Below are positions 1-52,666 of a DNA stretch of 52,666 bases, one piece after another; position 1 is the first letter of the stretch; each line of letters opens with the position of its first letter. Source of the DNA: a virus. The notes beneath the pieces are model-generated. The model worked only from the letters and a program-made list of their open reading frames with translations. It had not been told where the DNA came from and did no database searches. The translations under genes were made by a program, and so were the position numbers. The stretch lies in the IMG/VR virus record IMGVR_UViG_3300036781_000342, positions 1 through 52,666 of that record. One strand, 5' to 3'.

Positions 1-861
1 CGCTCGCGCGGCTTCATGAGCGGCATCCTGCAGGGCTCGTGGGGACTGGGCTATGCGCTGGCCGCCGTCGCCAACTGGGCGCTGTTCGCCGAGTTCGGCT
101 GGCGCGGCCTGTTGTGGATCGGCATCCTGCCGGCGCTCGCGGTGGTCTGGGTCCGCTTCTTCGTCAAGGAGCCGGCGGTGTGGGCCGAGAACAAGCGCCA
201 GCAGACCGAGCAGAAGAAGGAGGTGACGCTGCCGCTGTTCACCATCTTCAAGCGCAAGTACATCTTCAACACGCTGACCGGCGTGTTCTGGATGGCCTCG
301 GCCTTCTGCGTCTACTACTCGATCTGGGCGCTGTTCCCGACCTACCTGTCGCGCGAGCTGCACTGGACGCCGGCCCAGGTCTTCGTGCCGGTGTTCGCCG
401 CCAACCTGATCGTGTTCGGCGGCAGCGCTCTGTGGGGCTTCGTCGCCGACAAGTTCGGACGGCGGCCCGCCATCTACGTGCCGGCGATCATCGGTATCTT
501 CGTGACGCCGCTCTACCTCTACACCACCGATCCGATCTGGGTGGTCGGCGGCTTCGTGCTTCAGGGCCTGTTCCTGGGCTCGATCTACGGCCAGAACCCG
601 AGCTATCTCTGCGAGCGCTTCCCGACCGAGGTGCGGGCGACGGCCTCCGGCTTCGTCTATCACCAGGGCGCGATCTGGGGCGGCCTGATCGCCCCGATCC
701 TGAGCTACTTCGCCAACGAGATGCACATGGGCTACGCCCTGCCGATGATGGTCAGCACCATGGGCTTCTCGGTGCTGGTCGTGATCTTCGTCCTGCTGGG
801 ACCGGAGACCAGGGGCAAGGAGATGACCTCCGAGCTCGAGGTCTTCCAGCCGGCGGAGTGA
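1..861 (+). CDS. MFS transporter, 5' end missing (MHS/sugar-acid type)
   Basis: The reading frame is open from base 1, so the start and the first helices lie outside the window. The visible part has about seven to eight hydrophobic segments. A loop with ADKFGRRP near residue 150 is the second copy of the MFS signature D-x-x-G-R-[RK], and ERFPTEVRATASG near residue 205 is typical of the metabolite:H+ symporter group of inner-membrane transporters. The substrate cannot be told from the sequence; organic acids or aromatic acids are common for the group. It is followed by a palindromic repeat that may act as its terminator. Confidence 0.85.
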   Translation, partial: RSRGFMSGILQGSWGLGYALAAVANWALFAEFGWRGLLWIGILPALAVVWVRFFVKEPAVWAENKRQQTEQKKEVTLPLFTIFKRKYIFNTLTGVFWMASAFCVYYSIWALFPTYLSRELHWTPAQVFVPVFAANLIVFGGSALWGFVADKFGRRPAIYVPAIIGIFVTPLYLYTTDPIWVVGGFVLQGLFLGSIYGQNPSYLCERFPTEVRATASGFVYHQGAIWGGLIAPILSYFANEMHMGYALPMMVSTMGFSVLVVIFVLLGPETRGKEMTSELEVFQPAE

Positions 862-869
862 TCAAGCGA

Positions 870-999
870 CACCTCCCATTCAAATGGGGAGGTGTCAGCG
901 TCCTACGCTGACGGAGGGGTCAGGGCCGCAATTGCGCTGCGGCTCATGACCCCTCCGTCGCGGATTACCGCGCCACCTCCCCATCTGAATGGGGAGGTG
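870..999. repeat. Composite palindromic intergenic repeat, copy A
   Basis: About 130 bp built from an outer hairpin at each end (CACCTCCC/GGGGAGGTG), a small stem (GCGTCCTACGC) and an inner inverted pair GGAGGGGTC / GACCCCTCC around a variable centre. A second copy with the same layout sits at 8501-8628. Both lie just after a stop codon. It probably folds on transcription and may terminate or protect the transporter mRNA. It resembles REP/BIME-type dispersed elements, but the family was not identified. Confidence 0.8.
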
Positions 1000-1038
1000 T
1001 TGTAGACAACGCCGCTGCCTTGCCGCATCCAGACGGCC

Positions 1039-2382
1039 ATGCAGCCCCGACCTGGAACCACCGAAACCCTCGCCCGCTTCGTCGTCGACACGCAGTGGGA
1101 GGAGATCCCCGCCGAGACACGCCATGAGGCCAAGCGGGCGCTGCTGAACTTCTTCGCCGTGGCGCTCGCGGGCTGCCGCACCGAGCCGGTGGCGATGGCG
1201 CTGAAGGTGATGGCGCAGTTCTCCGGCGGCCGCGAAGCGACCGTGGTCGGCCGGCGCGAGCGGATCGATGCCCTCAGCGCCGCGTTCCTGAATGCCGCCG
1301 GCGCCAATGTCTTCGACTATTGCGACACCCATCTGCCGACGGTCGTGCACCCGACCTCGCCGCTCGCCCCGGCGGTGCTGGCGATGGCCGAGCTGCAGCG
1401 CGTCACCGGGCCGGAGTTCCTGACCGCCTTCGTGCTGGGCTTCGAGATGGAATGCCGGATCGGCGCCGCCATCTCGCCCGGCCACTACCCGAAGGGCTGG
1501 CACATCACCTCGACCTGCGGCGTGTTCGCCGCCGCCGCGGCGGCCGGCAAGCTGCTCGGGCTCGGCGTGCAGCCGATGGTGTGGGCGCTGGGCACTGCGG
1601 CGACGCAGTCGGCCGGCCTGTGTGAGTGCCTGGGCTGGCCGGCCAAGAGCGTCTCGGTCGGCAACGCCGCGCGCAACGGCCTGTGGTCGGCGCTGCTGGC
1701 GGCGCAGGGCTTCGCCGGCCCACCCGAGCCGCTCGCCGGCGCGCAGGGTTTCTTCGCGGTGATGGACGAGCCGGTCGACTGGTCCGGCCTGCTCGATGGA
1801 TTGGGCACGGACTGGCAGGTCGCCAACAACTCGATCAAGCCGTACCCGTCGGGCTTCGTCATCCATCCGCTGCTCGACCTCGCGCTCGACTGGCGGCGCG
1901 CCAACCCTGACGCCGTCGTCGAGAAGGTGGGGGCGCGCGGCAACCCGTTGCTGCTGCAACGCACCGACCGCCCGGACGTGAAGACCGGCCGCGAATCCCA
2001 GGTCAGCCTGCAGCACGCCGTCGCCGCGGCGCTGGTGCGCGGCCAGGCGGGGCTCGCCGAGTTCACAGACGCTTGCGTCGCCGATCCCGCCGTCGCCGCG
2101 ATGCGCCGCAAGGTCGAGGTCGCGGCCAAGGGCGGCCTCTCGACCATCGCCGCCGAGATGGACATCGTCACCGCCGACGGCCGCACGCACGCCGTCGCGA
2201 CTGACGCCGCGCGCGGCAGCGTGGCCAATCCGCTGAAGGACGCCGAGATCGAGGACAAGCTGCGCACCGAGGCCGACGGCTGGCAGAAGGGCCATGACAT
2301 CCAGCCGCTGATCGACGCGGTGTGGGCCGTCGACCGGAGCGAGGACGTGTCGGCGCTTGCGAGGTTGGCGGTGCCGGGGTGA
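1039..2382 (+). CDS. MmgE/PrpD family protein
   Basis: 447 residues, the usual size for the family, which includes 2-methylcitrate dehydratase and cis-aconitate decarboxylase. The N-terminal half is the all-helical MmgE/PrpD domain: ALLNFFAVALAG, then a conserved stretch around FDYCDTH and a PTSPLAPAVLA segment. GWHITSTCGVFAAAAAAGKLLG near residue 155 is characteristic. The C-terminal half is the lid domain. Substrate is unknown: outside a methylcitrate cluster (no prpB/prpC here) these proteins have varied roles. The ATG at 1039 has no clear Shine-Dalgarno sequence. The upstream repeat separates it from the transporter, so co-transcription is uncertain. Confidence 0.85.
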   Translation: MQPRPGTTETLARFVVDTQWEEIPAETRHEAKRALLNFFAVALAGCRTEPVAMALKVMAQFSGGREATVVGRRERIDALSAAFLNAAGANVFDYCDTHLPTVVHPTSPLAPAVLAMAELQRVTGPEFLTAFVLGFEMECRIGAAISPGHYPKGWHITSTCGVFAAAAAAGKLLGLGVQPMVWALGTAATQSAGLCECLGWPAKSVSVGNAARNGLWSALLAAQGFAGPPEPLAGAQGFFAVMDEPVDWSGLLDGLGTDWQVANNSIKPYPSGFVIHPLLDLALDWRRANPDAVVEKVGARGNPLLLQRTDRPDVKTGRESQVSLQHAVAAALVRGQAGLAEFTDACVADPAVAAMRRKVEVAAKGGLSTIAAEMDIVTADGRTHAVATDAARGSVANPLKDAEIEDKLRTEADGWQKGHDIQPLIDAVWAVDRSEDVSALARLAVPG

Positions 2383-2390
2383 GGGCCCGT

Positions 2391-2609
2391 CTACGCCTCG
2401 TCATAGAGATAGAGCGTGACGGCATACGGCAGGGCGTGTGCCCAAGCGACCGCCGCCTCTACCGAGCAGGCGTCGGGCGCGTCGAACGGCGCGTCCTGCT
2501 TGCCGGCGATGAAGCCGTTGACCAGGCCTTCGACGCGATGGTCGTCGACCGGAGGCGGCGGGGCGGATTGTTCGACCAGCCACTCGGGGATTTCGAAGGT
2601 TGTGCTCAT
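2391..2609 (-). CDS. Truncated paralogue of the 5' end of the transglycosylase gene
   Basis: A 72-residue frame starting MSTTFEIPEW. Its residues about 20-47 (DDHRVEGLVNGFIAGKQD and flanks) repeat the N-terminus of the product at 3941-5812, and the DNA over about 2478-2545 is almost identical to 5677-5745. After the shared part the sequence is unrelated and ends YLYDEA. It looks like a leftover from a duplication or deletion, with the original gene body lost, and is unlikely to be functional. No ribosome binding site is evident at the ATG (2609); a GTG at 2618 is also possible. Confidence 0.5.
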   Translation of the reverse strand: MSTTFEIPEWLVEQSAPPPPVDDHRVEGLVNGFIAGKQDAPFDAPDACSVEAAVAWAHALPYAVTLYLYDEA

Positions 2610-2639
2610 GCGCGTCACGAGGCGCGATCATGGAAGCGT

Positions 2640-3611
2640 TTAGTGCTGTGCCAACAGCTCGTCTCGCAGTGGGCCCGGGTTCATCAGCGGCGTGAGTTTG
2701 TGCCAGGGGATGACGACGGGAAAGAACGGGCTATGAGCATCGGTGACGCACCCGCTCTCCCAGGCTCCCACAGCGAAGGCATTGTGCACCGCGAGGCCGG
2801 CCTCCGTTAGATAGAGCGAAAACAGGCTCGCATTGTCGATGTACGCCAGCACGATACTGCGGCAACTGTCGTTCATCGTCTTTTGCCAAGGTACGGTCGC
2901 CTGTACGATCCGGCCTTGCTCACGCCACAAGGCTCGAAAGGCCTCAAGCTTTTGGTCGTCGCAGATCGTCATCAGAGGTCCGAAGGTGAAGAATGGACGC
3001 CGGCGCTCCTCATGGCACGAATTTATGGTGAAGATCGTTCCGTGCGCGACATCGACCGTGGCGCCGCGCACGAGGACATACGCACCGTTGCCGTCGTGCG
3101 CTTCATCGCCGATCGCCACCAGACTCAACGTGCTTGACGACAGATAGGTCGCTTTCACGAGACTAAAGTGAACGACGAAGCTTAGACCGGTGTCGAGTTC
3201 ACCGAAGCGAGTATTCGTGACACGGCGGTTGGCCTGATAGGCCGTCTTGAGGATGCGACCATGCATCGCCTCCAGCGCAGCATTCGCTCGCGCGACGCTT
3301 GCGCCGTTGGTCAGAGCAACCAATCGAGGATAGGCGATATCTGTCTTGCGGTCGGTTTCCAGCATCCATTGGCCGGCTCCCAGATCTCGCGGCTTGTCTC
3401 GGACAGGCTGAGCCCAGGCACGATAGAAGGTGGCATCCTTCCCGTCAGGCAAGTGGTTGCCGAAGCTGACTCCAGGGTCGGACAACGGAGTGAAGATCGA
3501 CTGTGCTGGGCTCGACGCGCTCCACAATATGACAAGAAAACAGAAGACGAGGGCGCGGAGCGTGACGGCCAGTAGCATGGATAGCAGTTTGGAGAGCATT
3601 GATGGCGTCAA
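2640..3611 (-). CDS. Secreted protein, RsiV/DUF3298-like
   Basis: 323 residues. Residues about 10-36 are a signal sequence ending near SSPAQS, so it should be exported. The rest is soluble, with two central cysteines (TINSCHEE, TICDDQ) that may form a disulphide. The C-terminal FFPVVIPWHKLTPLMNPG matches the closing motif of DUF3298/RsiV-type proteins. The match is from memory of the motif, so the family is tentative. It sits between the two copies of the phage-like DDHRVEGL sequence and may have arrived with that DNA. Confidence 0.6.
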   Translation of the reverse strand: MTPSMLSKLLSMLLAVTLRALVFCFLVILWSASSPAQSIFTPLSDPGVSFGNHLPDGKDATFYRAWAQPVRDKPRDLGAGQWMLETDRKTDIAYPRLVALTNGASVARANAALEAMHGRILKTAYQANRRVTNTRFGELDTGLSFVVHFSLVKATYLSSSTLSLVAIGDEAHDGNGAYVLVRGATVDVAHGTIFTINSCHEERRRPFFTFGPLMTICDDQKLEAFRALWREQGRIVQATVPWQKTMNDSCRSIVLAYIDNASLFSLYLTEAGLAVHNAFAVGAWESGCVTDAHSPFFPVVIPWHKLTPLMNPGPLRDELLAQH

Positions 3612-3648
3612 TATGTCCAGAGGAGCAACCTATACGTGTATTCGGCCA

Positions 3649-3964
3649 TTACCTGTAGGAATCGAACCGCGTGGCATCGCCATCGAATACCTTGCCCAGA
3701 TAGGCTTGTACCTCGCCCCATCTCGGAATGGACGCCGCAGTTCTTTCTCCTTTGACGAAGGAATTGATGATTGTCGGGCCATGTTTGTATGACGCGACCG
3801 CCACCGGCCAAGAATGCCCGGTCGTATCGTAAAGGTGCCGAAGGTACTCGGCTTCCATCCTGATTGCCGGCGCAGCTTCGAGGCGCATATTGCCCAAGCG
3901 CCTGCGTACGGCCATTTCCAATTCACCCCATTGGGGCCCGTTATCCGGATCGCGTTTGGCTGCC
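3649..3964 (-). pseudogene. Detached C-terminal part of the lytic transglycosylase
   Basis: This frame continues the 3941-5812 gene after a frameshift. It reads RLEAAKRDPDN, then EAEYLRHLYD and SWPVAVASYKHGP, which correspond to the last helices of a soluble transglycosylase domain (normally A-x-Y-N-A-G-P). It is open back only to a TGA near 4020, so the shift lies between about 3965 and 4020, where there is a run of five A on the coding strand. An apparent start at 3921 (TTG) has no ribosome site. A sequencing error is possible. Confidence 0.6.
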
Positions 3965-5812
3965 TCCAGTCGGTTCGGTAATACCGGCGATCCCCTGACC
4001 TGGGTATTTTTCCTTCACTCCCGCCTGCTCGTTGAAACCGCTTTCTTTCCACATGATGCGGGCGAGGAGTTCGGGCGGTACCTTGAATGCGCTCGCTTCG
4101 CGGTTGATTGCGTCGAGAGTTGCCTGAGGCAGCCGTGCCTGCCAATTCTCAGGAAAGGATTCCTCGGACGGATAGTCGCTGGCGGGTTTGCCGGCCAAGC
4201 GGCCGATCTCCTTCCTATTCGTGGCGGCTTGCTCCTGCCGAGACCGTGGGGTGGTTTGCGGAGCCACAGGCTTTGCCGGAACAGGGGCAGTAGGTTTGGA
4301 GCCCGGCTGCGAAGAGCCTGGCGGTCGCGTCGCGGGACGTGAGGACGGTTTCGGCGACGCCTGAGCGAGTTCCGCATCCCCGTGCAGCTCATCGTTGCTC
4401 GGCGAGGCCGCCGCTTCCGGTAGGTCGGCTGCGGGCACGAGATTCGGATTTGCGGCTTGAGAGGGTGATTCTCCATCTGTCCAAACGCGGTCGCTGTCCG
4501 GCGGATTCGTACTACTTGCGGGCGCCGCCCCTGACTGCACATTTGTAGTTTCGGCGTCAGACGATGCTGGCGTGCCTCGCATCGCCTCGATCATGCGCTC
4601 TTGCCTGAGCCGCCCCTCTGCGTCGTCCGCCGGCAGTGCCGGCCCGACGTTGGGATAGAGTGCCGTGCCGGCGGCATACGAGTCTTGGGCGAATGCCTCG
4701 GCCTGGTGGTTCACGATCGCCTCGGCCATCGTGCGCTCGGGCCCGCGCAAACCTCGCAGCACGCGCTGCTGCGCGCCGACACCGGCCTGGGCGAAGAGGC
4801 GCAGGACGGATTCCTGCGACGCCAGCCGGCGTGTGTCGTTGGCTTTGTCGGGCTCGCTGGCGGCGTCGTACGCCTGTGCCAAGGCATTGAAGGTGCCGAT
4901 CCGGTACTGCGCCGGCTGGGTGGCGATCACCTTCGTCGCCGCAGCGAGCTGGTCGTCGAGGCCTTTCACCGTGGCGACGCGGTGGCTCTCGGCGGCCGAC
5001 TCGCGGGCGCCGATCTTGGCCTGCAGGATTAGGCGCTGCAGGTCGGTCAGCCGGTCGTCGCCCGCGACACGGTCGCTAAGCGGCGGGCCGTCCTTGTCGG
5101 CTTCGCGGGCGAGCCAGGCGTCGGTCGCGGTGTTGTCTCGGGTGGCGCCGATCGGCACCTCGAGCGCGCAGCGGTCGGCCGGGGTCAGGGCGTCGCTCAC
5201 GCGGTCGTACAAGGTCAGCGCCTGAGGGCCCTTGGCGTTGGCGAGGCGCTGCTCGATCGCCGTGCGCAGGATCTGCGAGCGGGCGGCGTTCAGGACCTGG
5301 GCCTCGTCGTCGGAGCTGGGCGCCACGCCGTCGAGCCGCGCCCGCTCCTGGGCGGCGCTGGCATGGGCCTCGGCGAGGCCGGCGATCTTGTCGTCGTTGT
5401 CGTGCTCGAGCGCGGCCGCGCGCTGGATCAGGCCCTGGCGCTCGGCGATGATCTGGCGCTGCATCACCTGCTGCTGAGCGTCGAGATGGCGGCCGATGCC
5501 GTCCATCGCGTCGGAGAGGTGGGCGTCGAGGCGCGGGCCGAGCGCGGCGCGTTCGCCGTCATCGCGCACGCGATCGAGGGTGGCGCCGCGCAGGTCCTGC
5601 AGGCGCTGGGCGATCGCCGGCGCGCCGTTGACCGCGTCGCGGCCCTGCTGGCGATAGTAGGCATCGGGTGCGTCGAACAGCGCGTCCTGCTTGCCGGCGA
5701 TGAAGCCGTTGACCAGGCCTTCGACGCGATGGTCGTCGACCGGAGGAAGGGGCGGCGGGGCGGAGGAAGGCTCGGGAAGGAGCCAGTCGGGGATTTCGAA
5801 GGGGACAGCCAT
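3941..5812 (-). CDS. Phage virion-type protein with C-terminal lytic transglycosylase domain, frameshifted
   Basis: 623 residues. Residues about 40-330 are a long helical region (QGRDAVNGAPAIAQRL, LDAHLSDAMDGIGRHLDAQ) of the kind seen in internal virion or DNA-ejection proteins of phages. Residues about 385-530 are low-complexity Pro/Ser/Ala linker. Residues about 575-600 begin an SLT domain (VPPELLARIMWKESGFNEQ), where the glutamate in KESG is the expected catalytic acid. The domain is cut by a frameshift and its remainder is at 3649-3964, so the product is probably inactive. No other virion genes surround it, so I read it as a prophage remnant in the chromosome. Confidence 0.65.
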   Translation of the reverse strand: MAVPFEIPDWLLPEPSSAPPPLPPVDDHRVEGLVNGFIAGKQDALFDAPDAYYRQQGRDAVNGAPAIAQRLQDLRGATLDRVRDDGERAALGPRLDAHLSDAMDGIGRHLDAQQQVMQRQIIAERQGLIQRAAALEHDNDDKIAGLAEAHASAAQERARLDGVAPSSDDEAQVLNAARSQILRTAIEQRLANAKGPQALTLYDRVSDALTPADRCALEVPIGATRDNTATDAWLAREADKDGPPLSDRVAGDDRLTDLQRLILQAKIGARESAAESHRVATVKGLDDQLAAATKVIATQPAQYRIGTFNALAQAYDAASEPDKANDTRRLASQESVLRLFAQAGVGAQQRVLRGLRGPERTMAEAIVNHQAEAFAQDSYAAGTALYPNVGPALPADDAEGRLRQERMIEAMRGTPASSDAETTNVQSGAAPASSTNPPDSDRVWTDGESPSQAANPNLVPAADLPEAAASPSNDELHGDAELAQASPKPSSRPATRPPGSSQPGSKPTAPVPAKPVAPQTTPRSRQEQAATNRKEIGRLAGKPASDYPSEESFPENWQARLPQATLDAINREASAFKVPPELLARIMWKESGFNEQAGVKEKYPGQGIAGITEPTGGSQTRSG

Positions 5813-5843
5813 GCGCCTGTCTTACGCGCAGTCGCACCCCGAC

Positions 5844-6049
5844 ACCTATTACGGGCAATGGCTTTTGCTATTCCCGCGCAATGCGCACCGCAAAAGGGCG
5901 GTCCATTGCCCATCGGGCGTGTCGACAGCGCGCGTTATCCCCCGAGTGCTGTGGATAAGGCGCGCGGCGCGAGGGCAACTTGGGCAATGGACCGGGGGGC
6001 GGCCTCCGATTCTCCGAGGCGATACGCGCGGCCATTGCCCGTAATAGGT
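5844..6049. repeat. 206-bp nested palindrome with four GGGCAATGG motifs (gene-free interval)
   Basis: The interval 5813-6343 has no convincing gene. Its left part is a large dyad centred between 5946 and 5947. The outer arms 5844-5862 and 6031-6049 are perfect 19-base inverted repeats. A second pair, 5900-5912 and 5981-5993, is perfect over 13 bases. A third pair, TTATCC/GGATAA (5935-5940, 5953-5958), shares the same centre. Between outer and middle arms each side carries its own small hairpin (TTTTGC/GCAAAA on the left, GCCTCCG/CCGAGGC on the right). Function unknown: mobile miniature element, cruciform or structured RNA. Confidence 0.8.
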
Positions 6050-6186
6050 CTGTGTATGGCGCGCGCGTAAGGTGCCGCGGCCATGACCACAATCGCTCTC
6101 CCTCTCGATTTCCGGCGCACCGGTTTTCTCCGTTTGCGACCGTTTTTGCGCGACTTCGAATTAAACGGTGAAAACGGCCGCAAACC

Positions 6187-6300
6187 GCCCCTCCGTCGTC
6201 CCGAGCGAAGCCGAGGGACCTTTTTTCTGCGATCAGCCGGCTGGTCGTTGAAAAAAGGTCCCTCCACTCCGCTTCGCTCCGGTCGGGACGACGGAGGGGC
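6187..6300. repeat. 114-bp inverted-repeat element
   Basis: Perfect 18-base outer arms (6187-6204 and 6283-6300, GCCCCTCCGTCGTCCCGA and its complement) and perfect 12-base inner arms (GGGACCTTTTTT at 6215-6226, complement at 6251-6262). This resembles the GTCGTCCCGAGCGAAG-type dispersed repeats common in alphaproteobacteria. It lies after the dipeptidase gene (leftward), and the T-rich inner arm could terminate that transcript. Confidence 0.7.
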
Positions 6301-6343
6301 CGCAGGTTCGCTTCGGTCGAGAAGGCGGAGCGGGGCCGGCGAC

Positions 6344-7609
6344 CTACGCCTTCGCGCTGTCGAGCACGCGGAACCAGTTCTCGCCACAGACCTTGGGCAG
6401 GTCGGCGGGCGGGACGACCTTCTTCAGCGCGGCCAGGATCTCGCCGTAGCCGCCGGCGTCGCGCGGCACGCCGCTGCGGCCGCCGGCCATGTCCAGGCCG
6501 ATGCCGACATGGTCGGCGCCGACCAGCTTGATCGCATGGTCGACGTGCGCCGCCCACTCGTCGGCGGTCGGGATCAGCGGCACCAGCTCGGGAATCTCCT
6601 TCCAGCCGCCGCGCGCACGCCAGGCGTTGCCGAACTCGCGGTCGAACATCTCGATGTACTCGCCGTGGTCGCCGGCCTGACGCGGCTGGCTCGGCTGGTA
6701 GCCCAGCATGTTGGGCAGCGCCTCGGCCGCCTTCTTCACCTCGGCCGGATGGTCGGCCATCCATTGCCGGAAGCGCTTGCTGACCACCGAGGCGCCGCCA
6801 TGGATGCCGACCACGCCGCCCTTGCTGGCGAGCAGCTTCAGCATCTCGTCCGACATGCCGACGCCGGAGATGGCCTTCATGGTGATGTGGCTGCACACGA
6901 CCGGCGCCTTGCTTGCCTCGATCATCTGCTTCTGCGCCCCCTCGGTGCCGTGGGTGATGTCGACCAGGATGCCGAGCCGGTTCATCTCGGCGACCAGGGC
7001 GTGGCCCTTGTCGTTGATGCCGTGATAGTGGTCGGGCTTCTGGCCGCCTTGTTGCATGGCGATCTCGCTATCGGCGAAGGCGTTGAAGCCGGTCTGGGTG
7101 GCGAACTGGATCGAGCGCAGGCCGAGCCGGTAGAAGGCGCCCAGCACGTCGAGGTCGCCCTCGTGGTCCCAGCCCGATTCGCTGCCGATGAACACCGCCA
7201 TGCGGCCCGAGCCGATCACCTGCCGCGCCTGCTGGGTGGTGGTGACGATCGCCATCTTGTCCTTGTGCTGCTCGGCAGTGCGCAGCGCCGTTTCGATCAG
7301 GCGCAGGAACATCTTGGGCGTGTAGTTGTAGTTCCACGCGCCGTAGGTGCCGAGATTGTCGACGATGCAGTTGACGCCGGCCGCGCGCGCCCGGCCGTAG
7401 TCCCAGTTGCCGGGCTGCGGCTGCCAGAAGTCGGCCTTCTCCCAGTAGACGCGGTTGGTGATGTGGACGTGCCCGTCCATGAACAGCGGCGGCGTGCCGG
7501 TCGGCGTCGGCGTCTGCGCCCAGGACGAGCGGCCGAGGCTTGCGGCGACGCCCGCTGCACCGAACAGACGAATCGCGTCGCGACGCGTGACGGAATTCGA
7601 TTTCATCAT
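6344..7609 (-). CDS. Membrane dipeptidase family protein (peptidase M19), Tat-exported
   Basis: 421 residues from the ATG at 7609, chosen because GAGGA lies five to six bases upstream and the protein then begins with a twin-arginine signal (TRRDAIRLFGAAGVAASLG, residues 8-26). The zinc-site motif FMDGHVHI is near residue 45, with later metal or substrate residues in VDITHGT and APVVCSH, then GGVVGIHGG and VGADHVGIGLD, all expected for renal-dipeptidase-like M19 enzymes. It should hydrolyse dipeptides or related amides in the periplasm. Its start is only 32 bases from that of the divergent hydrolase gene, so the two promoters must overlap. Confidence 0.85.
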   Translation of the reverse strand: MMKSNSVTRRDAIRLFGAAGVAASLGRSSWAQTPTPTGTPPLFMDGHVHITNRVYWEKADFWQPQPGNWDYGRARAAGVNCIVDNLGTYGAWNYNYTPKMFLRLIETALRTAEQHKDKMAIVTTTQQARQVIGSGRMAVFIGSESGWDHEGDLDVLGAFYRLGLRSIQFATQTGFNAFADSEIAMQQGGQKPDHYHGINDKGHALVAEMNRLGILVDITHGTEGAQKQMIEASKAPVVCSHITMKAISGVGMSDEMLKLLASKGGVVGIHGGASVVSKRFRQWMADHPAEVKKAAEALPNMLGYQPSQPRQAGDHGEYIEMFDREFGNAWRARGGWKEIPELVPLIPTADEWAAHVDHAIKLVGADHVGIGLDMAGGRSGVPRDAGGYGEILAALKKVVPPADLPKVCGENWFRVLDSAKA

Positions 7610-7641
7610 GCTGTCCTCATGGGCTCGGAGTATCCTGCGCC

Positions 7642-8499
7642 ATGACCCGCTTCCTGCAAGCACTCGTGGCCTTGTTGTTCGCCACGCAACTCCTCGCCTC
7701 CCCGGCCAGCGCACAGAGCGAACGCTGGATGACGCTGCCGCCCACGCCGTCGCTGCCGACGCCTGCGTCGAGCGGCAAGGTCGACGTGAACGGCGCCTCG
7801 ATCTGGTACGCGGAGTTCGGCAAAGGGTCGCCGGTCGTGCTGCTGCATGGCGGATTGGCCAACTCCAACTACTGGGGCAACCAGGTGCCGGCGCTGGCCG
7901 CGACGCACCAGGTGATCGTGATCGACAGCCGCGGCCACGGCCGCAGCACGCGCAGCGCGGCGCCCTACGGCTACGAGCTGATGGCGTCCGACGTGCTGGG
8001 CGTGATGGACAAGCTCGGCGTCAAGCAGGCGGCGATCGTCGGCTGGAGCGACGGGGCGATCATCGGCCTGTCGCTCGCCATGCATCACCCCGACCGCGTG
8101 GCGCGGCTGTTCGCCTTCGCCGCCAACTCCGATCCGTCGGGCGTGAAGGACGTCGACAAGAGCCCGGTGTTCCAGCAGTTCATCGCCCGCGGCGAAAAGG
8201 AGTACGAGGGGCTGTCGCCGACGCCCAAGGAGTACAAGAAGTTCGTCGAGGAGATCAGCGCGATGTGGGCCGGCCAGCCTCACTGGACCAAAGCCGATCT
8301 CGCGAAGATCACGGTGCCGACCTGGATCGTCGACGGCGACCATGACGAGGCGATCGAGCGCAGCAACACCGAGCTGATGGCTGGGGCGATCCCCAAGGCG
8401 GGCCTGCTGCTGCAGCCCGAGGTCAGCCACTTCTCCATGCTCCAGGACCCGGCGCAGTTCACCGCAGACGTCCAGCGATTCCTGGCTCGGTCATGGTAA
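7642..8499 (+). CDS. Secreted alpha/beta hydrolase
   Basis: 285 residues with a signal peptide (residues 1-24, cleavage near ASAQ). HGG (69-71) is the oxyanion-hole motif, GWSDG around Ser136 is the nucleophile elbow (Ser followed by Asp rather than the usual Met), VDGDHD near 232 supplies the acid and EVSHFS near 258 the histidine, so the triad is complete. Family members include esterases and C-C hydrolases; the substrate is unknown. It is divergent from the dipeptidase and followed at once by repeat copy B. Confidence 0.82.
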   Translation: MTRFLQALVALLFATQLLASPASAQSERWMTLPPTPSLPTPASSGKVDVNGASIWYAEFGKGSPVVLLHGGLANSNYWGNQVPALAATHQVIVIDSRGHGRSTRSAAPYGYELMASDVLGVMDKLGVKQAAIVGWSDGAIIGLSLAMHHPDRVARLFAFAANSDPSGVKDVDKSPVFQQFIARGEKEYEGLSPTPKEYKKFVEEISAMWAGQPHWTKADLAKITVPTWIVDGDHDEAIERSNTELMAGAIPKAGLLLQPEVSHFSMLQDPAQFTADVQRFLARSW

Positions 8500-8500
8500 C

Positions 8501-8628
8501 CCTCCCCATTCATATGGGGAGGTGGCCGCGTCTTACGCGGACGGAGGGGTCAAAAGCCCCACCGCGCCTGTTGCCCATGACCCCTCCGCCCGCGATTACG
8601 CGCGCACCTCCCCATTTGAATGGGGAGG
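8501..8628. repeat. Composite palindromic intergenic repeat, copy B
   Basis: Same organisation as the copy at 870-999: terminal hairpins (CCTCCCCA/TGGGGAGG), a short GCGTCTTACGC stem, and GGAGGGGTC / GACCCCTCC arms around a different centre. It starts two bases after the hydrolase stop. The right-hand arm ends in GGGGAGGA, which lies seven bases before the alcohol dehydrogenase ATG and so doubles as its Shine-Dalgarno sequence. Confidence 0.8.
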
Positions 8629-8635
8629 AATCCTG

Positions 8636-9415
8636 ATGGTCGACTTCGACGCCGCCATCCTGCCCGCGGTCAAGCAACCCCTCGAGGTGCGTCGCACGCG
8701 CATCGCCAGGCTGGAGCGCGGCGACGTGCTGGTGCGCATCATGGCGTCGGGCCTGTGCCACACCGACCTCGAGGTGATCGAGGGATCGCTCGCCTATCCG
8801 ATGCCGATCATCCTCGGCCACGAGGGCGCGGGCGTGGTCGAGGCGGTGGGCGAGGGCGTGACCGCGGTGGCGGCCGGCGACCATGTCGTCTGCTCGTGGA
8901 ACCCGCATTGCGGCCATTGCTTCTATTGCGAGCGCGACCAGCCGATCCTGTGCGAGCCCTTCACCTTCAACCAGCCGCGCGGTTACCTGCTCGACGGAAC
9001 CTCGCGGCTGACCTGCGAGGCGGGGAAGGGGCACTTCTCGACGGTGTCCAAGGTGCATCACTTCTCGGTCGTGTCGTCGCACGCGCAGTACGCGGTCGTG
9101 CCCGAGTCGGGCGCGATCGCGGTGCCCAAGGAAATTCCGTTCGATAGAGCCTGCCTGATCGGCTGCGGCGTGATGACGGGCGTCGGCGCGGCGGTGCGGC
9201 TGGCGCGGGTCGAGGCGGGCGCGTCGGTCGCGGTGATCGGCTGCGGCGCGGTCGGCTTGAACGCGCTGCAGGGCGCGCGGCTCGCCAATGCGGGCACGGT
9301 CATCGCCATCGACCGCGCCAAGGGCCGGCAGAACCTGGCGCGCTCGTTCGGCGCCGATCTCACCACGGGTGAGGCGGGTGACGACGTCGTGGCCTTCGTG
9401 AGGCCAGCGACATAG
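8636..9415 (+). CDS. Zinc-dependent alcohol dehydrogenase, truncated by the prophage
   Basis: The 259-residue remainder of a roughly 370-residue class III-like medium-chain dehydrogenase. Catalytic zinc ligands Cys41 and His62-Glu63 (GHE) and the structural zinc cysteines 92, 95, 98 and 106 are present, as is the start of the NAD-binding fold (VIGCGAVGL, AIDRAKGR). The family sequence stops after DDVVAFVR and is replaced by PAT and a stop. The rest of the cofactor and substrate domain is absent, so the product should be inactive. The ATG at 8636 is chosen because GGGGAGGA from the repeat precedes it. The 3' half may lie past the other prophage end. Confidence 0.82.
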   Translation: MVDFDAAILPAVKQPLEVRRTRIARLERGDVLVRIMASGLCHTDLEVIEGSLAYPMPIILGHEGAGVVEAVGEGVTAVAAGDHVVCSWNPHCGHCFYCERDQPILCEPFTFNQPRGYLLDGTSRLTCEAGKGHFSTVSKVHHFSVVSSHAQYAVVPESGAIAVPKEIPFDRACLIGCGVMTGVGAAVRLARVEAGASVAVIGCGAVGLNALQGARLANAGTVIAIDRAKGRQNLARSFGADLTTGEAGDDVVAFVRPAT

Positions 9416-9420
9416 TTTTG
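9395..9420. other. Probable left prophage junction (attL region)
   Basis: The alcohol dehydrogenase frame loses family similarity at about 9408, and phage-type sequence with TCTGACG motifs and the integrase operon begin directly after. This is where an integrase-generated junction is expected. The exact core cannot be fixed without the right junction, which is outside the window. Confidence 0.55.
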
Positions 9421-9538
9421 TCTGACGTTGGTAAGACAGGGTTTTTCCGATTCTGCCTAGTTTTCAGATGCGTCTTTGTCGGATGTCTGTCTGTCTGAAG
9501 CGACAAAATACGGGGTTTTGCGCGAAACTTGCGCGCGA

Positions 9539-9793
9539 TCAGCCCCAGGTTTTCTTCGCCGCCTCGGCCGCTGCAGCGAACGTCTCGGGTGACGGCCGAG
9601 GGTCGGGTTCTTGCTGATAGGCCGGGTCCCAAACCCCACCACCCGGCGCGGTGTCGACAACCTGCGTCCAATCCTCTTTCTCCGCACGAGCGGCTGCCTC
9701 GGCCTCTTCGACGGTATCGTAGCAGCCTTTGAAATCCTCCCAGCCGCCGCACGGGTAGTAATGGCTGCCCGCGAACATCAGGTAGCGTTTCAT
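9539..9793 (-). CDS. Small phage protein, MKRYLMFAGSHYYPCGGW type
   Basis: 84 residues from an ATG at 9793 that overlaps the integrase stop (ATGA), implying coupled translation. The N-terminal strand-forming part MKRYLMFAG, then a GGWEDFKGCYDT turn and EEAEAAARAE helix, match a small cytosolic protein found in many phages and prophages, often near regulatory genes. No function is established that I know of. It is the last gene of the leftward lysogeny operon, with the att region right after it. Confidence 0.75.
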   Translation of the reverse strand: MKRYLMFAGSHYYPCGGWEDFKGCYDTVEEAEAAARAEKEDWTQVVDTAPGGGVWDPAYQQEPDPRPSPETFAAAAEAAKKTWG

Positions 9794-10884
9794 TTGCCAG
9801 TCTCCATCGCCCTGCCGGTGATCGTGTCCACCGCTTCGCGCAGGTCGTCCGGGCAATGATGGGCATACACCCGCTCCACCATCGCGAGCGAGTTTCCGAG
9901 GATCTTGGCGACCTTCCACAGAGGTATGCCTCGACGCACCATGTGCGTAGCCGCCGTGTGCCGCAAGACATGCGGACTGACGTCCTCGAGGCCGGCCGTA
10001 TCGGCAGCCCGTTTGACGATGCCCAGCGGATCGCTCGCAGTGATCATGACCAAGTCGCCCGGCTTGGGCTTCTGCTCTTGAAACATCCGCTCCAGCACCG
10101 GCCGCAACGCGGTGGAGATGGGCACAGCGGCCCGTCGCTTCTTCGTTTTTCTACGGCCCGGCACGTCATAGCGGATAACGTTCGTTTCCATGTCGACGCG
10201 GTCCCAGGTCAGCTCGCAGATGGCCGTTTTGCGGGCCGCCGTCTCAATGGCCAGCCACAGGAACCGCTCGCACCGGGACAGCCGGTCGGGGCCGCCCCGG
10301 CGCCGCTCGGCCGCAGCCTCGAGCAATTCGCGGATCTCGCCGGACGTCAGCCAGCGGTCGCGCGGCTGGCCGCCTTCCGGCAGCACGATATGCGGCAACG
10401 CTGTCTCGGGTACCAGCTTGCGGGCCGGGTGGGCGCACCAGTTGAAGGCGGCGATCAGCGCGCCGAGCTCACGCCGCACCGTCTGCGGCAGCGACGGCTG
10501 ACCGATCTCGCCAACTTGTCGCTTCTTCAGGTACGTCTGGACGGCGGCGTGTGACACATCAGACAGCGCGAGCGAGCCAAAATGCTTTTCCAGGTTCTGC
10601 CACGACCGCTGGGCGCGATCGCTGGCAACCTTGTCGGCCAGGTGGCCGGCGGCGTAGGCGTCCCATAGCGTGGCCACCGCGAACGACTTCTCGGGCTCGA
10701 TCTTGGCGTTCTGCCGGGTCAGGAGCCACTGCGCGAAGTAGCGATGCGCCGCAGCGCTTTCCGCTGCACCCGTAGTCTCAGTTCGGCTTCGTCCGCGTTT
10801 TCCGAGGGGCGTCGGGTCGGTCCAGTGGATGTAGAGGTAGCCGTTGTTGTGGCGGACGAGATGGGGTTCGCTTTGGCGGGGCAT
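9790..10884 (-). CDS. int: Tyrosine recombinase (phage integrase)
   Basis: 364 residues. Residues about 70-165 form the SAM-like core-binding domain and 175-355 the catalytic domain. The catalytic set is Arg218 (TAARKTAICELTW), a lysine-rich beta hairpin at 244-250, His305-x-x-Arg308 (SPHVLRHT) and the nucleophile Tyr340 (ERVYAHH). The position usually His or Trp before it is Asn331 (LGNS). It would insert and, with an excisionase, remove the prophage. The gene follows the repressor and excisionase-like genes and starts inside the latter. Confidence 0.93.
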   Translation of the reverse strand: MPRQSEPHLVRHNNGYLYIHWTDPTPLGKRGRSRTETTGAAESAAAHRYFAQWLLTRQNAKIEPEKSFAVATLWDAYAAGHLADKVASDRAQRSWQNLEKHFGSLALSDVSHAAVQTYLKKRQVGEIGQPSLPQTVRRELGALIAAFNWCAHPARKLVPETALPHIVLPEGGQPRDRWLTSGEIRELLEAAAERRRGGPDRLSRCERFLWLAIETAARKTAICELTWDRVDMETNVIRYDVPGRRKTKKRRAAVPISTALRPVLERMFQEQKPKPGDLVMITASDPLGIVKRAADTAGLEDVSPHVLRHTAATHMVRRGIPLWKVAKILGNSLAMVERVYAHHCPDDLREAVDTITGRAMETGK

Positions 10885-11030
10885 TTCAACTTCTCCAGGT
10901 CCGCTTCGTCGATGAGCGGTGGCCTGCCGGGGTAGTAGGGGAGCTTGCCGGACAGCCGCAGGCGCTTGATGGTGCCGGCCGACCAGCCGGGGAACCTATC
11001 GGCGGCCTGTTGGTCCGTGAGCTTCGTCAT
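10719..11030 (-). CDS. Excisionase-like DNA-binding protein
   Basis: 103 residues. Residues 1-50 form a winged-helix or MerR-like fold (LTDQQAADRFPGWSAGTIKRL, then GRPPLIDEADLEKL), as in phage Xis and helix-turn-helix excisionases. GAGGA lies just before the ATG at 11030. The last 50 or so residues are low-complexity Thr/Ser/Arg encoded over the first 166 bases of integrase in another frame, so only the N-terminal part looks selected. It overlaps the repressor gene by 35 bases. Likely role: directing integrase toward excision. Confidence 0.7.
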   Translation of the reverse strand: MTKLTDQQAADRFPGWSAGTIKRLRLSGKLPYYPGRPPLIDEADLEKLKCPAKANPISSATTTATSTSTGPTRRPSENADEAELRLRVQRKALRRIATSRSGS

Positions 11031-11424
11031 CTTTCCTCAGCATCCCCAGGATGGCCAGGCCAGTCTCGAGCCGCACGGCCCGGTTGATGATCAGCCACGC
11101 CTCGCCGTTCTCTTCGGTCAGCGAAGTGCGCGGCAGGTCGGCGCTGGGCGTCGAGGCGATGAAGTTTGGCAACAGCTCTTCCGGCTCGATCCTCATAACC
11201 TTGGCGATCGCGCGCAGCTTGCCTTCGGTCGGAAGCGAGATGCCCTTGACGTAGCGATGGACGTCGTCGCGGCTGATGCCGGCGGCGCGGGCCATGTCCG
11301 AATTGTTCCACCCCCGATCGAGGATGTGTTCGTATATCTTGTTCTTGAAAATCTGCTTCGCAGCATTCTTGGGGATGGGGCCGGTGGGCTTCCCCGTATC
11401 ACTTGCTCGGGCTCTTGTAGCCAT
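10996..11424 (-). CDS. XRE-type helix-turn-helix repressor (CI-like, no peptidase domain)
   Basis: 142 residues from the ATG at 11424 (GGAG seven bases upstream; an upstream TTG is less likely). Residues about 30-80 hold the helix-turn-helix: NNSDMARAAGISRDDVHRYV, followed by SLPTEGKLRAIAKVM. There is no LexA-like peptidase domain, so induction by RecA-stimulated self-cleavage is not expected. It is first in the leftward repressor-xis-int operon, transcribed from a promoter whose -35 overlaps a palindromic operator, which fits autoregulation. Confidence 0.82.
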   Translation of the reverse strand: MATRARASDTGKPTGPIPKNAAKQIFKNKIYEHILDRGWNNSDMARAAGISRDDVHRYVKGISLPTEGKLRAIAKVMRIEPEELLPNFIASTPSADLPRTSLTEENGEAWLIINRAVRLETGLAILGMLRKDDEAHGPTGRR

Positions 11425-11476
11425 GGGGTGTCTCCAAAGGGGCGGCGCACTCAATAGTCTCGCCGTATGCGTGTAA

Positions 11477-11505
11477 CTTGTATGTCCCTCTCACGATACT
11501 GTCAA
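11477..11505 (-). promoter_or_regulatory. Leftward promoter of the repressor operon
   Basis: On the minus strand TTGACA (11500-11505), 17 bases, TACAAG (11477-11482). It is close to sigma70 consensus and points at the repressor start 53 bases away. Confidence 0.65.
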
Positions 11506-11516
11506 TACGCGTATTG
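11503..11516. promoter_or_regulatory. Palindromic operator CAATACGCGTATTG
   Basis: A perfect 14-base palindrome overlapping the -35 of the leftward promoter. Related sequences ATTGTGCGCAAT (about 11556) and TCAATACGCGG (about 11608) occur on the rightward side, giving three candidate sites for the repressor and the Cro-like protein. Confidence 0.6.
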
Positions 11517-11528
11517 GACAAAATGTCC

Positions 11529-11558
11529 TTGACGACTGACAGACATCAGACGCATATT
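11529..11558 (+). promoter_or_regulatory. Rightward early promoter
   Basis: TTGACG (11529-11534), 18 bases containing CATCAGAC, then CATATT (11553-11558), placed before the Cro-like gene. The spacer shares the CAGAC motif found in most other promoters proposed for this phage. Confidence 0.5.
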
Positions 11559-11644
11559 GTGCGCAATCAGCCCCAGATATGCGCGGAAGTAGATTGCAGA
11601 CCTTGTTCAATACGCGGAAATTCTTGCAGTCGCACTTTAGCAAT

Positions 11645-11824
11645 ATGACGGCTGTGTACAATTTTCTAGTTGCGTACCGCGTAAGCGTAAAGCTCGAAGC
11701 CATCCAAAAGTGGTGGCAGCGTGAAAAAATACCCAGCGAGTGGTTCGCCCTGATTCTGGCCCTCATCGAATTGGACCAGGGGGAGCCCGTCAGACTGGCT
11801 CAATATCTGACATCAGGGGATTGA
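11645..11824 (+). CDS. Cro-like regulatory protein
   Basis: 59 residues from the ATG at 11645; an ATG at 11579 would add 22 basic residues encoded over an operator-like site, so the shorter form is preferred, though neither start has a good Shine-Dalgarno. The core VSVKLEAIQKWWQREKIPSEW has the spacing of the YdaS/Cro helix-turn-helix family (helix, QKW, turn, IPSEW). It is divergent from the repressor gene and first in the rightward early operon, the position of Cro in lambdoid phages. Confidence 0.55.
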   Translation: MTAVYNFLVAYRVSVKLEAIQKWWQREKIPSEWFALILALIELDQGEPVRLAQYLTSGD

Positions 11825-11827
11825 GCA

Positions 11828-12109
11828 GTGAAGGAATTACTCAGACGCGAGGCAGAGCTCGCATATTATTGGCGCGCGTGCATCAGCGCACGACTAGCCC
11901 TTCGGGCCAACCCATCGGCCGACACGAAGGAACAGCAGGACGATCTCGACGGGATCGCCTTCAGCACCCACTGGCCACGTTTGAAAGCCGCGACCGCGTT
12001 GGCAGTTTCAAGCCTTATTACGCCACTTCACCTCGACCTGTCCGTGTTCGATTTGTGGCCCCACGAGGCTGCGGACTTGGCGGCAGCCGGGAAGAAAGTA
12101 GCAGAATAA
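11828..12109 (+). CDS. Uncharacterised early protein
   Basis: 93 residues, GTG start at 11828 with GGGGA seven bases upstream, located inside the end of the Cro-like gene. A helical N-terminus (REAELAYYWRACISARLALRAN) is followed by a mixed region with DLWPHEAADL. There is no recognisable domain. Its position between the Cro-like and resolvase genes suggests an early replication or regulatory function, which is inference only. Confidence 0.65.
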   Translation: MKELLRREAELAYYWRACISARLALRANPSADTKEQQDDLDGIAFSTHWPRLKAATALAVSSLITPLHLDLSVFDLWPHEAADLAAAGKKVAE

Positions 12110-12682
12110 ATGCGAATTATCGGTGTGGACCCCGGCTGCTACGGGGCGCTCGGATGCTTGGATGGCAGTCGATGGCACAGCGTCATCGACATGCCGATCA
12201 ACAAAATCCGACGCGGAAAATCAGACAAAGCCGAGGTGAACGGCTACGCCTTGGCCGAGATTCTGCGCCAGTTATCCCCAGACGTCGTGGTGCTCGAGCA
12301 GGTCGGCGGCATGACGGGGCAATCGGCCAGCGCGGCGTTCAACTTCGGTCGCGCCGCCGGCGCCCCCGAGTACGTGGCCAAGGCGCTCGGGATCCGCGTC
12401 GATATGGTGGCGCCGATCACCTGGAAGAAGGCGTTGCAAGTGAACCCCGGCAAGGATGGCAGCAGGGCGATGGCTCAGCGCCTGTGGCCGGCGATGGCTC
12501 GCCACTTCGAGCGCAAGAAGGACGACGGGCGGGCGGAAGCGGCGCTCATCGCACATTGGTTTTGGCTGAAGAACGGAGGCAGTGATGACGGCGTGCGCGA
12601 CCTGCGGAAAGACCGACCTGTCGAGAGGTTGCACGATTTGCGATCTGCAAGCGACTGCGACGACGGAATATTCGCTCGCTAA
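12110..12682 (+). CDS. RuvC-like Holliday junction resolvase
   Basis: 190 residues with the RNase H-like fold of RuvC: Asp7 in IIGVDPGCYGALG, Glu63 in VVVLEQVGG, and the C-terminal acidic pair in KKDDGRAEAALIAHW (about 136-150), giving four metal-binding carboxylates. It would cleave branched DNA during phage recombination or before packaging. Residues after 155 are encoded over the start of the next gene in another frame and are probably not conserved. The start directly follows the preceding stop. Confidence 0.85.
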   Translation: MRIIGVDPGCYGALGCLDGSRWHSVIDMPINKIRRGKSDKAEVNGYALAEILRQLSPDVVVLEQVGGMTGQSASAAFNFGRAAGAPEYVAKALGIRVDMVAPITWKKALQVNPGKDGSRAMAQRLWPAMARHFERKKDDGRAEAALIAHWFWLKNGGSDDGVRDLRKDRPVERLHDLRSASDCDDGIFAR

Positions 12683-13127
12683 CCCGCCGAAGTGCGTCGC
12701 CGTGTGCTACTGCACGGAGCGGTGCGTGGCGGCGGGCCGATGCGTTCGTGAAACCGAATGGGGAAAGCAGCGCGAAAGCTGGGGCCGGTCGTGCGTCGGG
12801 CAGCCCGGTGATCGGCAAACGCTCCCCGTCGACTCCCAGGCCCGCAAGGACACGCCCGTCTTCAGCGGCTTCCTGAAATACTTCCCGCTCGCGACGGCCG
12901 AGATCGCCCGCCTGTCGAAGGCCGGCAACGACAAGCACAACCCCGGCCAACCGCTCCACTGGAGCCGCGGCAAGAGCAACGACCATCTCGACTGCGTCGC
13001 GCGCCACCTGCTCGAGGCCGGCACGATCGACAGCGACGACGGCCACCGCCACAGCACCAAGCTCGCCTGGCGCGCGCTCGCCAACCTGCAGCTCGAACTG
13101 GAGGCTGCGGCGCGAAGCACGAATTGA
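12585..13127 (+). CDS. dATP/dGTP diphosphohydrolase domain protein with Cys-rich N-terminus
   Basis: 180 residues; the ATG at 12585 has GGAGG five bases upstream. Residues about 85-175 (RKDTPVFSGFLKYFPLATAEIA, GNDKHNPG, SNDHLDCVARHLLE) match the dATP/dGTP diphosphohydrolase domain formerly called DUF5664, related to MazG-like MazZ. The first 50 residues carry eight cysteines in CATC, CTIC, CYC and C-x3-C arrangements, suggesting a zinc-binding module fused to the enzyme. Likely role: adjusting deoxypurine triphosphate pools during phage replication. No purZ homologue is visible, so a diaminopurine genome is not supported. Confidence 0.75.
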   Translation: MTACATCGKTDLSRGCTICDLQATATTEYSLANPPKCVAVCYCTERCVAAGRCVRETEWGKQRESWGRSCVGQPGDRQTLPVDSQARKDTPVFSGFLKYFPLATAEIARLSKAGNDKHNPGQPLHWSRGKSNDHLDCVARHLLEAGTIDSDDGHRHSTKLAWRALANLQLELEAAARSTN

Positions 13128-13137
13128 TTTTTCACGC

Positions 13138-13166
13138 TTGCGTTGTCTGATCGTCTGACATACATT
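13138..13166 (+). promoter_or_regulatory. Promoter with TCTGAC motifs before the helicase gene
   Basis: TTGCGT (13138-13143), 17 bases containing GTCTGATCGTCTGAC, then TACATT (13161-13166), followed by TCAGACGGTCAGACG. It lies in the 94-base gap after the diphosphohydrolase gene and should drive the replication block. Confidence 0.5.
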
Positions 13167-13221
13167 CAGACGGTCAGACGAACCTGAGTACCTGAAGAAC
13201 CTGAGAGACTGACGCCCCTCG

Positions 13222-14499
13222 ATGCCAACCCTCTTCCCACATCAGATCACCGGAGCTTCGTTCCTTGCCTCGCGCAAGCACGCTCTGCTGGCGGATGAAC
13301 AAAGAGTTGGAAAAACGGCCGCAGCCGTCACGGCCTGCGATTATGTCCTCGCGCGGAAAGTCCTCTGCATCACGAAGGCGTCAGCCCGTGCGCAGTGGGG
13401 CCGAGAGTTCCAGACCTGGGGCTTTCCGCGCGAGGTGCGCGTCATCTACAGCCGCAGCGACGAGCCAACCGGCGACGTGACCGTGCTCGGTTGGCCAACG
13501 ATCATCGACAAGACGATGCTCGCCAAGCTGCAGCAACCCTGGGACGTCATCATCCTCGACGAGTGCCACGAAGCCAAGGGCGTCGGCACGCAACGCACGG
13601 CGGCGGTCTTCGGCCCCGAAGGACTCTATAAACATGCCCGCTTTGTCTGGTGTCTGTCGGGAACTCCCATCCCCAACGCCCCCAACGACCTCTACCCTAT
13701 GTTGGCCGCACTTGAGCCCGAGCGGTTGGCCGGCATATCCGATCATGACGACTTCGTCCGCCGTTACTGCGTTGTCCGCCCCCGGCGCATCAACGGCGTT
13801 CTTCGCAACGTCATCAAGGGCGGAAAAAACCTCGAAGACCTGAACCCGCGCGTCGCCGGCTTCTGGTTGCGGCGCACGCAGCAGGACGTCGGCATCCGGC
13901 GCCCCATCTTCAGCACGCTCGCCATTCACGTCGATCGCCAGCCTGACGAACCCGAGGACATGGCAGCGGTCCTCGACGCCATTGAGACGGGCGAGACCCA
14001 GAGCGTCGAGATGCACATGGGGCCGCTGCGCCGGCTGACCGGCTTGGCCAAAGCCAAGGGCGTCTGCGAGGCGGTGCGCGAGAAATTCGACGAAGGGCTC
14101 GACAAGGTCGTGCTCATGGCCTGGCACACCGAAGTCATCGACGCGCTGTGGAAGGGCCTCAAGATGTACGGCTGCGTCGGCATCGACGGTCGCACGCCCG
14201 CGGCGCGCCGCGACGAGCAGGTGCGCCTGTTCCAGACGAGCGCGCTGCATCGCGTCTTCATCGGCAACATTCAGGCGGCAGGCGAGGCCATCGACCTCTC
14301 GGCCGCCGCAGAGCTTTGGTTCGTCGAGTGCTCGTTTACGCCCGCCCACATGGCGCAGGCGGCGATGCGCGTCACGAACCTCAACCAGAAACGGCAGGCG
14401 CTCGTCCGCGTCTGTGCGTTGGCCGGGTCTATCGACGAAGCAATCGCGTCGATCCTCACCCGGAAAGTCGAGACCATCAAAACCATCATGGAGCACTGA
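13222..14499 (+). CDS. SNF2-type superfamily 2 DNA helicase/ATPase
   Basis: 425 residues. Q-like LFPHQITGASFL (4-15), Walker A variant DEQRVGKT (25-32), DECH box (about 113-116) and SGTPI (about 146) define the first RecA fold; VLMAWH, GIDGRT and VFIGNIQAAGEAIDL define the second, ending in the arginine-finger region QAAMRVTNLNQ. This compact form is typical of phage-encoded SNF2 helicases that act with phage polymerase, probably remodelling forks or recombination intermediates. The ATG at 13222 follows a leader with GAACCTGAGAG repeats. Confidence 0.88.
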   Translation: MPTLFPHQITGASFLASRKHALLADEQRVGKTAAAVTACDYVLARKVLCITKASARAQWGREFQTWGFPREVRVIYSRSDEPTGDVTVLGWPTIIDKTMLAKLQQPWDVIILDECHEAKGVGTQRTAAVFGPEGLYKHARFVWCLSGTPIPNAPNDLYPMLAALEPERLAGISDHDDFVRRYCVVRPRRINGVLRNVIKGGKNLEDLNPRVAGFWLRRTQQDVGIRRPIFSTLAIHVDRQPDEPEDMAAVLDAIETGETQSVEMHMGPLRRLTGLAKAKGVCEAVREKFDEGLDKVVLMAWHTEVIDALWKGLKMYGCVGIDGRTPAARRDEQVRLFQTSALHRVFIGNIQAAGEAIDLSAAAELWFVECSFTPAHMAQAAMRVTNLNQKRQALVRVCALAGSIDEAIASILTRKVETIKTIMEH

Positions 14500-14500
14500 T

Positions 14501-15034
14501 TTGATCACCGTCACCTTCAACAACGATGACCCCAACGTCGTCCGCAGCGACATGGCGGCGATGCTGGGCTTCACGTCCGTCGGCCCGGCGGCGCTCGCCG
14601 ATGCCGAGCCCGGCCCTGTTGGTTCGAAGTCCGCCGTCGAGGGCGACAAGGCCGACACTGCCGAGAAGCCGCCCCGCAAGCCGCGCGGTAGCAACAAGGC
14701 CACCGTCACCGACGTCGTCGCCCAGAACGCCGCGACCGAGCCGCAGCAGGCCATCCAGACCGGCGGCGAGCGCAACCCGCCCGAAGAGCCCGTCAAGCCC
14801 GAAGTGCCCGTGCTCACGCAAGACGACGTCCGCGCCGCCGCCGGCCGCTACGTCGAGAAGTTCGGCATGGCCGCAGCGCAGGCCGACGTTGGCAAGCTGC
14901 TGATGGACATCGCGGGCGTGTCGAAGATGAGCGACCTGGTCGACAAGCCTCAGGACCAGCTCGCCGCGATCATCGCCAAGGTCGGCCAGTGCGTCGACAG
15001 CGGCACGCAGTACGTCACGCCGGCGTTGGTCTAG
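14501..15034 (+). CDS. Uncharacterised phage protein with Pro/Lys-rich linker
   Basis: 177 residues from a TTG at 14501 with GGAG nine bases upstream. The N-terminus (LITVTFNNDDPNVVRSDMAAMLG) is followed by a charged Pro/Lys/Glu-rich linker (about 45-105) and a helical C-terminal domain (RAAAGRYVEKFGMAAAQADVGKLLMDIAG). A short-domain, linker, helical-domain layout would suit an accessory factor of the replication or recombination proteins around it. I do not recognise a family. Confidence 0.7.
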   Translation: MITVTFNNDDPNVVRSDMAAMLGFTSVGPAALADAEPGPVGSKSAVEGDKADTAEKPPRKPRGSNKATVTDVVAQNAATEPQQAIQTGGERNPPEEPVKPEVPVLTQDDVRAAAGRYVEKFGMAAAQADVGKLLMDIAGVSKMSDLVDKPQDQLAAIIAKVGQCVDSGTQYVTPALV

Positions 15035-15064
15035 CCCTCACCGTCACAACCCGAAAGGACTCAA

Positions 15065-15352
15065 ATGACCACAACCATCGTCATCACCACCGTCGACGGC
15101 GACAAGCGGTCGGCTTGGAGCCAGACCGTCGGCGACGAGGCGCAGAAGCACGTCCTGCGCACCTTCAATCCGAGCGGTGATGCCAAGGTCGACGCGACCA
15201 AGGTGCTCTGCGCGGCGCTCATCCAGCAGATGATCGACCTGCGCGACGCGCCCGAGGCCACCGGCGCACAGAAGCGAGCGGCGTCGATCGCCATCACGCA
15301 GTGCGAGGCGCTGCAGATGCAGGCCGTCAAAGCCAACTTCGTACAGGCGTAG
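15065..15352 (+). CDS. Small helical phage protein (Acb2/Tad1-hairpin-like, uncertain)
   Basis: 95 residues, AAAGGACTCAA ribosome site just before the ATG. The N-terminal part is beta-like (TTTIVITTVDGDKR). The C-terminal half is a helical hairpin: KVLCAALIQQMIDLRDA, then RAASIAITQCEALQMQAVKA. The pattern R-x-A-S-[IL]-A-I-T-x-x-E in the second helix recalls the Acb2/Tad1 hairpin family of phage proteins that bind immune cyclic nucleotides. The likeness is weak and by eye. It sits between an unknown gene and the DUF2800 gene in the replication operon. Confidence 0.6.
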   Translation: MTTTIVITTVDGDKRSAWSQTVGDEAQKHVLRTFNPSGDAKVDATKVLCAALIQQMIDLRDAPEATGAQKRAASIAITQCEALQMQAVKANFVQA

Positions 15353-15356
15353 GCCC

Positions 15357-16652
15357 ATGACAAGCCCCAGCCTGCACGCGACTCGCGACCACGCCCTTTG
15401 GTCGGCATCGGCGACCGCAAGAAACTGGCAATGCCCTGGCGCATTGGCCCTCGGTCAAACCGTTCGACATCTGGACGTGGAGTCGGAAGCTGCAGGCTGG
15501 GGCACAGCGTGTCACGACCTTTCTGAGAAGTGCCTGCGCACCGGCCTCGACGCAGCCGATAGGATCGGGGAAACCATCAAGACGAAGAGCCACAGCTTCG
15601 ACGTCGACGAAGAGATGGCCGAGTGTGCGCAGGTCTACATCGACTATGTGCGCGATCAGTCTGGCAAGGCCGCGATCGCCTCCATGCTGGATCGCTACGG
15701 CGACCTCTTGTTCCTTGAGACTCGTTTCTCTCTCGAAAAGCTCAACCCGCCCTTCGACGCGGGCGGCACCTGCGACGCCATCGTTTACAGCCCGGCCGAG
15801 AAGCTGCTCGAGGTCATCGACCTAAAGGGCGGCCGCGGCGTTCGCGTGGAGGTCACAGAGAACAAGCAGCTCCGCACCTACGCCCTCGGCGCCATGCTCG
15901 CCCACCCCGAACTGAAGGTCGATCGCGTCAAGTCGACCATCGTCCAGCCGCGCATGGAGCACAAGGACGGCCGCATCCGCTCGGAGACACTGCACGTCAC
16001 AGAGTTGATGGAGTGGACGGCCGAACTGTGCGCCGCGATGGAGCGGTCGGCCGCCGCGATAGCGAAGCACACCGACATCAAGGGCGACTTGATGCGGGAC
16101 GCTTGGGCCGAACGCTGGCTGGAGCAGGGCGCCCACTGCACCTTCTGCCCCGCGGCCGGCATCTGCCCGGCGCTGCAAGCCAAGGCGATGGCCACCGCTA
16201 ACGCCTTCTTCAACGACAGCGGCGCAACCGTCATCCGAAACCAGCCCGAAGATCTCGACCCGGCCCGCATCGGGCAGGTGCTCGACGGCGCCGACGACCT
16301 GCAGAACTGGCTCAACGCCGTCCGCGCGCTCGGAACACGCCTGGCTCAGACAGGCACCGATATCCCCGGCCACTACCTCGCCGAGAAGCACGGCCACCGG
16401 AAATTCCGAGATCCCGACACAGCACCCGCCGCGCTCGAGCTGCTGGGCCTGTCGCACGCCGACATCTACGCCGCGCCGAAGCCCAAGACGCCCGCCCAGG
16501 TCGAGAAGGCGCTGGGTGCCAAGCGCCTGAAGAGCATCAAGGAGCATTTGGACGCCCTCGTCCACAAGCCCGTCACCGGAGTCACCCTCGTATCGTCAGC
16601 CAAGAGCAGCAAGCCGCCGGTGAAGGCTGCTGCCGAGAGGTTCTTCACATGA
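15357..16652 (+). CDS. DUF2800 protein, RecB/Cas4-like nuclease
   Basis: 431 residues. An N-terminal S-A-S-x-A-x-x-W-x-x-C-P-G motif (residues 15-29) is followed by a PD-(D/E)XK-type core, GGTCDAIVY and LEVIDLKGGRGVRVE (about 140-165), then QLRTYALGAM. A cysteine cluster CTFCPAAGIC (about 261-271) with Cys28 could hold an iron-sulphur cluster or zinc, as in Cas4/AddB-like nucleases. In many phages DUF2800 is paired with DUF2815 and a family A polymerase, as here. Likely role: exonuclease in DNA replication or recombination. Confidence 0.85.
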   Translation: MTSPSLHATRDHALWSASATARNWQCPGALALGQTVRHLDVESEAAGWGTACHDLSEKCLRTGLDAADRIGETIKTKSHSFDVDEEMAECAQVYIDYVRDQSGKAAIASMLDRYGDLLFLETRFSLEKLNPPFDAGGTCDAIVYSPAEKLLEVIDLKGGRGVRVEVTENKQLRTYALGAMLAHPELKVDRVKSTIVQPRMEHKDGRIRSETLHVTELMEWTAELCAAMERSAAAIAKHTDIKGDLMRDAWAERWLEQGAHCTFCPAAGICPALQAKAMATANAFFNDSGATVIRNQPEDLDPARIGQVLDGADDLQNWLNAVRALGTRLAQTGTDIPGHYLAEKHGHRKFRDPDTAPAALELLGLSHADIYAAPKPKTPAQVEKALGAKRLKSIKEHLDALVHKPVTGVTLVSSAKSSKPPVKAAAERFFT

Positions 16653-16855
16653 AGCCAATTCTATTCGGTCGCCGCGATCGCCGACGCCCGGCGCTGTCGC
16701 GACATCGCCTTGCGCCCCGCGAAGCGATTCATTTCGACGCCGTCAGCGACGACGAGGGCGCCGTTCTCACCCGTCATTGGGACGACAAACCCGACCGCGT
16801 CGAGCTCCGCAGGTCGGTCGACATGGACGACCGCCGTCGCCCAGCCGCCGAGTAG
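16649..16855 (+). CDS. Small basic phage protein
   Basis: 68 residues; its ATG overlaps the DUF2800 stop as ATGA. Very rich in Arg and Asp (RRDRRRPALSRHR, MDDRRRPAAE) without a recognisable fold. Tight overlap supports translation, but the composition is what random GC-rich frames give, so this is moderate. Confidence 0.45.
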   Translation: MKPILFGRRDRRRPALSRHRLAPREAIHFDAVSDDEGAVLTRHWDDKPDRVELRRSVDMDDRRRPAAE

Positions 16856-16890
16856 AGCTTTTCCAGAACCTGCCGAACCTGAGAGGTTAA

Positions 16891-17568
16891 ATGTCAAACG
16901 CACGGTCACAGGACTTCCGCATCATGGGTATGCGGGCCGCCTTCCTCAACGTCTTCAAGCCACAGAAGATCGAGGACAACGGCGTCATCAAGCTGAAGTA
17001 CAACGCCACGCTGCTGTGGCCCAAGGGCAACGACCTGATCGGCTTCATGGTCGACGGCAAGCAGTTCAACGTCATGGAAGAGGCCGCCCGTGTCGCCACC
17101 GAGCAGTGGGGCGACAAGGCCGGCGAGCTGATCAAGAGCGGCGTCATCAAGAGCCCGTTCCTCGACGGCGACGGCCCGCAAGGCGTGTCGAAGAAGACCG
17201 GCGAGCGCCACAAGGGCTTCGCAGGCCACCGCTTCATCCGCGCGTCGGCCAACGAGGACCGCAAGCCCGACCTGACGCTCAACGTGCTCGGCGCCGACAA
17301 CAAGCTGGTGCGTGCGACGGATCCCAACAGCATCTACTCGGGCTGCCTGGTGAACGTCGTCGTCAACCTCTACGGCTGGGAGCACGCCAAGAACGGCAAG
17401 GGCCTGTCGTTCGGCCTGTCGGCTGTCCAGTTTGCCGGCGACGGTGAGCGTCTGGGCGGTAGTGGCGGCGCCAATGCCGACAGCTTCTTCGAGGGCGTGA
17501 AGGCCCCCGATGCGGCCGCGGCCAAGGCTGTCGCCGAGGGCGCCGGGGCGGGCGGTCTTTTCGCCTAG
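16891..17568 (+). CDS. DUF2815 single-stranded DNA-binding-like protein
   Basis: 225 residues, ATG preceded by GAGAGG. The sequence FRIMGMRAAFLNVFKPQ, then GVIKLKYNATLLWPKG, GERHKGFAGHRFIRASA and IYSGCLVNVVVNLYGWEH is typical of DUF2815 proteins. The family is thought to resemble T7 gp2.5-type OB-fold single-strand binders. The acidic-rich or flexible tail (after residue 195) ends in GGLFA. It probably coats single-stranded DNA at the phage fork, together with the polymerase and helicase in the same operon. Confidence 0.85.
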   Translation: MSNARSQDFRIMGMRAAFLNVFKPQKIEDNGVIKLKYNATLLWPKGNDLIGFMVDGKQFNVMEEAARVATEQWGDKAGELIKSGVIKSPFLDGDGPQGVSKKTGERHKGFAGHRFIRASANEDRKPDLTLNVLGADNKLVRATDPNSIYSGCLVNVVVNLYGWEHAKNGKGLSFGLSAVQFAGDGERLGGSGGANADSFFEGVKAPDAAAAKAVAEGAGAGGLFA

Positions 17569-17647
17569 TCTGTCTGACGTCTGTCGTATCGAGTGGCGGC
17601 GGCCGACAGGTCGCCGTCGCTCCACCCTTCAATCACAGGAGAGACAA

Positions 17648-18007
17648 TTGCGCGAAATCAACGACCACAAGGTCAACCCGGCCAATGACCGGCTGACGAT
17701 CACCGTCACCGACGAGCCCGGCGCCGGCGGCGCCAATCACGTCTATCAGGTCGAAGGGCTCGACGACGGCTCGGTGCTCCTCTGTGAGTTCCAGAACGGT
17801 CCCATCAACGAAGCGGGCGTCAACGGAGTCACCCACGAGGTCATGCTGGCGATCGTCGCCGACCGGCTGCGTTCGTTTCAGTCCGGCCCGTTCTCCTGCA
17901 AGGCCAATGCCTGCGCCCTGACGCACATCGAAGAGGCGATGCACTGGCTGCAGCAGCGCACGCTGGAACGGATGCGCCGCGGCGTCGAGGGCACCAACCA
18001 GAAGTGA
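17648..18007 (+). CDS. Phage protein with C-terminal helical hairpin (Acb2/Tad1-like candidate)
   Basis: 119 residues from a TTG at 17648 with AGGAGA about seven bases upstream. The N-terminus LREINDHKVNPANDRLTITV is beta-rich and ends in VLLCEFQNGPI. The C-terminus EVMLAIVADRLRSF, then NACALTHIEEAMHWLQQRT is a two-helix hairpin with the A-x-T-x-x-E-E-A-x-x-W pattern known from Acb2/Tad1-type proteins, which sequester cyclic nucleotide signals of CBASS or Thoeris defence. Close relatives are common in phages, so the gene is secure. The sponge role is inferred from the pattern only. Confidence 0.75.
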   Translation: MREINDHKVNPANDRLTITVTDEPGAGGANHVYQVEGLDDGSVLLCEFQNGPINEAGVNGVTHEVMLAIVADRLRSFQSGPFSCKANACALTHIEEAMHWLQQRTLERMRRGVEGTNQK

Positions 18008-18014
18008 CCAACAC

Positions 18015-18038
18015 GGGGCGGCGCTTCGGCGTCGCCCC
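18015..18038 (+). other. UUCG-capped intercistronic hairpin
   Basis: Ten-base-pair stem GGGGCGGCGC / GCGTCGCCCC (one G-U pair) closed by TTCG, between two genes, with no T-run after it. It may be an RNA-stability or partial termination element. Confidence 0.55.
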
Positions 18039-18061
18039 ACCCTTCTCATCGGAGCTACCCC

Positions 18062-18658
18062 TTGCACGACTGTATGATCGACCTCGAAACATGGGGCACC
18101 CGGCCGGGCTCTGCCCTGCGCTCCATCGGCGCCGTTATGTTCGACCCCGCCGGCGGCGACATCGGCGCGGAGTTCTACGTCAACGTCGACCGCGAGTCCT
18201 GCCTCAAGGCAGGGCTGCACATCGACCCGTTGACGGTCGAGTGGTGGGCGAAGCAGTCCGCGGAGGCCCGCCAGGGCCTGCTCGTCGACCCCAAGCCCCT
18301 CAACGACGCCTTGCACGCCTTCAACGTCTGGTGGGAGGTAAACCGCGGCATCCGCATCTGGAGCCACGGCGCAAACTTCGACCAGCCCATCCTCGACGCG
18401 GCCTACCACGCCGGCGGCGCCGTGATCAGCCCGTGGAAGTTCTGGGACAGCCGCTGCACGCGGACGGTCTACGACATCGCGGGCATCGACGCTCGCAAGG
18501 CGCTCTTCCTCAAGGGCGGCGTGGCGCACAACGCGCTCGACGACGCTCGGGTGCAGGCCCGCGCGGTCCAGGCCGCTATGCGGCGCATCACCGTCGGCAG
18601 TTCCTGGGCGTCGCCGCCCGTCACCACCATCAGCAAGAACAGCGGAGTCTTCGAATGA
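18062..18658 (+). CDS. 3'-5' exonuclease, DnaQ/RNase T-like (DEDDh)
   Basis: 198 residues from a TTG at 18062 with GGAG seven bases upstream. Exo I motif is MIDLETWGT (Asp6, Glu8), exo II WSHGANFDQPIL (about 100-111), exo III HNALDDARVQARAV (about 158-171), with the His five before Asp that marks DEDDh enzymes. It is like phage exonuclease VIII/RNase T-type proteins that trim 3' ends. It is translationally coupled to the GapR-like gene by an ATGA overlap. Confidence 0.85.
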   Translation: MHDCMIDLETWGTRPGSALRSIGAVMFDPAGGDIGAEFYVNVDRESCLKAGLHIDPLTVEWWAKQSAEARQGLLVDPKPLNDALHAFNVWWEVNRGIRIWSHGANFDQPILDAAYHAGGAVISPWKFWDSRCTRTVYDIAGIDARKALFLKGGVAHNALDDARVQARAVQAAMRRITVGSSWASPPVTTISKNSGVFE

Positions 18659-18984
18659 CACAAGACAGCGTGGGCATCGGTCACAACAGCAACACCGTCG
18701 TAATTGACGGTGACAAACTGGCGAAGCTCGCCAAAAAAACTAGCGCGGGCGGCATCAGCGCCGATCGCCTGAAGAGCTTCGTCGAGCGCATCGAACGGCT
18801 CGAGGAAGAGCAGAAGAGTCTCGCCGAGGACAAGCGCGACATCTACAGCGAGGCGAAGGGCGTCGGCTACGACGTCAAGACGATCCGCAAGGTCGTCGCA
18901 CTGCGCAAGATGGATGCTGCCGATCGCGACGAGGCCAACGCGCTGCTCGACACGTACTGCCACGCGCTTGGAGTGTTCGGCTGA
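18655..18984 (+). CDS. GapR-like (DUF2312) DNA-binding protein
   Basis: 109 residues, ATGA overlap with the exonuclease gene. Residues about 38-108 match DUF2312: ADRLKSFVERIERLEEEQKSL, then IYSEAKGVGYDVKTIRKVVALRKMD and LLDTYCHALG. GapR of Caulobacter is a nucleoid-associated protein that binds overtwisted DNA ahead of replication and transcription and stimulates topoisomerases. The family is largely alphaproteobacterial, so this copy suggests host range. N-terminal VGIGHNSN is also usual for this group. In the phage it may relieve torsion or redirect host topoisomerase. Confidence 0.88.
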   Translation: MTQDSVGIGHNSNTVVIDGDKLAKLAKKTSAGGISADRLKSFVERIERLEEEQKSLAEDKRDIYSEAKGVGYDVKTIRKVVALRKMDAADRDEANALLDTYCHALGVFG

Positions 18985-19358
18985 TGCGCTGTTACATCGC
19001 TGGTCCGATGTCTGGGGTGAAGAATTTCAACTACCCCGCCTTCCACGCGACCGCAGCCAAGCTGCGCTCGCAGGGCCACGAGGTCTTCAACCCGGCCGAA
19101 CGAGACATCGAACGTCACGGCGTCGACATCTCCAAGGGCAACGACACCGGCGACGTGGCCCAGGCCGCGCGTGACCACGGGTTCGATCGCCGCAAGGCGC
19201 TGGCCGAAGACCTGGCGTGGATCTGCGAGCACGCCGAGGCCATCGCCCTGTTGCCGGGCTGGGCCTACAGCAAGGGGGCGACCGCGGAATACGCAGTCGC
19301 CAAGGCGCTCGGCCTCGCCGTCATGCTGCTGCGGCCGTCGCTGGAGGACGTCACCTGA
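18984..19358 (+). CDS. DUF4406, nucleoside 2-deoxyribosyltransferase-like
   Basis: 124 residues; TGATG overlap at the start. MRCYIAGPMSG at the N-terminus is the phosphate/ribose-binding signature of the nucleoside 2-deoxyribosyltransferase fold. FNPAERD, RKALAEDLAWICEHAEAIALLPGW (catalytic-type Asp/Glu and substrate loop) and KGATAEYAVAKALGL complete it. Phage versions are common and of unproven activity; a role in nucleotide scavenging or base exchange fits the adjoining replication genes. Confidence 0.82.
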   Translation: MRCYIAGPMSGVKNFNYPAFHATAAKLRSQGHEVFNPAERDIERHGVDISKGNDTGDVAQAARDHGFDRRKALAEDLAWICEHAEAIALLPGWAYSKGATAEYAVAKALGLAVMLLRPSLEDVT

Positions 19359-19573
19359 TGTTCCTCCCCGACAACACCATCGGCTGGCTCAAGTACGCAA
19401 CCGCCGCGCCTGCGGCACGTCGGGGCCGTAAGGCAGCCAGAACCGACACCTGGCACCGCGTCGGCGTGGTCTACCGCATCGCCGGCTCGCACACCTACGT
19501 CGTCGAGAAGAACCGCACGCGGTTCCGCATCGACCGTGGCGACGTGTTGGTTGTGGTGCGGCCGAGCGAATGA
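19358..19573 (+). CDS. Small beta-rich phage protein
   Basis: 71 residues, start overlapping the previous stop (TGATG). A basic segment (AARRGRKAARTDTWHR) is followed by strands VGVVYRIAGSHTYVVEKN, RFRIDRGDVLVVV. It could be a small nucleic-acid-binding barrel, but no family is recognised. Confidence 0.65.
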   Translation: MFLPDNTIGWLKYATAAPAARRGRKAARTDTWHRVGVVYRIAGSHTYVVEKNRTRFRIDRGDVLVVVRPSE

Positions 19574-20223
19574 TCGCTGCGCTCTTCGTCGAGACTGGCG
19601 GTTGCTACTACGGCCTGCCCGGCGTGGACCCCTGGGACGAGGCGCGCGACGCGCGTCTCTACCCCGGATCCCGCCCCGTCGTGTGCCACTCGCCTTGCCC
19701 GCGCTGGGGCGAGATGTGGTTTGGCCAGCCGCTGACGGTGAAGCGCACCGGCGTCCGCAAGAAGAAGGGCGACGATGGCGGTTGTTTCAAGGCTGCGCTG
19801 GCCGCTGTTCGCAAGTGGGGTGGAGTGTTGGAGCATCCGAAGGGGTCGCACGCCTGGAAGCATTTCGGGCTGAAAGAACCGCCCGTCGACGGTGGTTGGG
19901 TACAGGCCGACGATCACGGCGGTTGGACCTGCTGCGTCGAGCAGCGACCCTATGGCCATTACGCGCGCAAGCCGACGTGGCTGTACGCTTGCTGGGCCGC
20001 GCTGCCCGAACTGGCGTGGGGGCGAAGCGAGCCGCAGTACGACCCCAAGGTGGTCGAACGTATGGGCCTGAAGCGCGCGAAGCGGCTCGGCGAAGTGGGC
20101 GCCCGCGGCGGCGGTACAGACAGCAGCCCGCGCATCGCCACACCGGAGCGCTTCCGCAACGTCCTGATCGCCATAGCTATGTCCGCGGCGTCTGACGTCT
20201 GTCGCATTGGGGTGTTCGCGTGA
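19570..20223 (+). CDS. Conserved phage protein of unknown function (CHSPC / HYARKPTWLYA motifs)
   Basis: 217 residues, ATGA overlap. Begins MIAALFVETGGCYYGLPGVDPWDEARDARLYPG, followed by PVVCHSPCPRWGEMW, EHPKGSHAW, DHGGWTCCVEQRPYGHYARKPTWLYA and RIATPERFRNVLI. The order of motifs (a PC dipeptide after a strand, a substrate-like HPKGS loop, then TPERF near the end) recalls cytosine-C5-type modification proteins of phages, but methyltransferase motifs I and VI are not clear. I do not assign an activity. It sits directly before the polymerase genes. Confidence 0.75.
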   Translation: MIAALFVETGGCYYGLPGVDPWDEARDARLYPGSRPVVCHSPCPRWGEMWFGQPLTVKRTGVRKKKGDDGGCFKAALAAVRKWGGVLEHPKGSHAWKHFGLKEPPVDGGWVQADDHGGWTCCVEQRPYGHYARKPTWLYACWAALPELAWGRSEPQYDPKVVERMGLKRAKRLGEVGARGGGTDSSPRIATPERFRNVLIAIAMSAASDVCRIGVFA

Positions 20224-20450
20224 CCGTCCTCCACAGCCAATCCGACACCCGCGACGACCGCACCAAGTGCGGCGTCGAAGGCATCCAGATCGCACTCGGC
20301 GGGCGGCTTGCGCTGCTGTCGCCAGGCCGATGCGCCTTCAAGCTGGCGTTCGAAGGCGAGCAGGTGACGTGCGCGACGTGCGTCGCAGGCGTCCGCACGC
20401 TGCGCGGGGTGCGGACGATGGGCTGGAAGCGGTTGTTGGGGGACGTATGA
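20220..20450 (+). CDS. Small Cys-containing phage protein
   Basis: 76 residues, GTGA overlap with the previous stop and ATGA overlap with the polymerase start. CATCVAGVRTL plus Cys18 and Cys38 could bind metal. Overlaps on both sides argue for a real gene. No family recognised. Confidence 0.6.
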   Translation: MTVLHSQSDTRDDRTKCGVEGIQIALGGRLALLSPGRCAFKLAFEGEQVTCATCVAGVRTLRGVRTMGWKRLLGDV

Positions 20451-22687
20451 GCGAGTCCGCTCGCGTGGATTTTGAGTCCAGATGTGATCTACGCCTCGGC
20501 CTGAAGCATCGCGACAACAAGGGCCTCGGCCGTTACTTCGAAAGCCCGCACTGGAAGGCACTCATCATGTGCCACCAGATGCCGGGCGCCGAGACCATCA
20601 GCGACTGGACCTACCGCGACGTCGATTGCCCGGCCGACCTCGCCCACCACATCCGCACCGGCGGGATGATACGTGCGCATAACGCGCAGTTCGAACGCAA
20701 CTGCTTCGACAACCAGCACTCCCGCTTCGGCTGGCCGCGGCCGCGCGTCGACCAATACGTCTGTACGGCGGTTGAGGCCGCTGCCATGTCGCTCCCGCGC
20801 TCGCTCGACGACGTCGGCACGGTGCTCAACCTGGCTGTCCAGAAGGACAAGCGCGGCAAGGAACTGATCGACTTCTTCAGCGTCCCCATCCGGCGTCTCA
20901 AGCGCCACGCGCACCTGCCGCCCGGCCCGATCTTCAACGAGCCCGAAGACCATCCAGAGCAGTTCGACGCTTTCCGCACGTACTGCCGGCGCGACGTAGA
21001 GACCGAGGCTGCCGTCGCCGCGCGCCTGTTTCCCCTCATGGCCGCCGATCAGGAGATGTACACCCTCGACCAGGTCATCAACTCGCGCGGCCTGCAGATC
21101 GACCTGGAGAGCGTTCACGCCGCGCTGCGCCTGGCCGCCAAGGCACGCGAACGGCTCGAGGCCGAATTGCTCGACCTAACCCTCGGTCAGGTCACAGGCA
21201 TCAACAAGTCGGCCGAGATTTGCGCGTACCTGAAGAAGCGCGGCGTCGAGACCGACTCTGTGGCCAAGGACGTCGTTGCCGACCTGTTGGAGCTCGAGGA
21301 CATCCCCGACGATGCGCGCCGCGTGTTGGAGATCCGGCAGCAGGGCGCGAAGTCCTCGACGGCCAAGCTCGAGGCCCTGGTCGAGAGAGCCTCTGCCGAT
21401 GGCAGAGTTCGCAACGCCTTCATGATGAACGCCGCCGGCCCTGGGCGCTGGACGTCGACCGGCGCCCAGCTTCACAACCTGCCGCGGCCGCGCAAGGTAT
21501 TCGCCGACGCGCATCTCGACCTCGACGTCCTGTTCGGCGCCATCCGCCACGGCGACCCGGCTTACGTCGAGTTCCTGTACGGCCCGCAGCTCGGCCAGCC
21601 CCTGCCGCTGCTCGCCGACAGTCTCAAGAGCTTCATCTGCGCCGCGCCTGGCCACGACCTGATGGAGGTCGATTACAGCGGCATCCAGAACGCCAACGGC
21701 GCCTGGCTGGCCGACGAGACGTGGAAGCTAGAGGCGATGAAGGAAATCATCGCCAACCCCAAGCTGCCCGATATGTACTGCCGCGTCGCCGAGGGCATCT
21801 ACGGCGAGCCGATCGCCAAGGGCGACGGCCGGCGCCAGGTCGGCAAGGTCTCGGATCTGTCGATGCAGTTCGAAGGCGGCGTGTCGGCGCTGTATATGAT
21901 GGCCCGCGTCTACGGCCTGAAGCTGCATCCCGTCTTCCCGCCAGTCTGGGCCGCCGCCAGTGAAGAACGCCGCGAGAAGGCGTGCAAACGCTACGAGCGG
22001 TGTCTGAAGCGGCGCGAGGCCAAGGCCGACGTGCTGACGCGCGAGGGCTGGATCGCCGGCGAGCTCATCAAGATCGGCTTTCGCGCCGGCCATCCCGCCA
22101 TCGCTGGCTCCTGGAAGCTGCTGGCCAACGCCATGCGCGAGGCGGTAGCGAACCCCGGCAAGCAGGTCAGCGTCCTCAAGGTGGCGTATCTCGTCGCCCA
22201 TGACTTCCTGTTCTGTCGGTTGCCATCCGGCCGCGCCATCGCCTACCCGGCGCCACGGCTGCGCCAGATGGTGTGGTTCAAGGATCACCTGACCGGCGAC
22301 AGCGACTGCATCCCGGCCGAGCAGGGCTACGCTCGCGAGAAGGCTGGCGAGGGGAAGGTGACGGATAACGCGCCGGCGTCGGTGACGGCGCTTGGCGTCG
22401 ACAACAACACGCGGGAGTTCCTGCGCTACGGCCTGTATGGCGGCCTTGCCTTCCAGAACGTCGTCATGGGCATCGAGGTCGACATCCTGCGCCACGGACT
22501 CAAGGCGGCCGAGCGCGAGGGCTATCCGGCCGTCGGGCACATTCACGACGCGGGGCTCTTTGAACCCCCAGAGGGGTTCGGAAGCGTCGACGAGCTGCGC
22601 GAGACCATGTGCCGGCTGCCTGGGTGGGCTGCGGGCCTGCCGCTGACTGGCGCGGGTTATCGCTCAAAACGTCTGAAAAAGGATTGA
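20447..22687 (+). CDS. DNA polymerase I family (family A) with proofreading domain
   Basis: 746 residues from the ATG at 20447 (ATGA overlap). The N-terminal DEDDy 3'-5' exonuclease has Asp8 and Glu10 (VDFES), the RAHNAQFE region (76-83) and Tyr179-x3-Asp183. The palm has motif A with Asp409 (VDYSGIQNA), motif B about 461-477 (RRQVGKVSDLSMQFEGG, supplying Arg, Lys and Phe of the O helix) and motif C with Asp701 (HIHDAGLF), where the usual HDE is HDA. There is no 5' nuclease domain. This is the replicative enzyme of the phage, with helicase, DUF2815 and primase genes nearby. Confidence 0.9.
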   Translation: MSESARVDFESRCDLRLGLKHRDNKGLGRYFESPHWKALIMCHQMPGAETISDWTYRDVDCPADLAHHIRTGGMIRAHNAQFERNCFDNQHSRFGWPRPRVDQYVCTAVEAAAMSLPRSLDDVGTVLNLAVQKDKRGKELIDFFSVPIRRLKRHAHLPPGPIFNEPEDHPEQFDAFRTYCRRDVETEAAVAARLFPLMAADQEMYTLDQVINSRGLQIDLESVHAALRLAAKARERLEAELLDLTLGQVTGINKSAEICAYLKKRGVETDSVAKDVVADLLELEDIPDDARRVLEIRQQGAKSSTAKLEALVERASADGRVRNAFMMNAAGPGRWTSTGAQLHNLPRPRKVFADAHLDLDVLFGAIRHGDPAYVEFLYGPQLGQPLPLLADSLKSFICAAPGHDLMEVDYSGIQNANGAWLADETWKLEAMKEIIANPKLPDMYCRVAEGIYGEPIAKGDGRRQVGKVSDLSMQFEGGVSALYMMARVYGLKLHPVFPPVWAAASEERREKACKRYERCLKRREAKADVLTREGWIAGELIKIGFRAGHPAIAGSWKLLANAMREAVANPGKQVSVLKVAYLVAHDFLFCRLPSGRAIAYPAPRLRQMVWFKDHLTGDSDCIPAEQGYAREKAGEGKVTDNAPASVTALGVDNNTREFLRYGLYGGLAFQNVVMGIEVDILRHGLKAAEREGYPAVGHIHDAGLFEPPEGFGSVDELRETMCRLPGWAAGLPLTGAGYRSKRLKKD

Positions 22688-22713
22688 CGACATACATACA
22701 TACGACATACAAT
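22684..22713 (+). promoter_or_regulatory. Promoter at the polymerase stop codon
   Basis: TTGACG (22684-22689, overlapping the TGA), 18 bases made of repeated ACATAC, then TACAAT (22708-22713). This is the best-matching rightward promoter in the early region and serves the cluster of small genes that follows. Confidence 0.65.
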
Positions 22714-22737
22714 TCGACACCCTCAAGGAGAGCAGCC

Positions 22738-22959
22738 CTGCCTCGCAAAGTCATCCGTCAACACTCCAACCAACGTGGGTTGAGTTCGCCGCCTCCGACA
22801 ACGATGCGAATCGCGCTCCCGTTGCTTCGTCGTGTCGACGCCATGGCGGACAGAGCGAAATACCGCACGAGTCGTTCGTGGCTGATCGCCAAGTACATTG
22901 AGGATGGCCTGGCGCGCGACGGCGACAAGGTGGTTGAGCCGACGGGGGTGTTCGAATGA
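22738..22959 (+). CDS. Ribbon-helix-helix protein, possible CTG start
   Basis: 73 residues if translation starts at CTG 22738, which has AAGGAG seven bases upstream and follows the promoter directly. In-frame TTG (22780) and ATG (22804) codons lack ribosome sites. Residues about 23-60 (MRIALPLLRRVDAMADRA, then SRSWLIAKYIEDGLARDG) have the strand-helix-helix pattern of Arc/CopG-type DNA-binding proteins. As the first gene after a strong promoter it may regulate that promoter. Confidence 0.6.
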   Translation: MPRKVIRQHSNQRGLSSPPPTTMRIALPLLRRVDAMADRAKYRTSRSWLIAKYIEDGLARDGDKVVEPTGVFE

Positions 22960-23195
22960 AGACCCGTGCGGATCGTCAGCTCGAGACACACCGAATGGCG
23001 AAGTGCGCTTGCGGCAATGTCGCTGGGTTGGGGGAGACGAAGTGCGGCCGCTGTCGCGTGGCCGACGATGTCGACGCCCAGCTCATAGAAGAGGCGCGCA
23101 ACCGGGCCTTGTACGCGGGTGCAGAGACGCCGTCCGATTTCGCGCTGGAGGAATTGTTGACGCGACTGGCCGACCGGCTGCAGGCGCTAACATGA
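22956..23195 (+). CDS. Small protein with zinc-ribbon-like N-terminus
   Basis: 79 residues, ATGA overlap. Residues 17-33 hold C-x-C and C-x-x-C (CACGNVAG, KCGRC), a likely zinc knuckle, followed by a helical part (QLIEEARNRALYAG, ALEELLTRLADRLQAL). Possibly a nucleic-acid or RNA polymerase-binding factor; no family recognised. Confidence 0.65.
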   Translation: MKTRADRQLETHRMAKCACGNVAGLGETKCGRCRVADDVDAQLIEEARNRALYAGAETPSDFALEELLTRLADRLQALT

Positions 23196-23302
23196 GACCC
23201 CGTCGCCACCCCTGCGACGAATCGACGGCCGAATGGCTCGTCATCGCCTTCGTCGTGCTCGTCGTCCTGCCCGTCATCTTCACCGGCCTGTCGTTCATCT
23301 AG
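23192..23302 (+). CDS. 36-residue single-pass membrane microprotein
   Basis: ATGA overlap with the preceding gene. A charged N-terminus (MRPRRHPCDESTAEW) leads into one hydrophobic helix (LVIAFVVLVVLPVIFTGLSFI) that runs to the C-terminus. Likely an inner-membrane early phage peptide, perhaps for exclusion or host take-over, which is speculation. Confidence 0.6.
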   Translation: MRPRRHPCDESTAEWLVIAFVVLVVLPVIFTGLSFI

Positions 23303-23311
23303 GAGCCCTCA

Positions 23312-23632
23312 ATGATCAACCGCGCTGAACTGGAAGAGGCGTGCGAGTTCTTTCGCAGGCGTCTCAATGAAAATAAGCCCCATCATCACCACGCCGCTGT
23401 TCTGGTGGACGCCGCGGAAGCCCACCTAGCCACGCTCCCGAAGACCAAGATGGTCGAGGTGTGGCACCTCGAATATGCGCGGCTTCAGAGCGAGGGCTAT
23501 TGGGCGGCGCTGGTGGAGGGCGGTTTCACCACCGCGCAAAGCGCAAAGCGCGAGGCCGAGCGGATGGGCCACGACAGCAAGAATGCTTGTCTCTGCGTCA
23601 CCGGCCCCCACCAGCAAGAGGTGCCCGCATGA
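23312..23632 (+). CDS. Uncharacterised early protein
   Basis: 106 residues; AGGAGCCCTCA gives the ribosome site before the ATG. An N-terminal helix (RAELEEACEFFRRRLNEN), a histidine run (PHHHHAA) and a second helix (TTAQSAKREAERMGHDSK) are visible. No known family. Confidence 0.65.
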   Translation: MINRAELEEACEFFRRRLNENKPHHHHAAVLVDAAEAHLATLPKTKMVEVWHLEYARLQSEGYWAALVEGGFTTAQSAKREAERMGHDSKNACLCVTGPHQQEVPA

Positions 23633-23847
23633 GCACGCCACACCTGCACGCCTTCACGGCCACCGTCACCTTCAATGACGGCGGCGAACCGCGCGAAATC
23701 CCGTACGACGCCCTGTGCGGGCTCAACGGCGGATTCTATTTCCAGGCTCTGGGCTCGCCATCGACGTGGCTGCCGGCCGACCGCATCGCCGAGATCGAGA
23801 TGACGGACAATCCGCACTATGTGGCGGGTGGTATGGTGGCGCAATGA
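23629..23847 (+). CDS. Small beta-rich phage protein
   Basis: 72 residues, ATGA overlap. Alternating strands: HAFTATVTFNDGGEPREI, GGFYFQALG, then ADRIAEIEMTDNP, a small barrel-like layout. No family recognised. Confidence 0.6.
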   Translation: MSTPHLHAFTATVTFNDGGEPREIPYDALCGLNGGFYFQALGSPSTWLPADRIAEIEMTDNPHYVAGGMVAQ

Positions 23848-24050
23848 ATCCCTTCGCTTGGTTCGCCATAGCCCTCTTAGCTGGCGGTTTCACTTGGTTT
23901 TGCGCTTCAGAGGACACCCGCACCCGTCAGTACGTCGCCGACTGCGACCAGCAGGGTGGCCGCGTGGTCCGTATGTACCTGCAGCAACACATGCGCTGGA
24001 TGCAGTGCGTTCACGGCCTCGAAGTCGTGACACTGCCGCAAGACCGATGA
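23844..24050 (+). CDS. Small membrane-anchored or exported protein
   Basis: 68 residues, ATGA overlap. Residues 3-19 (PFAWFAIALLAGGFTWF) form a membrane segment or signal. The remainder (Cys34, Cys55) is a short periplasmic-type domain: VADCDQQGGRVVRMYLQ, WMQCVHGLEV, where two cysteines could pair. Possible superinfection-exclusion candidate by topology only. Confidence 0.6.
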   Translation: MNPFAWFAIALLAGGFTWFCASEDTRTRQYVADCDQQGGRVVRMYLQQHMRWMQCVHGLEVVTLPQDR

Positions 24051-24337
24051 CCCTCGACGAACTCCGCGCCGACCGGCCCAACCTCGGCTTCGCCGTCTAC
24101 GCCTACGAGCCTGGCAAGCCCGTGACGCTGGAGATCCACGACGCCGACGGCCAGACCTACAGCGTCACGACACCGACGCTCGAGGCGGCGATCGGCGTTG
24201 CGTTTCCGTCTGTTGTTTCAAGGGTGCCGTCCGGCGACGAGTCGCACTCGTCGTCGCTGCGGCCGCGGCGCTACTCGCCTTCAGTGGCTGAGGAAGCGGA
24301 CGGCCCCGTTGAAACAACAGGCGATGTGTTTTCGTAG
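24047..24337 (+). CDS. Small phage protein with Ser-rich tail
   Basis: 96 residues, ATGA overlap. MTLDELRADRPNLGFAVYAYEPGKPVTLEIHDADG is a compact alpha/beta start also found in other phage hypothetical proteins. TPTLEAAIGVAFP follows, then a Ser-rich unstructured tail. Function unknown. Confidence 0.6.
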   Translation: MTLDELRADRPNLGFAVYAYEPGKPVTLEIHDADGQTYSVTTPTLEAAIGVAFPSVVSRVPSGDESHSSSLRPRRYSPSVAEEADGPVETTGDVFS

Positions 24338-24346
24338 GAGACAACG

Positions 24347-24565
24347 ATGGCCGTTAATATTCCCCTGGGCGACACCCGCTTGTCTGTGCAGGTCGACGAC
24401 GACACCGTGTGGCTTATCTTCCACACCGACGCAGGCAAGTCCGTCATGCTCAACATGGCCAGCATCGCCGACAAGGCGGCGGCAGAGGGCTTCATTAAGG
24501 CTGCCCTTAACCAATGGTTCAACGAGCGCGTCGATCAAGCCAAGGCACTTCGCCAAGGTGCCTAA
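24347..24565 (+). CDS. Small alpha/beta phage protein
   Basis: 72 residues, GGAGACAACG before the ATG. Two or three strands (MAVNIPLGDTRLSVQVD, VWLIFHTDAG) precede two helices (MASIADKAAAEGFIKAAL, QWFNERVDQAKALRQ). No family recognised. Confidence 0.65.
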   Translation: MAVNIPLGDTRLSVQVDDDTVWLIFHTDAGKSVMLNMASIADKAAAEGFIKAALNQWFNERVDQAKALRQGA

Positions 24566-24566
24566 C

Positions 24567-24743
24567 GTGCCTGACCAACAGCCGCCGCCCCACCAATGCC
24601 AATACTGCGGGCGGGACATGGCGCGCGAGAGCCACAAGCTCGACTGCCGGATCGTGCGCGACATCGACGGCATTGAAGGCTACCTAGACATCCCGGCGTT
24701 CCTGGATGTGCGGCGTGGTAAGCAGAGCGACGTGTTTGACTAG
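24567..24743 (+). CDS. Small zinc-finger-like protein
   Basis: 58 residues from a GTG at 24567 just after the previous stop. C-x-x-C and H-x4-C (CQYCGRDM, SHKLDC, residues 11-29) form a probable C2HC zinc site. The rest is acidic. Likely a small nucleic-acid-binding or adaptor protein. Confidence 0.55.
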   Translation: MPDQQPPPHQCQYCGRDMARESHKLDCRIVRDIDGIEGYLDIPAFLDVRRGKQSDVFD

Positions 24744-24750
24744 GGAGACG

Positions 24751-24873
24751 ATGATGCCGTTCACCAACGACGAGATCAGAAATATCGCTCGCGTAACGCT
24801 CGACCACTATGAGATGCGCCACTACCGCCGCCCGCCGCTGTGGCGGCGATTCTTGCGTTGGTTCGGTCTCTAG
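24751..24873 (+). CDS. 40-residue basic-tailed microprotein
   Basis: Starts ATGATG with GGGAG four to five bases upstream. An acidic helix (TNDEIRNIARVTLDHYEMR) is followed by a basic, aromatic tail (RRPPLWRRFLRWFGL) that could lie on a membrane. It is the last gene before the TCTGACGTCAGA palindrome. Clear ribosome site supports translation. Confidence 0.5.
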   Translation: MMPFTNDEIRNIARVTLDHYEMRHYRRPPLWRRFLRWFGL

Positions 24874-24885
24874 TCACGCCAGCCC

Positions 24886-24914
24886 TGTCTGACGTCAGAC
24901 AAATCCGTTAAACT
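24886..24914 (+). promoter_or_regulatory. Perfect TGTCTGACGTCAGACA palindrome with promoter
   Basis: The 16-base palindrome at 24886-24901 is the most symmetric member of the TCTGAC family. TAAACT (24909-24914) is a possible -10, and TGTCTG lies where the -35 would be, 17 bases away. A dimeric regulator binding here would control the methyltransferase-primase operon. Confidence 0.6.
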
Positions 24915-24946
24915 AGACGCTCCCGCGCACCCTCGAGGCGAGCCGT

Positions 24947-25660
24947 TTGACCCTTCTGTTAGGTGACTGTCGCGACGTCCTGCCGACGCTGGAACTCGCC
25001 GACGCCGCAATCACAGACCCGCCATACGGCGACACGAGCCTGGAGTGGGATCGCCGTGTAGATGGTTGGGTGGCGGTGTTGGCGCGGGCGCTCAAGCCGG
25101 CGGCCAGTGTGTGGGTGTTCGGCAGCTTGCGCTTCCTCGTGCCGGTCTTTGCCGAGTTGGAAGCGGCCGGCTTTCGCTACAGCCAGGACATCGTTTGGCA
25201 TAAGCAAAACGGCACTGGCTTCCACGCCGACCGCTTCCGGCGTGTCCACGAGCACGCGGCGATGTTCTACCGGGGTGCGTGGTCCGACGTCTACCACGAC
25301 ACGCAGTACACAGCCGACGCGACGGCGCGGACAGTGCGTCGGAAGAAGCGGCCAGCGCATACCGGCCACATCGAAGCGTCGCACTACGTCAGCCACGACG
25401 GCGGCCCGCGCATGATGCGGAGCGTGTTGGACGTCCGTAACGAACACGGCCGAGCGGTTCACCCGACCCAAAAGCCTGTCGAACTGATAGAGCCTCTGGT
25501 GCGCTACAGCGTGCCGCCCGGCGGCTTGGTCGTAGACCCGTTCGCCGGCAGTGCTTCGACCTGCCTCGCAGCGATAAGCGCCGGCCGACGCTACGTCGGC
25601 ATCGAGAAAAACGCCGACTATTTCGCAATGGCGCAACAGCGGATTGGAGTCTTCCTGTGA
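24947..25660 (+). CDS. DNA methyltransferase, beta class (N6-adenine or N4-cytosine)
   Basis: 237 residues from a TTG at 24947 (GAGGCGAG upstream). Motif IV DPPYGD (24-29) precedes motif I DPFAGSAST (about 196-204), the order of beta-class amino-methyltransferases. HPTQKPVELIEPLVRYS is motif X and the ADRFRRVHEHAAMF region is the probable target recognition part. No restriction endonuclease gene is beside it, so it is an orphan enzyme, probably protecting phage DNA or marking replicated DNA. It overlaps the primase gene by GTGA. Confidence 0.88.
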   Translation: MTLLLGDCRDVLPTLELADAAITDPPYGDTSLEWDRRVDGWVAVLARALKPAASVWVFGSLRFLVPVFAELEAAGFRYSQDIVWHKQNGTGFHADRFRRVHEHAAMFYRGAWSDVYHDTQYTADATARTVRRKKRPAHTGHIEASHYVSHDGGPRMMRSVLDVRNEHGRAVHPTQKPVELIEPLVRYSVPPGGLVVDPFAGSASTCLAAISAGRRYVGIEKNADYFAMAQQRIGVFL

Positions 25661-27849
25661 CCGGCAATCCGTTCCGTTCGTTCTTCGATGCGGGCTATCA
25701 GCGCTTGATACCCGTGGTGCCACCCGGTGCGCCGCTGTCGCCAAACTCGTCGCTCGCAAAGCGCATGGAGCGCGACGCCACCAAGGATGCGCGCGGCAAG
25801 GCGCCTGGCGTGCTGGGTGGCGATGGTCTCTGGCGTGGCGTCGACTGGCTAAAGATCGTCGTAAGTGAGCAGCTGCTCGACGAGTGGAACAGCTGGCAAG
25901 CCGGCGTAGGCATCCGCACCGGCGCGGGTTTGGTGGCTGTCGACATCGACACGTTGGACCCACAGCTCGCCAAGATCGCCGACGACGCTGCGAGCGAACT
26001 GCTGGGGCCATCGCCGGCGCGCATCGGCCGCGCCCCGAAGACCCTGCGCGTCTACCGCTGCACCGAAGACCGGCCCTACCAGCGCGCAACCTTCGCCGGC
26101 GGCATCGTCGAGTTGCTGACAGAGGGCAAGCAATTCGTCGCGTCCGGCATCCACCCCAAGACCGGCAAGCCCTACGAGTGGCAGCCTTACGCCATGCCGT
26201 TCACGGCCCTGGTCGAAGTCACTGGCGTCCAGCTCGACGCCTTCTTCGCCCGCCTGACCGAGATCCTGCCCGCAACCGAGATCAGCACCGAAGCCACAGC
26301 AGCGCGCGCCGACGTCGACCAGGCGCAGCTTGCAGGCAATCCAGACACGGTGGACGAAGCCGTGGCCGCGCTCCCAAACAACTTCGAGGACCGCGACAGC
26401 TACATCCGCGTCGGCGCTGCCATCAAGGCCGCCATCCCTGACGACCCGGAACACGGCCTCGAACTCTTCCAGGATTGGGCCAGCAAGTGGCACGACTACG
26501 ACGCCGACAACACAGCATCGGATTGGAAGCGGCTCAAGCCACCTTTCAGCGTCGGTGCGCAGTACCTCTACAGCCTCGCCAGCGAGCACGGCGACTTCAG
26601 CACCGCAGATGCATGGTTCACCGGCTCTAGCGCACCAGCGGGCTCCGCAGGTGTAGCAAAGACGATTTGGGATGAGGCACCGGCCGAGGCAGAGCCTGAG
26701 TTGCCGCCGCTCCAGTGGGCAAACACGCGCACCTGGCGCCAGACCGAAGCGCCCAAGCGGGAGTGGGAGGTAGACGGCTTCATCCCGCGCGGCGTCGTCA
26801 CGCTGGTCTATGGTGAGGGTGGCGTCGGCAAGACGCTCGTGATGCACCAGTACGCCGCGTGCGCCGCCGCAGGCGTCAAATGGCTGGGCCAACCGACCCG
26901 GCCGGCGCGCGTCATGTGCGTGTTCTGCGAGGACGACGAAGACGAGCTCCACCGGCGCCATCAGGCGATCATCAAGGCGTGCGGCATCGAGGGCGATTCC
27001 GTCGACGACAACCTGCGCATCATCTCACGCGCCGGCGAAGACAACCTGATCGTTGGCTTCAGCCGCTCGGGCGCTGCGATGCAGAAGACCGCTTTTTGGC
27101 ATCAGCTCAACCGCGAAGCCGATGCGTGGCAGCCCGACGTGCTGATCCTCGACACGATCGCCGACATCTATGGCGGGTCGGAGATAGACCGTATGCAGGT
27201 CAACCAGTTCGTGAAGGTCGGGCTTGGCGGCCTGGCGCCCAAGAACAGCAAGCGGTCGGTGATAGCCCTGGGCCATCCATCGGTGGCCGGTAGGTCTGAG
27301 GGGCGCAGCGGATCCACAGCCTGGTCCAACGCCTCGCGCCATAGAAACTACATGCGCCGGCCCAAGGGCAAGGAAAAGGGCAACGAGCGCGAGATAGAGG
27401 GGATGAAGACCAACCGCGGCGCGGTCGGCAACCTGTTGCAGGTCGAGTGGAAGGCCGGCGCGTTCTCGATCGTCGCCTCGTCTACCCAGATAGACCTAAA
27501 CGCTTTTAAAGAGGCTGCGGTGGCCAGTGTGGCGCGGGAGCAGACGACAGAGGGTCGCGAGGAAGCCGCTGTGCTGGCGGCTGTGGCGGCCGCGCGCACG
27601 GCGTGCCTGCCGCTGGGCATGTCGGCCCGGTCGTACAACACGTATGCCCCGCGCGCCCTGCGCGTCGCGTTCCCTGAGATCATGCGCCTAGTGCGCGGCG
27701 ATGACGCCATCGTTGAAGACGTGATGCGCCGACTACTGAGCAGCGGTCGTGTCAGGGCGGCAACCTGGCGGAACCCCGCGCGCAGGCACGACGTGTCGGG
27801 CTATGAGGTCGTTACGGCCGCATCGGCAGGGACCGACATATTCAATTGA
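25657..27849 (+). CDS. Primase-helicase (prim-pol plus RepA-like AAA ATPase)
   Basis: 730 residues from a GTG at 25657. Residues about 1-200 are the bifunctional primase/polymerase domain (GVGIRTGAGLVAVDID with the metal-binding Asp pair; later SGIHPKTG). About 225-310 is a PriCT-2-like linker (ALPNNFEDRDSYIRVGAAIKAA, WASKW). The ATPase domain has Walker A GEGGVGKT (about 386-393), Walker B VLILDTIADIYGG (about 490) and the sensor ALGHPS. The C-terminal part (LPLGMSARSYNTYAPRAL) is winged-helix-like. It primes and unwinds phage DNA. The gene ends just before the terminator and iteron island, a natural place for a replication origin. Confidence 0.87.
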   Translation: MTGNPFRSFFDAGYQRLIPVVPPGAPLSPNSSLAKRMERDATKDARGKAPGVLGGDGLWRGVDWLKIVVSEQLLDEWNSWQAGVGIRTGAGLVAVDIDTLDPQLAKIADDAASELLGPSPARIGRAPKTLRVYRCTEDRPYQRATFAGGIVELLTEGKQFVASGIHPKTGKPYEWQPYAMPFTALVEVTGVQLDAFFARLTEILPATEISTEATAARADVDQAQLAGNPDTVDEAVAALPNNFEDRDSYIRVGAAIKAAIPDDPEHGLELFQDWASKWHDYDADNTASDWKRLKPPFSVGAQYLYSLASEHGDFSTADAWFTGSSAPAGSAGVAKTIWDEAPAEAEPELPPLQWANTRTWRQTEAPKREWEVDGFIPRGVVTLVYGEGGVGKTLVMHQYAACAAAGVKWLGQPTRPARVMCVFCEDDEDELHRRHQAIIKACGIEGDSVDDNLRIISRAGEDNLIVGFSRSGAAMQKTAFWHQLNREADAWQPDVLILDTIADIYGGSEIDRMQVNQFVKVGLGGLAPKNSKRSVIALGHPSVAGRSEGRSGSTAWSNASRHRNYMRRPKGKEKGNEREIEGMKTNRGAVGNLLQVEWKAGAFSIVASSTQIDLNAFKEAAVASVAREQTTEGREEAAVLAAVAAARTACLPLGMSARSYNTYAPRALRVAFPEIMRLVRGDDAIVEDVMRRLLSSGRVRAATWRNPARRHDVSGYEVVTAASAGTDIFN

Positions 27850-27872
27850 GCGACATACAAACGCCAAGAGAC

Positions 27873-27903
27873 GCCCCGCCACAGTGCGGGGCTTTTCATT
27901 TGT
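27873..27903 (+). terminator. Rho-independent terminator of the rightward early operon
   Basis: GCCCCGC-CACAGT-GCGGGGC followed by TTTTCATTT, 23 bases after the primase stop. The 31 bases reappear exactly, inverted, at 28232-28262, and the inverted similarity continues outward through CGACATACAAA. Confidence 0.85.
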
Positions 27904-27910
27904 ATGCGGC

Positions 27911-28172
27911 GCGCGGCAGTCGTGCGCGGCACTGCGCGGCACTTCGGTTTTTGAGTGCGCGGCACTGCGCGGCAGTTGCTCTAGAATGCAAGCGGGCGTG
28001 CATTTCAGCCAAATGCGCGGCAGTCAAAGCAACTGACTTGACATACACGCTTGCGCGGCACTGCGCGGCAGTGCGCGGCAGTTGGTTTAAAATGCAAGCG
28101 GGCGTGCGTTATATGCTGTTTTGGCCATAGTGCGCGGCAGTGCGCGGCAGTGCGCAAGGCTAGTGCGCGGCA
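27911..28172 (+). repeat. Array of twelve TGCGCGGCA[CG]T iterons (gene-free island)
   Basis: The core GCGCGGCA occurs at 27911, 27924, 27934, 27957, 27967, 28015, 28053, 28063, 28073, 28132, 28142 and 28165, always on the plus strand. Neighbouring copies are often exactly 10 bases apart. AATGCAAGCGGGCGTGC occurs twice (27985-28001 and 28091-28107). The interval 27850-28284 contains no credible gene: frames there only repeat RHCAAV-like peptides. Following the primase-helicase and isolated by two terminators, it may be the replication origin or a regulatory RNA locus. Confidence 0.8.
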
Positions 28173-28231
28173 GTCACCCCTTATAGGGGGACGCCAAGCC
28201 AACTGTTGTTGGTCAAACGATAGGCCACCGC

Positions 28232-28262
28232 ACAAATGAAAAGCCCCGCACTGTGGCGGGGC
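28232..28262 (-). terminator. Terminator of the leftward small-gene unit
   Basis: Exact inverted copy of 27873-27903, so on the minus strand it reads GCCCCGC-loop-GCGGGGC then TTTTCATTT. It lies 22 bases past the stop of the last leftward gene. Confidence 0.85.
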
Positions 28263-28284
28263 CTAGGGTTTCATTTGTATGTCG

Positions 28285-28407
28285 TCATGGCGGCGGCCTG
28301 GCGCGGTTCGACCAATCGACCAATCGGCCAACGATGCGCTCGACAAGAGAGGGCAGGACGCTGAAGGCGACTATCAGCAGGGCGAGCAGGATTACGAGCT
28401 TGATCAT
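28285..28407 (-). CDS. 40-residue membrane microprotein
   Basis: ATGA overlap with the upstream gene. Residues 2-19 (IKLVILLALLIVAFSVLP) span the membrane, followed by an amphipathic basic tail (ERIVGRLVDWSNRARPPP). Last gene of the leftward unit before the terminator. Function unknown. Confidence 0.55.
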   Translation of the reverse strand: MIKLVILLALLIVAFSVLPSLVERIVGRLVDWSNRARPPP

Positions 28408-28652
28408 GTGGGCTGCTCTGCGATCGCCAAGATATGAACCCAGTTGCGTCTGTGAAACTCGGCCTCAACATGCCGCGTCATGTGCGTCCCGTACACGTTG
28501 GCGCGTTCCGCCATAGACCTCGCCACTTCCGCGGGGCTGCGTTTCGCCATCACAGCCCAGGGTGATGTCGGATAGGCGTAAGCCGTTGCGCCTGTCTCTG
28601 TGTCGCCCACCATGAAACCGCCGGAACGGTCGAACCTGCCAAGCAAAGCCAT
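28404..28652 (-). CDS. Uncharacterised small phage protein
   Basis: 82 residues from the ATG at 28652, one base after the previous stop; a longer in-frame reading is less likely. MALLGRFDRSGGFMVGDTETG begins beta-like, followed by SPAEVARSMAERANVYGTHM and a C-terminal helix. No family recognised. Confidence 0.6.
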   Translation of the reverse strand: MALLGRFDRSGGFMVGDTETGATAYAYPTSPWAVMAKRSPAEVARSMAERANVYGTHMTRHVEAEFHRRNWVHILAIAEQPT

Positions 28653-28653
28653 G

Positions 28654-28965
28654 TCACACGCTCCTGATGATTTGATAGCCAGCGGACCTAAGTTGGTCCG
28701 TCCATGACTCGCCGCCATCGTCGCGGATCTTCACCGCGCCAATGGTCATGTTGTGGGCGGCCGCCGTCTCGTCGGGGCCGCTCCCGAGCTCCCAACGTTT
28801 CACCGTCGCCCACTCGCCTGCGGCGCTGCAGGTGCAGTGGCCGGGGCTAGGCTGGTGAAACTGTATGGTGGCGATGTGCTCGCCCCTGGCGTCCAGGACC
28901 GTATAGGCAGACGCGATCGTGTTGGTTGGCGGGGTGGCCGGTGTGAGGCGCTGTGCGGCGTTCAT
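28654..28965 (-). CDS. Uncharacterised small phage protein
   Basis: 103 residues, ATGA overlap with the upstream gene. A beta-rich centre (AYTVLDARGEHIATIQFHQ, HCTCSAAGEW) and a C-terminal DDGGESWTDQLRSAGYQI are visible. No family recognised. Confidence 0.6.
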   Translation of the reverse strand: MNAAQRLTPATPPTNTIASAYTVLDARGEHIATIQFHQPSPGHCTCSAAGEWATVKRWELGSGPDETAAAHNMTIGAVKIRDDGGESWTDQLRSAGYQIIRSV

Positions 28966-29240
28966 TGGCCGTCTACCTTCGTCGGGTAGCGCTGGCTGCC
29001 GTGAGCGAACACGAACACGTAGGAGCCGTTAGGCAGGCCGCCGACGATCAGTTCGTCGCCGTAGGGCAAGCCACTCCAGCCCAGCTTGTTGCAGAGCGCC
29101 ACCGCGGCCCGCGCTGCGTTCTGCTCGAGGTGCAACGCGTGGTCAACGCCTAGCGTGATCGAACCCGACGCGCACGTCGCTTTGTAGCGGCTGCCGCGAA
29201 TGTTCGTCGGTCCCAGAAACTTCACTTGGATGGCTTGCAT
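28962..29240 (-). CDS. Conserved small phage protein (KFLGPTNIRGSR type)
   Basis: 92 residues from the ATG at 29240 (GGGAG seven bases upstream). QVKFLGPTNIRGSRYKATCASGSITL is a motif I recall from many phage and plasmid hypothetical proteins; LHLEQNAARAAVALCNKLGW and GGLPNGSYVFVF follow. It probably forms a small alpha/beta domain. Function unestablished. Confidence 0.68.
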   Translation of the reverse strand: MQAIQVKFLGPTNIRGSRYKATCASGSITLGVDHALHLEQNAARAAVALCNKLGWSGLPYGDELIVGGLPNGSYVFVFAHGSQRYPTKVDGQ

Positions 29241-29290
29241 TGTCTGTCTCCCGTTGTCTGACGTGTGACACTCTAGGCGTGTGAAATCGC

Positions 29291-29368
29291 TCAATCCTTG
29301 GCCATGCGGCAGAGCCGCAGTGCTACGATCAAGGCGAGTGCAAAGGCGATTAGGTAGGCTGTCAGCAT
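29291..29368 (-). CDS. 25-residue transmembrane microprotein
   Basis: MLTAYLIAFALALIVALRLC and a short basic end. The leader AGGAGACAGACA before its ATG is nearly the same as that of the next gene (GGGAGACAGACA), so both are probably translated. A single hydrophobic helix spans almost the whole peptide. Confidence 0.5.
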   Translation of the reverse strand: MLTAYLIAFALALIVALRLCRMAKD

Positions 29369-29399
29369 TGTCTGTCTCCTGTCGGTTGACGCTCAATGA

Positions 29400-29423
29400 G
29401 GCTGTGACGCGAACGCCACAGCC
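29400..29423 (-). terminator. Hairpin after the lipoprotein gene
   Basis: GGCTGTG / CACAGCC stem, 16 bases beyond the lipoprotein stop (leftward), followed by TCATTGAGCGTCAAC. A similar hairpin plus tail is at 29685-29722. It lacks a T-run, so it may only be a partial terminator. Confidence 0.4.
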
Positions 29424-29438
29424 CTGGGAGCGCCAGCG

Positions 29439-29642
29439 CTACTTGCCAGCGCTGCCTGCGCCACCGTCGCCACCGACGCCGCTGGTTGCCTTGGACGGGT
29501 CGCCGCACGAATAGCCGCTGTTGACGTACAGCGTCTTGCCGTCGCGCGTGACGGTGCAGGTGCCCATGGACGGGTCCGGCAGGCTTTCGCCGCAAGCGGC
29601 AAGGGTGACGGCAGCGACGGCGATTGCGATGATCTTCGACAT
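29439..29642 (-). CDS. Small phage lipoprotein
   Basis: 67 residues from the ATG at 29642 (AAGGAG seven bases upstream). The signal MSKIIAIAVAAVTLAACGES ends in a lipobox with Cys17, so it should be lipidated at the membrane. The mature part has two cysteines (TCTVTRDGKTLYVNSGYSC) and a Gly-rich tail (GVGGDGGAGSAGK). Expression from a prophage could give surface or superinfection effects, by analogy with other phage lipoproteins. Confidence 0.68.
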   Translation of the reverse strand: MSKIIAIAVAAVTLAACGESLPDPSMGTCTVTRDGKTLYVNSGYSCGDPSKATSGVGGDGGAGSAGK

Positions 29643-29699
29643 GATGGTTCTCCTTTGCTGGCCGCGGGATTGCGGCTTTGAGCCGTTGGCGCTCAATGA

Positions 29700-29722
29700 A
29701 GCGTCACCTTGCGGGTGACGCT
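29700..29722 (-). terminator. Hairpin after the 71-residue gene
   Basis: Perfect nine-base stem AGCGTCACC / GGTGACGCT with a five-base loop, between two leftward genes. It is followed on the minus strand by TCATTGAGCGCCAAC, almost the same tail as at 29385-29399, exactly 300 bases away. Confidence 0.5.
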
Positions 29723-29759
29723 CTAGGAACGTCAGGGGTCTGTCGTGTGGTGTCTGGTG

Positions 29760-29975
29760 TCAGACGCTGGATGCGTGCGAAATCGGCTCAAGGTTGACGC
29801 CAAACAGGCGGGCCATGACGCCAGCGAGGAAGGCGCGGTAGCACTCGCGACCATCCTGCATCGCCAGGAACATTTCGCCTGCAGTGGCGGGCCGGTCTGC
29901 GCCAATGGCGTACCACTGGGTGAGTAGCGGCGTGATGTCGGTGTGGAAGCCGTTCGGCTCTTTGCGCAGGGTCAT
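29760..29975 (-). CDS. Uncharacterised small phage protein
   Basis: 71 residues, AGGA seven bases before the ATG. Helical: NGFHTDITPLLTQWYAIGA, GEMFLAMQDGRECYRAFLAGVMARLFG. No membrane segment clear enough to call and no family recognised. Confidence 0.6.
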   Translation of the reverse strand: MTLRKEPNGFHTDITPLLTQWYAIGADRPATAGEMFLAMQDGRECYRAFLAGVMARLFGVNLEPISHASSV

Positions 29976-30051
29976 TCGTCTTTCCTGTTGTTGCTGGCAC
30001 TCACTAGAGGGGCGGCGGTTTGGAGCCGCGCGCCACTCAGGCGATGGTCAG

Positions 30052-30315
30052 CTATTCGGCGTCGGGGTCGACCAAGGTGATTTGGTCTTCGGTCCATTCG
30101 TCGCCGTTCTCGTCGAGGAACACCGTCTTGCCGTCGCGTGTGACGGTTTCCATGGCGTCCCAGAACATCTCCGAGCCACCTTCGTGGTCATAGCCAATCG
30201 AACCGTCTTCGTTGCGATAGAAGCACGCGATCTCAGCGCGAGCCGGGCACATCTCGTACGTACCGAGGATGGCGGCGCCGGTTGGGCTGATAGCTGCGAA
30301 TGTCTTTGTGGTCAT
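30052..30315 (-). CDS. Acidic small phage protein
   Basis: 87 residues from the ATG at 30315 (GGGAG eight bases upstream). Strands and turns with many acidic residues: RNEDGSIGYDHEGGSEMFWD, GKTVFLDENGDEWTEDQITL. The net charge suggests a DNA mimic or adaptor, which is only a guess. It has its own copy of the TTGACATCAGAC promoter. Confidence 0.6.
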   Translation of the reverse strand: MTTKTFAAISPTGAAILGTYEMCPARAEIACFYRNEDGSIGYDHEGGSEMFWDAMETVTRDGKTVFLDENGDEWTEDQITLVDPDAE

Positions 30316-30341
30316 TGCGATGTCTCCCGTTGCGATGTCCA

Positions 30342-30371
30342 CTTGTATGTCACTTGTATGTCTGATGTCAA
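30342..30371 (-). promoter_or_regulatory. Leftward promoter of the acidic protein gene
   Basis: Minus strand TTGACA (30366-30371), 18 bases beginning TCAGACATACAAG, TACAAG (30342-30347). Confidence 0.6.
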
Positions 30372-30398
30372 CACGAATCAGACGATTATTTTTGACAG

Positions 30399-30608
30399 TC
30401 AGCCGCGCTCGGCCACTCGTTTCGCGTCATCAAGGCGACGGATGTGTGCTGCGAGCGTGCGCCAGTCTCGCGCGCCTCCCGGCCACGTAACGGCGCGCTG
30501 AACGTTGTAAGAACCGGGCCGGTCACGGTAGACGATGGCTTGCGCCACACCGTCCTTGTCGTGCGCGACGGAGCGACCGTCTTTCGTTGTCCATGTCCAA
30601 GCTGGCAT
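30399..30608 (-). CDS. Uncharacterised small phage protein
   Basis: 69 residues, GGGGG before the ATG at 30608. A beta-like first half (AWTWTTKDGRSVAHDKDGVAQAIVYRD) and a basic helix (WRTLAAHIRRLDDAKRVAERG). Served by the second promoter module. No family recognised. Confidence 0.6.
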   Translation of the reverse strand: MPAWTWTTKDGRSVAHDKDGVAQAIVYRDRPGSYNVQRAVTWPGGARDWRTLAAHIRRLDDAKRVAERG

Positions 30609-30633
30609 TGATGCCCCCTGTTTGCGATGTCCA

Positions 30634-30663
30634 TTTGTATGTCACTTGTATGTCTGATGTCAA
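30634..30663 (-). promoter_or_regulatory. Leftward promoter, second module
   Basis: Minus strand TTGACA (30658-30663), 18 bases with TCAGACATACAAG, TACAAA (30634-30639). Confidence 0.6.
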
Positions 30664-30690
30664 CACGTATCAGACGATTATTTTTGACGG

Positions 30691-31014
30691 TCAGGCCGCC
30701 ATGATCGCGGCCTTGGCCGCTTCCTGATTGTCGAAATCGACGAAGTATGCGGCCTTGTCGAAAAGGCGCTGGGCGTGCGCTTGCGGCTCGCCGACGATCG
30801 TCATCACCTTCGTTGCGCCGTAGCGGTTGGAGTAGCTGTAGACAGGCGATGCAGGGTAGGCGCGGTATTTCTTGAGCAGGCCATCGCGCGTTGCACTCTC
30901 CGCTCGGACGATGCGGATGTTGTGCCGCTTCGTTGGCTCACGCCCAGAGCCGAAAGCGAAATGCGTCACATGCGTTTCGATGATGGCGCAGATATCGCCT
31001 TTCTTGATTGTCAT
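30691..31014 (-). CDS. Uncharacterised small phage protein
   Basis: 107 residues from the ATG at 31014 (GGGAG eight bases upstream). Strands MTIKKGDICAIIETHVTHFAFGSG and HNIRIVRAESATRDG at the start suggest a small barrel, then YSYSNRYGATKVMTIVG and a C-terminal helix (QEAAKAAIMAA). First gene of the leftward small-gene unit, opposite the terminase side. Confidence 0.62.
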   Translation of the reverse strand: MTIKKGDICAIIETHVTHFAFGSGREPTKRHNIRIVRAESATRDGLLKKYRAYPASPVYSYSNRYGATKVMTIVGEPQAHAQRLFDKAAYFVDFDNQEAAKAAIMAA

Positions 31015-31040
31015 CGTCGATACTCCCGTTGCGATGTCCA

Positions 31041-31071
31041 TTTGTATGTCACTTGTCGTTACAAGCGTCAA
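31041..31071 (-). promoter_or_regulatory. Leftward promoter, third (diverged) module
   Basis: Minus strand TTGACG (31066-31071), 19 bases, TACAAA (31041-31046). The spacer differs from the other two modules, but the sequence downstream of the -10 is shared. Confidence 0.5.
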
Positions 31072-31090
31072 CAGACATCAGACAGACAAA

Positions 31091-31133
31091 TTGACGGAAT
31101 AGCTGAACAACGTTAACTTATCGCTGTTCAGTT
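31091..31133 (+). promoter_or_regulatory. Rightward promoter and dyad before terminase small subunit
   Basis: TTGACG (31091-31096), 17 bases, TAACTT (31114-31119). Inverted arms CTGAACA (31103-31109) and TGTTCAG (31125-31131) straddle the -10, so binding of a dimer here would block the late promoter. Confidence 0.5.
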
Positions 31134-31153
31134 ATGAATCGGAGTGACGGAAT

Positions 31154-31603
31154 TTGCCCGACAAGACAGGCCGACTAGGCGCACAAGAGCGAACGTTTGT
31201 GCAAGCCATGGCCGCTACAGGTGACAAGCGATACGCGGCCGAGAAGGCGGGTTATTCCCAACCGCTCACATCGGCCAGCAAGGCACTCGCGCGGCCGGCG
31301 GTGCACGATGCAATCGTCAAGCTGCAGCAACAGCGGATGACGAATGAGGCGCTACCGCTGGCCGTGCAGGCGTTCATTGACGTTCTGAGCGATCCCAAAA
31401 CAGGCGCAATGGCCAAGATTGCGGCCGCAAAGGTCGTGTATGAGAAAACAGCGACGCAGACAGACACGGCAGACAAGCCGATTCATGAGCTGACGTTGGC
31501 AGAGCTCAACGCGCGCATCGTGGCGCTGTCCGACCAGGCTCGAGCGGTCGACGTTGAGATCCTCGAGCAAGAGCCGGCCGCCTCGAGCGGCGTTTTCGAG
31601 TGA
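31154..31603 (+). CDS. Terminase small subunit
   Basis: 149 residues from a TTG at 31154 with GGAG nine bases upstream. LGAQERTFVQAMAATGDKRYAAEKAGYSQPLTSASKALARPAV is the helix-turn-helix DNA-binding domain of small terminases. A central oligomerisation helix follows (FIDVLSDPKTGAMAKIAAAKVVYE), then LTLAELNARIVALSDQARAVDVE. It should recognise the packaging site and recruit the large subunit. The large-subunit gene is unusually far away (40175). Confidence 0.78.
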   Translation: MPDKTGRLGAQERTFVQAMAATGDKRYAAEKAGYSQPLTSASKALARPAVHDAIVKLQQQRMTNEALPLAVQAFIDVLSDPKTGAMAKIAAAKVVYEKTATQTDTADKPIHELTLAELNARIVALSDQARAVDVEILEQEPAASSGVFE

Positions 31604-31634
31604 CTTGCGCGCAACCTGCCTAGCTCGACACGTA

Positions 31635-31688
31635 TATAATGCAGCAAACACAGGCAGTGTCGTGGCCTATCGTAGGCCACGATGCTGC
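31635..31688 (+). other. TATAAT box followed by a 16-bp hairpin (possible small RNA or packaging site)
   Basis: A perfect TATAAT (31635-31640) is followed at 31654-31688 by a stem of 16 pairs (two G-U) with a TCG loop: GCAGTGTCGTGGCCTA / TAGGCCACGATGCTGC. There is no good -35. The interval 31604-32083 holds no confident gene. Adjacent to terminase small subunit, this could be part of a pac/cos region. Confidence 0.5.
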
Positions 31689-31851
31689 CACCTGGCTGCC
31701 GTGCGTCGCCGTTTCATGCAGGTATGGTGCCCGGTACCGGCCCCCGGCCCACGGCTCGACGCGCCAGTTCAAGGCCGCGTATCAGGCCCGTACTAATTTG
31801 CCCCGACAGGATCGGTCTGGACACTTTGTCCTACGAAACGTCTGAGATGTC

Positions 31852-31881
31852 TTGACACAAGACAGACACCGGACGTACACT
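31852..31881 (+). promoter_or_regulatory. Strong rightward promoter
   Basis: TTGACA (31852-31857), 18 bases with AGACAGACACC, TACACT (31876-31881). The transcript would begin near 31888 and meet a terminator 40-90 bases later. Confidence 0.65.
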
Positions 31882-31927
31882 CCGCATCGTTCTCCCAAAG
31901 CCGCCCAGCGTATCGGTCGGCCGCTTA

Positions 31928-31979
31928 GCCCCGACGGAAACAGGGTTCACACCCCGCCAATCCCGTCGGGGCGGTTTTT
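31928..31979 (+). terminator. Terminator or attenuator downstream of the 31852 promoter
   Basis: Ten-pair stem GCCCCGACGG (31928-31937) / CCGTCGGGGC (31963-31972) enclosing a 25-base loop with its own GGG-CCC pairing, followed by GGTTTTT. Together with the promoter it defines a transcript of about 90 bases unless read through. Confidence 0.65.
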
Positions 31980-32083
31980 CCAAGTTTCGTCTGTAACTGC
32001 CGTAACACCGGCAGCCCGTAAGGGCCTCGGGACAGGTCGCAAGACTCCTCCCGAGGTTCGCCCCACCACCCGGAGCCCTCACC

Positions 32084-32101
32084 ATGACCCAAGGCATCTA
32101 G
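32084..32101 (+). CDS. Five-codon leader peptide MTQGI
   Basis: ATG-ACC-CAA-GGC-ATC-TAG with GGAGCCCTCACC upstream, almost the same ribosome site as the next gene (GGAGCCCTCC). It ends nine bases before that gene's ATG, so it may couple or attenuate its translation. Peptide production is unproven. Confidence 0.35.
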   Translation: MTQGI

Positions 32102-32110
32102 GAGCCCTCC

Positions 32111-32419
32111 ATGGCCGACGCCAATCCGTTCCTCCAAGCCGGCGAGACCTACGCCGCCCAGCTCGACGCCGAGCTCGCATCAGCGCAGGCCGCCGCCAAG
32201 TCACTCGCCGAGCAGGCAGCCCAAGCCGTCAAGAACCTCGCCGAGACCAAGGCCAAGTCCGTCCTCGCGCATGGCGCGCTCGACGCCACGAAGCTGGCCA
32301 CCGGCGCCATCAAGCTTCCGAGCAAGACGGCCGAGTACGTCGCGATCGGCTCGGTCGTGCTGCTGACCGCCGTCGGGCTGTACGCCGCAGGCCACGCCTT
32401 CCTCGGGTGGCCGCTGTGA
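32111..32419 (+). CDS. Helical protein with C-terminal membrane segment
   Basis: 102 residues, AGGAG nine bases before the ATG. Residues 10-60 are an Ala/Lys/Glu helix (QLDAELASAQAAAKSLAEQA) likely to be a coiled coil. Residues about 74-98 (YVAIGSVVLLTAVGLYAAGHAFLGW) cross the membrane. First gene of the late block after the promoter-terminator segment. Could be a virion or infection-stage membrane protein. Confidence 0.65.
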   Translation: MADANPFLQAGETYAAQLDAELASAQAAAKSLAEQAAQAVKNLAETKAKSVLAHGALDATKLATGAIKLPSKTAEYVAIGSVVLLTAVGLYAAGHAFLGWPL

Positions 32420-32664
32420 GCGGCGCCGAGATCGCGCTGCTCATACTCGCCGGCTGGTACCTGACGGCGTGGCTATTCCTCGCCATCACGGCCGACGTCG
32501 ATCTGCTCGACCGGGACGCCGGATTCCGGCTCACGGCGGTCTTCCTCGGCAGCCCGGTGCTGCTGGGACTGCTCGTGTGGTTCTGGGTCCAGGACTTCGC
32601 CGCACCGACGGCCTGGGCGTACCTCAAGCGCTGCTGGCGCACCCGCCGCGGCTACTGGAACTGA
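32416..32664 (+). CDS. Two-helix membrane protein
   Basis: 82 residues, GTGA overlap. Two hydrophobic segments (GAEIALLILAGWYLTAWLFLA and FRLTAVFLGSPVLLGLLVWFWV) with a short acidic loop, then a basic tail (KRCWRTRRGYWN). Holin-like topology, but two better-placed candidates occur in the lysis cassette, so its role is open. Confidence 0.6.
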   Translation: MSGAEIALLILAGWYLTAWLFLAITADVDLLDRDAGFRLTAVFLGSPVLLGLLVWFWVQDFAAPTAWAYLKRCWRTRRGYWN

Positions 32665-32666
32665 TC

Positions 32667-32867
32667 ATGCCGCCGTTCACCAAGACCACCGCACCCAAGA
32701 AGTCCCCCGCGTTCGCGACGAAGCCGGCTCCGGTTCCGTCGGACATGGCGGACCAGTTCTACGCATCTGGAAAGGCGGCCGGGAAGGCCCCAGGCGCCAA
32801 GCTGCCGCAGCCCAAGGCCAGCGCGCCGAAGACCTCGAGCGTGCCGCTGTTCGGCGGCAAGAAGTAA
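32667..32867 (+). CDS. Small Lys/Pro/Ala-rich protein
   Basis: 66 residues, basic and probably disordered (FTKTTAPKKSPAFATKPAPVP, KLPQPKASAPKTSS). May be a minor structural or DNA-binding peptide. It follows the previous stop by two bases, and no strong ribosome site is seen. Confidence 0.5.
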   Translation: MPPFTKTTAPKKSPAFATKPAPVPSDMADQFYASGKAAGKAPGAKLPQPKASAPKTSSVPLFGGKK

Positions 32868-32999
32868 CCGAGACCCGCCAACGGCTGGCGTGCGGGGCAA
32901 GCGGGCGAAGCCGCCCTAAGCTGATCCAAGACTTCCTCGCGGTCTGGCCGGCAACTCAAGGCCACCGAAGGATCAGCAGCCGACCGTCTGACGTCCGTC

Positions 33000-33028
33000 T
33001 TGCTACGTCAGACAATTCGCCTTACAAT
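33000..33028 (+). promoter_or_regulatory. Promoter with CGTCAGAC spacer before the virion genes
   Basis: TTGCTA (33000-33005), 17 bases starting CGTCAGACAATT, TACAAT (33023-33028). GTCTGACGTCCGTC just upstream (about 32986-32999) gives an inverted pair of motifs around the -35. Confidence 0.65.
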
Positions 33029-33064
33029 GCTCAAGAGCACAGCGATTGTCTTCCGCTAGCTCGA

Positions 33065-33143
33065 GATAGGGCGCGGTCTGGTGACGTTGAGGGGCGTTCG
33101 CCGGGCTGACGCCAAGCAGTGAGCTCTGCTCCCGCGCCCTGTC
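33065..33143 (+). ncRNA. Candidate structured 5' leader RNA (three-way junction)
   Basis: Outer stem of 12 pairs (33065-33076 with 33132-33143; core AGGGCGCGG/CCGCGCCCT, one wobble) encloses two hairpins: GGCGTT/GACGCC (33093-33098, 33108-33113) and AGCAG/CTGCT (33115-33119, 33126-33130). It lies in the 312-base gap 32868-33179, about 35 bases after the promoter start point and 37 bases before the next ATG. No known RNA family was recognised; hammerhead core sequences are absent. Confidence 0.5.
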
Positions 33144-33179
33144 ACTTCCTCCCTCGCGACGCAACGATGAGGTAGGACG

Positions 33180-33464
33180 ATGTCGCTTCCGGCAGCTTAT
33201 GCGATGGTGGGTTTCGAGCAGGTGTCGTTGTCAGACAGCAGCGCGCACGGCCCCGCCAGTGTCCCCGCCAACGCCGCCATGGCCATCATCATACCCGAGG
33301 GCGGCGACCTGCGATTGCGCGCCGACGGCACCGATCCGACCGCGAGCGTCGGCATTCCGGTATTACAGGGTGCGGAGTGGGATCACCCCTGCGACCCGTC
33401 GAAACTGCGCTTCATCCGACAGACTGCCGTCACCGTCACCGTCAACATAGCGTATTTCCAGTGA
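33180..33464 (+). CDS. Small virion-associated protein
   Basis: 94 residues, GAGGTAGGACG before the ATG. A single beta-sandwich-like domain: EQVSLSDSSAHGP, AMAIIIPEGGDLRLRADGTDPTAS, KLRFIRQTAVTVTVNIAYF. Very similar small proteins accompany capsid and tail genes in other phages and may decorate the virion. It is coupled to the tail spike gene by GTGA. Confidence 0.65.
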   Translation: MSLPAAYAMVGFEQVSLSDSSAHGPASVPANAAMAIIIPEGGDLRLRADGTDPTASVGIPVLQGAEWDHPCDPSKLRFIRQTAVTVTVNIAYFQ

Positions 33465-34936
33465 ATATCCCCGGCCTCGGCGGCCGGCGCGGGTTCGGTG
33501 GTCTTTCTGCCCGGCGTTTTCCTGATTTGGGGGCTTCCAGGTCGAAGGCGTATCTGTTCGTCGATCCGGTTGGTGGCAACGACAACAACTCAGGCGCAAG
33601 CTGGTCCAAGGCGATCGCCGGCGGCTCGGTGGCGCTCGCCGCCAAGATCAAGCCCGGCATGACTGTCACGGTGAAATCCGGCACGACGCTGCGCGCCGTG
33701 TTGCCGAGTGCATCCGGCGTATCCTATGTCTGCACGGGTGCAACCATCCTTGGCTCAGAAGCGCTGCCGGTCGGCAGTGCCACTCTGGTCAGCGGAACAA
33801 AGTACAAGATCGCCACTTCGCTGCATCGCCCCAATACCGGGGGCACCACCGCGACCAACAGCATCTACCTCTACACGAACGGGGTCGGATACAACGGCAC
33901 GGACGATCCGACTCCGGTTCCGAAGAACGCCACCAACTCCGCCTCGGTGGGCACGAACGAATGGTCGATGCCGGGCGACGGATTTCTCTATTTCGATCTT
34001 GGCCGCGCCGTCACGGCCGACGACGTATTCGAGATGCCGCAACGCAACGGCGCGTCTATCGAGCATTCGGGAATGCGCATCCTCGGCGGCACCTGGCGTC
34101 ATGCCGAGGGCAAGACAATCCTGATTGGCAGCGTCAACCAGATCAGCGGTGCGGAGGTGGGCCATATCGATGCGGCCTGGGCCAGCGACGACGGCGTGAA
34201 CGTCAAGGGCACCGCGGGCGGCTGCACCGGGATCTACATCCACGACAGCACGTTCCACGACCTGCAGTACGATGGCGGCGGCGGGGGCGACGGCATCAGC
34301 TTCGAGAACGCGACGCCCGGCAACAGCGGTCTGATCGAGCGTTGCAACTTCATTCGCTGCGGCAAGACGGCGCTCGGCATGTCGGACAGCAACGTCGTCC
34401 GCTATCACGACCTGTATTGCGATGCTTCGTCAATCGCGATCGCCGGCAGCGGGACGCAAGCCGGCTCGCACGTCTTCACCCGCATCCGCATGGTCAACGA
34501 GTGGCCGCAGGTTGCGACCAATGTTCACTACTTCTACGTCTTTCCCTTGTGTCACGCCGCTACCGTCGTCGACATCAACGGCCTATCGGTCTATCGCGGC
34601 ACCGGAACCACGGCCAGCCTGCGCGCGGTTCGCCTGCAGTCCGGCGACTGCCGCATCCACAACGTGGTGGTAGAGGGCGTGGGCGCCAGCACGACGATGG
34701 GCGCGGGCTTCATGCAGTCTGGCGATACGTTCACCGAAAGCAACTGCGCGGCGCACGGCTGCGACGCCAATTTCTTCGGCACCTGGCCGGGAACCAACGA
34801 CCTCACCTTGTCGGGCGCGCCGTTCACCAACGCCGCGGCGGGAGACCTCACGCCGACTTCGCAGATTGCAGGCAAGGGCGTCGGCGGCGTCGACATCGGC
34901 TACACGGCGGTTCCGGCGCTGCCCGCGCCCGGCTAG
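33461..34936 (+). CDS. Tail spike-like protein, right-handed beta-helix
   Basis: 491 residues from a GTG at 33461. After KAYLFVDPVGGNDNNSGASWSKAI, a pattern typical of parallel beta-helix polysaccharide-degrading proteins, the body has repeated short strands with GTWRH, GIYIHDSTFHDLQYDG, GLIERCNFIRCGKTALGM turns (about 200-320). Such proteins trim host capsule or O-antigen. No catalytic residues can be assigned by eye. Located beside the collar fibre gene, it is a likely receptor-binding depolymerase. Confidence 0.75.
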   Translation: MNIPGLGGRRGFGGLSARRFPDLGASRSKAYLFVDPVGGNDNNSGASWSKAIAGGSVALAAKIKPGMTVTVKSGTTLRAVLPSASGVSYVCTGATILGSEALPVGSATLVSGTKYKIATSLHRPNTGGTTATNSIYLYTNGVGYNGTDDPTPVPKNATNSASVGTNEWSMPGDGFLYFDLGRAVTADDVFEMPQRNGASIEHSGMRILGGTWRHAEGKTILIGSVNQISGAEVGHIDAAWASDDGVNVKGTAGGCTGIYIHDSTFHDLQYDGGGGGDGISFENATPGNSGLIERCNFIRCGKTALGMSDSNVVRYHDLYCDASSIAIAGSGTQAGSHVFTRIRMVNEWPQVATNVHYFYVFPLCHAATVVDINGLSVYRGTGTTASLRAVRLQSGDCRIHNVVVEGVGASTTMGAGFMQSGDTFTESNCAAHGCDANFFGTWPGTNDLTLSGAPFTNAAAGDLTPTSQIAGKGVGGVDIGYTAVPALPAPG

Positions 34937-35009
34937 GTCAACTCTCCCTTTCGGCTGTCTGAATTGTCTGATATCATTCAACACCGTCAGACAACCAGGC
35001 CGCAGCATC

Positions 35010-36407
35010 GTGAGCTATCCATCCAAGTCCGACCCGGCCTACGACTACGAAGGCTTTCAGGAATCGCAGCCGGCAACCCCGCTGCCGGCCGACCACGTCG
35101 TCGTCGACTTCGCTAACCTGAAGACGGCGAGCGACGCGACAATCGACTTCCTCAAGCTGTTTGCAACCTCGGAAGGCCGCATCCTGGCCGCGGCAGCGCC
35201 CGGCGGCGAAGACCTGACAGCCTACGTCGCCACGGCGACCGCGGCAGCGACCGCAGCCTCTGCGTCGCAGACTGCGGCGGCATCGTCTGCCACAGCGGCG
35301 GCTGCCTCTGCCACCACTGCGGCCGCAACCGCCGGCTCCATCGTCGGCACCGCCACTGACTCTGTCGCTATAGCGACAGGATCTAAGTCGTTCACGACGC
35401 AGACCGCCAAAAATTTCGCCGTCGGCGCGTGGGCGACGATCGCCAGCGCCGCCGACGTGACCAATTTCATGTTCGGCCAGGTCACAGCCTACAACAGCGG
35501 GACCGGCGCGCTCACCGTCAACGTGACGTCGGTCGGCGGTAGCGGGACGCACTCCGACTGGACGATCAGCGTCTCGGGCGTGCAGGGCGTAAAGGGTGAC
35601 AAGGGCGATACCGGCCCGGCCGGCTCGGGCGGCACGGACGCTACGGGCGTCGTCAAATTCTTCACGGGCCGCATCGCCGAGATCCCCAGCGGCTGGCTGC
35701 CGCTGAACGGCGCGACAGGCAAGTCACGCGCCACCTACTCCGACCTCGTCGCGGTGTGGATCAAGAGCTCCACATTCACGGTGACAATCGCGTCGCCGGC
35801 TGTCGTGTCGAAAACGGCCCACGGTCTGGACGATGGCGACCCGTGGGTTGCTTCGACCACGGGCGCGCTGCCTACCGGCATCACGGCAGGCACGACCTAC
35901 TACGTCGTTGCCATCGGCGCCAACAGCTTCTCCCTCGCCGCCACGCCAGGCGGCGCGGCGATCAACACCACAGGCTCGCAATCCGGCACGCACACTTACG
36001 TCTCGGCGCTGTGCGGCGTCGGCGACGGCTCGACAACGTTCGACATGCCTGATTGGAGGGGAACCACTCCAATCGGCCACGACATGATGGGCTCGACGGC
36101 CGCCGACAACCTGACGAATGCGAACGAAGGCATCTACGGTCGCAGCAACGGCAAGATTGGCGGCGCCAACCACGACGCTGTCGTCAACACGTTGCACAAC
36201 CACAGCGGCACGTCGCCGGTCGTCACCGGAACGAGCGGCGCGCTGTACGCCTCCAACATCAATAACGCAGATCCGACGCTGATTCAGTTCAACGCCGTAA
36301 CCGGCATCGGCGCCGGCGGCGGAACGACAGGCAGTTCCGGCACCGCGAGCGCGCAATACAAGCGCGTTGGCCGTGTCGCCACGGGTATCTGGATGGTGAA
36401 GACGTGA
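35010..36407 (+). CDS. Tail fibre with collagen-like segment and tail-collar domain
   Basis: 465 residues from a GTG at 35010. An N-terminal virion-binding part (PSKSDPAYDYEGFQESQP) leads to an Ala/Thr/Ser coiled region (TATAAATAASASQTAAASS, about 75-115), a collagen-like GVKGDKGDTGPAG (about 192-205) and a phage tail-collar domain (IPSGWLPLNGATGKSRATYSDL, later GDGSTTFDMPDWRG). The C-terminus QYKRVGRVATGIWMVKT is a usual end of such fibres. It probably binds the host surface. The gene starts after a TCTGAC-type control region (34955-34995). Confidence 0.82.
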   Translation: MSYPSKSDPAYDYEGFQESQPATPLPADHVVVDFANLKTASDATIDFLKLFATSEGRILAAAAPGGEDLTAYVATATAAATAASASQTAAASSATAAAASATTAAATAGSIVGTATDSVAIATGSKSFTTQTAKNFAVGAWATIASAADVTNFMFGQVTAYNSGTGALTVNVTSVGGSGTHSDWTISVSGVQGVKGDKGDTGPAGSGGTDATGVVKFFTGRIAEIPSGWLPLNGATGKSRATYSDLVAVWIKSSTFTVTIASPAVVSKTAHGLDDGDPWVASTTGALPTGITAGTTYYVVAIGANSFSLAATPGGAAINTTGSQSGTHTYVSALCGVGDGSTTFDMPDWRGTTPIGHDMMGSTAADNLTNANEGIYGRSNGKIGGANHDAVVNTLHNHSGTSPVVTGTSGALYASNINNADPTLIQFNAVTGIGAGGGTTGSSGTASAQYKRVGRVATGIWMVKT

Positions 36408-36619
36408 CGCCCGACGAACGCGATCGCCTGGCGCGGCTCGAGGCCGAGCATCGCACCCTCAAGGAATGGACGGAGTCGATCGACAAGAAGGTCGACCGTC
36501 TGCTCGAGGCCGCGAGCATGGGCAAGGGCGCGTGGTGGGCAATGTTGCGCGTCGGCGGCCTGATGGTGCTCGTGGCCACCGCTGGCGCTTGGATTTTCGA
36601 TCACTTCCCTCGCAAGTAA
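36404..36619 (+). CDS. Coiled-coil plus membrane-anchor protein (holin-like)
   Basis: 71 residues, GTGA overlap. RDRLARLEAEHRTLKEWTESIDKKVDRLLEAA is a coiled coil. MLRVGGLMVLVATAGAWIFDHF is one membrane span. This layout is common in phage lysis-region proteins next to fibres, such as haemolysin XhlA-type. It may assist the holin at 38558. Confidence 0.65.
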   Translation: MTPDERDRLARLEAEHRTLKEWTESIDKKVDRLLEAASMGKGAWWAMLRVGGLMVLVATAGAWIFDHFPRK

Positions 36620-36633
36620 CACGAAGAGGCTTC

Positions 36634-38211
36634 GTGGCTGCTCCCCTCTGCCCAAAATGCGGTAAGCCGGTCGCGCGCAGCGGCGCATCGACGTCAGGTG
36701 TAATCCGCTACGAGCACCGCGGCGCCGCGAAGAAGGCGTGCGGTTGGCACGGCACGCGGCCGGTTGGCGTCGAGGAAGATCAGCAGGCCGGTATCAACCA
36801 GGCCGCCGCCAAGAAGCTCGCCCGTGTCGCGGGCAAAGCCGGCGCGCGGCGCCTCGTGATCACAGCGGCTCAGAACGCCACACCTGTAAATCGGGCGTTC
36901 CTGCAGTCCCTGTTGACCTACTGCGCCGCGCGCCAGGCCCAGCTGATCGTCATCCCGTACCGCTACAAGAACCCGACGTCGATGTGGTCGGCGTCGGCCG
37001 AAACCGACGACTGGTGGGCGGCCGAGATCGTGCCGTATCTGATGGACCGGCGTGTCGAGATAAACGCCAACCTCGTCCTACTCGGCGACATCAAGACCCA
37101 GCCAACGGCCAGCACGCCGCTTCAGGGTTTCGAGAACATCACAGGCGCGCGCAGCGCCATCATTGGTCATCCAAAACTGGCGCTGAAGGCTGTCCCAACG
37201 CCGCAGTCGCGCATGGCGAAGATTTTGACGACGACGGGCGCCGTCACTCAGAAGAACTACATCCCGTCGAAGGCCGGCAAGAAGGCCGAACACCATCACA
37301 CGTTCGGCGCGACGGTCGTCGAACTCGACGGCAAGCGTTTCCATCTGCGCCAGATCAACGCCACGGGCGACGGCTCATTCTGCGAGCTTGAGCACGAATA
37401 CGACGGCGCCAAGGTGCGCCGGCGCGATGCGGCCGCGCTCGTCATGGGCGACACGCACGCCGAGTTCGTCGACCCGGCCGTCATCGCCGCCACTTTTGAA
37501 GGGCCGGACAGCATTGTCGCGTCGTTGAAGCCCAGGACGCTTGTTTGGCACGATCTGCACGACTTCTACAGCCGCAACCACCACCACCGCGGCGAAGTGT
37601 TCGTCAACTACGCGAAGCATCACGCCGGCAAGGCCAACGTCCGGCGCGGGCTCGAGGACACGTTCGCGCTTGTCGATCGCGTGACGCCAAAGGGCGCGAC
37701 CAACATCTTCGTGCCGTCCAACCACCCTGACGCCCTCGCGCGCTGGGTCAAGGAGGCGGACCCCAAGACCGACCCCGAGAATTGTGTCTTTTGGGCCGAA
37801 ACGTTCGTCGCCATGTGCGCCGGCGCGCGCATGACGGAGACGGGCGCGCGCACCATCGACCCCTTCGCCTATTGGGGCCGGAAGATGCTCAAGACGGCGG
37901 CCTGTGCGCAGTTCCCGTCGCGCGACGAGGCCGTGATCATCAACGACATCGACGTCAACAACCACGGCGACGCCGGCGCCAACGGAGCGCGCGGCTCACT
38001 CAAGGGTTTCGCGCGCATCGGCGTAAAGACGATCGTTGGCCACAGCCACAGCCCTGGCATCGAAGAGGGTGCCTACCAGGTGGGCCACAACTCGCGCAGC
38101 GGCCTTGAGTACCAGCGCGGCGCTTCGTCATGGCTGCCGGCCGACTGTTTAATTTATGCAAACGGCAAACGCACTCTGCTGTTCATAATTGACGGGAAGT
38201 GGCGGGCATGA
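36634..38211 (+). CDS. T5 A1-like protein with metallophosphatase-type motifs
   Basis: 525 residues from a GTG at 36634 (AGAGG six bases upstream). A zinc-ribbon start CPKCGKPVARSG precedes the body. Motifs AQNATPVN, VLLGDIKTQPTA, VMGDTHAEFVDP, VWHDLHDFYSRNHHHR, NDIDVNNHGDAGANGARGS and GVKTIVGHSHSPGI supply spaced Asp, Asn and His residues as in calcineurin-like metallophosphoesterases. The second half resembles DNA transfer protein A1 of phage T5, by recollection. A1 in T5 is pre-early; here the gene lies in the late operon, so the product may be packaged or act at lysis. Confidence 0.6.
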   Translation: MAAPLCPKCGKPVARSGASTSGVIRYEHRGAAKKACGWHGTRPVGVEEDQQAGINQAAAKKLARVAGKAGARRLVITAAQNATPVNRAFLQSLLTYCAARQAQLIVIPYRYKNPTSMWSASAETDDWWAAEIVPYLMDRRVEINANLVLLGDIKTQPTASTPLQGFENITGARSAIIGHPKLALKAVPTPQSRMAKILTTTGAVTQKNYIPSKAGKKAEHHHTFGATVVELDGKRFHLRQINATGDGSFCELEHEYDGAKVRRRDAAALVMGDTHAEFVDPAVIAATFEGPDSIVASLKPRTLVWHDLHDFYSRNHHHRGEVFVNYAKHHAGKANVRRGLEDTFALVDRVTPKGATNIFVPSNHPDALARWVKEADPKTDPENCVFWAETFVAMCAGARMTETGARTIDPFAYWGRKMLKTAACAQFPSRDEAVIINDIDVNNHGDAGANGARGSLKGFARIGVKTIVGHSHSPGIEEGAYQVGHNSRSGLEYQRGASSWLPADCLIYANGKRTLLFIIDGKWRA

Positions 38212-38558
38212 ACCGCACCGGATGGGCGCGACGCTTCGAAAAAGCGTGTCGGGAGTGGCAGGCTCGAATGGGGCTGCTCGATTGGTCGATCCGCTACAAG
38301 GTTCGGGCCGGTGACGGCGATGCCGAGGCGCAAGTCGCCTATCGCGTCGATGCCCGCACCGCGACCATGACGGCCTACACGAACGTCGAGGACGGCGAGC
38401 CGGCAGTCCGCGTAGCGCTTCACGAAATGCTGCACCTGGTGCTGGCGGACGCGCTGAATGCGGCCGCACGCCGCGGCGACGACGCGCACCCGGACGTCGC
38501 CCGCGAAGAGCACCGGGCCATCGAACGGCTTATCAACGTGATCGCAGGGCCTCTCTGA
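38208..38558 (+). CDS. Putative zinc metallopeptidase (HExxH)
   Basis: 116 residues, ATGA overlap. LHEMLH (His72, Glu73, His76) is a zinc-protease motif, with a possible third ligand Glu100 or Glu101 in AREEHRAIERLIN. The N-terminal half WSIRYKVRAGDGDAEAQVAYRVDARTATMTAY is a beta meander leading to the active helix, as in SprT-like small peptidases. Substrate unknown. Position between the A1-like and holin genes suggests late expression. Confidence 0.65.
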   Translation: MNRTGWARRFEKACREWQARMGLLDWSIRYKVRAGDGDAEAQVAYRVDARTATMTAYTNVEDGEPAVRVALHEMLHLVLADALNAAARRGDDAHPDVAREEHRAIERLINVIAGPL

Positions 38559-38812
38559 TGTGGCGCGCGCTGTCCGCCGCCGTCTTCATCGGCGACCCGA
38601 ATTGGGCGTGGCGCCGGCGCGTGACGTTCTCGGGCTGCGCCGTGTTCCTGGCTGGCGTCGCCAATGCCATTTGGTTCGACCACGACATCGCGCACGCCTC
38701 GATGGTGATGACGAATTGCGTCGCCGGCTTCGGCGCGACGTTGGCGATCTACGCCACGTTGGCCACCGGCGACGACCATCTCAAACGCAAAGCCGACGGA
38801 GGGCAGGCATGA
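38558..38812 (+). CDS. Holin candidate
   Basis: 84 residues, TGATG overlap, directly before the endolysin. Two hydrophobic segments (FSGCAVFLAGVANAIWF and MVMTNCVAGFGATLAIYATLA) and a charged C-terminus (DDHLKRKADGG) fit a small holin that permeabilises the inner membrane to release the endolysin or trigger spanins. Confidence 0.65.
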   Translation: MWRALSAAVFIGDPNWAWRRRVTFSGCAVFLAGVANAIWFDHDIAHASMVMTNCVAGFGATLAIYATLATGDDHLKRKADGGQA

Positions 38813-39264
38813 AGACTAGCGCACAAGGCTTGTCGCTGCTGATGCAGCGCGAGGGCGTCCGCCTGACGCCGTATCAGGACACCGAAGGGAATTGGACCGA
38901 CGGCGTGGGGAACACCCACGGCGTCGTGCCCAACGGGCCGCCGATCACGCACGAGAAGGCGATGGAGGACCTCGAGCGCAACGTCGCCTGGGCGGAAGAC
39001 GCCGTCACGAAGTGCGTCACGGTCCCGCTCAATCAGGACCAGTTCGACGCGCTGGTGTCGTTCACCTTCAACGCAGGTCCCTACGCTTTGCCGAACGGCG
39101 ATCACGGCGGCCCATGCAGCATCCTGCGCGCGCTCAATGCTGGCAACTATATCGACGCCGCCCAGGCGTTCCGTAACTGGTGCAACCCGGCATCGATCAC
39201 GTCGCGCCGAATGGGCGAAATGTTCCAATTCGCGGGGACGCGCTTCGAGGCCCGCGTCGAGTGA
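38809..39264 (+). CDS. Endolysin, GH24 lysozyme
   Basis: 151 residues, ATGA overlap. The catalytic set of T4-type lysozymes is present: Glu15 (QREGVRLTPYQD), Asp24 and Thr30 (GNWTDGVGNTHG). Later LNQDQFDALVSFTFNAGP, STILR-like CSILRALNAG and ITSRRMGEMFQF fit the family. It cleaves the MurNAc-GlcNAc bond of peptidoglycan. There is no signal-arrest segment at the N-terminus, so it relies on the holin. Confidence 0.9.
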   Translation: MKTSAQGLSLLMQREGVRLTPYQDTEGNWTDGVGNTHGVVPNGPPITHEKAMEDLERNVAWAEDAVTKCVTVPLNQDQFDALVSFTFNAGPYALPNGDHGGPCSILRALNAGNYIDAAQAFRNWCNPASITSRRMGEMFQFAGTRFEARVE

Positions 39265-39665
39265 ACCCGCTCGACGCCCTCATCCCGTCGTGGGTGAAGC
39301 TCGCCGCGATCGGCGTGCTGCTGGTGGCGCTCGTCGGCGCCGTCTTCGCGATCAAGTCGTCGTGGGAGGCCGAGGGCGCCGCCAAGATCATCGCCGCCGA
39401 CCAGAAAGCCATCGCCGAGCAGCAGGCCAAGGACGCCAAGCTCTCGGCCGAGATCGTCGCCAAGCAAGCCGTCGAGCTCGCCGACCTGCAGAACCGGGCA
39501 CAAACCGTCATCACGAGGATCGACAATGCGCCATCTACTTCGGGCTGCGGCCCTGTCATGCGCGACGCTTCTCACGGCCTGCGCGAACTCTTCCAGCGTC
39601 CCGGTGGCGCGCAAACCGGACGCCAGCTTGCTCCTGCCTTGTCAGGACCCAACGTTGGTAGCTGA
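39261..39665 (+). CDS. Inner-membrane spanin (Rz-like)
   Basis: 134 residues from a GTG at 39261 (GTGA overlap). One N-terminal membrane helix (WVKLAAIGVLLVALVGAVFAI) and a long periplasmic coiled coil (AADQKAIAEQQAKDAKLSAEIVAKQAVELADLQ) fit i-spanins. The partner o-spanin is encoded within its 3' end in another frame, the classical Rz/Rz1 arrangement. It would fuse inner and outer membranes at the end of lysis. Confidence 0.82.
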   Translation: MNPLDALIPSWVKLAAIGVLLVALVGAVFAIKSSWEAEGAAKIIAADQKAIAEQQAKDAKLSAEIVAKQAVELADLQNRAQTVITRIDNAPSTSGCGPVMRDASHGLRELFQRPGGAQTGRQLAPALSGPNVGS

Positions 39666-39789
39666 TCCCGACACCGCGACGGACAACGACGTAGCCGCCG
39701 AGCGCATTCGCGTCGGTCAGGCGTACCTGGCGTGCAAACAACGCCACGCCGACCTCGTCACCTTTGAGAAGGGAGGGACAACCCCGTGA
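39526..39789 (+). CDS. Outer-membrane spanin lipoprotein (Rz1-like)
   Basis: 87 residues starting inside the Rz-like gene (140-base overlap, different frame). The signal MRHLLRAAALSCATLLTAC has a lipobox ending in Cys19. The mature part is Pro/Asp-rich with two more cysteines (LLPCQDP, YLACKQRH) and a helical tail. Longer than lambda Rz1 but typical for spanins outside enterobacteria. Confidence 0.78.
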   Translation: MRHLLRAAALSCATLLTACANSSSVPVARKPDASLLLPCQDPTLVADPDTATDNDVAAERIRVGQAYLACKQRHADLVTFEKGGTTP

Positions 39790-40175
39790 CCCGCAAAGAC
39801 CTGTTCGCCGTCACGCTCGCTATCGTCGGCTTTTTCAGCTTCGTCTGGGCCGACAAGGCTCTTGCACACGGCCCGTACTCGCATTGGCTCACCCCCGGCA
39901 CCGCGGCGAGCTGTTGCAACGAGAAAAAAACCATCAACGGCGAGATGACCGGCGACTGCTACCCCACCGTCGCCGAGTTGCGGCCGAGCGCCGACAAAGC
40001 GGTGACGGGTGTCGTCTGGTGGGCGAAGCGCGACACGGGGGAGTGGACTGAAATTCCCGGAACGAGCGTCCTTCACGAGCTTAATCCTGATGAGACGGGC
40101 CAGGCGGCGCATCTCTGCTACAGCGACATCACCAACCACGTCCTCTGTTTCGTCCCACCCTTCGGCGGGGGCTGA
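39786..40175 (+). CDS. Small exported protein in the lysis-packaging junction
   Basis: 129 residues, GTG start overlapping the Rz1-like stop. Signal peptide (residues 5-27, cleavage near ALA-HG). The mature part has paired cysteines (ASCCNEKK, GDCYPTVAELRPS) and a W-rich strand region (VVWWAKRDTGEWTEIPG). Similar sequences occur as short exported proteins in alphaproteobacteria. Role in lysis or host surface change is open. TGATG overlap leads into terminase large subunit. Confidence 0.68.
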   Translation: MTRKDLFAVTLAIVGFFSFVWADKALAHGPYSHWLTPGTAASCCNEKKTINGEMTGDCYPTVAELRPSADKAVTGVVWWAKRDTGEWTEIPGTSVLHELNPDETGQAAHLCYSDITNHVLCFVPPFGGG

Positions 40176-41827
40176 TGCCGCACCCGAACGCCATCAACCC
40201 GGCCACCGGCAAGCGCTACAGCTTCGTTCCGCCCGAAAAGCGTAGCGCAGCAGCCCAGCAGGCAGAGAAAACGAAGCAGAACGACCAGCAAATCCTGTTG
40301 CTCAAACGTCAGCTCGCGGCCGTGGAATCGCGCGAACGGCTGCTGACGTTCACGAAATTCATGATGCCGGACCCCGAGGCGATGGATGACGCCTCACGTA
40401 GCAAGTACGAAGCGGCACGGTTCCACGAGGAAATCGCCAAAGTCCTCGAGCAGGTTGAAGACGGCCGCATACCGTTGCTGATTTTCTGTATGCCGCCGCG
40501 GCACGGCAAGACGCAGCTCGCCACCAAGAGCTTCGCCGCCTGGTACAGCGGTCGACACCCCGATCACGACGTCATCGTGGCGGCCGCTGGCGACGATCTG
40601 GCCGCCGACATGGGAGCCGACACCCGCGCCATCATGACGTCGCCGCAGTACAAACTGGTCTTCCCTCGCCATAAACTACGACGCGGCGGTACGGCGAAAG
40701 ACAACATCCAAACCGACAAAGGCGGCCGGCTGATCTTCGCGGGGCGCGGCGGCCAGATTAACGGCCGCGGCGCTCATTTGCTGCTGATCGACGATCTCTA
40801 CAAGGACGACAAAGAGGCGCGCTCGCAAACCATCCGCGACGACGCCTGGAATTGGTTCACCCGCGTCGCCCTGAAGCGTCGCATGGGTAAGAAGCTCGTC
40901 GTGGTCACGATGACGCGCTGGCATAGTGACGACCTAATCGGCCGCCTAACGGACCCGGAAAACCCGCACTACAACGAGGACGAGGCCAAAACCTGGAAGA
41001 TTATCCGGCTTCCGGGCCTGGCTGAAGACGACGACCCCCTTGGCCGCAAGCCCGGCCAGGCGCTGTGGCCCGAGCGGTACGACGAAGAGTACCACGCCGC
41101 CGATCGCCGGCGCGATCCGCTCGGCTTCGAGGCGCTGGTGCAGCAACGGCCGACGGTGGCCGACGGTGTGCTCTTCCGGCGCGAGAACATTCGCTACTAC
41201 GACACGAAAGATTTGCCGGAAGAACTGCGGGTCTACTGCGCTTCCGACCACGCCGTTGGCACCAAACAGCGCAACGACCCGTCGTGCTTCGTCAAGATCG
41301 GTGTCGACCGGGAAGATAACATTTACATTCTCGATTGCTGGTGGAAGCGGGCGCGCACCGACGAAGCTGTCGAGGCAATGCTGACAATGGGTGCCACGGG
41401 CAACCGGCGACCGCTCATATGGTGGGCCGAGCGCGGTCAGATAACGGGGTCGATAGGGCCGTTCTTGCGCAAACGGATGCAGGAGACCGGACAGTACATC
41501 AACGTCATCGAAGTGACGCCAAAGGCCGACAAGGAGCAACGGGCGCAGTCAATCGCCGCTCGCGTCGCTATGGGCCGTGTTTTATGGCCGAATGGCCCTG
41601 ACTGGACCGAAAGGTCGATCAACGAGCTGATGGCCTTCCCGAACGGCACGCACGATGACTTTGTCGACGCGCTCGCGTATATTGGTCTCGGGCTCCCCCG
41701 CCAGGTGCGGGCCAGTGCGCCGCCCAGGAAGCAGGATGTGCCGAAGTTCGGCACCCTAGCCTGGGTGAAGTACACAGCCAAATGGCACGATGACGAGGCC
41801 AAGCGCAAAGCGATGGGCGGTTTTTGA
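40175..41827 (+). CDS. terL: Terminase large subunit
   Basis: 550 residues. The ATPase has Walker A PPRHGKTQ (108-115), Walker B LLLIDDLYKD (about 202-211) and coupling motif VTMTRWHSDD (about 245). The RNase H-like nuclease has YCASDHAVG (about 356-364), LDCWWKR and GTHDDFVDALAYIG (about 490-503), supplying three acidic metal ligands. It pumps DNA into the prohead and cuts the concatemer. Followed by the portal gene with TGATG overlap; its small subunit is 8.6 kb upstream. Confidence 0.92.
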   Translation: MPHPNAINPATGKRYSFVPPEKRSAAAQQAEKTKQNDQQILLLKRQLAAVESRERLLTFTKFMMPDPEAMDDASRSKYEAARFHEEIAKVLEQVEDGRIPLLIFCMPPRHGKTQLATKSFAAWYSGRHPDHDVIVAAAGDDLAADMGADTRAIMTSPQYKLVFPRHKLRRGGTAKDNIQTDKGGRLIFAGRGGQINGRGAHLLLIDDLYKDDKEARSQTIRDDAWNWFTRVALKRRMGKKLVVVTMTRWHSDDLIGRLTDPENPHYNEDEAKTWKIIRLPGLAEDDDPLGRKPGQALWPERYDEEYHAADRRRDPLGFEALVQQRPTVADGVLFRRENIRYYDTKDLPEELRVYCASDHAVGTKQRNDPSCFVKIGVDREDNIYILDCWWKRARTDEAVEAMLTMGATGNRRPLIWWAERGQITGSIGPFLRKRMQETGQYINVIEVTPKADKEQRAQSIAARVAMGRVLWPNGPDWTERSINELMAFPNGTHDDFVDALAYIGLGLPRQVRASAPPRKQDVPKFGTLAWVKYTAKWHDDEAKRKAMGGF

Positions 41828-44211
41828 TGTCCGGCATGTCTGATCCGTCTGATTCCTACGACGACGTCCAGCCGATCAGCGACGGCGGGTCGGACGACGG
41901 CTCGCGGGACACCCAGACGGTCGACACGACTGCTGACGGAAGCAGCGGGAACACGCCCGAGCAGGACCGCAAGCTCGTCCAGAAGCGCCTCGAGATGATC
42001 CGGCGCGACAAGAAGCACTTCGAGAAGGTCTTCAAGCAGATGGACCGCGACATGTTTGTCGCGCTCCATGGTCGCGACCCCGACTGGAGCGACAAGAGCT
42101 ACGAGGCCAACATCACCGGCCAGCACATCAAGACGAAAACGGCCGCCCTCTACGCCAAGAACCCGAAGATCGTCTCGACCCGCAAGGAGAAGATGGACTT
42201 CCTGATCTGGGACGAGACGCAGGAGTCGCTGGCGGCGGCGATGCAGACTGTCCAGGTGGGCCAGCAGATCATCGCGACACAGATGGCGGCGCAAATGCTC
42301 GCTCAGAAGGGCGCCGGGCAGACGGTTGTGGACGGCCCCGCGGGACCGATGCCGGCAGCCTTCGGCCACAACGGCGGCCCGCCGATGGAGCAGCCGCAGA
42401 TTCCGCCCCAGATGCCCCCGGCATCGACGCCAAGCGCGCCGTCACCGGCCGTTGCCGCCATGATGCCGCCGCCCGAGCCGATTCCGGGCTTCAACGACGC
42501 CCAGGCACTGCTGCAGGACGTGCAGCAGGGCATCGCGCGGCGCCGGATGCTGAAAAAGTTCGGCAAAACCCTCGAAATTCTCTTCGCCGACGCGATGGCC
42601 GAGCAGACGCCGCTCGATTTCAAGGCGGCGATGAAGCGAGTGGTGCGGCGAAGCCTCACCACAGGCGTCGGCTACGTCGAAATGGGCTTTCAACGCGAGT
42701 ATGGCGTCCCGCCGGGCGTCACCGATCAGCTCGCCGACTACCGCCAGCGCATCAACCACCTGCAGCGCCTGATGGAAGAGGCCGCAGAGGGCGAAATCGA
42801 CGAATTGGACGCCGAAATGGCCGAGTTGCAGAAGATGCTGGCCGCGCTGAACGATCAGCCGCAGGCAATCCTGCGTTCCGGCCTCACTTTCGACTTCCTG
42901 CAGTCGACCAAGGTAATCCCCGACCGATTCTGCACGTCACTCGTCGGTTTCATCGGTTGCCGGCACGTCACCATCGAATATCTACGCACCAAGGCGTATG
43001 TCGAAGAGACTTTCGGCGTCGAACTGAAGGAGCGCTACACACCGTACACCGTCGACGGCCAGCGGACCTACGGCGACCGCGGCGTCGACTACGGCGAGGA
43101 CGCCACCGCGGGTATTTTCGGCGGATCCGGTCACGACGACGACCTCGTCATGCTGTTCAAGCAGTACGACAAGGTTTCCGGCCTCGTTTACTGGATGGTC
43201 GACGGCCACCCGAACTTCATCAAGGAGCCGGCAGCCCCGGACGTGGTCGTGCCACGATTCTGGCCGGTCTACGCCATCTGCTTCAACGAAACCGAGAACG
43301 AGAAGAGCCCGTTTCCGCGATCCGACGTCGAATTGCTCAAGCATGTGCAGCGGGAGATCAACCGCAGCCGCCAGGGCAAGCGCGAGCACCGCGAGGCGGC
43401 GCGGCCGCGCTTCATCTACGCCAATGGCGCGCTCGACGAGGAAGAGGACATTCCCGCGCTCGAGAACGCCAAGGCGTTCGACGCCATCGGCCTCAAGGGA
43501 CTCGGCACCGACCAGGACGTCAACAAGGCGCTCCAGGTTCTGAAGATGCCGGGCGTCGACCCGAACCTCTACGACACCAACGAAGTGCTCATGGACGCCT
43601 CGCTGACGGTCGGCGCGACGGCCGGACAGCTCGGCGGCACCGCGAAGAACACGGCCACCGGCGAGGCCATCGCCAGCGGCACCGTGTCGGCGACGGACAG
43701 TTCTTCGATCGACGAGCTCGACGGCTTCCTCACCATGATCGCCCGCGACGGCAGTCAGGTGCTGATGACGAACATGAGCAAGGACGAGGTCATCCCGATC
43801 GCCGGGCCGGGGGCCGTGTGGGTCGAGGACATCGGCGCCGACCCCGAGCAGATATACAACGAGGTCTTCCTGCGCGTCGAAGCGGGCTCGACGGGCAAGC
43901 CCAACCAGGCCGACGAGATTCGCAACTTCAAGGATCTTGCCCCGCTGCTATTGCAGACGGGCGCCATCCCGCCGCAGTTCCTCGCGCGCGAAGGCGTCCG
44001 TCGCCTCGACGACCGCATCGACCTGACGGAGGCCATCGTCGAAGGCGTCCCGGCGATCGTCGCCATGAATCGCAATTCGCAGATGGCGCAGGGCGACCCG
44101 CAGAAGGATCCGAACCAGCAGGGCGGCGAAGGCGGCGACAAGAACGCGACGCCGAGCGGCCCGGCCGGCAGCACCGCCCCGATGGGCAACAACCAGCATC
44201 CGCAGGTTTGA
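41827..44211 (+). CDS. Portal protein
   Basis: 794 residues from ATG 41827 (a TTG at 41824 is also in frame). The acidic disordered start is followed by RMLKKFGKTLEILFADAMAEQ, EMGFQREYGVPPGVTDQLADYRQRINHLQRLMEEA, then the central portal fold and the C-terminal GTVSATDSSSIDELDGFLTMIARDGSQVLM helical region, similar to large portals of P22-like and other short-tailed phages. A Pro-rich insertion (about 175-225) is unusual. It forms the 12-mer DNA gate. Confidence 0.82.
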   Translation: MSGMSDPSDSYDDVQPISDGGSDDGSRDTQTVDTTADGSSGNTPEQDRKLVQKRLEMIRRDKKHFEKVFKQMDRDMFVALHGRDPDWSDKSYEANITGQHIKTKTAALYAKNPKIVSTRKEKMDFLIWDETQESLAAAMQTVQVGQQIIATQMAAQMLAQKGAGQTVVDGPAGPMPAAFGHNGGPPMEQPQIPPQMPPASTPSAPSPAVAAMMPPPEPIPGFNDAQALLQDVQQGIARRRMLKKFGKTLEILFADAMAEQTPLDFKAAMKRVVRRSLTTGVGYVEMGFQREYGVPPGVTDQLADYRQRINHLQRLMEEAAEGEIDELDAEMAELQKMLAALNDQPQAILRSGLTFDFLQSTKVIPDRFCTSLVGFIGCRHVTIEYLRTKAYVEETFGVELKERYTPYTVDGQRTYGDRGVDYGEDATAGIFGGSGHDDDLVMLFKQYDKVSGLVYWMVDGHPNFIKEPAAPDVVVPRFWPVYAICFNETENEKSPFPRSDVELLKHVQREINRSRQGKREHREAARPRFIYANGALDEEEDIPALENAKAFDAIGLKGLGTDQDVNKALQVLKMPGVDPNLYDTNEVLMDASLTVGATAGQLGGTAKNTATGEAIASGTVSATDSSSIDELDGFLTMIARDGSQVLMTNMSKDEVIPIAGPGAVWVEDIGADPEQIYNEVFLRVEAGSTGKPNQADEIRNFKDLAPLLLQTGAIPPQFLAREGVRRLDDRIDLTEAIVEGVPAIVAMNRNSQMAQGDPQKDPNQQGGEGGDKNATPSGPAGSTAPMGNNQHPQV

Positions 44212-44233
44212 TTTGCCTTGTCTGTCTGATGTC

Positions 44234-44262
44234 TGGCGCAAACGTCAGACGTGCGCTACAAT
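44234..44262 (+). promoter_or_regulatory. CGTCAGAC-type promoter before the scaffold gene
   Basis: TACAAT (44257-44262) with CGTCAGAC seven bases upstream and TCTGTCTGATGTCTGGC further up; the -35 (TGGCGC, 44234-44239) is poor. The motif spacing resembles the promoter at 33000-33028. Confidence 0.5.
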
Positions 44263-44282
44263 GACCCCAGCACGGAGATTCA

Positions 44283-45365
44283 ATGCCCTTGCCTCTGGAC
44301 GATAATTCGGTGTCGGACTCGTCCGACGACACCACCCTGGACGTAGCGACCAACGATCAGCAGCTCGGCAACGAGCAGCAGGTCGACACTGGCGCTGATG
44401 GCGCGGATTCGTCCGACGCGCACGGCGATAACGCCGCTCAAGACACTGCCGGCCTCGTTCGCGATGTCGTCAAGCAGGGTCGCGAGCAGGCGACGGCCTC
44501 GCCAGCCGAAGGTGTGGAACAGCAGACCCAGGAAGCTGCAGACCAGGAAGACAAGGGCGAAAGCGACGATTACGCCGACGCCCCCTTCAACAAGCACCCC
44601 CGCTTCCGTCATCTGATCAAGGTGCGCGACGGCCTGAAGGCCGAACGCGACTCCTTTAAGGAAGACGCGGGCCGCTATCACAATGTCCAGACGTTCATGG
44701 ACGACCACGGCATCTCTTCGCAGGAGACCGCGGACGCCTTCATGTTCATGGCCGATGTGAAAGCGGGCCGGTTCGCCGAAGCGTGGGACAAGATCAAGCC
44801 GACCGTCCAGGAACTTTTGGTGCGGGCTGGCGAAGTTCTCCCTGACGACCTCAAGCAGGACGTCGATGCAGGCGCAATCTCGCAGGAACGGGCAGTCGAA
44901 CTGTCCCGTCAGCGCGCGAAAGCGGCCTCGCTCGAACAGGGGCGCAGCTTCGACCAGCAGCGACAGCAGCGCAGCAGCCAGCAGGCGGCGGCGCAGCAGT
45001 TGCACAGTACGGCGATCGACTGGTCACGCGATCGCGGCCGCAAGGATCCGCAGTTCCAAGCCAAAATGCCGCTTCTGATGAAGGAAGTGAGCTGGTTGCA
45101 GTCGCAGCGTCGGGGCACTGAAGGCCACGACCACGACGGGCGGCCCCTGACGTCGGAAGGCGTCAAGGCGCAGCTCGAGGAAGCCTACAAGAACGTTGTT
45201 CCCCCGGCGGCGCGTGGCGCCAACGGGAAGTTCGTTCCCAAGGTTGGCGACGGTACGGCCAAGCCACGACCGACAGCAGCGGGCGGCGCGTCAGGAACCG
45301 CTCGGCCGCAGCCGAAGACGACGCTCGACATCATTCGGGCCGTCCGGGAGCAGCGCGCCGGCTAA
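44283..45365 (+). CDS. Scaffold-like protein
   Basis: 360 residues. Acidic, disordered start (residues 1-95, SDSSDDTTLDVATNDQQ), long helical centre (HLIKVRDGLKAERDSFKEDA, DDLKQDVDAGAISQERAVELSRQRAKAA) with a Gln/Arg/Ser-rich stretch (about 220-240), and a basic C-terminal tail (KTTLDIIRAVREQRAG). The composition, length and position between portal and coat fit a scaffolding protein whose basic tail binds coat. Confidence 0.72.
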   Translation: MPLPLDDNSVSDSSDDTTLDVATNDQQLGNEQQVDTGADGADSSDAHGDNAAQDTAGLVRDVVKQGREQATASPAEGVEQQTQEAADQEDKGESDDYADAPFNKHPRFRHLIKVRDGLKAERDSFKEDAGRYHNVQTFMDDHGISSQETADAFMFMADVKAGRFAEAWDKIKPTVQELLVRAGEVLPDDLKQDVDAGAISQERAVELSRQRAKAASLEQGRSFDQQRQQRSSQQAAAQQLHSTAIDWSRDRGRKDPQFQAKMPLLMKEVSWLQSQRRGTEGHDHDGRPLTSEGVKAQLEEAYKNVVPPAARGANGKFVPKVGDGTAKPRPTAAGGASGTARPQPKTTLDIIRAVREQRAG

Positions 45366-45381
45366 CCACCAGGGTTAGTCA

Positions 45382-46452
45382 ATGCCTTTTACTGCAGAAG
45401 AGATTGCAAACATCAACGCCGCGTCGCTCGAGGCTTATATCGAGAAGGGCACGGTGTTCAAGCAGAACGTGAGCATGAAGCCCATGCTCAAGGAGTTCGA
45501 TGACGCCCGCGGCCAGTTCGCGGGTGGCAACACGTATGCCTCGGTCGGCGTCAAGTCCGGCCAGGGTGGCGGCTCGCTCGCCGGCTACACGCACGACGAC
45601 CAGGTGTCCTACTACAACTCGGCCACCAACAAGCGCGTGAAGTACGCCTGGAAGGAACACCACATCGGCCAGGTGATCACGCACACCGAGCTCAAGATCG
45701 ACGGCGTCGACGTGTCGGATGAGGGCTCCAAGCAGTCCACCTCCGATATGGACGGCCGCGAGGAGCATGTGCTGGCCAATCTGCTCGACGAGAAGAACGA
45801 CGACCTCGGCGAGGACTACGCCAAGTCACTCGACTCGCTGATCCACGGCGACGGCACCAGCGACACCAAGGCGCTGGCGGGCATCCGCTCGCTAATCGTC
45901 GACGACCCGACCGTCGGTGTCACCGGCGGCCTCGACAAGTCGGTCAACACCGGGTGGCGCAACCGCGCCTTCACCGGCGTCGGCGGCGCGGGCGCGAAGT
46001 TCACGTCCAGCACGTCTGGCGGCGGCGCCCTGCTGCAGGCGCTCCAGAAGGAGTTCCGCACGCTGGGCCGGTACGCGCAGGGCGGCACCCGCTGGCGCTA
46101 CTTCGCCGGCACCGACCTGATCGACGCGATCGAGAAGGAGCTGCGCGCCAACGGCAACTACACGCTCGATGGCTTCACCAACGAGAAGGTCGTCGACGGT
46201 TCGATGGCCGACGTCAAGTGGAAGGGCCAGAAGATCACCTGGGATCCGACCATGGACGACCTCGGCTACGGCAAGCGCCTGTACGTCATCGACATGCGCC
46301 GCATCCGCCTGCTGTACATGAACGGCCAGCGCATGAAGAAGCATCAGCCGGCGCGGCCGTATGACCGCTACGTCATGTACAACGGCCTCACCACGACCGC
46401 AGTCATGGTGGCGCAGCAGCTCAACACGTCCGCCGTTTACGACATCAACTAG
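45382..46452 (+). CDS. Major capsid (coat) protein
   Basis: 356 residues. HDDQVSYYNSATNKRVKYAWKEHHIGQVITHTELKIDGVDV, then SLDSLIHGDGTSDTKALAGI and FRTLGRYAQGGTRWRYFAGTDLIDAIEKEL are typical of N4-gp56/P22-5-like coat proteins with an HK97-type fold. It follows the scaffold gene by 16 bases and begins a run of structural genes. The C-terminal MRRIRLLYMNGQRMKKHQPARPYDRYVMYNG is also usual for the group. Confidence 0.8.
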   Translation: MPFTAEEIANINAASLEAYIEKGTVFKQNVSMKPMLKEFDDARGQFAGGNTYASVGVKSGQGGGSLAGYTHDDQVSYYNSATNKRVKYAWKEHHIGQVITHTELKIDGVDVSDEGSKQSTSDMDGREEHVLANLLDEKNDDLGEDYAKSLDSLIHGDGTSDTKALAGIRSLIVDDPTVGVTGGLDKSVNTGWRNRAFTGVGGAGAKFTSSTSGGGALLQALQKEFRTLGRYAQGGTRWRYFAGTDLIDAIEKELRANGNYTLDGFTNEKVVDGSMADVKWKGQKITWDPTMDDLGYGKRLYVIDMRRIRLLYMNGQRMKKHQPARPYDRYVMYNGLTTTAVMVAQQLNTSAVYDIN

Positions 46453-46465
46453 GGGCTGCAGCACC

Positions 46466-47143
46466 ATGGCATACATCCAGAACAAGGGCGTCATCGCACC
46501 TACGATCATCCTGTCGGCCGACTGGACCAACAGCGGGACCATCACAGTCTCGTACCCGTCGGGCTACTCGCAGAAGTCGTTCTACCGCGGCTCGGCCAAG
46601 GCGAACGGCTCCTACGTCATCAAGAACGGCAAGGACAAGGTTGCCGAGGATACGACCGCCGCGAGCGGCATCGCACTCTCGTTCGGCTCGTCCAACATCA
46701 CCGTGACCAACAACACCGGGGCGACGATCGCGGCCGGCACTTCGCTGGATTTCTGGCTCGACCAGAACGACGGCAACAAGGTGCTGACCCTGCAGTTCCC
46801 GGTCGACCTGGTGGACGTTTCGGCGGCCGACGTCGTGACCGACTTCTATCCGGGCGTCGACGGCACCATCGAAGACGTGCAGTGGGTGCAGCGCACTCCG
46901 GTCACGACGGCTGCCAAGGCGGCCACCGTCACGCCGAAAATCAACACCACGGCGCTCACGGGCGGCGTGCTGTCGTTGACGTCGGCGGCTTGCACGCCGC
47001 TGGGCGTCATCGTCGCCGGTACGCAGGTGACGGGTGCGAACCGCATCACGCGCAACGACACGATCCGGCTGACGGCCTCGTCCGTCACCACGTTCGCCGA
47101 GGGCAAGGGTTCGATCTTCGTCCGAATCCGGCTCGACGACTAA
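46466..47143 (+). CDS. Head decoration or fibre-like beta-sandwich protein
   Basis: 225 residues from ATG 46466. All-beta, rich in Thr, Val, Ala: ADWTNSGTITVSYPSGYSQ, ITVTNNTGATIAAGTSLDFWLDQ, KGSIFVRIRLDD. No catalytic motif. Its place right after the coat gene suggests a capsid-stabilising or head-fibre protein. Confidence 0.68.
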   Translation: MAYIQNKGVIAPTIILSADWTNSGTITVSYPSGYSQKSFYRGSAKANGSYVIKNGKDKVAEDTTAASGIALSFGSSNITVTNNTGATIAAGTSLDFWLDQNDGNKVLTLQFPVDLVDVSAADVVTDFYPGVDGTIEDVQWVQRTPVTTAAKAATVTPKINTTALTGGVLSLTSAACTPLGVIVAGTQVTGANRITRNDTIRLTASSVTTFAEGKGSIFVRIRLDD

Positions 47144-47153
47144 CTGCCCACGA

Positions 47154-47177
47154 CCGACGGGGCTTCGGCCCCGTCGG
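47154..47177 (+). other. UUCG-capped hairpin after the decoration gene
   Basis: Perfect ten-pair stem CCGACGGGGC / GCCCCGTCGG with a TTCG loop, no T-run after it. Similar to the hairpin at 18015-18038. It may separate expression of capsid genes from the minor structural genes by mRNA processing. Confidence 0.6.
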
Positions 47178-47201
47178 CACTCTTCCATTCAGGAGACGCC
47201 T

Positions 47202-47747
47202 TTGTCCGACACCTTCGAAATTTGCAACTGCATGGTCAAGCTGGGCGGCGACGCCCTCAACACTGTCGCTGTCTACAACGTGACGCCGGCCGAGATCGCC
47301 GTGCTGCAGATGATCCACACCCCCGAGGCCGTTCACGACATCCGGCCCCTCGGCACCACACAGCGCACGCATCGCATCGAGCGCGAGCGCCTGCTGGTCA
47401 AGTATCCGAGCGCCAAGGACAAGGACGGCGCTTCGCATGTCGAGCGACTGTTCCCCGGCGCCGCCGCGCGCGTCTTCTCCAATCTCGACGACCTGTCGCT
47501 GTCCGACACCCAATTCTGGCGCGAGCCGGTGCGGCGCGGCAACGACACCAGCCGCAAGAGCGCCCAGGCGCTGCAGGAAGACGCCGCCGCGCTCGCCGCG
47601 CCGGGCGCGCAGGTCGTGCTCGACGACGACGCGGGATCGTCCGAGGCGGTGCGCAACGGCCCCGAAGCGGAGATCGACGCCGAAGACGTGGCCGGCGGTC
47701 TCCGTGATCTACCGGCCGACCCGCCGGCGCCGAGCACCTTCGAATGA
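47202..47747 (+). CDS. Minor structural protein candidate
   Basis: 181 residues from a TTG at 47202 (AGGAG seven bases upstream). MVKLGGDALNTVAVYNVTPAEIAVLQMIHTPEAVHDI at the start, then KSAQALQEDAAALAAPGAQ and an acidic tail. A similar N-terminal domain occurs in short virion-region proteins of other alphaproteobacterial phages. Function not known. Confidence 0.65.
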   Translation: MSDTFEICNCMVKLGGDALNTVAVYNVTPAEIAVLQMIHTPEAVHDIRPLGTTQRTHRIERERLLVKYPSAKDKDGASHVERLFPGAAARVFSNLDDLSLSDTQFWREPVRRGNDTSRKSAQALQEDAAALAAPGAQVVLDDDAGSSEAVRNGPEAEIDAEDVAGGLRDLPADPPAPSTFE

Positions 47748-47914
47748 CGCCGACCGAACGCCGGGAAGAGTTGGACAAGCCGGCCGTCCCGCGGCCCGCA
47801 TCCGAAATTGCGGCTCTCGAAGACCGAGTTGCCAGCTTGAACGTGGCTATCGCAACCGCAGCCAAGGAACTAGACGCGGTTGTGGCGGCGCTCGCCGCAG
47901 CTCTCAAGGAGTAA
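47744..47914 (+). CDS. 56-residue coiled-coil protein
   Basis: ATGA overlap with the preceding gene. EIAALEDRVASLNVAIATAAKELDAVVAALAAAL is a clear heptad-type helix after a short charged start. Probably a small assembly or chaperone protein for neck or tail. Confidence 0.6.
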   Translation: MTPTERREELDKPAVPRPASEIAALEDRVASLNVAIATAAKELDAVVAALAAALKE

Positions 47915-47920
47915 GCCGAC

Positions 47921-48670
47921 ATGGCGCGCGGGGCCACCCTAGAGTCGCTGCTGACCAGCCTGCGCGTCGAGCTCGGCCTGTCGACCAACGTCGCCCACAA
48001 CATCCAAGCCCGCGACGCGCAGATCGCCTTGATCCAGCGCACGCAGGAGACGTTGTGGGACGACTTCACCTGGCCGCACCTGCGCGTGTACCGCTACATC
48101 GCGCTCGAGGCCGGGACGCGCTACTACGACCCCGCCGCGTGCTTGAAGTACGACAACACGGGCGCGCTGGCGGCCGCGGGCGACATGCAAATCGACCGCG
48201 TGTCGAGCATGTGGGTCCGTGACGGCTCCATCTGGCGGCCGATGTACGTCGGCGTCACCGAGGATGACTTCAACGCCTGGAACAGCGACACGGCCCAGCA
48301 GAGCTGGCCACCGCGACGCTGGCAGGTGGCGGAGGGCAACCAGATCGAGATTTGGCCCATCCCCGGCCTGTCGTCGGACACCGACATCGGCGAAAACCTC
48401 ATCCGCATTCACGGCGAGCGCAATCTTGCGCCGTTGGTCGAGGCGACCGACCGCGCCGACCTCGACGATCGCCTAATCACGCTCACGATCGCCGCCGAGA
48501 TGTTGGCCGGCGAGAAGGGCGAGAAGAAAGCCGTGCTCGCCAAGCGTCGGATGCTCCAGGTCCGCGGCAACAACGTCAAGAAACGCCGCTTCAAGATGTT
48601 TGGCCACGCCGGGCGCCATGAGCGCCTGCTGCGCGGGCCGCCGACCGTCTACTACCGGACGACTCCGTGA
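47921..48670 (+). CDS. Head-tail (neck) protein
   Basis: 249 residues. TLESLLTSLRVELGLSTNVAHNIQARDAQIALIQRTQETLWDDFTWPHL is a helical start usual in adaptor or tail-tube-A-like proteins of short-tailed phages. VTEDDFNAWNSD and WQVAEGNQIEIWPIP form the beta part. The C-terminal basic stretch KKRRFKMFGHAGRHERLL could contact DNA. It is coupled by GTGA to the nozzle protein gene. Confidence 0.7.
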   Translation: MARGATLESLLTSLRVELGLSTNVAHNIQARDAQIALIQRTQETLWDDFTWPHLRVYRYIALEAGTRYYDPAACLKYDNTGALAAAGDMQIDRVSSMWVRDGSIWRPMYVGVTEDDFNAWNSDTAQQSWPPRRWQVAEGNQIEIWPIPGLSSDTDIGENLIRIHGERNLAPLVEATDRADLDDRLITLTIAAEMLAGEKGEKKAVLAKRRMLQVRGNNVKKRRFKMFGHAGRHERLLRGPPTVYYRTTP

Positions 48671-50766
48671 GCACGATCTGGGCGAAGGAGTTCACGGGCG
48701 GCCTGGACTCGCGCCGCCTGCCCGAGACGGCCGCCGGCGGCACGCTCATCGTCGCACAGGACGGCCACATCAACCGCGGTGGCGAGGTCGAGAAGCGCGC
48801 CGCTTTCGTGCCGACCTACACCCTGCCCGCCGGTGAGACCAAGAACCTCGCGGCGGTGCCGGGCGGCCTCATCACGTTCGGTGACGGCACTCCGCCGACG
48901 ATGCCAACCGGGGTCGCCTATCAGCGCCTGCAGCACTCCGACGGCCTGACGGCGCTCGCCCGCGTCCTATCTTGGGACCGCTATGCCAGCAAGATTTACG
49001 CCGCGGCCGAGTTCGCTGACGGCGGTCGGTTCCACTTCTACGACGCTGTCCGCGTGCTCGCCTGGTACGACGGCCGCGCTCGCATTTCGTTCACCATTTC
49101 GAGCGGTTCGTCCGGCGCGTCTCTCGACACGCTCCTGGTGAACGGCGTAAGCATCATCTCCAGCGCTGTGGATTGGGCGGCCGACGACGTCTCTTTCGCA
49201 GCCGACATTGCCGCGGCTGTAAATTCCGACACCACGACGCCGGACTACACGGCAACATCCAGCGGAACGACCGTCAACATCGTCGCCGCCGATGCCGGCA
49301 CCGCCAGCAACGACCTCGGCGTCACCTACACGAAGACGGGCACTCTGACCATCAGCCCTGCGTCCGGCGCGTTCGCGCTCTCTGGGGGCGTCGACGTGAC
49401 AAACGCGGCAGCGGCCAGTGGGTCGGTCGAGGTCACGGGCGGCGTCGGCACCGACACGCTGACGATGCTCGAGCTGAACGGCGTCGACATACTCGGGGCC
49501 ACCGTCACCTGGACGAGCAGCAACGCCAACACGGCGACGCTCATCGCCGATCAGATCAACAACTGGACCTCGACGCCGGACTACAGCGCCTCGGTCAGCG
49601 GCACCGTCGTCACCATCACGGCCGTCGATAACGGGGCGTCTCTCAACGGGCAGACGTTCGTGCCGACCATGACGGGCACCTTCGGGCTCGGCAACATCCA
49701 GGCGCTGGCCGGGGGCGTCGACGCCAAGGCGGTCTACGTGCCGGGCACCTTCGTCAAGGTGAAGGGCTCGCGGATGCACAGCGTGAGCGGCCCCAATGCC
49801 CATTATTCCGGCATTCAGCAGCCGACGTTGTGGACGGGCGACGCCATCGGCGCCGGCCTGACCGATCTGTCCACCCAGGCCGAGAACTCCGAGAACCTGA
49901 AGGCGATCGGTGTGTACCAGGGCTACATGGTCTACTTCGCCGACCTGACCACGCAGATTTGGACGATCGACAGCGACCCGACGCTCAACAAGCAGCAACA
50001 GATCCTGTCGAACACCGGCACCACCTGCCCGCGCTCGGTGACCAAGTATGGCGACAACGATCTGATGTACCTCGACGAGTCCGGCGTGCGCAGCATCCGC
50101 GCCCGCGATGCCTCGAACGCCGCCATCACGACCGACATCGGGACGCCCATCGACACGCTGATCACGGCCAAGCTGCGCGCGCTGTCGTCCGACGACCGGC
50201 TCGTGAAGGTGATCGGCCTCATCAACCCCTTGGACGGCCGTTTCTGGCTGTGCTTCCCCGACGAAATATTCGTCTTCACGCGCTACGACGGCAGCCGGGT
50301 ATCGGCGTGGTCGACCTATCGGCCGACCTACTACGACGCGGACGGCGCACTGCAGACCTTCGCGATCGACGACGCCGTCGTCTTCCAGCGGCGCGTGTAC
50401 CTGCGCGGTGGCGACACGGTCTATTGCTACGGCAGCCTGAGCACTGGCCTGCAGACGGACGTGACGGCCTGCATCGCCCGCGTGCCCTACCTCGACCACG
50501 GCGACCCGGTGGCCGACAAGGAGTACGAAGGCGTCGACGTGGCTTGCCGCGGCACCTGGAAGGTCGAAGCCTTCATGGATCCGTCGGAGAACGGCTTCGC
50601 CACCAGCGACGTCATCGGAACTGTCGTCGATACGAGCTTCACCGGGCCGACCATTCCGCTCCGAGGCAAGTCGACCCACATCAGCCTGCAGTTCACGTCT
50701 CAGGGCGCCGGCGATGCGCGCCTCGCGGCCTTCGCCATCCGTCTCGTGACCGACAAGGATGATTGA
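48667..50766 (+). CDS. Tail nozzle / DNA-stabilising protein with duplicated domain
   Basis: 699 residues from a GTG at 48667. The start IWAKEFTGGLDSRRLPETAAGG and late region (LKAIGVYQGYMVYFADLTTQIWTID, LIKV-type GRFWLCFPDEIFVFTRYDGSRVSAW) fit beta-propeller nozzle proteins such as P22 gp10 or T7 tail tubular B. Residues about 157-245 and 262-345 form an internal repeat: VNGVSI/LNGVDI, TTPDYTA/STPDYSA, ending SGGVD/AGGVD. It would plug the portal channel. Confidence 0.72.
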   Translation: MSTIWAKEFTGGLDSRRLPETAAGGTLIVAQDGHINRGGEVEKRAAFVPTYTLPAGETKNLAAVPGGLITFGDGTPPTMPTGVAYQRLQHSDGLTALARVLSWDRYASKIYAAAEFADGGRFHFYDAVRVLAWYDGRARISFTISSGSSGASLDTLLVNGVSIISSAVDWAADDVSFAADIAAAVNSDTTTPDYTATSSGTTVNIVAADAGTASNDLGVTYTKTGTLTISPASGAFALSGGVDVTNAAAASGSVEVTGGVGTDTLTMLELNGVDILGATVTWTSSNANTATLIADQINNWTSTPDYSASVSGTVVTITAVDNGASLNGQTFVPTMTGTFGLGNIQALAGGVDAKAVYVPGTFVKVKGSRMHSVSGPNAHYSGIQQPTLWTGDAIGAGLTDLSTQAENSENLKAIGVYQGYMVYFADLTTQIWTIDSDPTLNKQQQILSNTGTTCPRSVTKYGDNDLMYLDESGVRSIRARDASNAAITTDIGTPIDTLITAKLRALSSDDRLVKVIGLINPLDGRFWLCFPDEIFVFTRYDGSRVSAWSTYRPTYYDADGALQTFAIDDAVVFQRRVYLRGGDTVYCYGSLSTGLQTDVTACIARVPYLDHGDPVADKEYEGVDVACRGTWKVEAFMDPSENGFATSDVIGTVVDTSFTGPTIPLRGKSTHISLQFTSQGAGDARLAAFAIRLVTDKDD

Positions 50767-51223
50767 CGTCCGGCTGGCGCGGGAGATCGACCGCGGCGCG
50801 CTGTGCGCCATGGGCGAGGCGATGCAGGCCGAGCTTCGGCCCGATCTGCCTTACTGCGACGAACGCTGGAACAGCGTCATCGACCGTTGCCTAACGAAGG
50901 AGTGGCCAACGCTCCTGATCGTCACGCACGACGGCGATCCTGCCGGCTTCCTGCTGGCTAACCGCGCCGAATGGGAAGGCACGACTGGATTTTTCATCTT
51001 CCAGCGGCTACTATATGTCCGTCCCGACAAGCGCGGAACTCGGGCGGCCGCCACGCTTCTGACCCGTTTCGTCAAGTGGGCAGAGAGTTTCAATCCCGTC
51101 GAGATTTGCTGCGGTATCGCTGAAGGGCAACGCTCTCGCGTCGCCGCGCGGTTCCTCAAATCTCTCGGCTTCATACCAGCAGGGCAGCAGATCATGCGCC
51201 GGCCGGTGGGCAGCAAGACATGA
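50759..51223 (+). CDS. GNAT family acetyltransferase in the virion operon
   Basis: 154 residues; the ATG overlaps the nozzle gene by eight bases. IDVRLAREIDRGALCAMGEAM, the strand LLIVTHDGDPAGFLLANRAE and acetyl-CoA loop VRPDKRGTRAAATLLTRFVKWAE (about 84-105), then RFLKSLGFIPAG, give the GNAT fold. The target is unknown. Expression with tail and ejection genes suggests modification of a virion protein or a host protein late in infection. Confidence 0.8.
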   Translation: MIDVRLAREIDRGALCAMGEAMQAELRPDLPYCDERWNSVIDRCLTKEWPTLLIVTHDGDPAGFLLANRAEWEGTTGFFIFQRLLYVRPDKRGTRAAATLLTRFVKWAESFNPVEICCGIAEGQRSRVAARFLKSLGFIPAGQQIMRRPVGSKT

Positions 51224-51834
51224 ACTTTGGTGGTGGCGGCGGAGACGACGGCCAGGCGCGAGCTCAAGAAGCGCGGCGCGAAAACGCGATCGCCGACTCG
51301 CAAGGCAACATCCAGAACGTTTTCAACGCCAACTTCACGCCCGACTTCTACAACAATCGCCGGCAGGCGTATCTGGATTTCGCCAAGCCGCAGCTCAACG
51401 ACCAATACGCCGACGCCCGCAAGCAACTGATCTACTCGCTCGACCGCAGCGGCAACCTCGCCAGCACGGCGCGCACGACGCAGGAAGCCAACCTCGCCAA
51501 GCTGTACGGCACGAACAACCGGACGATCAGCGATCAGGCGCTGGGCTACGAGAACGACGCCCGCAACAACGTGGCCGCCGCCGAGTCGAACCTGTTCAAC
51601 GGCGTCGCGCAGTCGGGCAACATCGGCGCCTCGGTCAATGCCGCCAACAGTCAGGCCAACGCCCTGTCTCAACCGGATGCCTACAGTCCGATCGGCAACC
51701 TGTTCGGCGACTTCACGGGTGCGCTGCAGACGCAGGCTGGGCTCGAGCAGTTGGCTGCCGCGTCGGGCGGTGCCTTCAAGCCCGCATTCAACACGGGCCT
51801 CTTCGGCGGCTCCAACGCAGTGGTCAACAAGTAA
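51220..51834 (+). CDS. Ejection-type internal virion protein
   Basis: 204 residues, ATGA overlap. Gly-rich start (MNFGGGGGDDGQ), then long polar helices with Asn/Gln/Ala: QGNIQNVFNANFTPDFYNNRRQAYLDFAKPQLNDQYADARKQLIYSLDRSGNL, LLNG-like turns, and a Gly/Phe-rich end. This composition is typical of proteins expelled with DNA by short-tailed phages. It is followed by two more genes of the same kind. Confidence 0.7.
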   Translation: MNFGGGGGDDGQARAQEARRENAIADSQGNIQNVFNANFTPDFYNNRRQAYLDFAKPQLNDQYADARKQLIYSLDRSGNLASTARTTQEANLAKLYGTNNRTISDQALGYENDARNNVAAAESNLFNGVAQSGNIGASVNAANSQANALSQPDAYSPIGNLFGDFTGALQTQAGLEQLAAASGGAFKPAFNTGLFGGSNAVVNK

Positions 51835-52517
51835 TGCTCCCGCTCATCCTTGCCGGTGCCGGCCTAGCCGGCGAACTTGGCGGCGCCGGTCTCGGTGCCC
51901 TCGCAAACGGCCAGGTCGCCGCGGCGCGCAAGGCCGCGCAGGACGCCGAGCTTCAGCGTCAACAGCGTTGGGACCAGCAAATCCAGACGCTGCAGAACCA
52001 GAACCTGCAGGGCTACAACAACATCCAGCCGCAGATGGACACACGGGCGGCGAACGTGGCCGACTTCTACAAGGCCACCGGCGGCGACTTGCCGTCGAGC
52101 GGCCCGACTGCCGGCACGATGCCGCCCATCACCAACGCGGCGGTAGCCAACGAAGGCAAGGTCGCGCAAGGCAAGGTGGCCGCCTACAACACGCAACAGG
52201 GGCAGGCGTTGGGCAATCTGCGCAGCTTCGGCGATATCATGGGCGGCAACGCCCGCACGACGGCCGTCAACAACAGTATCATCAATGGCATCAACTCCAT
52301 GAAGACGGGCTCGGCCAGCGTCCTCAAGCACGAACTGGAGGGCGCCAACAGTGCCGGTGGCGGCCTGCGGACTTTCGCCGATATCCTCGGCGGTCTAGGC
52401 AAAGTCGGGGTATCGGCTGGCCTCAGCGGCGGATTTGGCAATCTGTTCGGCGGCGCGACGGGCGGCGTGCAAAGCATGATTCCCGGCCTAGACGGCCCCG
52501 CCGGCGGTCTGACATAG
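51834..52517 (+). CDS. Ejection-type internal virion protein
   Basis: 227 residues, TAATG overlap. A hydrophobic Gly/Ala start (LILAGAGLAGELGGAGLGALA) able to enter a membrane, a Gln-rich helix (QDAELQRQQRWDQQIQTLQNQN), and a Gly-rich C-terminus (LSGGFGNLFGGATGGV). This fits a pore- or channel-forming ejection protein. Confidence 0.68.
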   Translation: MLPLILAGAGLAGELGGAGLGALANGQVAAARKAAQDAELQRQQRWDQQIQTLQNQNLQGYNNIQPQMDTRAANVADFYKATGGDLPSSGPTAGTMPPITNAAVANEGKVAQGKVAAYNTQQGQALGNLRSFGDIMGGNARTTAVNNSIINGINSMKTGSASVLKHELEGANSAGGGLRTFADILGGLGKVGVSAGLSGGFGNLFGGATGGVQSMIPGLDGPAGGLT

Positions 52518-52524
52518 GTGATAA

Positions 52525-52666
52525 ATGCCCGATCCTAACGCTGGTATAGCCAAAGGCTTCGACGACCTCGCCAAGGCGTTCGTGCCTAACCCGCAGACGA
52601 TGCTGTACGGGGCCAAAGCCGGTGAAGCGCAGGCCAAGACGCGGGCGCTCACCAGCGCCATCACCG
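52525..52666 (+). CDS. Virion protein, 3' end outside the window
   Basis: Only the first 47 residues are visible: MPDPNAGIAKGFDDLAKAF, then NPQTMLYGAKAGEAQAKTRALTSAIT. Seven bases after the previous stop. By position it should be the large ejection protein, perhaps with transglycosylase activity, but nothing in the visible part shows this. Confidence 0.55.
   Translation, partial: MPDPNAGIAKGFDDLAKAFVPNPQTMLYGAKAGEAQAKTRALTSAIT

Follow-up and report, generated by a model that had tools for sequence, protein, structure and literature searches.

A proposed replication origin with changing iterons downstream of a primase–helicase gene in a prophage and its relatives

Immediately downstream of a primase–helicase gene in the window (the whole stretch analysed here, a viral record of 52,666 bases) is an island of short direct repeats, which we propose to be the replication origin of the prophage, with the protein encoded upstream as its initiator. 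We put the probability of this reading at about 85%; it rests on sequence, comparison and fold predictions, from which we infer binding, melting, priming and initiation. An origin at this place had been suggested in the initial annotation, and the suggestion is supported by the conservation of the array, in place and layout, among relatives with the same gene. The elements present fit an iteron origin: repeats, a stretch likely to open, a possible site for priming and, next to them, a protein combining a predicted reader, a ring helicase and a primase. Like iteron-type origins in general, the island has several short direct repeats beside the gene of its proposed initiator.

The island and the gene upstream

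The phage is laid out as an integrase gene (9790–10884, − strand), a rightward replication block (~12.5–27.85 kb), a leftward block of small genes (28.3–31.0 kb) and rightward packaging and head genes. The island follows the primase–helicase gene between converging units, as first described: the rightward gene ends at 27849 and the leftward genes start from 28285. No reading frame in the island is backed by gene calls, and the promoter scan found no site within it. Also encoded in the replication block is a GapR-like DNA-binding protein (18655–18984; PF10073, E 4.5e-32), and an N6/N4 DNA methylase gene (24947–25660) overlaps the start of the primase–helicase gene. The features of the region are as follows.

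25657–27849, + strand: gene for a 730-residue Prim-Pol / PriCT-2 / RepA-like helicase / C-terminal winged-helix protein, proposed initiator, helicase and primase (Pfam, PDB, models)
27535–27846, + strand: part coding for the C-terminal domain, predicted winged helix and proposed iteron reader (model; co-variation with repeats)
27850–28286, no strand: proposed replication origin island, non-coding (array, exclusivity, conserved position and layout in relatives)
27851–27903, + strand: left arm, terminator of the primase operon (stem 27873–27892), with GACATACAA before the stem (terminator scan, inverted-repeat match)
27910–27943, + strand: iterons at 27910 (one mismatch), 27923 and 27933 (repeat scan)
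27956–27976, + strand: iterons at 27956 and 27966 (repeat scan)
27977–28004, + strand: first copy of the inter-iteron box, TGCTCTAGAATGCAAGCGGGCGTGCATT (in the 49-nt direct repeat, 90% identical)
28014–28024, + strand: single iteron (repeat scan)
28052–28082, + strand: iterons at 28052, 28062 and 28072, in 10-bp steps (repeat scan)
28083–28110, + strand: second copy of the inter-iteron box, TGGTTTAAAATGCAAGCGGGCGTGCGTT; A+T peak and candidate unwinding site (49-nt repeat; closely similar in the nearest relative)
28131–28151, + strand: iterons at 28131 and 28141 (repeat scan)
28164–28174, + strand: last iteron (repeat scan)
28177–28189, no strand: CCCCTTATAGGGG palindrome closing the array (form CCCCTA..GGGG)
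28232–28284, − strand: right arm, terminator of the leftward genes (stem 28264–28241), with GACATACAA on the − strand (terminator scan, inverted-repeat match)

The repeat word of the window is TGCGCGGCAGT (TGCGCGGCAS). There are eleven exact TGCGCGGCAST sites, each on the + strand within 27923–28174; they start at 27923, 27933, 27956, 27966, 28014, 28052, 28062, 28072, 28131, 28141 and 28164, and a twelfth iteron at 27910 has one mismatch; of the twelve copies on one strand initially reported, the strand holds and the count becomes eleven exact plus one imperfect. A scan of the whole 52,666-base record found no exact site outside the island, and dinucleotide shuffles of the island (n = 1,000) contained at most one each. 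Steps within groups are 10 bp, so neighbouring iterons would lie on one face of the helix. Located between the groups are the two boxes, each flanked by iterons and each part of a direct duplication of ~49 bp (27956–28004 and 28062–28110, 90% identical). Neither this duplication nor the closing palindrome figured in the initial annotation. TTTAAAAT and TCTAGAAT boxes come after repeat groups. Enrichment in A+T is modest, the peak being 55% over 40 bp from 28080.

Pfam matches in the 730-residue protein are Prim-Pol, PriCT_2 and AAA_25. The helicase part, of RecA fold, has RepA of RSF1010 as its closest solved relative (PDB 1g8y; sequence E 8.8e-20); its model matches this structure with a Z-score of 25.1 and an r.m.s.d. 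of 2.6 over 227 residues, the next family scoring 19.7. The last ~100 residues (627–730) are modelled as H-H-H-β-β (pLDDT 87.4), helices followed by a β-hairpin in winged-helix order, and this C-terminal domain is predicted to be a winged helix. Its structural matches in the PDB are mostly winged-helix domains (IscR, PadR, MarR and an MCM wing domain; Z 6–7), none individually significant; Foldseek with the model returned nothing under E 0.001, from a match list of mostly winged helices, and Pfam and PDB sequence searches with the domain gave no significant family.

Bounding the array are two hairpins described initially as exact 31-base inverted copies with outward similarity. The description is accurate: 27873–27903 is the reverse complement of 28232–28262 at all 31 bases, and longer arms of 53 nt (27851–27903 and 28232–28284) are 85% complementary. 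The two hairpins are the best two terminator-like sites in 18000–37500, one per strand, each directed into the island.

Arrays and their repeats in related loci

The window's repeat was found nowhere relevant (a single chance match among 2.9 million viral contigs, and not beside a primase gene), and relatives were therefore sought by gene instead, the first of them being found through the capsid and polymerase genes; no DNA-level similarity was found in phages. In the three closest phages an array lies in the same position, each with a different repeat: TGCGTGAGCG in locus L021, TTGCGTGTCG in L017 and GAAGTCCATGA in L023, whose helicase half is also different. The initial annotation had proposed looking for the 10-base repeat beside primase genes in relatives; the window's own repeat was not found there, but arrays of other repeats are present. 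What relatives with the same primase gene keep is the place and layout of the array, not its sequence.

Arrays were scored by the commonest 8-mer downstream of the gene, with one mismatch allowed and 20 shuffles per locus. Among 145 distinct related loci, 84 beat all 20 of their own shuffles (about 7 by chance). The commonest downstream 8-mer averages 6.1 copies, against 3.3 in shuffles and 3.7 at gene ends, and at least six copies are present at 68 loci against 8 among the gene-end controls. The other 61 loci (~40%), mostly distant, have no array above shuffles beside the gene. Twelve copies follow the gene in Rhizobium phage RHph_N65, an isolated phage (MN988536.1, gene and array at about 32804–35300), and eight in EBPR siphovirus 5, with a shuffle maximum of 5 in both. 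Of the exact units in each record, 9 of 10 lie inside the array in G001, the nearest relative, as do 8 of 10 in RHph_N65. The phage record stretches examined carry no origin annotation.

Helicase-only relatives in other bacterial genomes also have arrays, often in 11-bp steps, including relatives whose C-terminal domain is of the same type. L065 has a similar C-terminal domain and no array. Among the helicase-only relatives are chromosomal genes for proteins of ~380–550 residues (L049, L052, L053, L054, L072 and similar), with 7–10 direct repeats after the stop codon (for example, CTTCCAAC, CTTCAGAC and CTTCGAAC), which are probably origins of integrated elements. In Wolbachia phage WO (L205:4190–4430, KX522565.1), AAGTTGGCAAGATGGC-like repeats and TCCTATATAGAGG lie just after a RepA-like ATPase gene; we do not claim an array there, its 7 copies equalling the shuffle maximum of 7, though the stretch is a place to consider for the WO origin.

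Repeat spacing persists between relatives whose repeats differ. Distances between repeat starts are 23, 10, 48, 48, 10, 59, 10 and 23 in the window, where the second 48 contains one more unit, and 24, 10, 47, 49, 10, 59, 10 and 23 in L021, within 1 bp throughout. The unit is TGCGTGAGCG in all nine copies of L021 and TGCGCGGCAS in all eleven of the window. Between the two loci 33 of 60 repeat columns and 45 of 73 other columns are identical, with inter-repeat stretches such as AAAATGCAAG-GGGCGTGCG kept; in the repeat columns TGCG is kept and the changes fall at the same places in every unit. Much the same scaffold pattern is found in a second group (L027, L028, L086, L066, L081, L082, L097 and L102), in which sites near 99, 109, 117, 151, 165 and 174 are kept in most members and the repeats are ACGGAAGT, GGCGTAGG, TGCGGAGG or GGCGAGGG. 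As far as these alignments go, the repeat word changes in concert across all units while the spacing scaffold stays.

To see what in the protein changes with the repeat, we compared 48 array-bearing proteins that are 640 residues or longer. The similarity of their repeats correlates with domain identity for the C-terminal domain (Spearman 0.44) and the helicase (0.41), and not for Prim-Pol (−0.03). Partial Mantel coefficients are 0.215 for the C-terminal domain and 0.182 for the helicase (0/999 permutations for both) and −0.155 for Prim-Pol, in a permutation test that ignores shared ancestry and does not separate the effects of helicase and C-terminal domain. By this comparison the repeat co-varies with the helicase/C-terminal half and not with Prim-Pol. 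Two prophages of Rhodopseudomonas pseudopalustris DSM 123 (L033 and L035) are 87% identical in Prim-Pol, 55% in the helicase and 21% in the C-terminal domain, and their repeats differ (CGCAAAGYCC and TGCATCRAGT). Identities in the same order are 63, 75 and 53% for L034 and L035, with near-identical repeats, and 35, 64 and 71% for L102 and L082, which have the repeat GGCGAGGGT in common. An exception is the pair L027 and L028, with C-terminal domains 56% alike and different repeats, so that the C-terminal domain alone does not predict the repeat.

In 15 of the 48 loci the array is closed by a CCCCTA..GGGG palindrome lying 1–18 bp beyond its last repeat (chance expectation 0.1; no case among the gene controls). 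A CTAAGTCATTGA-like box lies within the array region of 28 of the 48. By a simple rule the left terminator is present in 2 of the 48 loci, the window and its nearest relative only, and the right terminator in 11. Shielding from transcription, initially taken as part of the design, is not general to it, because the left terminator occurs in so few loci; this seal is lineage-specific, and we rejected the terminator pair as an essential part.

Proposed mechanism and competing readings

In the mechanism that we propose, the C-terminal winged-helix domain would bind the 10/11-bp iterons, grouped on one helix face at 10-bp steps. The RepA-like ring would then open and unwind the A+T-richer boxes between iteron groups, and the Prim-Pol domain would prime, perhaps at the CCCCTA..GGGG element at the end of the array, the primed product passing to the phage DNA polymerase (20465–22687). 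The two terminators would halt converging transcripts at the island, a local refinement dispensable to the general design. Over evolutionary time, the iterons would change in concert, along with the C-terminal half of the initiator, and their spacing scaffold would remain constant. The GC-skew curve tracks gene direction and has no usable turning point at the island.

A variant compatible with an origin is that the iterons are read by another protein, such as the GapR-like protein or a host factor, the primase–helicase being recruited afterwards. RSF1010 offers a model in its RepC-type recruitment, and the partial correlation of the helicase, about as strong as that of the C-terminal domain, leans the same way. 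We nevertheless regard this variant as unlikely: arrays are also present in helicase-only relatives that have a C-terminal domain of this type, that domain is predicted by modelling to be a winged helix, and the arrays stay beside the primase–helicase gene in many contexts. That last observation, of an array after the helicase gene in many unrelated contexts, also weighs against a centromere-like partition site read by ParB, ParR or a ribbon-helix-helix protein. Direct repeats of 10–11 bp in helical phase do resemble parC-type sites, but the integrase marks the phage as integrative and no partition-protein match was found among the phage proteins scanned, a subset of the genes, which makes a partition site very improbable.

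Direct repeats also serve as operators, and a phage regulator or the primase might bind these to control the replication operon or promoters in the island, for which the TTTAAAAT and TCTAGAAT boxes could be −10 elements. The array, however, is 3′ of the gene, with inward-facing terminators around it in the window; the island lacks any gene-call-supported frame or promoter-scan site, and the repeats co-vary with the helicase/C-terminal half of a replication protein. We judge an operator array improbable as the main function, and the initiator may regulate its own expression alongside origin function. The initial annotation had offered a regulatory RNA locus as its alternative. The G+C-rich repeats fold strongly in absolute terms, but the fold z-scores are −1.2 and −1.1, with 10–12 of 100 shuffles folding equally well, Rfam has no match in the island, and the relatives keep spacing, not base pairing. 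We rejected a structured RNA from the island on the Rfam and folding results, and it is the least probable of the readings considered here.

Returning to the origin reading, one tentative and rather doubtful extension is that these phages repeatedly rewrite every iteron of an origin together, keeping pace with the C-terminal reader and leaving the spacing fixed, because it is advantageous to be unreadable to co-resident prophages, satellites or origin-directed nucleases. Such selection is plausible because one phage nuclease is known to attack the iterons of a satellite, and changes in those iterons are known to give escape from it (PMC8263062). If true, these origins would make up an extensive collection of mutually orthogonal replicons whose protein–DNA code could be read. 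The origin reading itself allows an origin to be predicted across a broad range of alphaproteobacterial phages and related elements. About 48 naturally occurring combinations of reader domain and repeat, swaps included, make joint changes of origin and initiator specificity directly testable, and orthogonal small replicons would be useful tools.

Relation to known replication modules

Judged on the features compared, the family would work like SaPI/PICI, RSF1010 and pRN1 modules but departs from each of them in a tested feature. Common to the window and IncQ plasmid RSF1010 are a RepA-type hexameric helicase fold, an archaeo-eukaryotic-type primase, iterons and hairpins near the origin. RSF1010 divides the work among the helicase RepA, the primase RepB′ and the iteron binder RepC, three proteins in place of the single 730-residue fusion, and its iterons are ~20 bp long, against 10/11 bp in the window. 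The inverted hairpins of the window, which are not conserved among relatives (left, 2 of 48 loci), may or may not act like its ssiA/ssiB single-strand initiation hairpins.

The initial annotation had called the design unrecognised, which is too strong, because short repeats directly 3′ of an initiator gene are described for SaPIs, PICIs and SCCmec. In PICIs (PMC6092414) and SaPIs (PMC7581432) iteron origins with this location have been functionally tested; in this trait the likeness here is one of position. The short iterons of SaPIs and PICIs are likewise grouped around an AT-rich part, here only modestly enriched. In SaPIs the helicase recognises the origin iterons through its C-terminal domain (PMC7581432), the role predicted for the counterpart of that domain here. 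Unlike in SaPIs and PICIs, the helicase is of the RSF1010 RepA (RecA-fold) type and not of the SaPI helicase family, the elements are phages of full size that carry head and packaging genes themselves (both a major head protein and the large subunit of terminase are encoded), and there is an additional CCCCTA..GGGG palindrome. SCCmec Cch2 similarly has a helicase whose C-terminal domain binds direct repeats just downstream of its gene (PMC7581432), but with 5-nt iterons, a different helicase and a separate primase-polymerase.

The order of Prim-Pol, helicase and predicted C-terminal winged helix, with the proposed origin directly downstream, is that of pRN1 ORF904 and BIP-1-type proteins (PMC4234260), but pRN1 has an SF3 helicase and a ~100-nt stem-loop without iterons, whereas the helicase here is RepA-like. 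The lambda O protein is also a phage initiator reading iterons beside an AT-rich region (PMC7466680), but there the iterons lie inside the O gene and the initiator is neither helicase nor primase. A limited literature search found no description of these arrays in this phage family.

Two other features of the window lie mostly outside the island. A GACATACAA(G/A)TG motif (12 matches with at most one mismatch against 1.8 expected) occurs ahead of small genes that run leftward, near the gene for the repressor and at the island's outer edges (30340–30360, 30632–30652, 31039–31048, 28272–28283, 27852–27906 and 11475–11486), in places in tandem with 11-bp spacing, and is possibly a phage operator or promoter element. 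At the left end of the record are host-like genes, with names inferred from translations; in this part are a 27-nt inverted repeat (875–901 and 8598–8624) and a 91-nt direct repeat (2465–2555 and 5656–5746, 96%).
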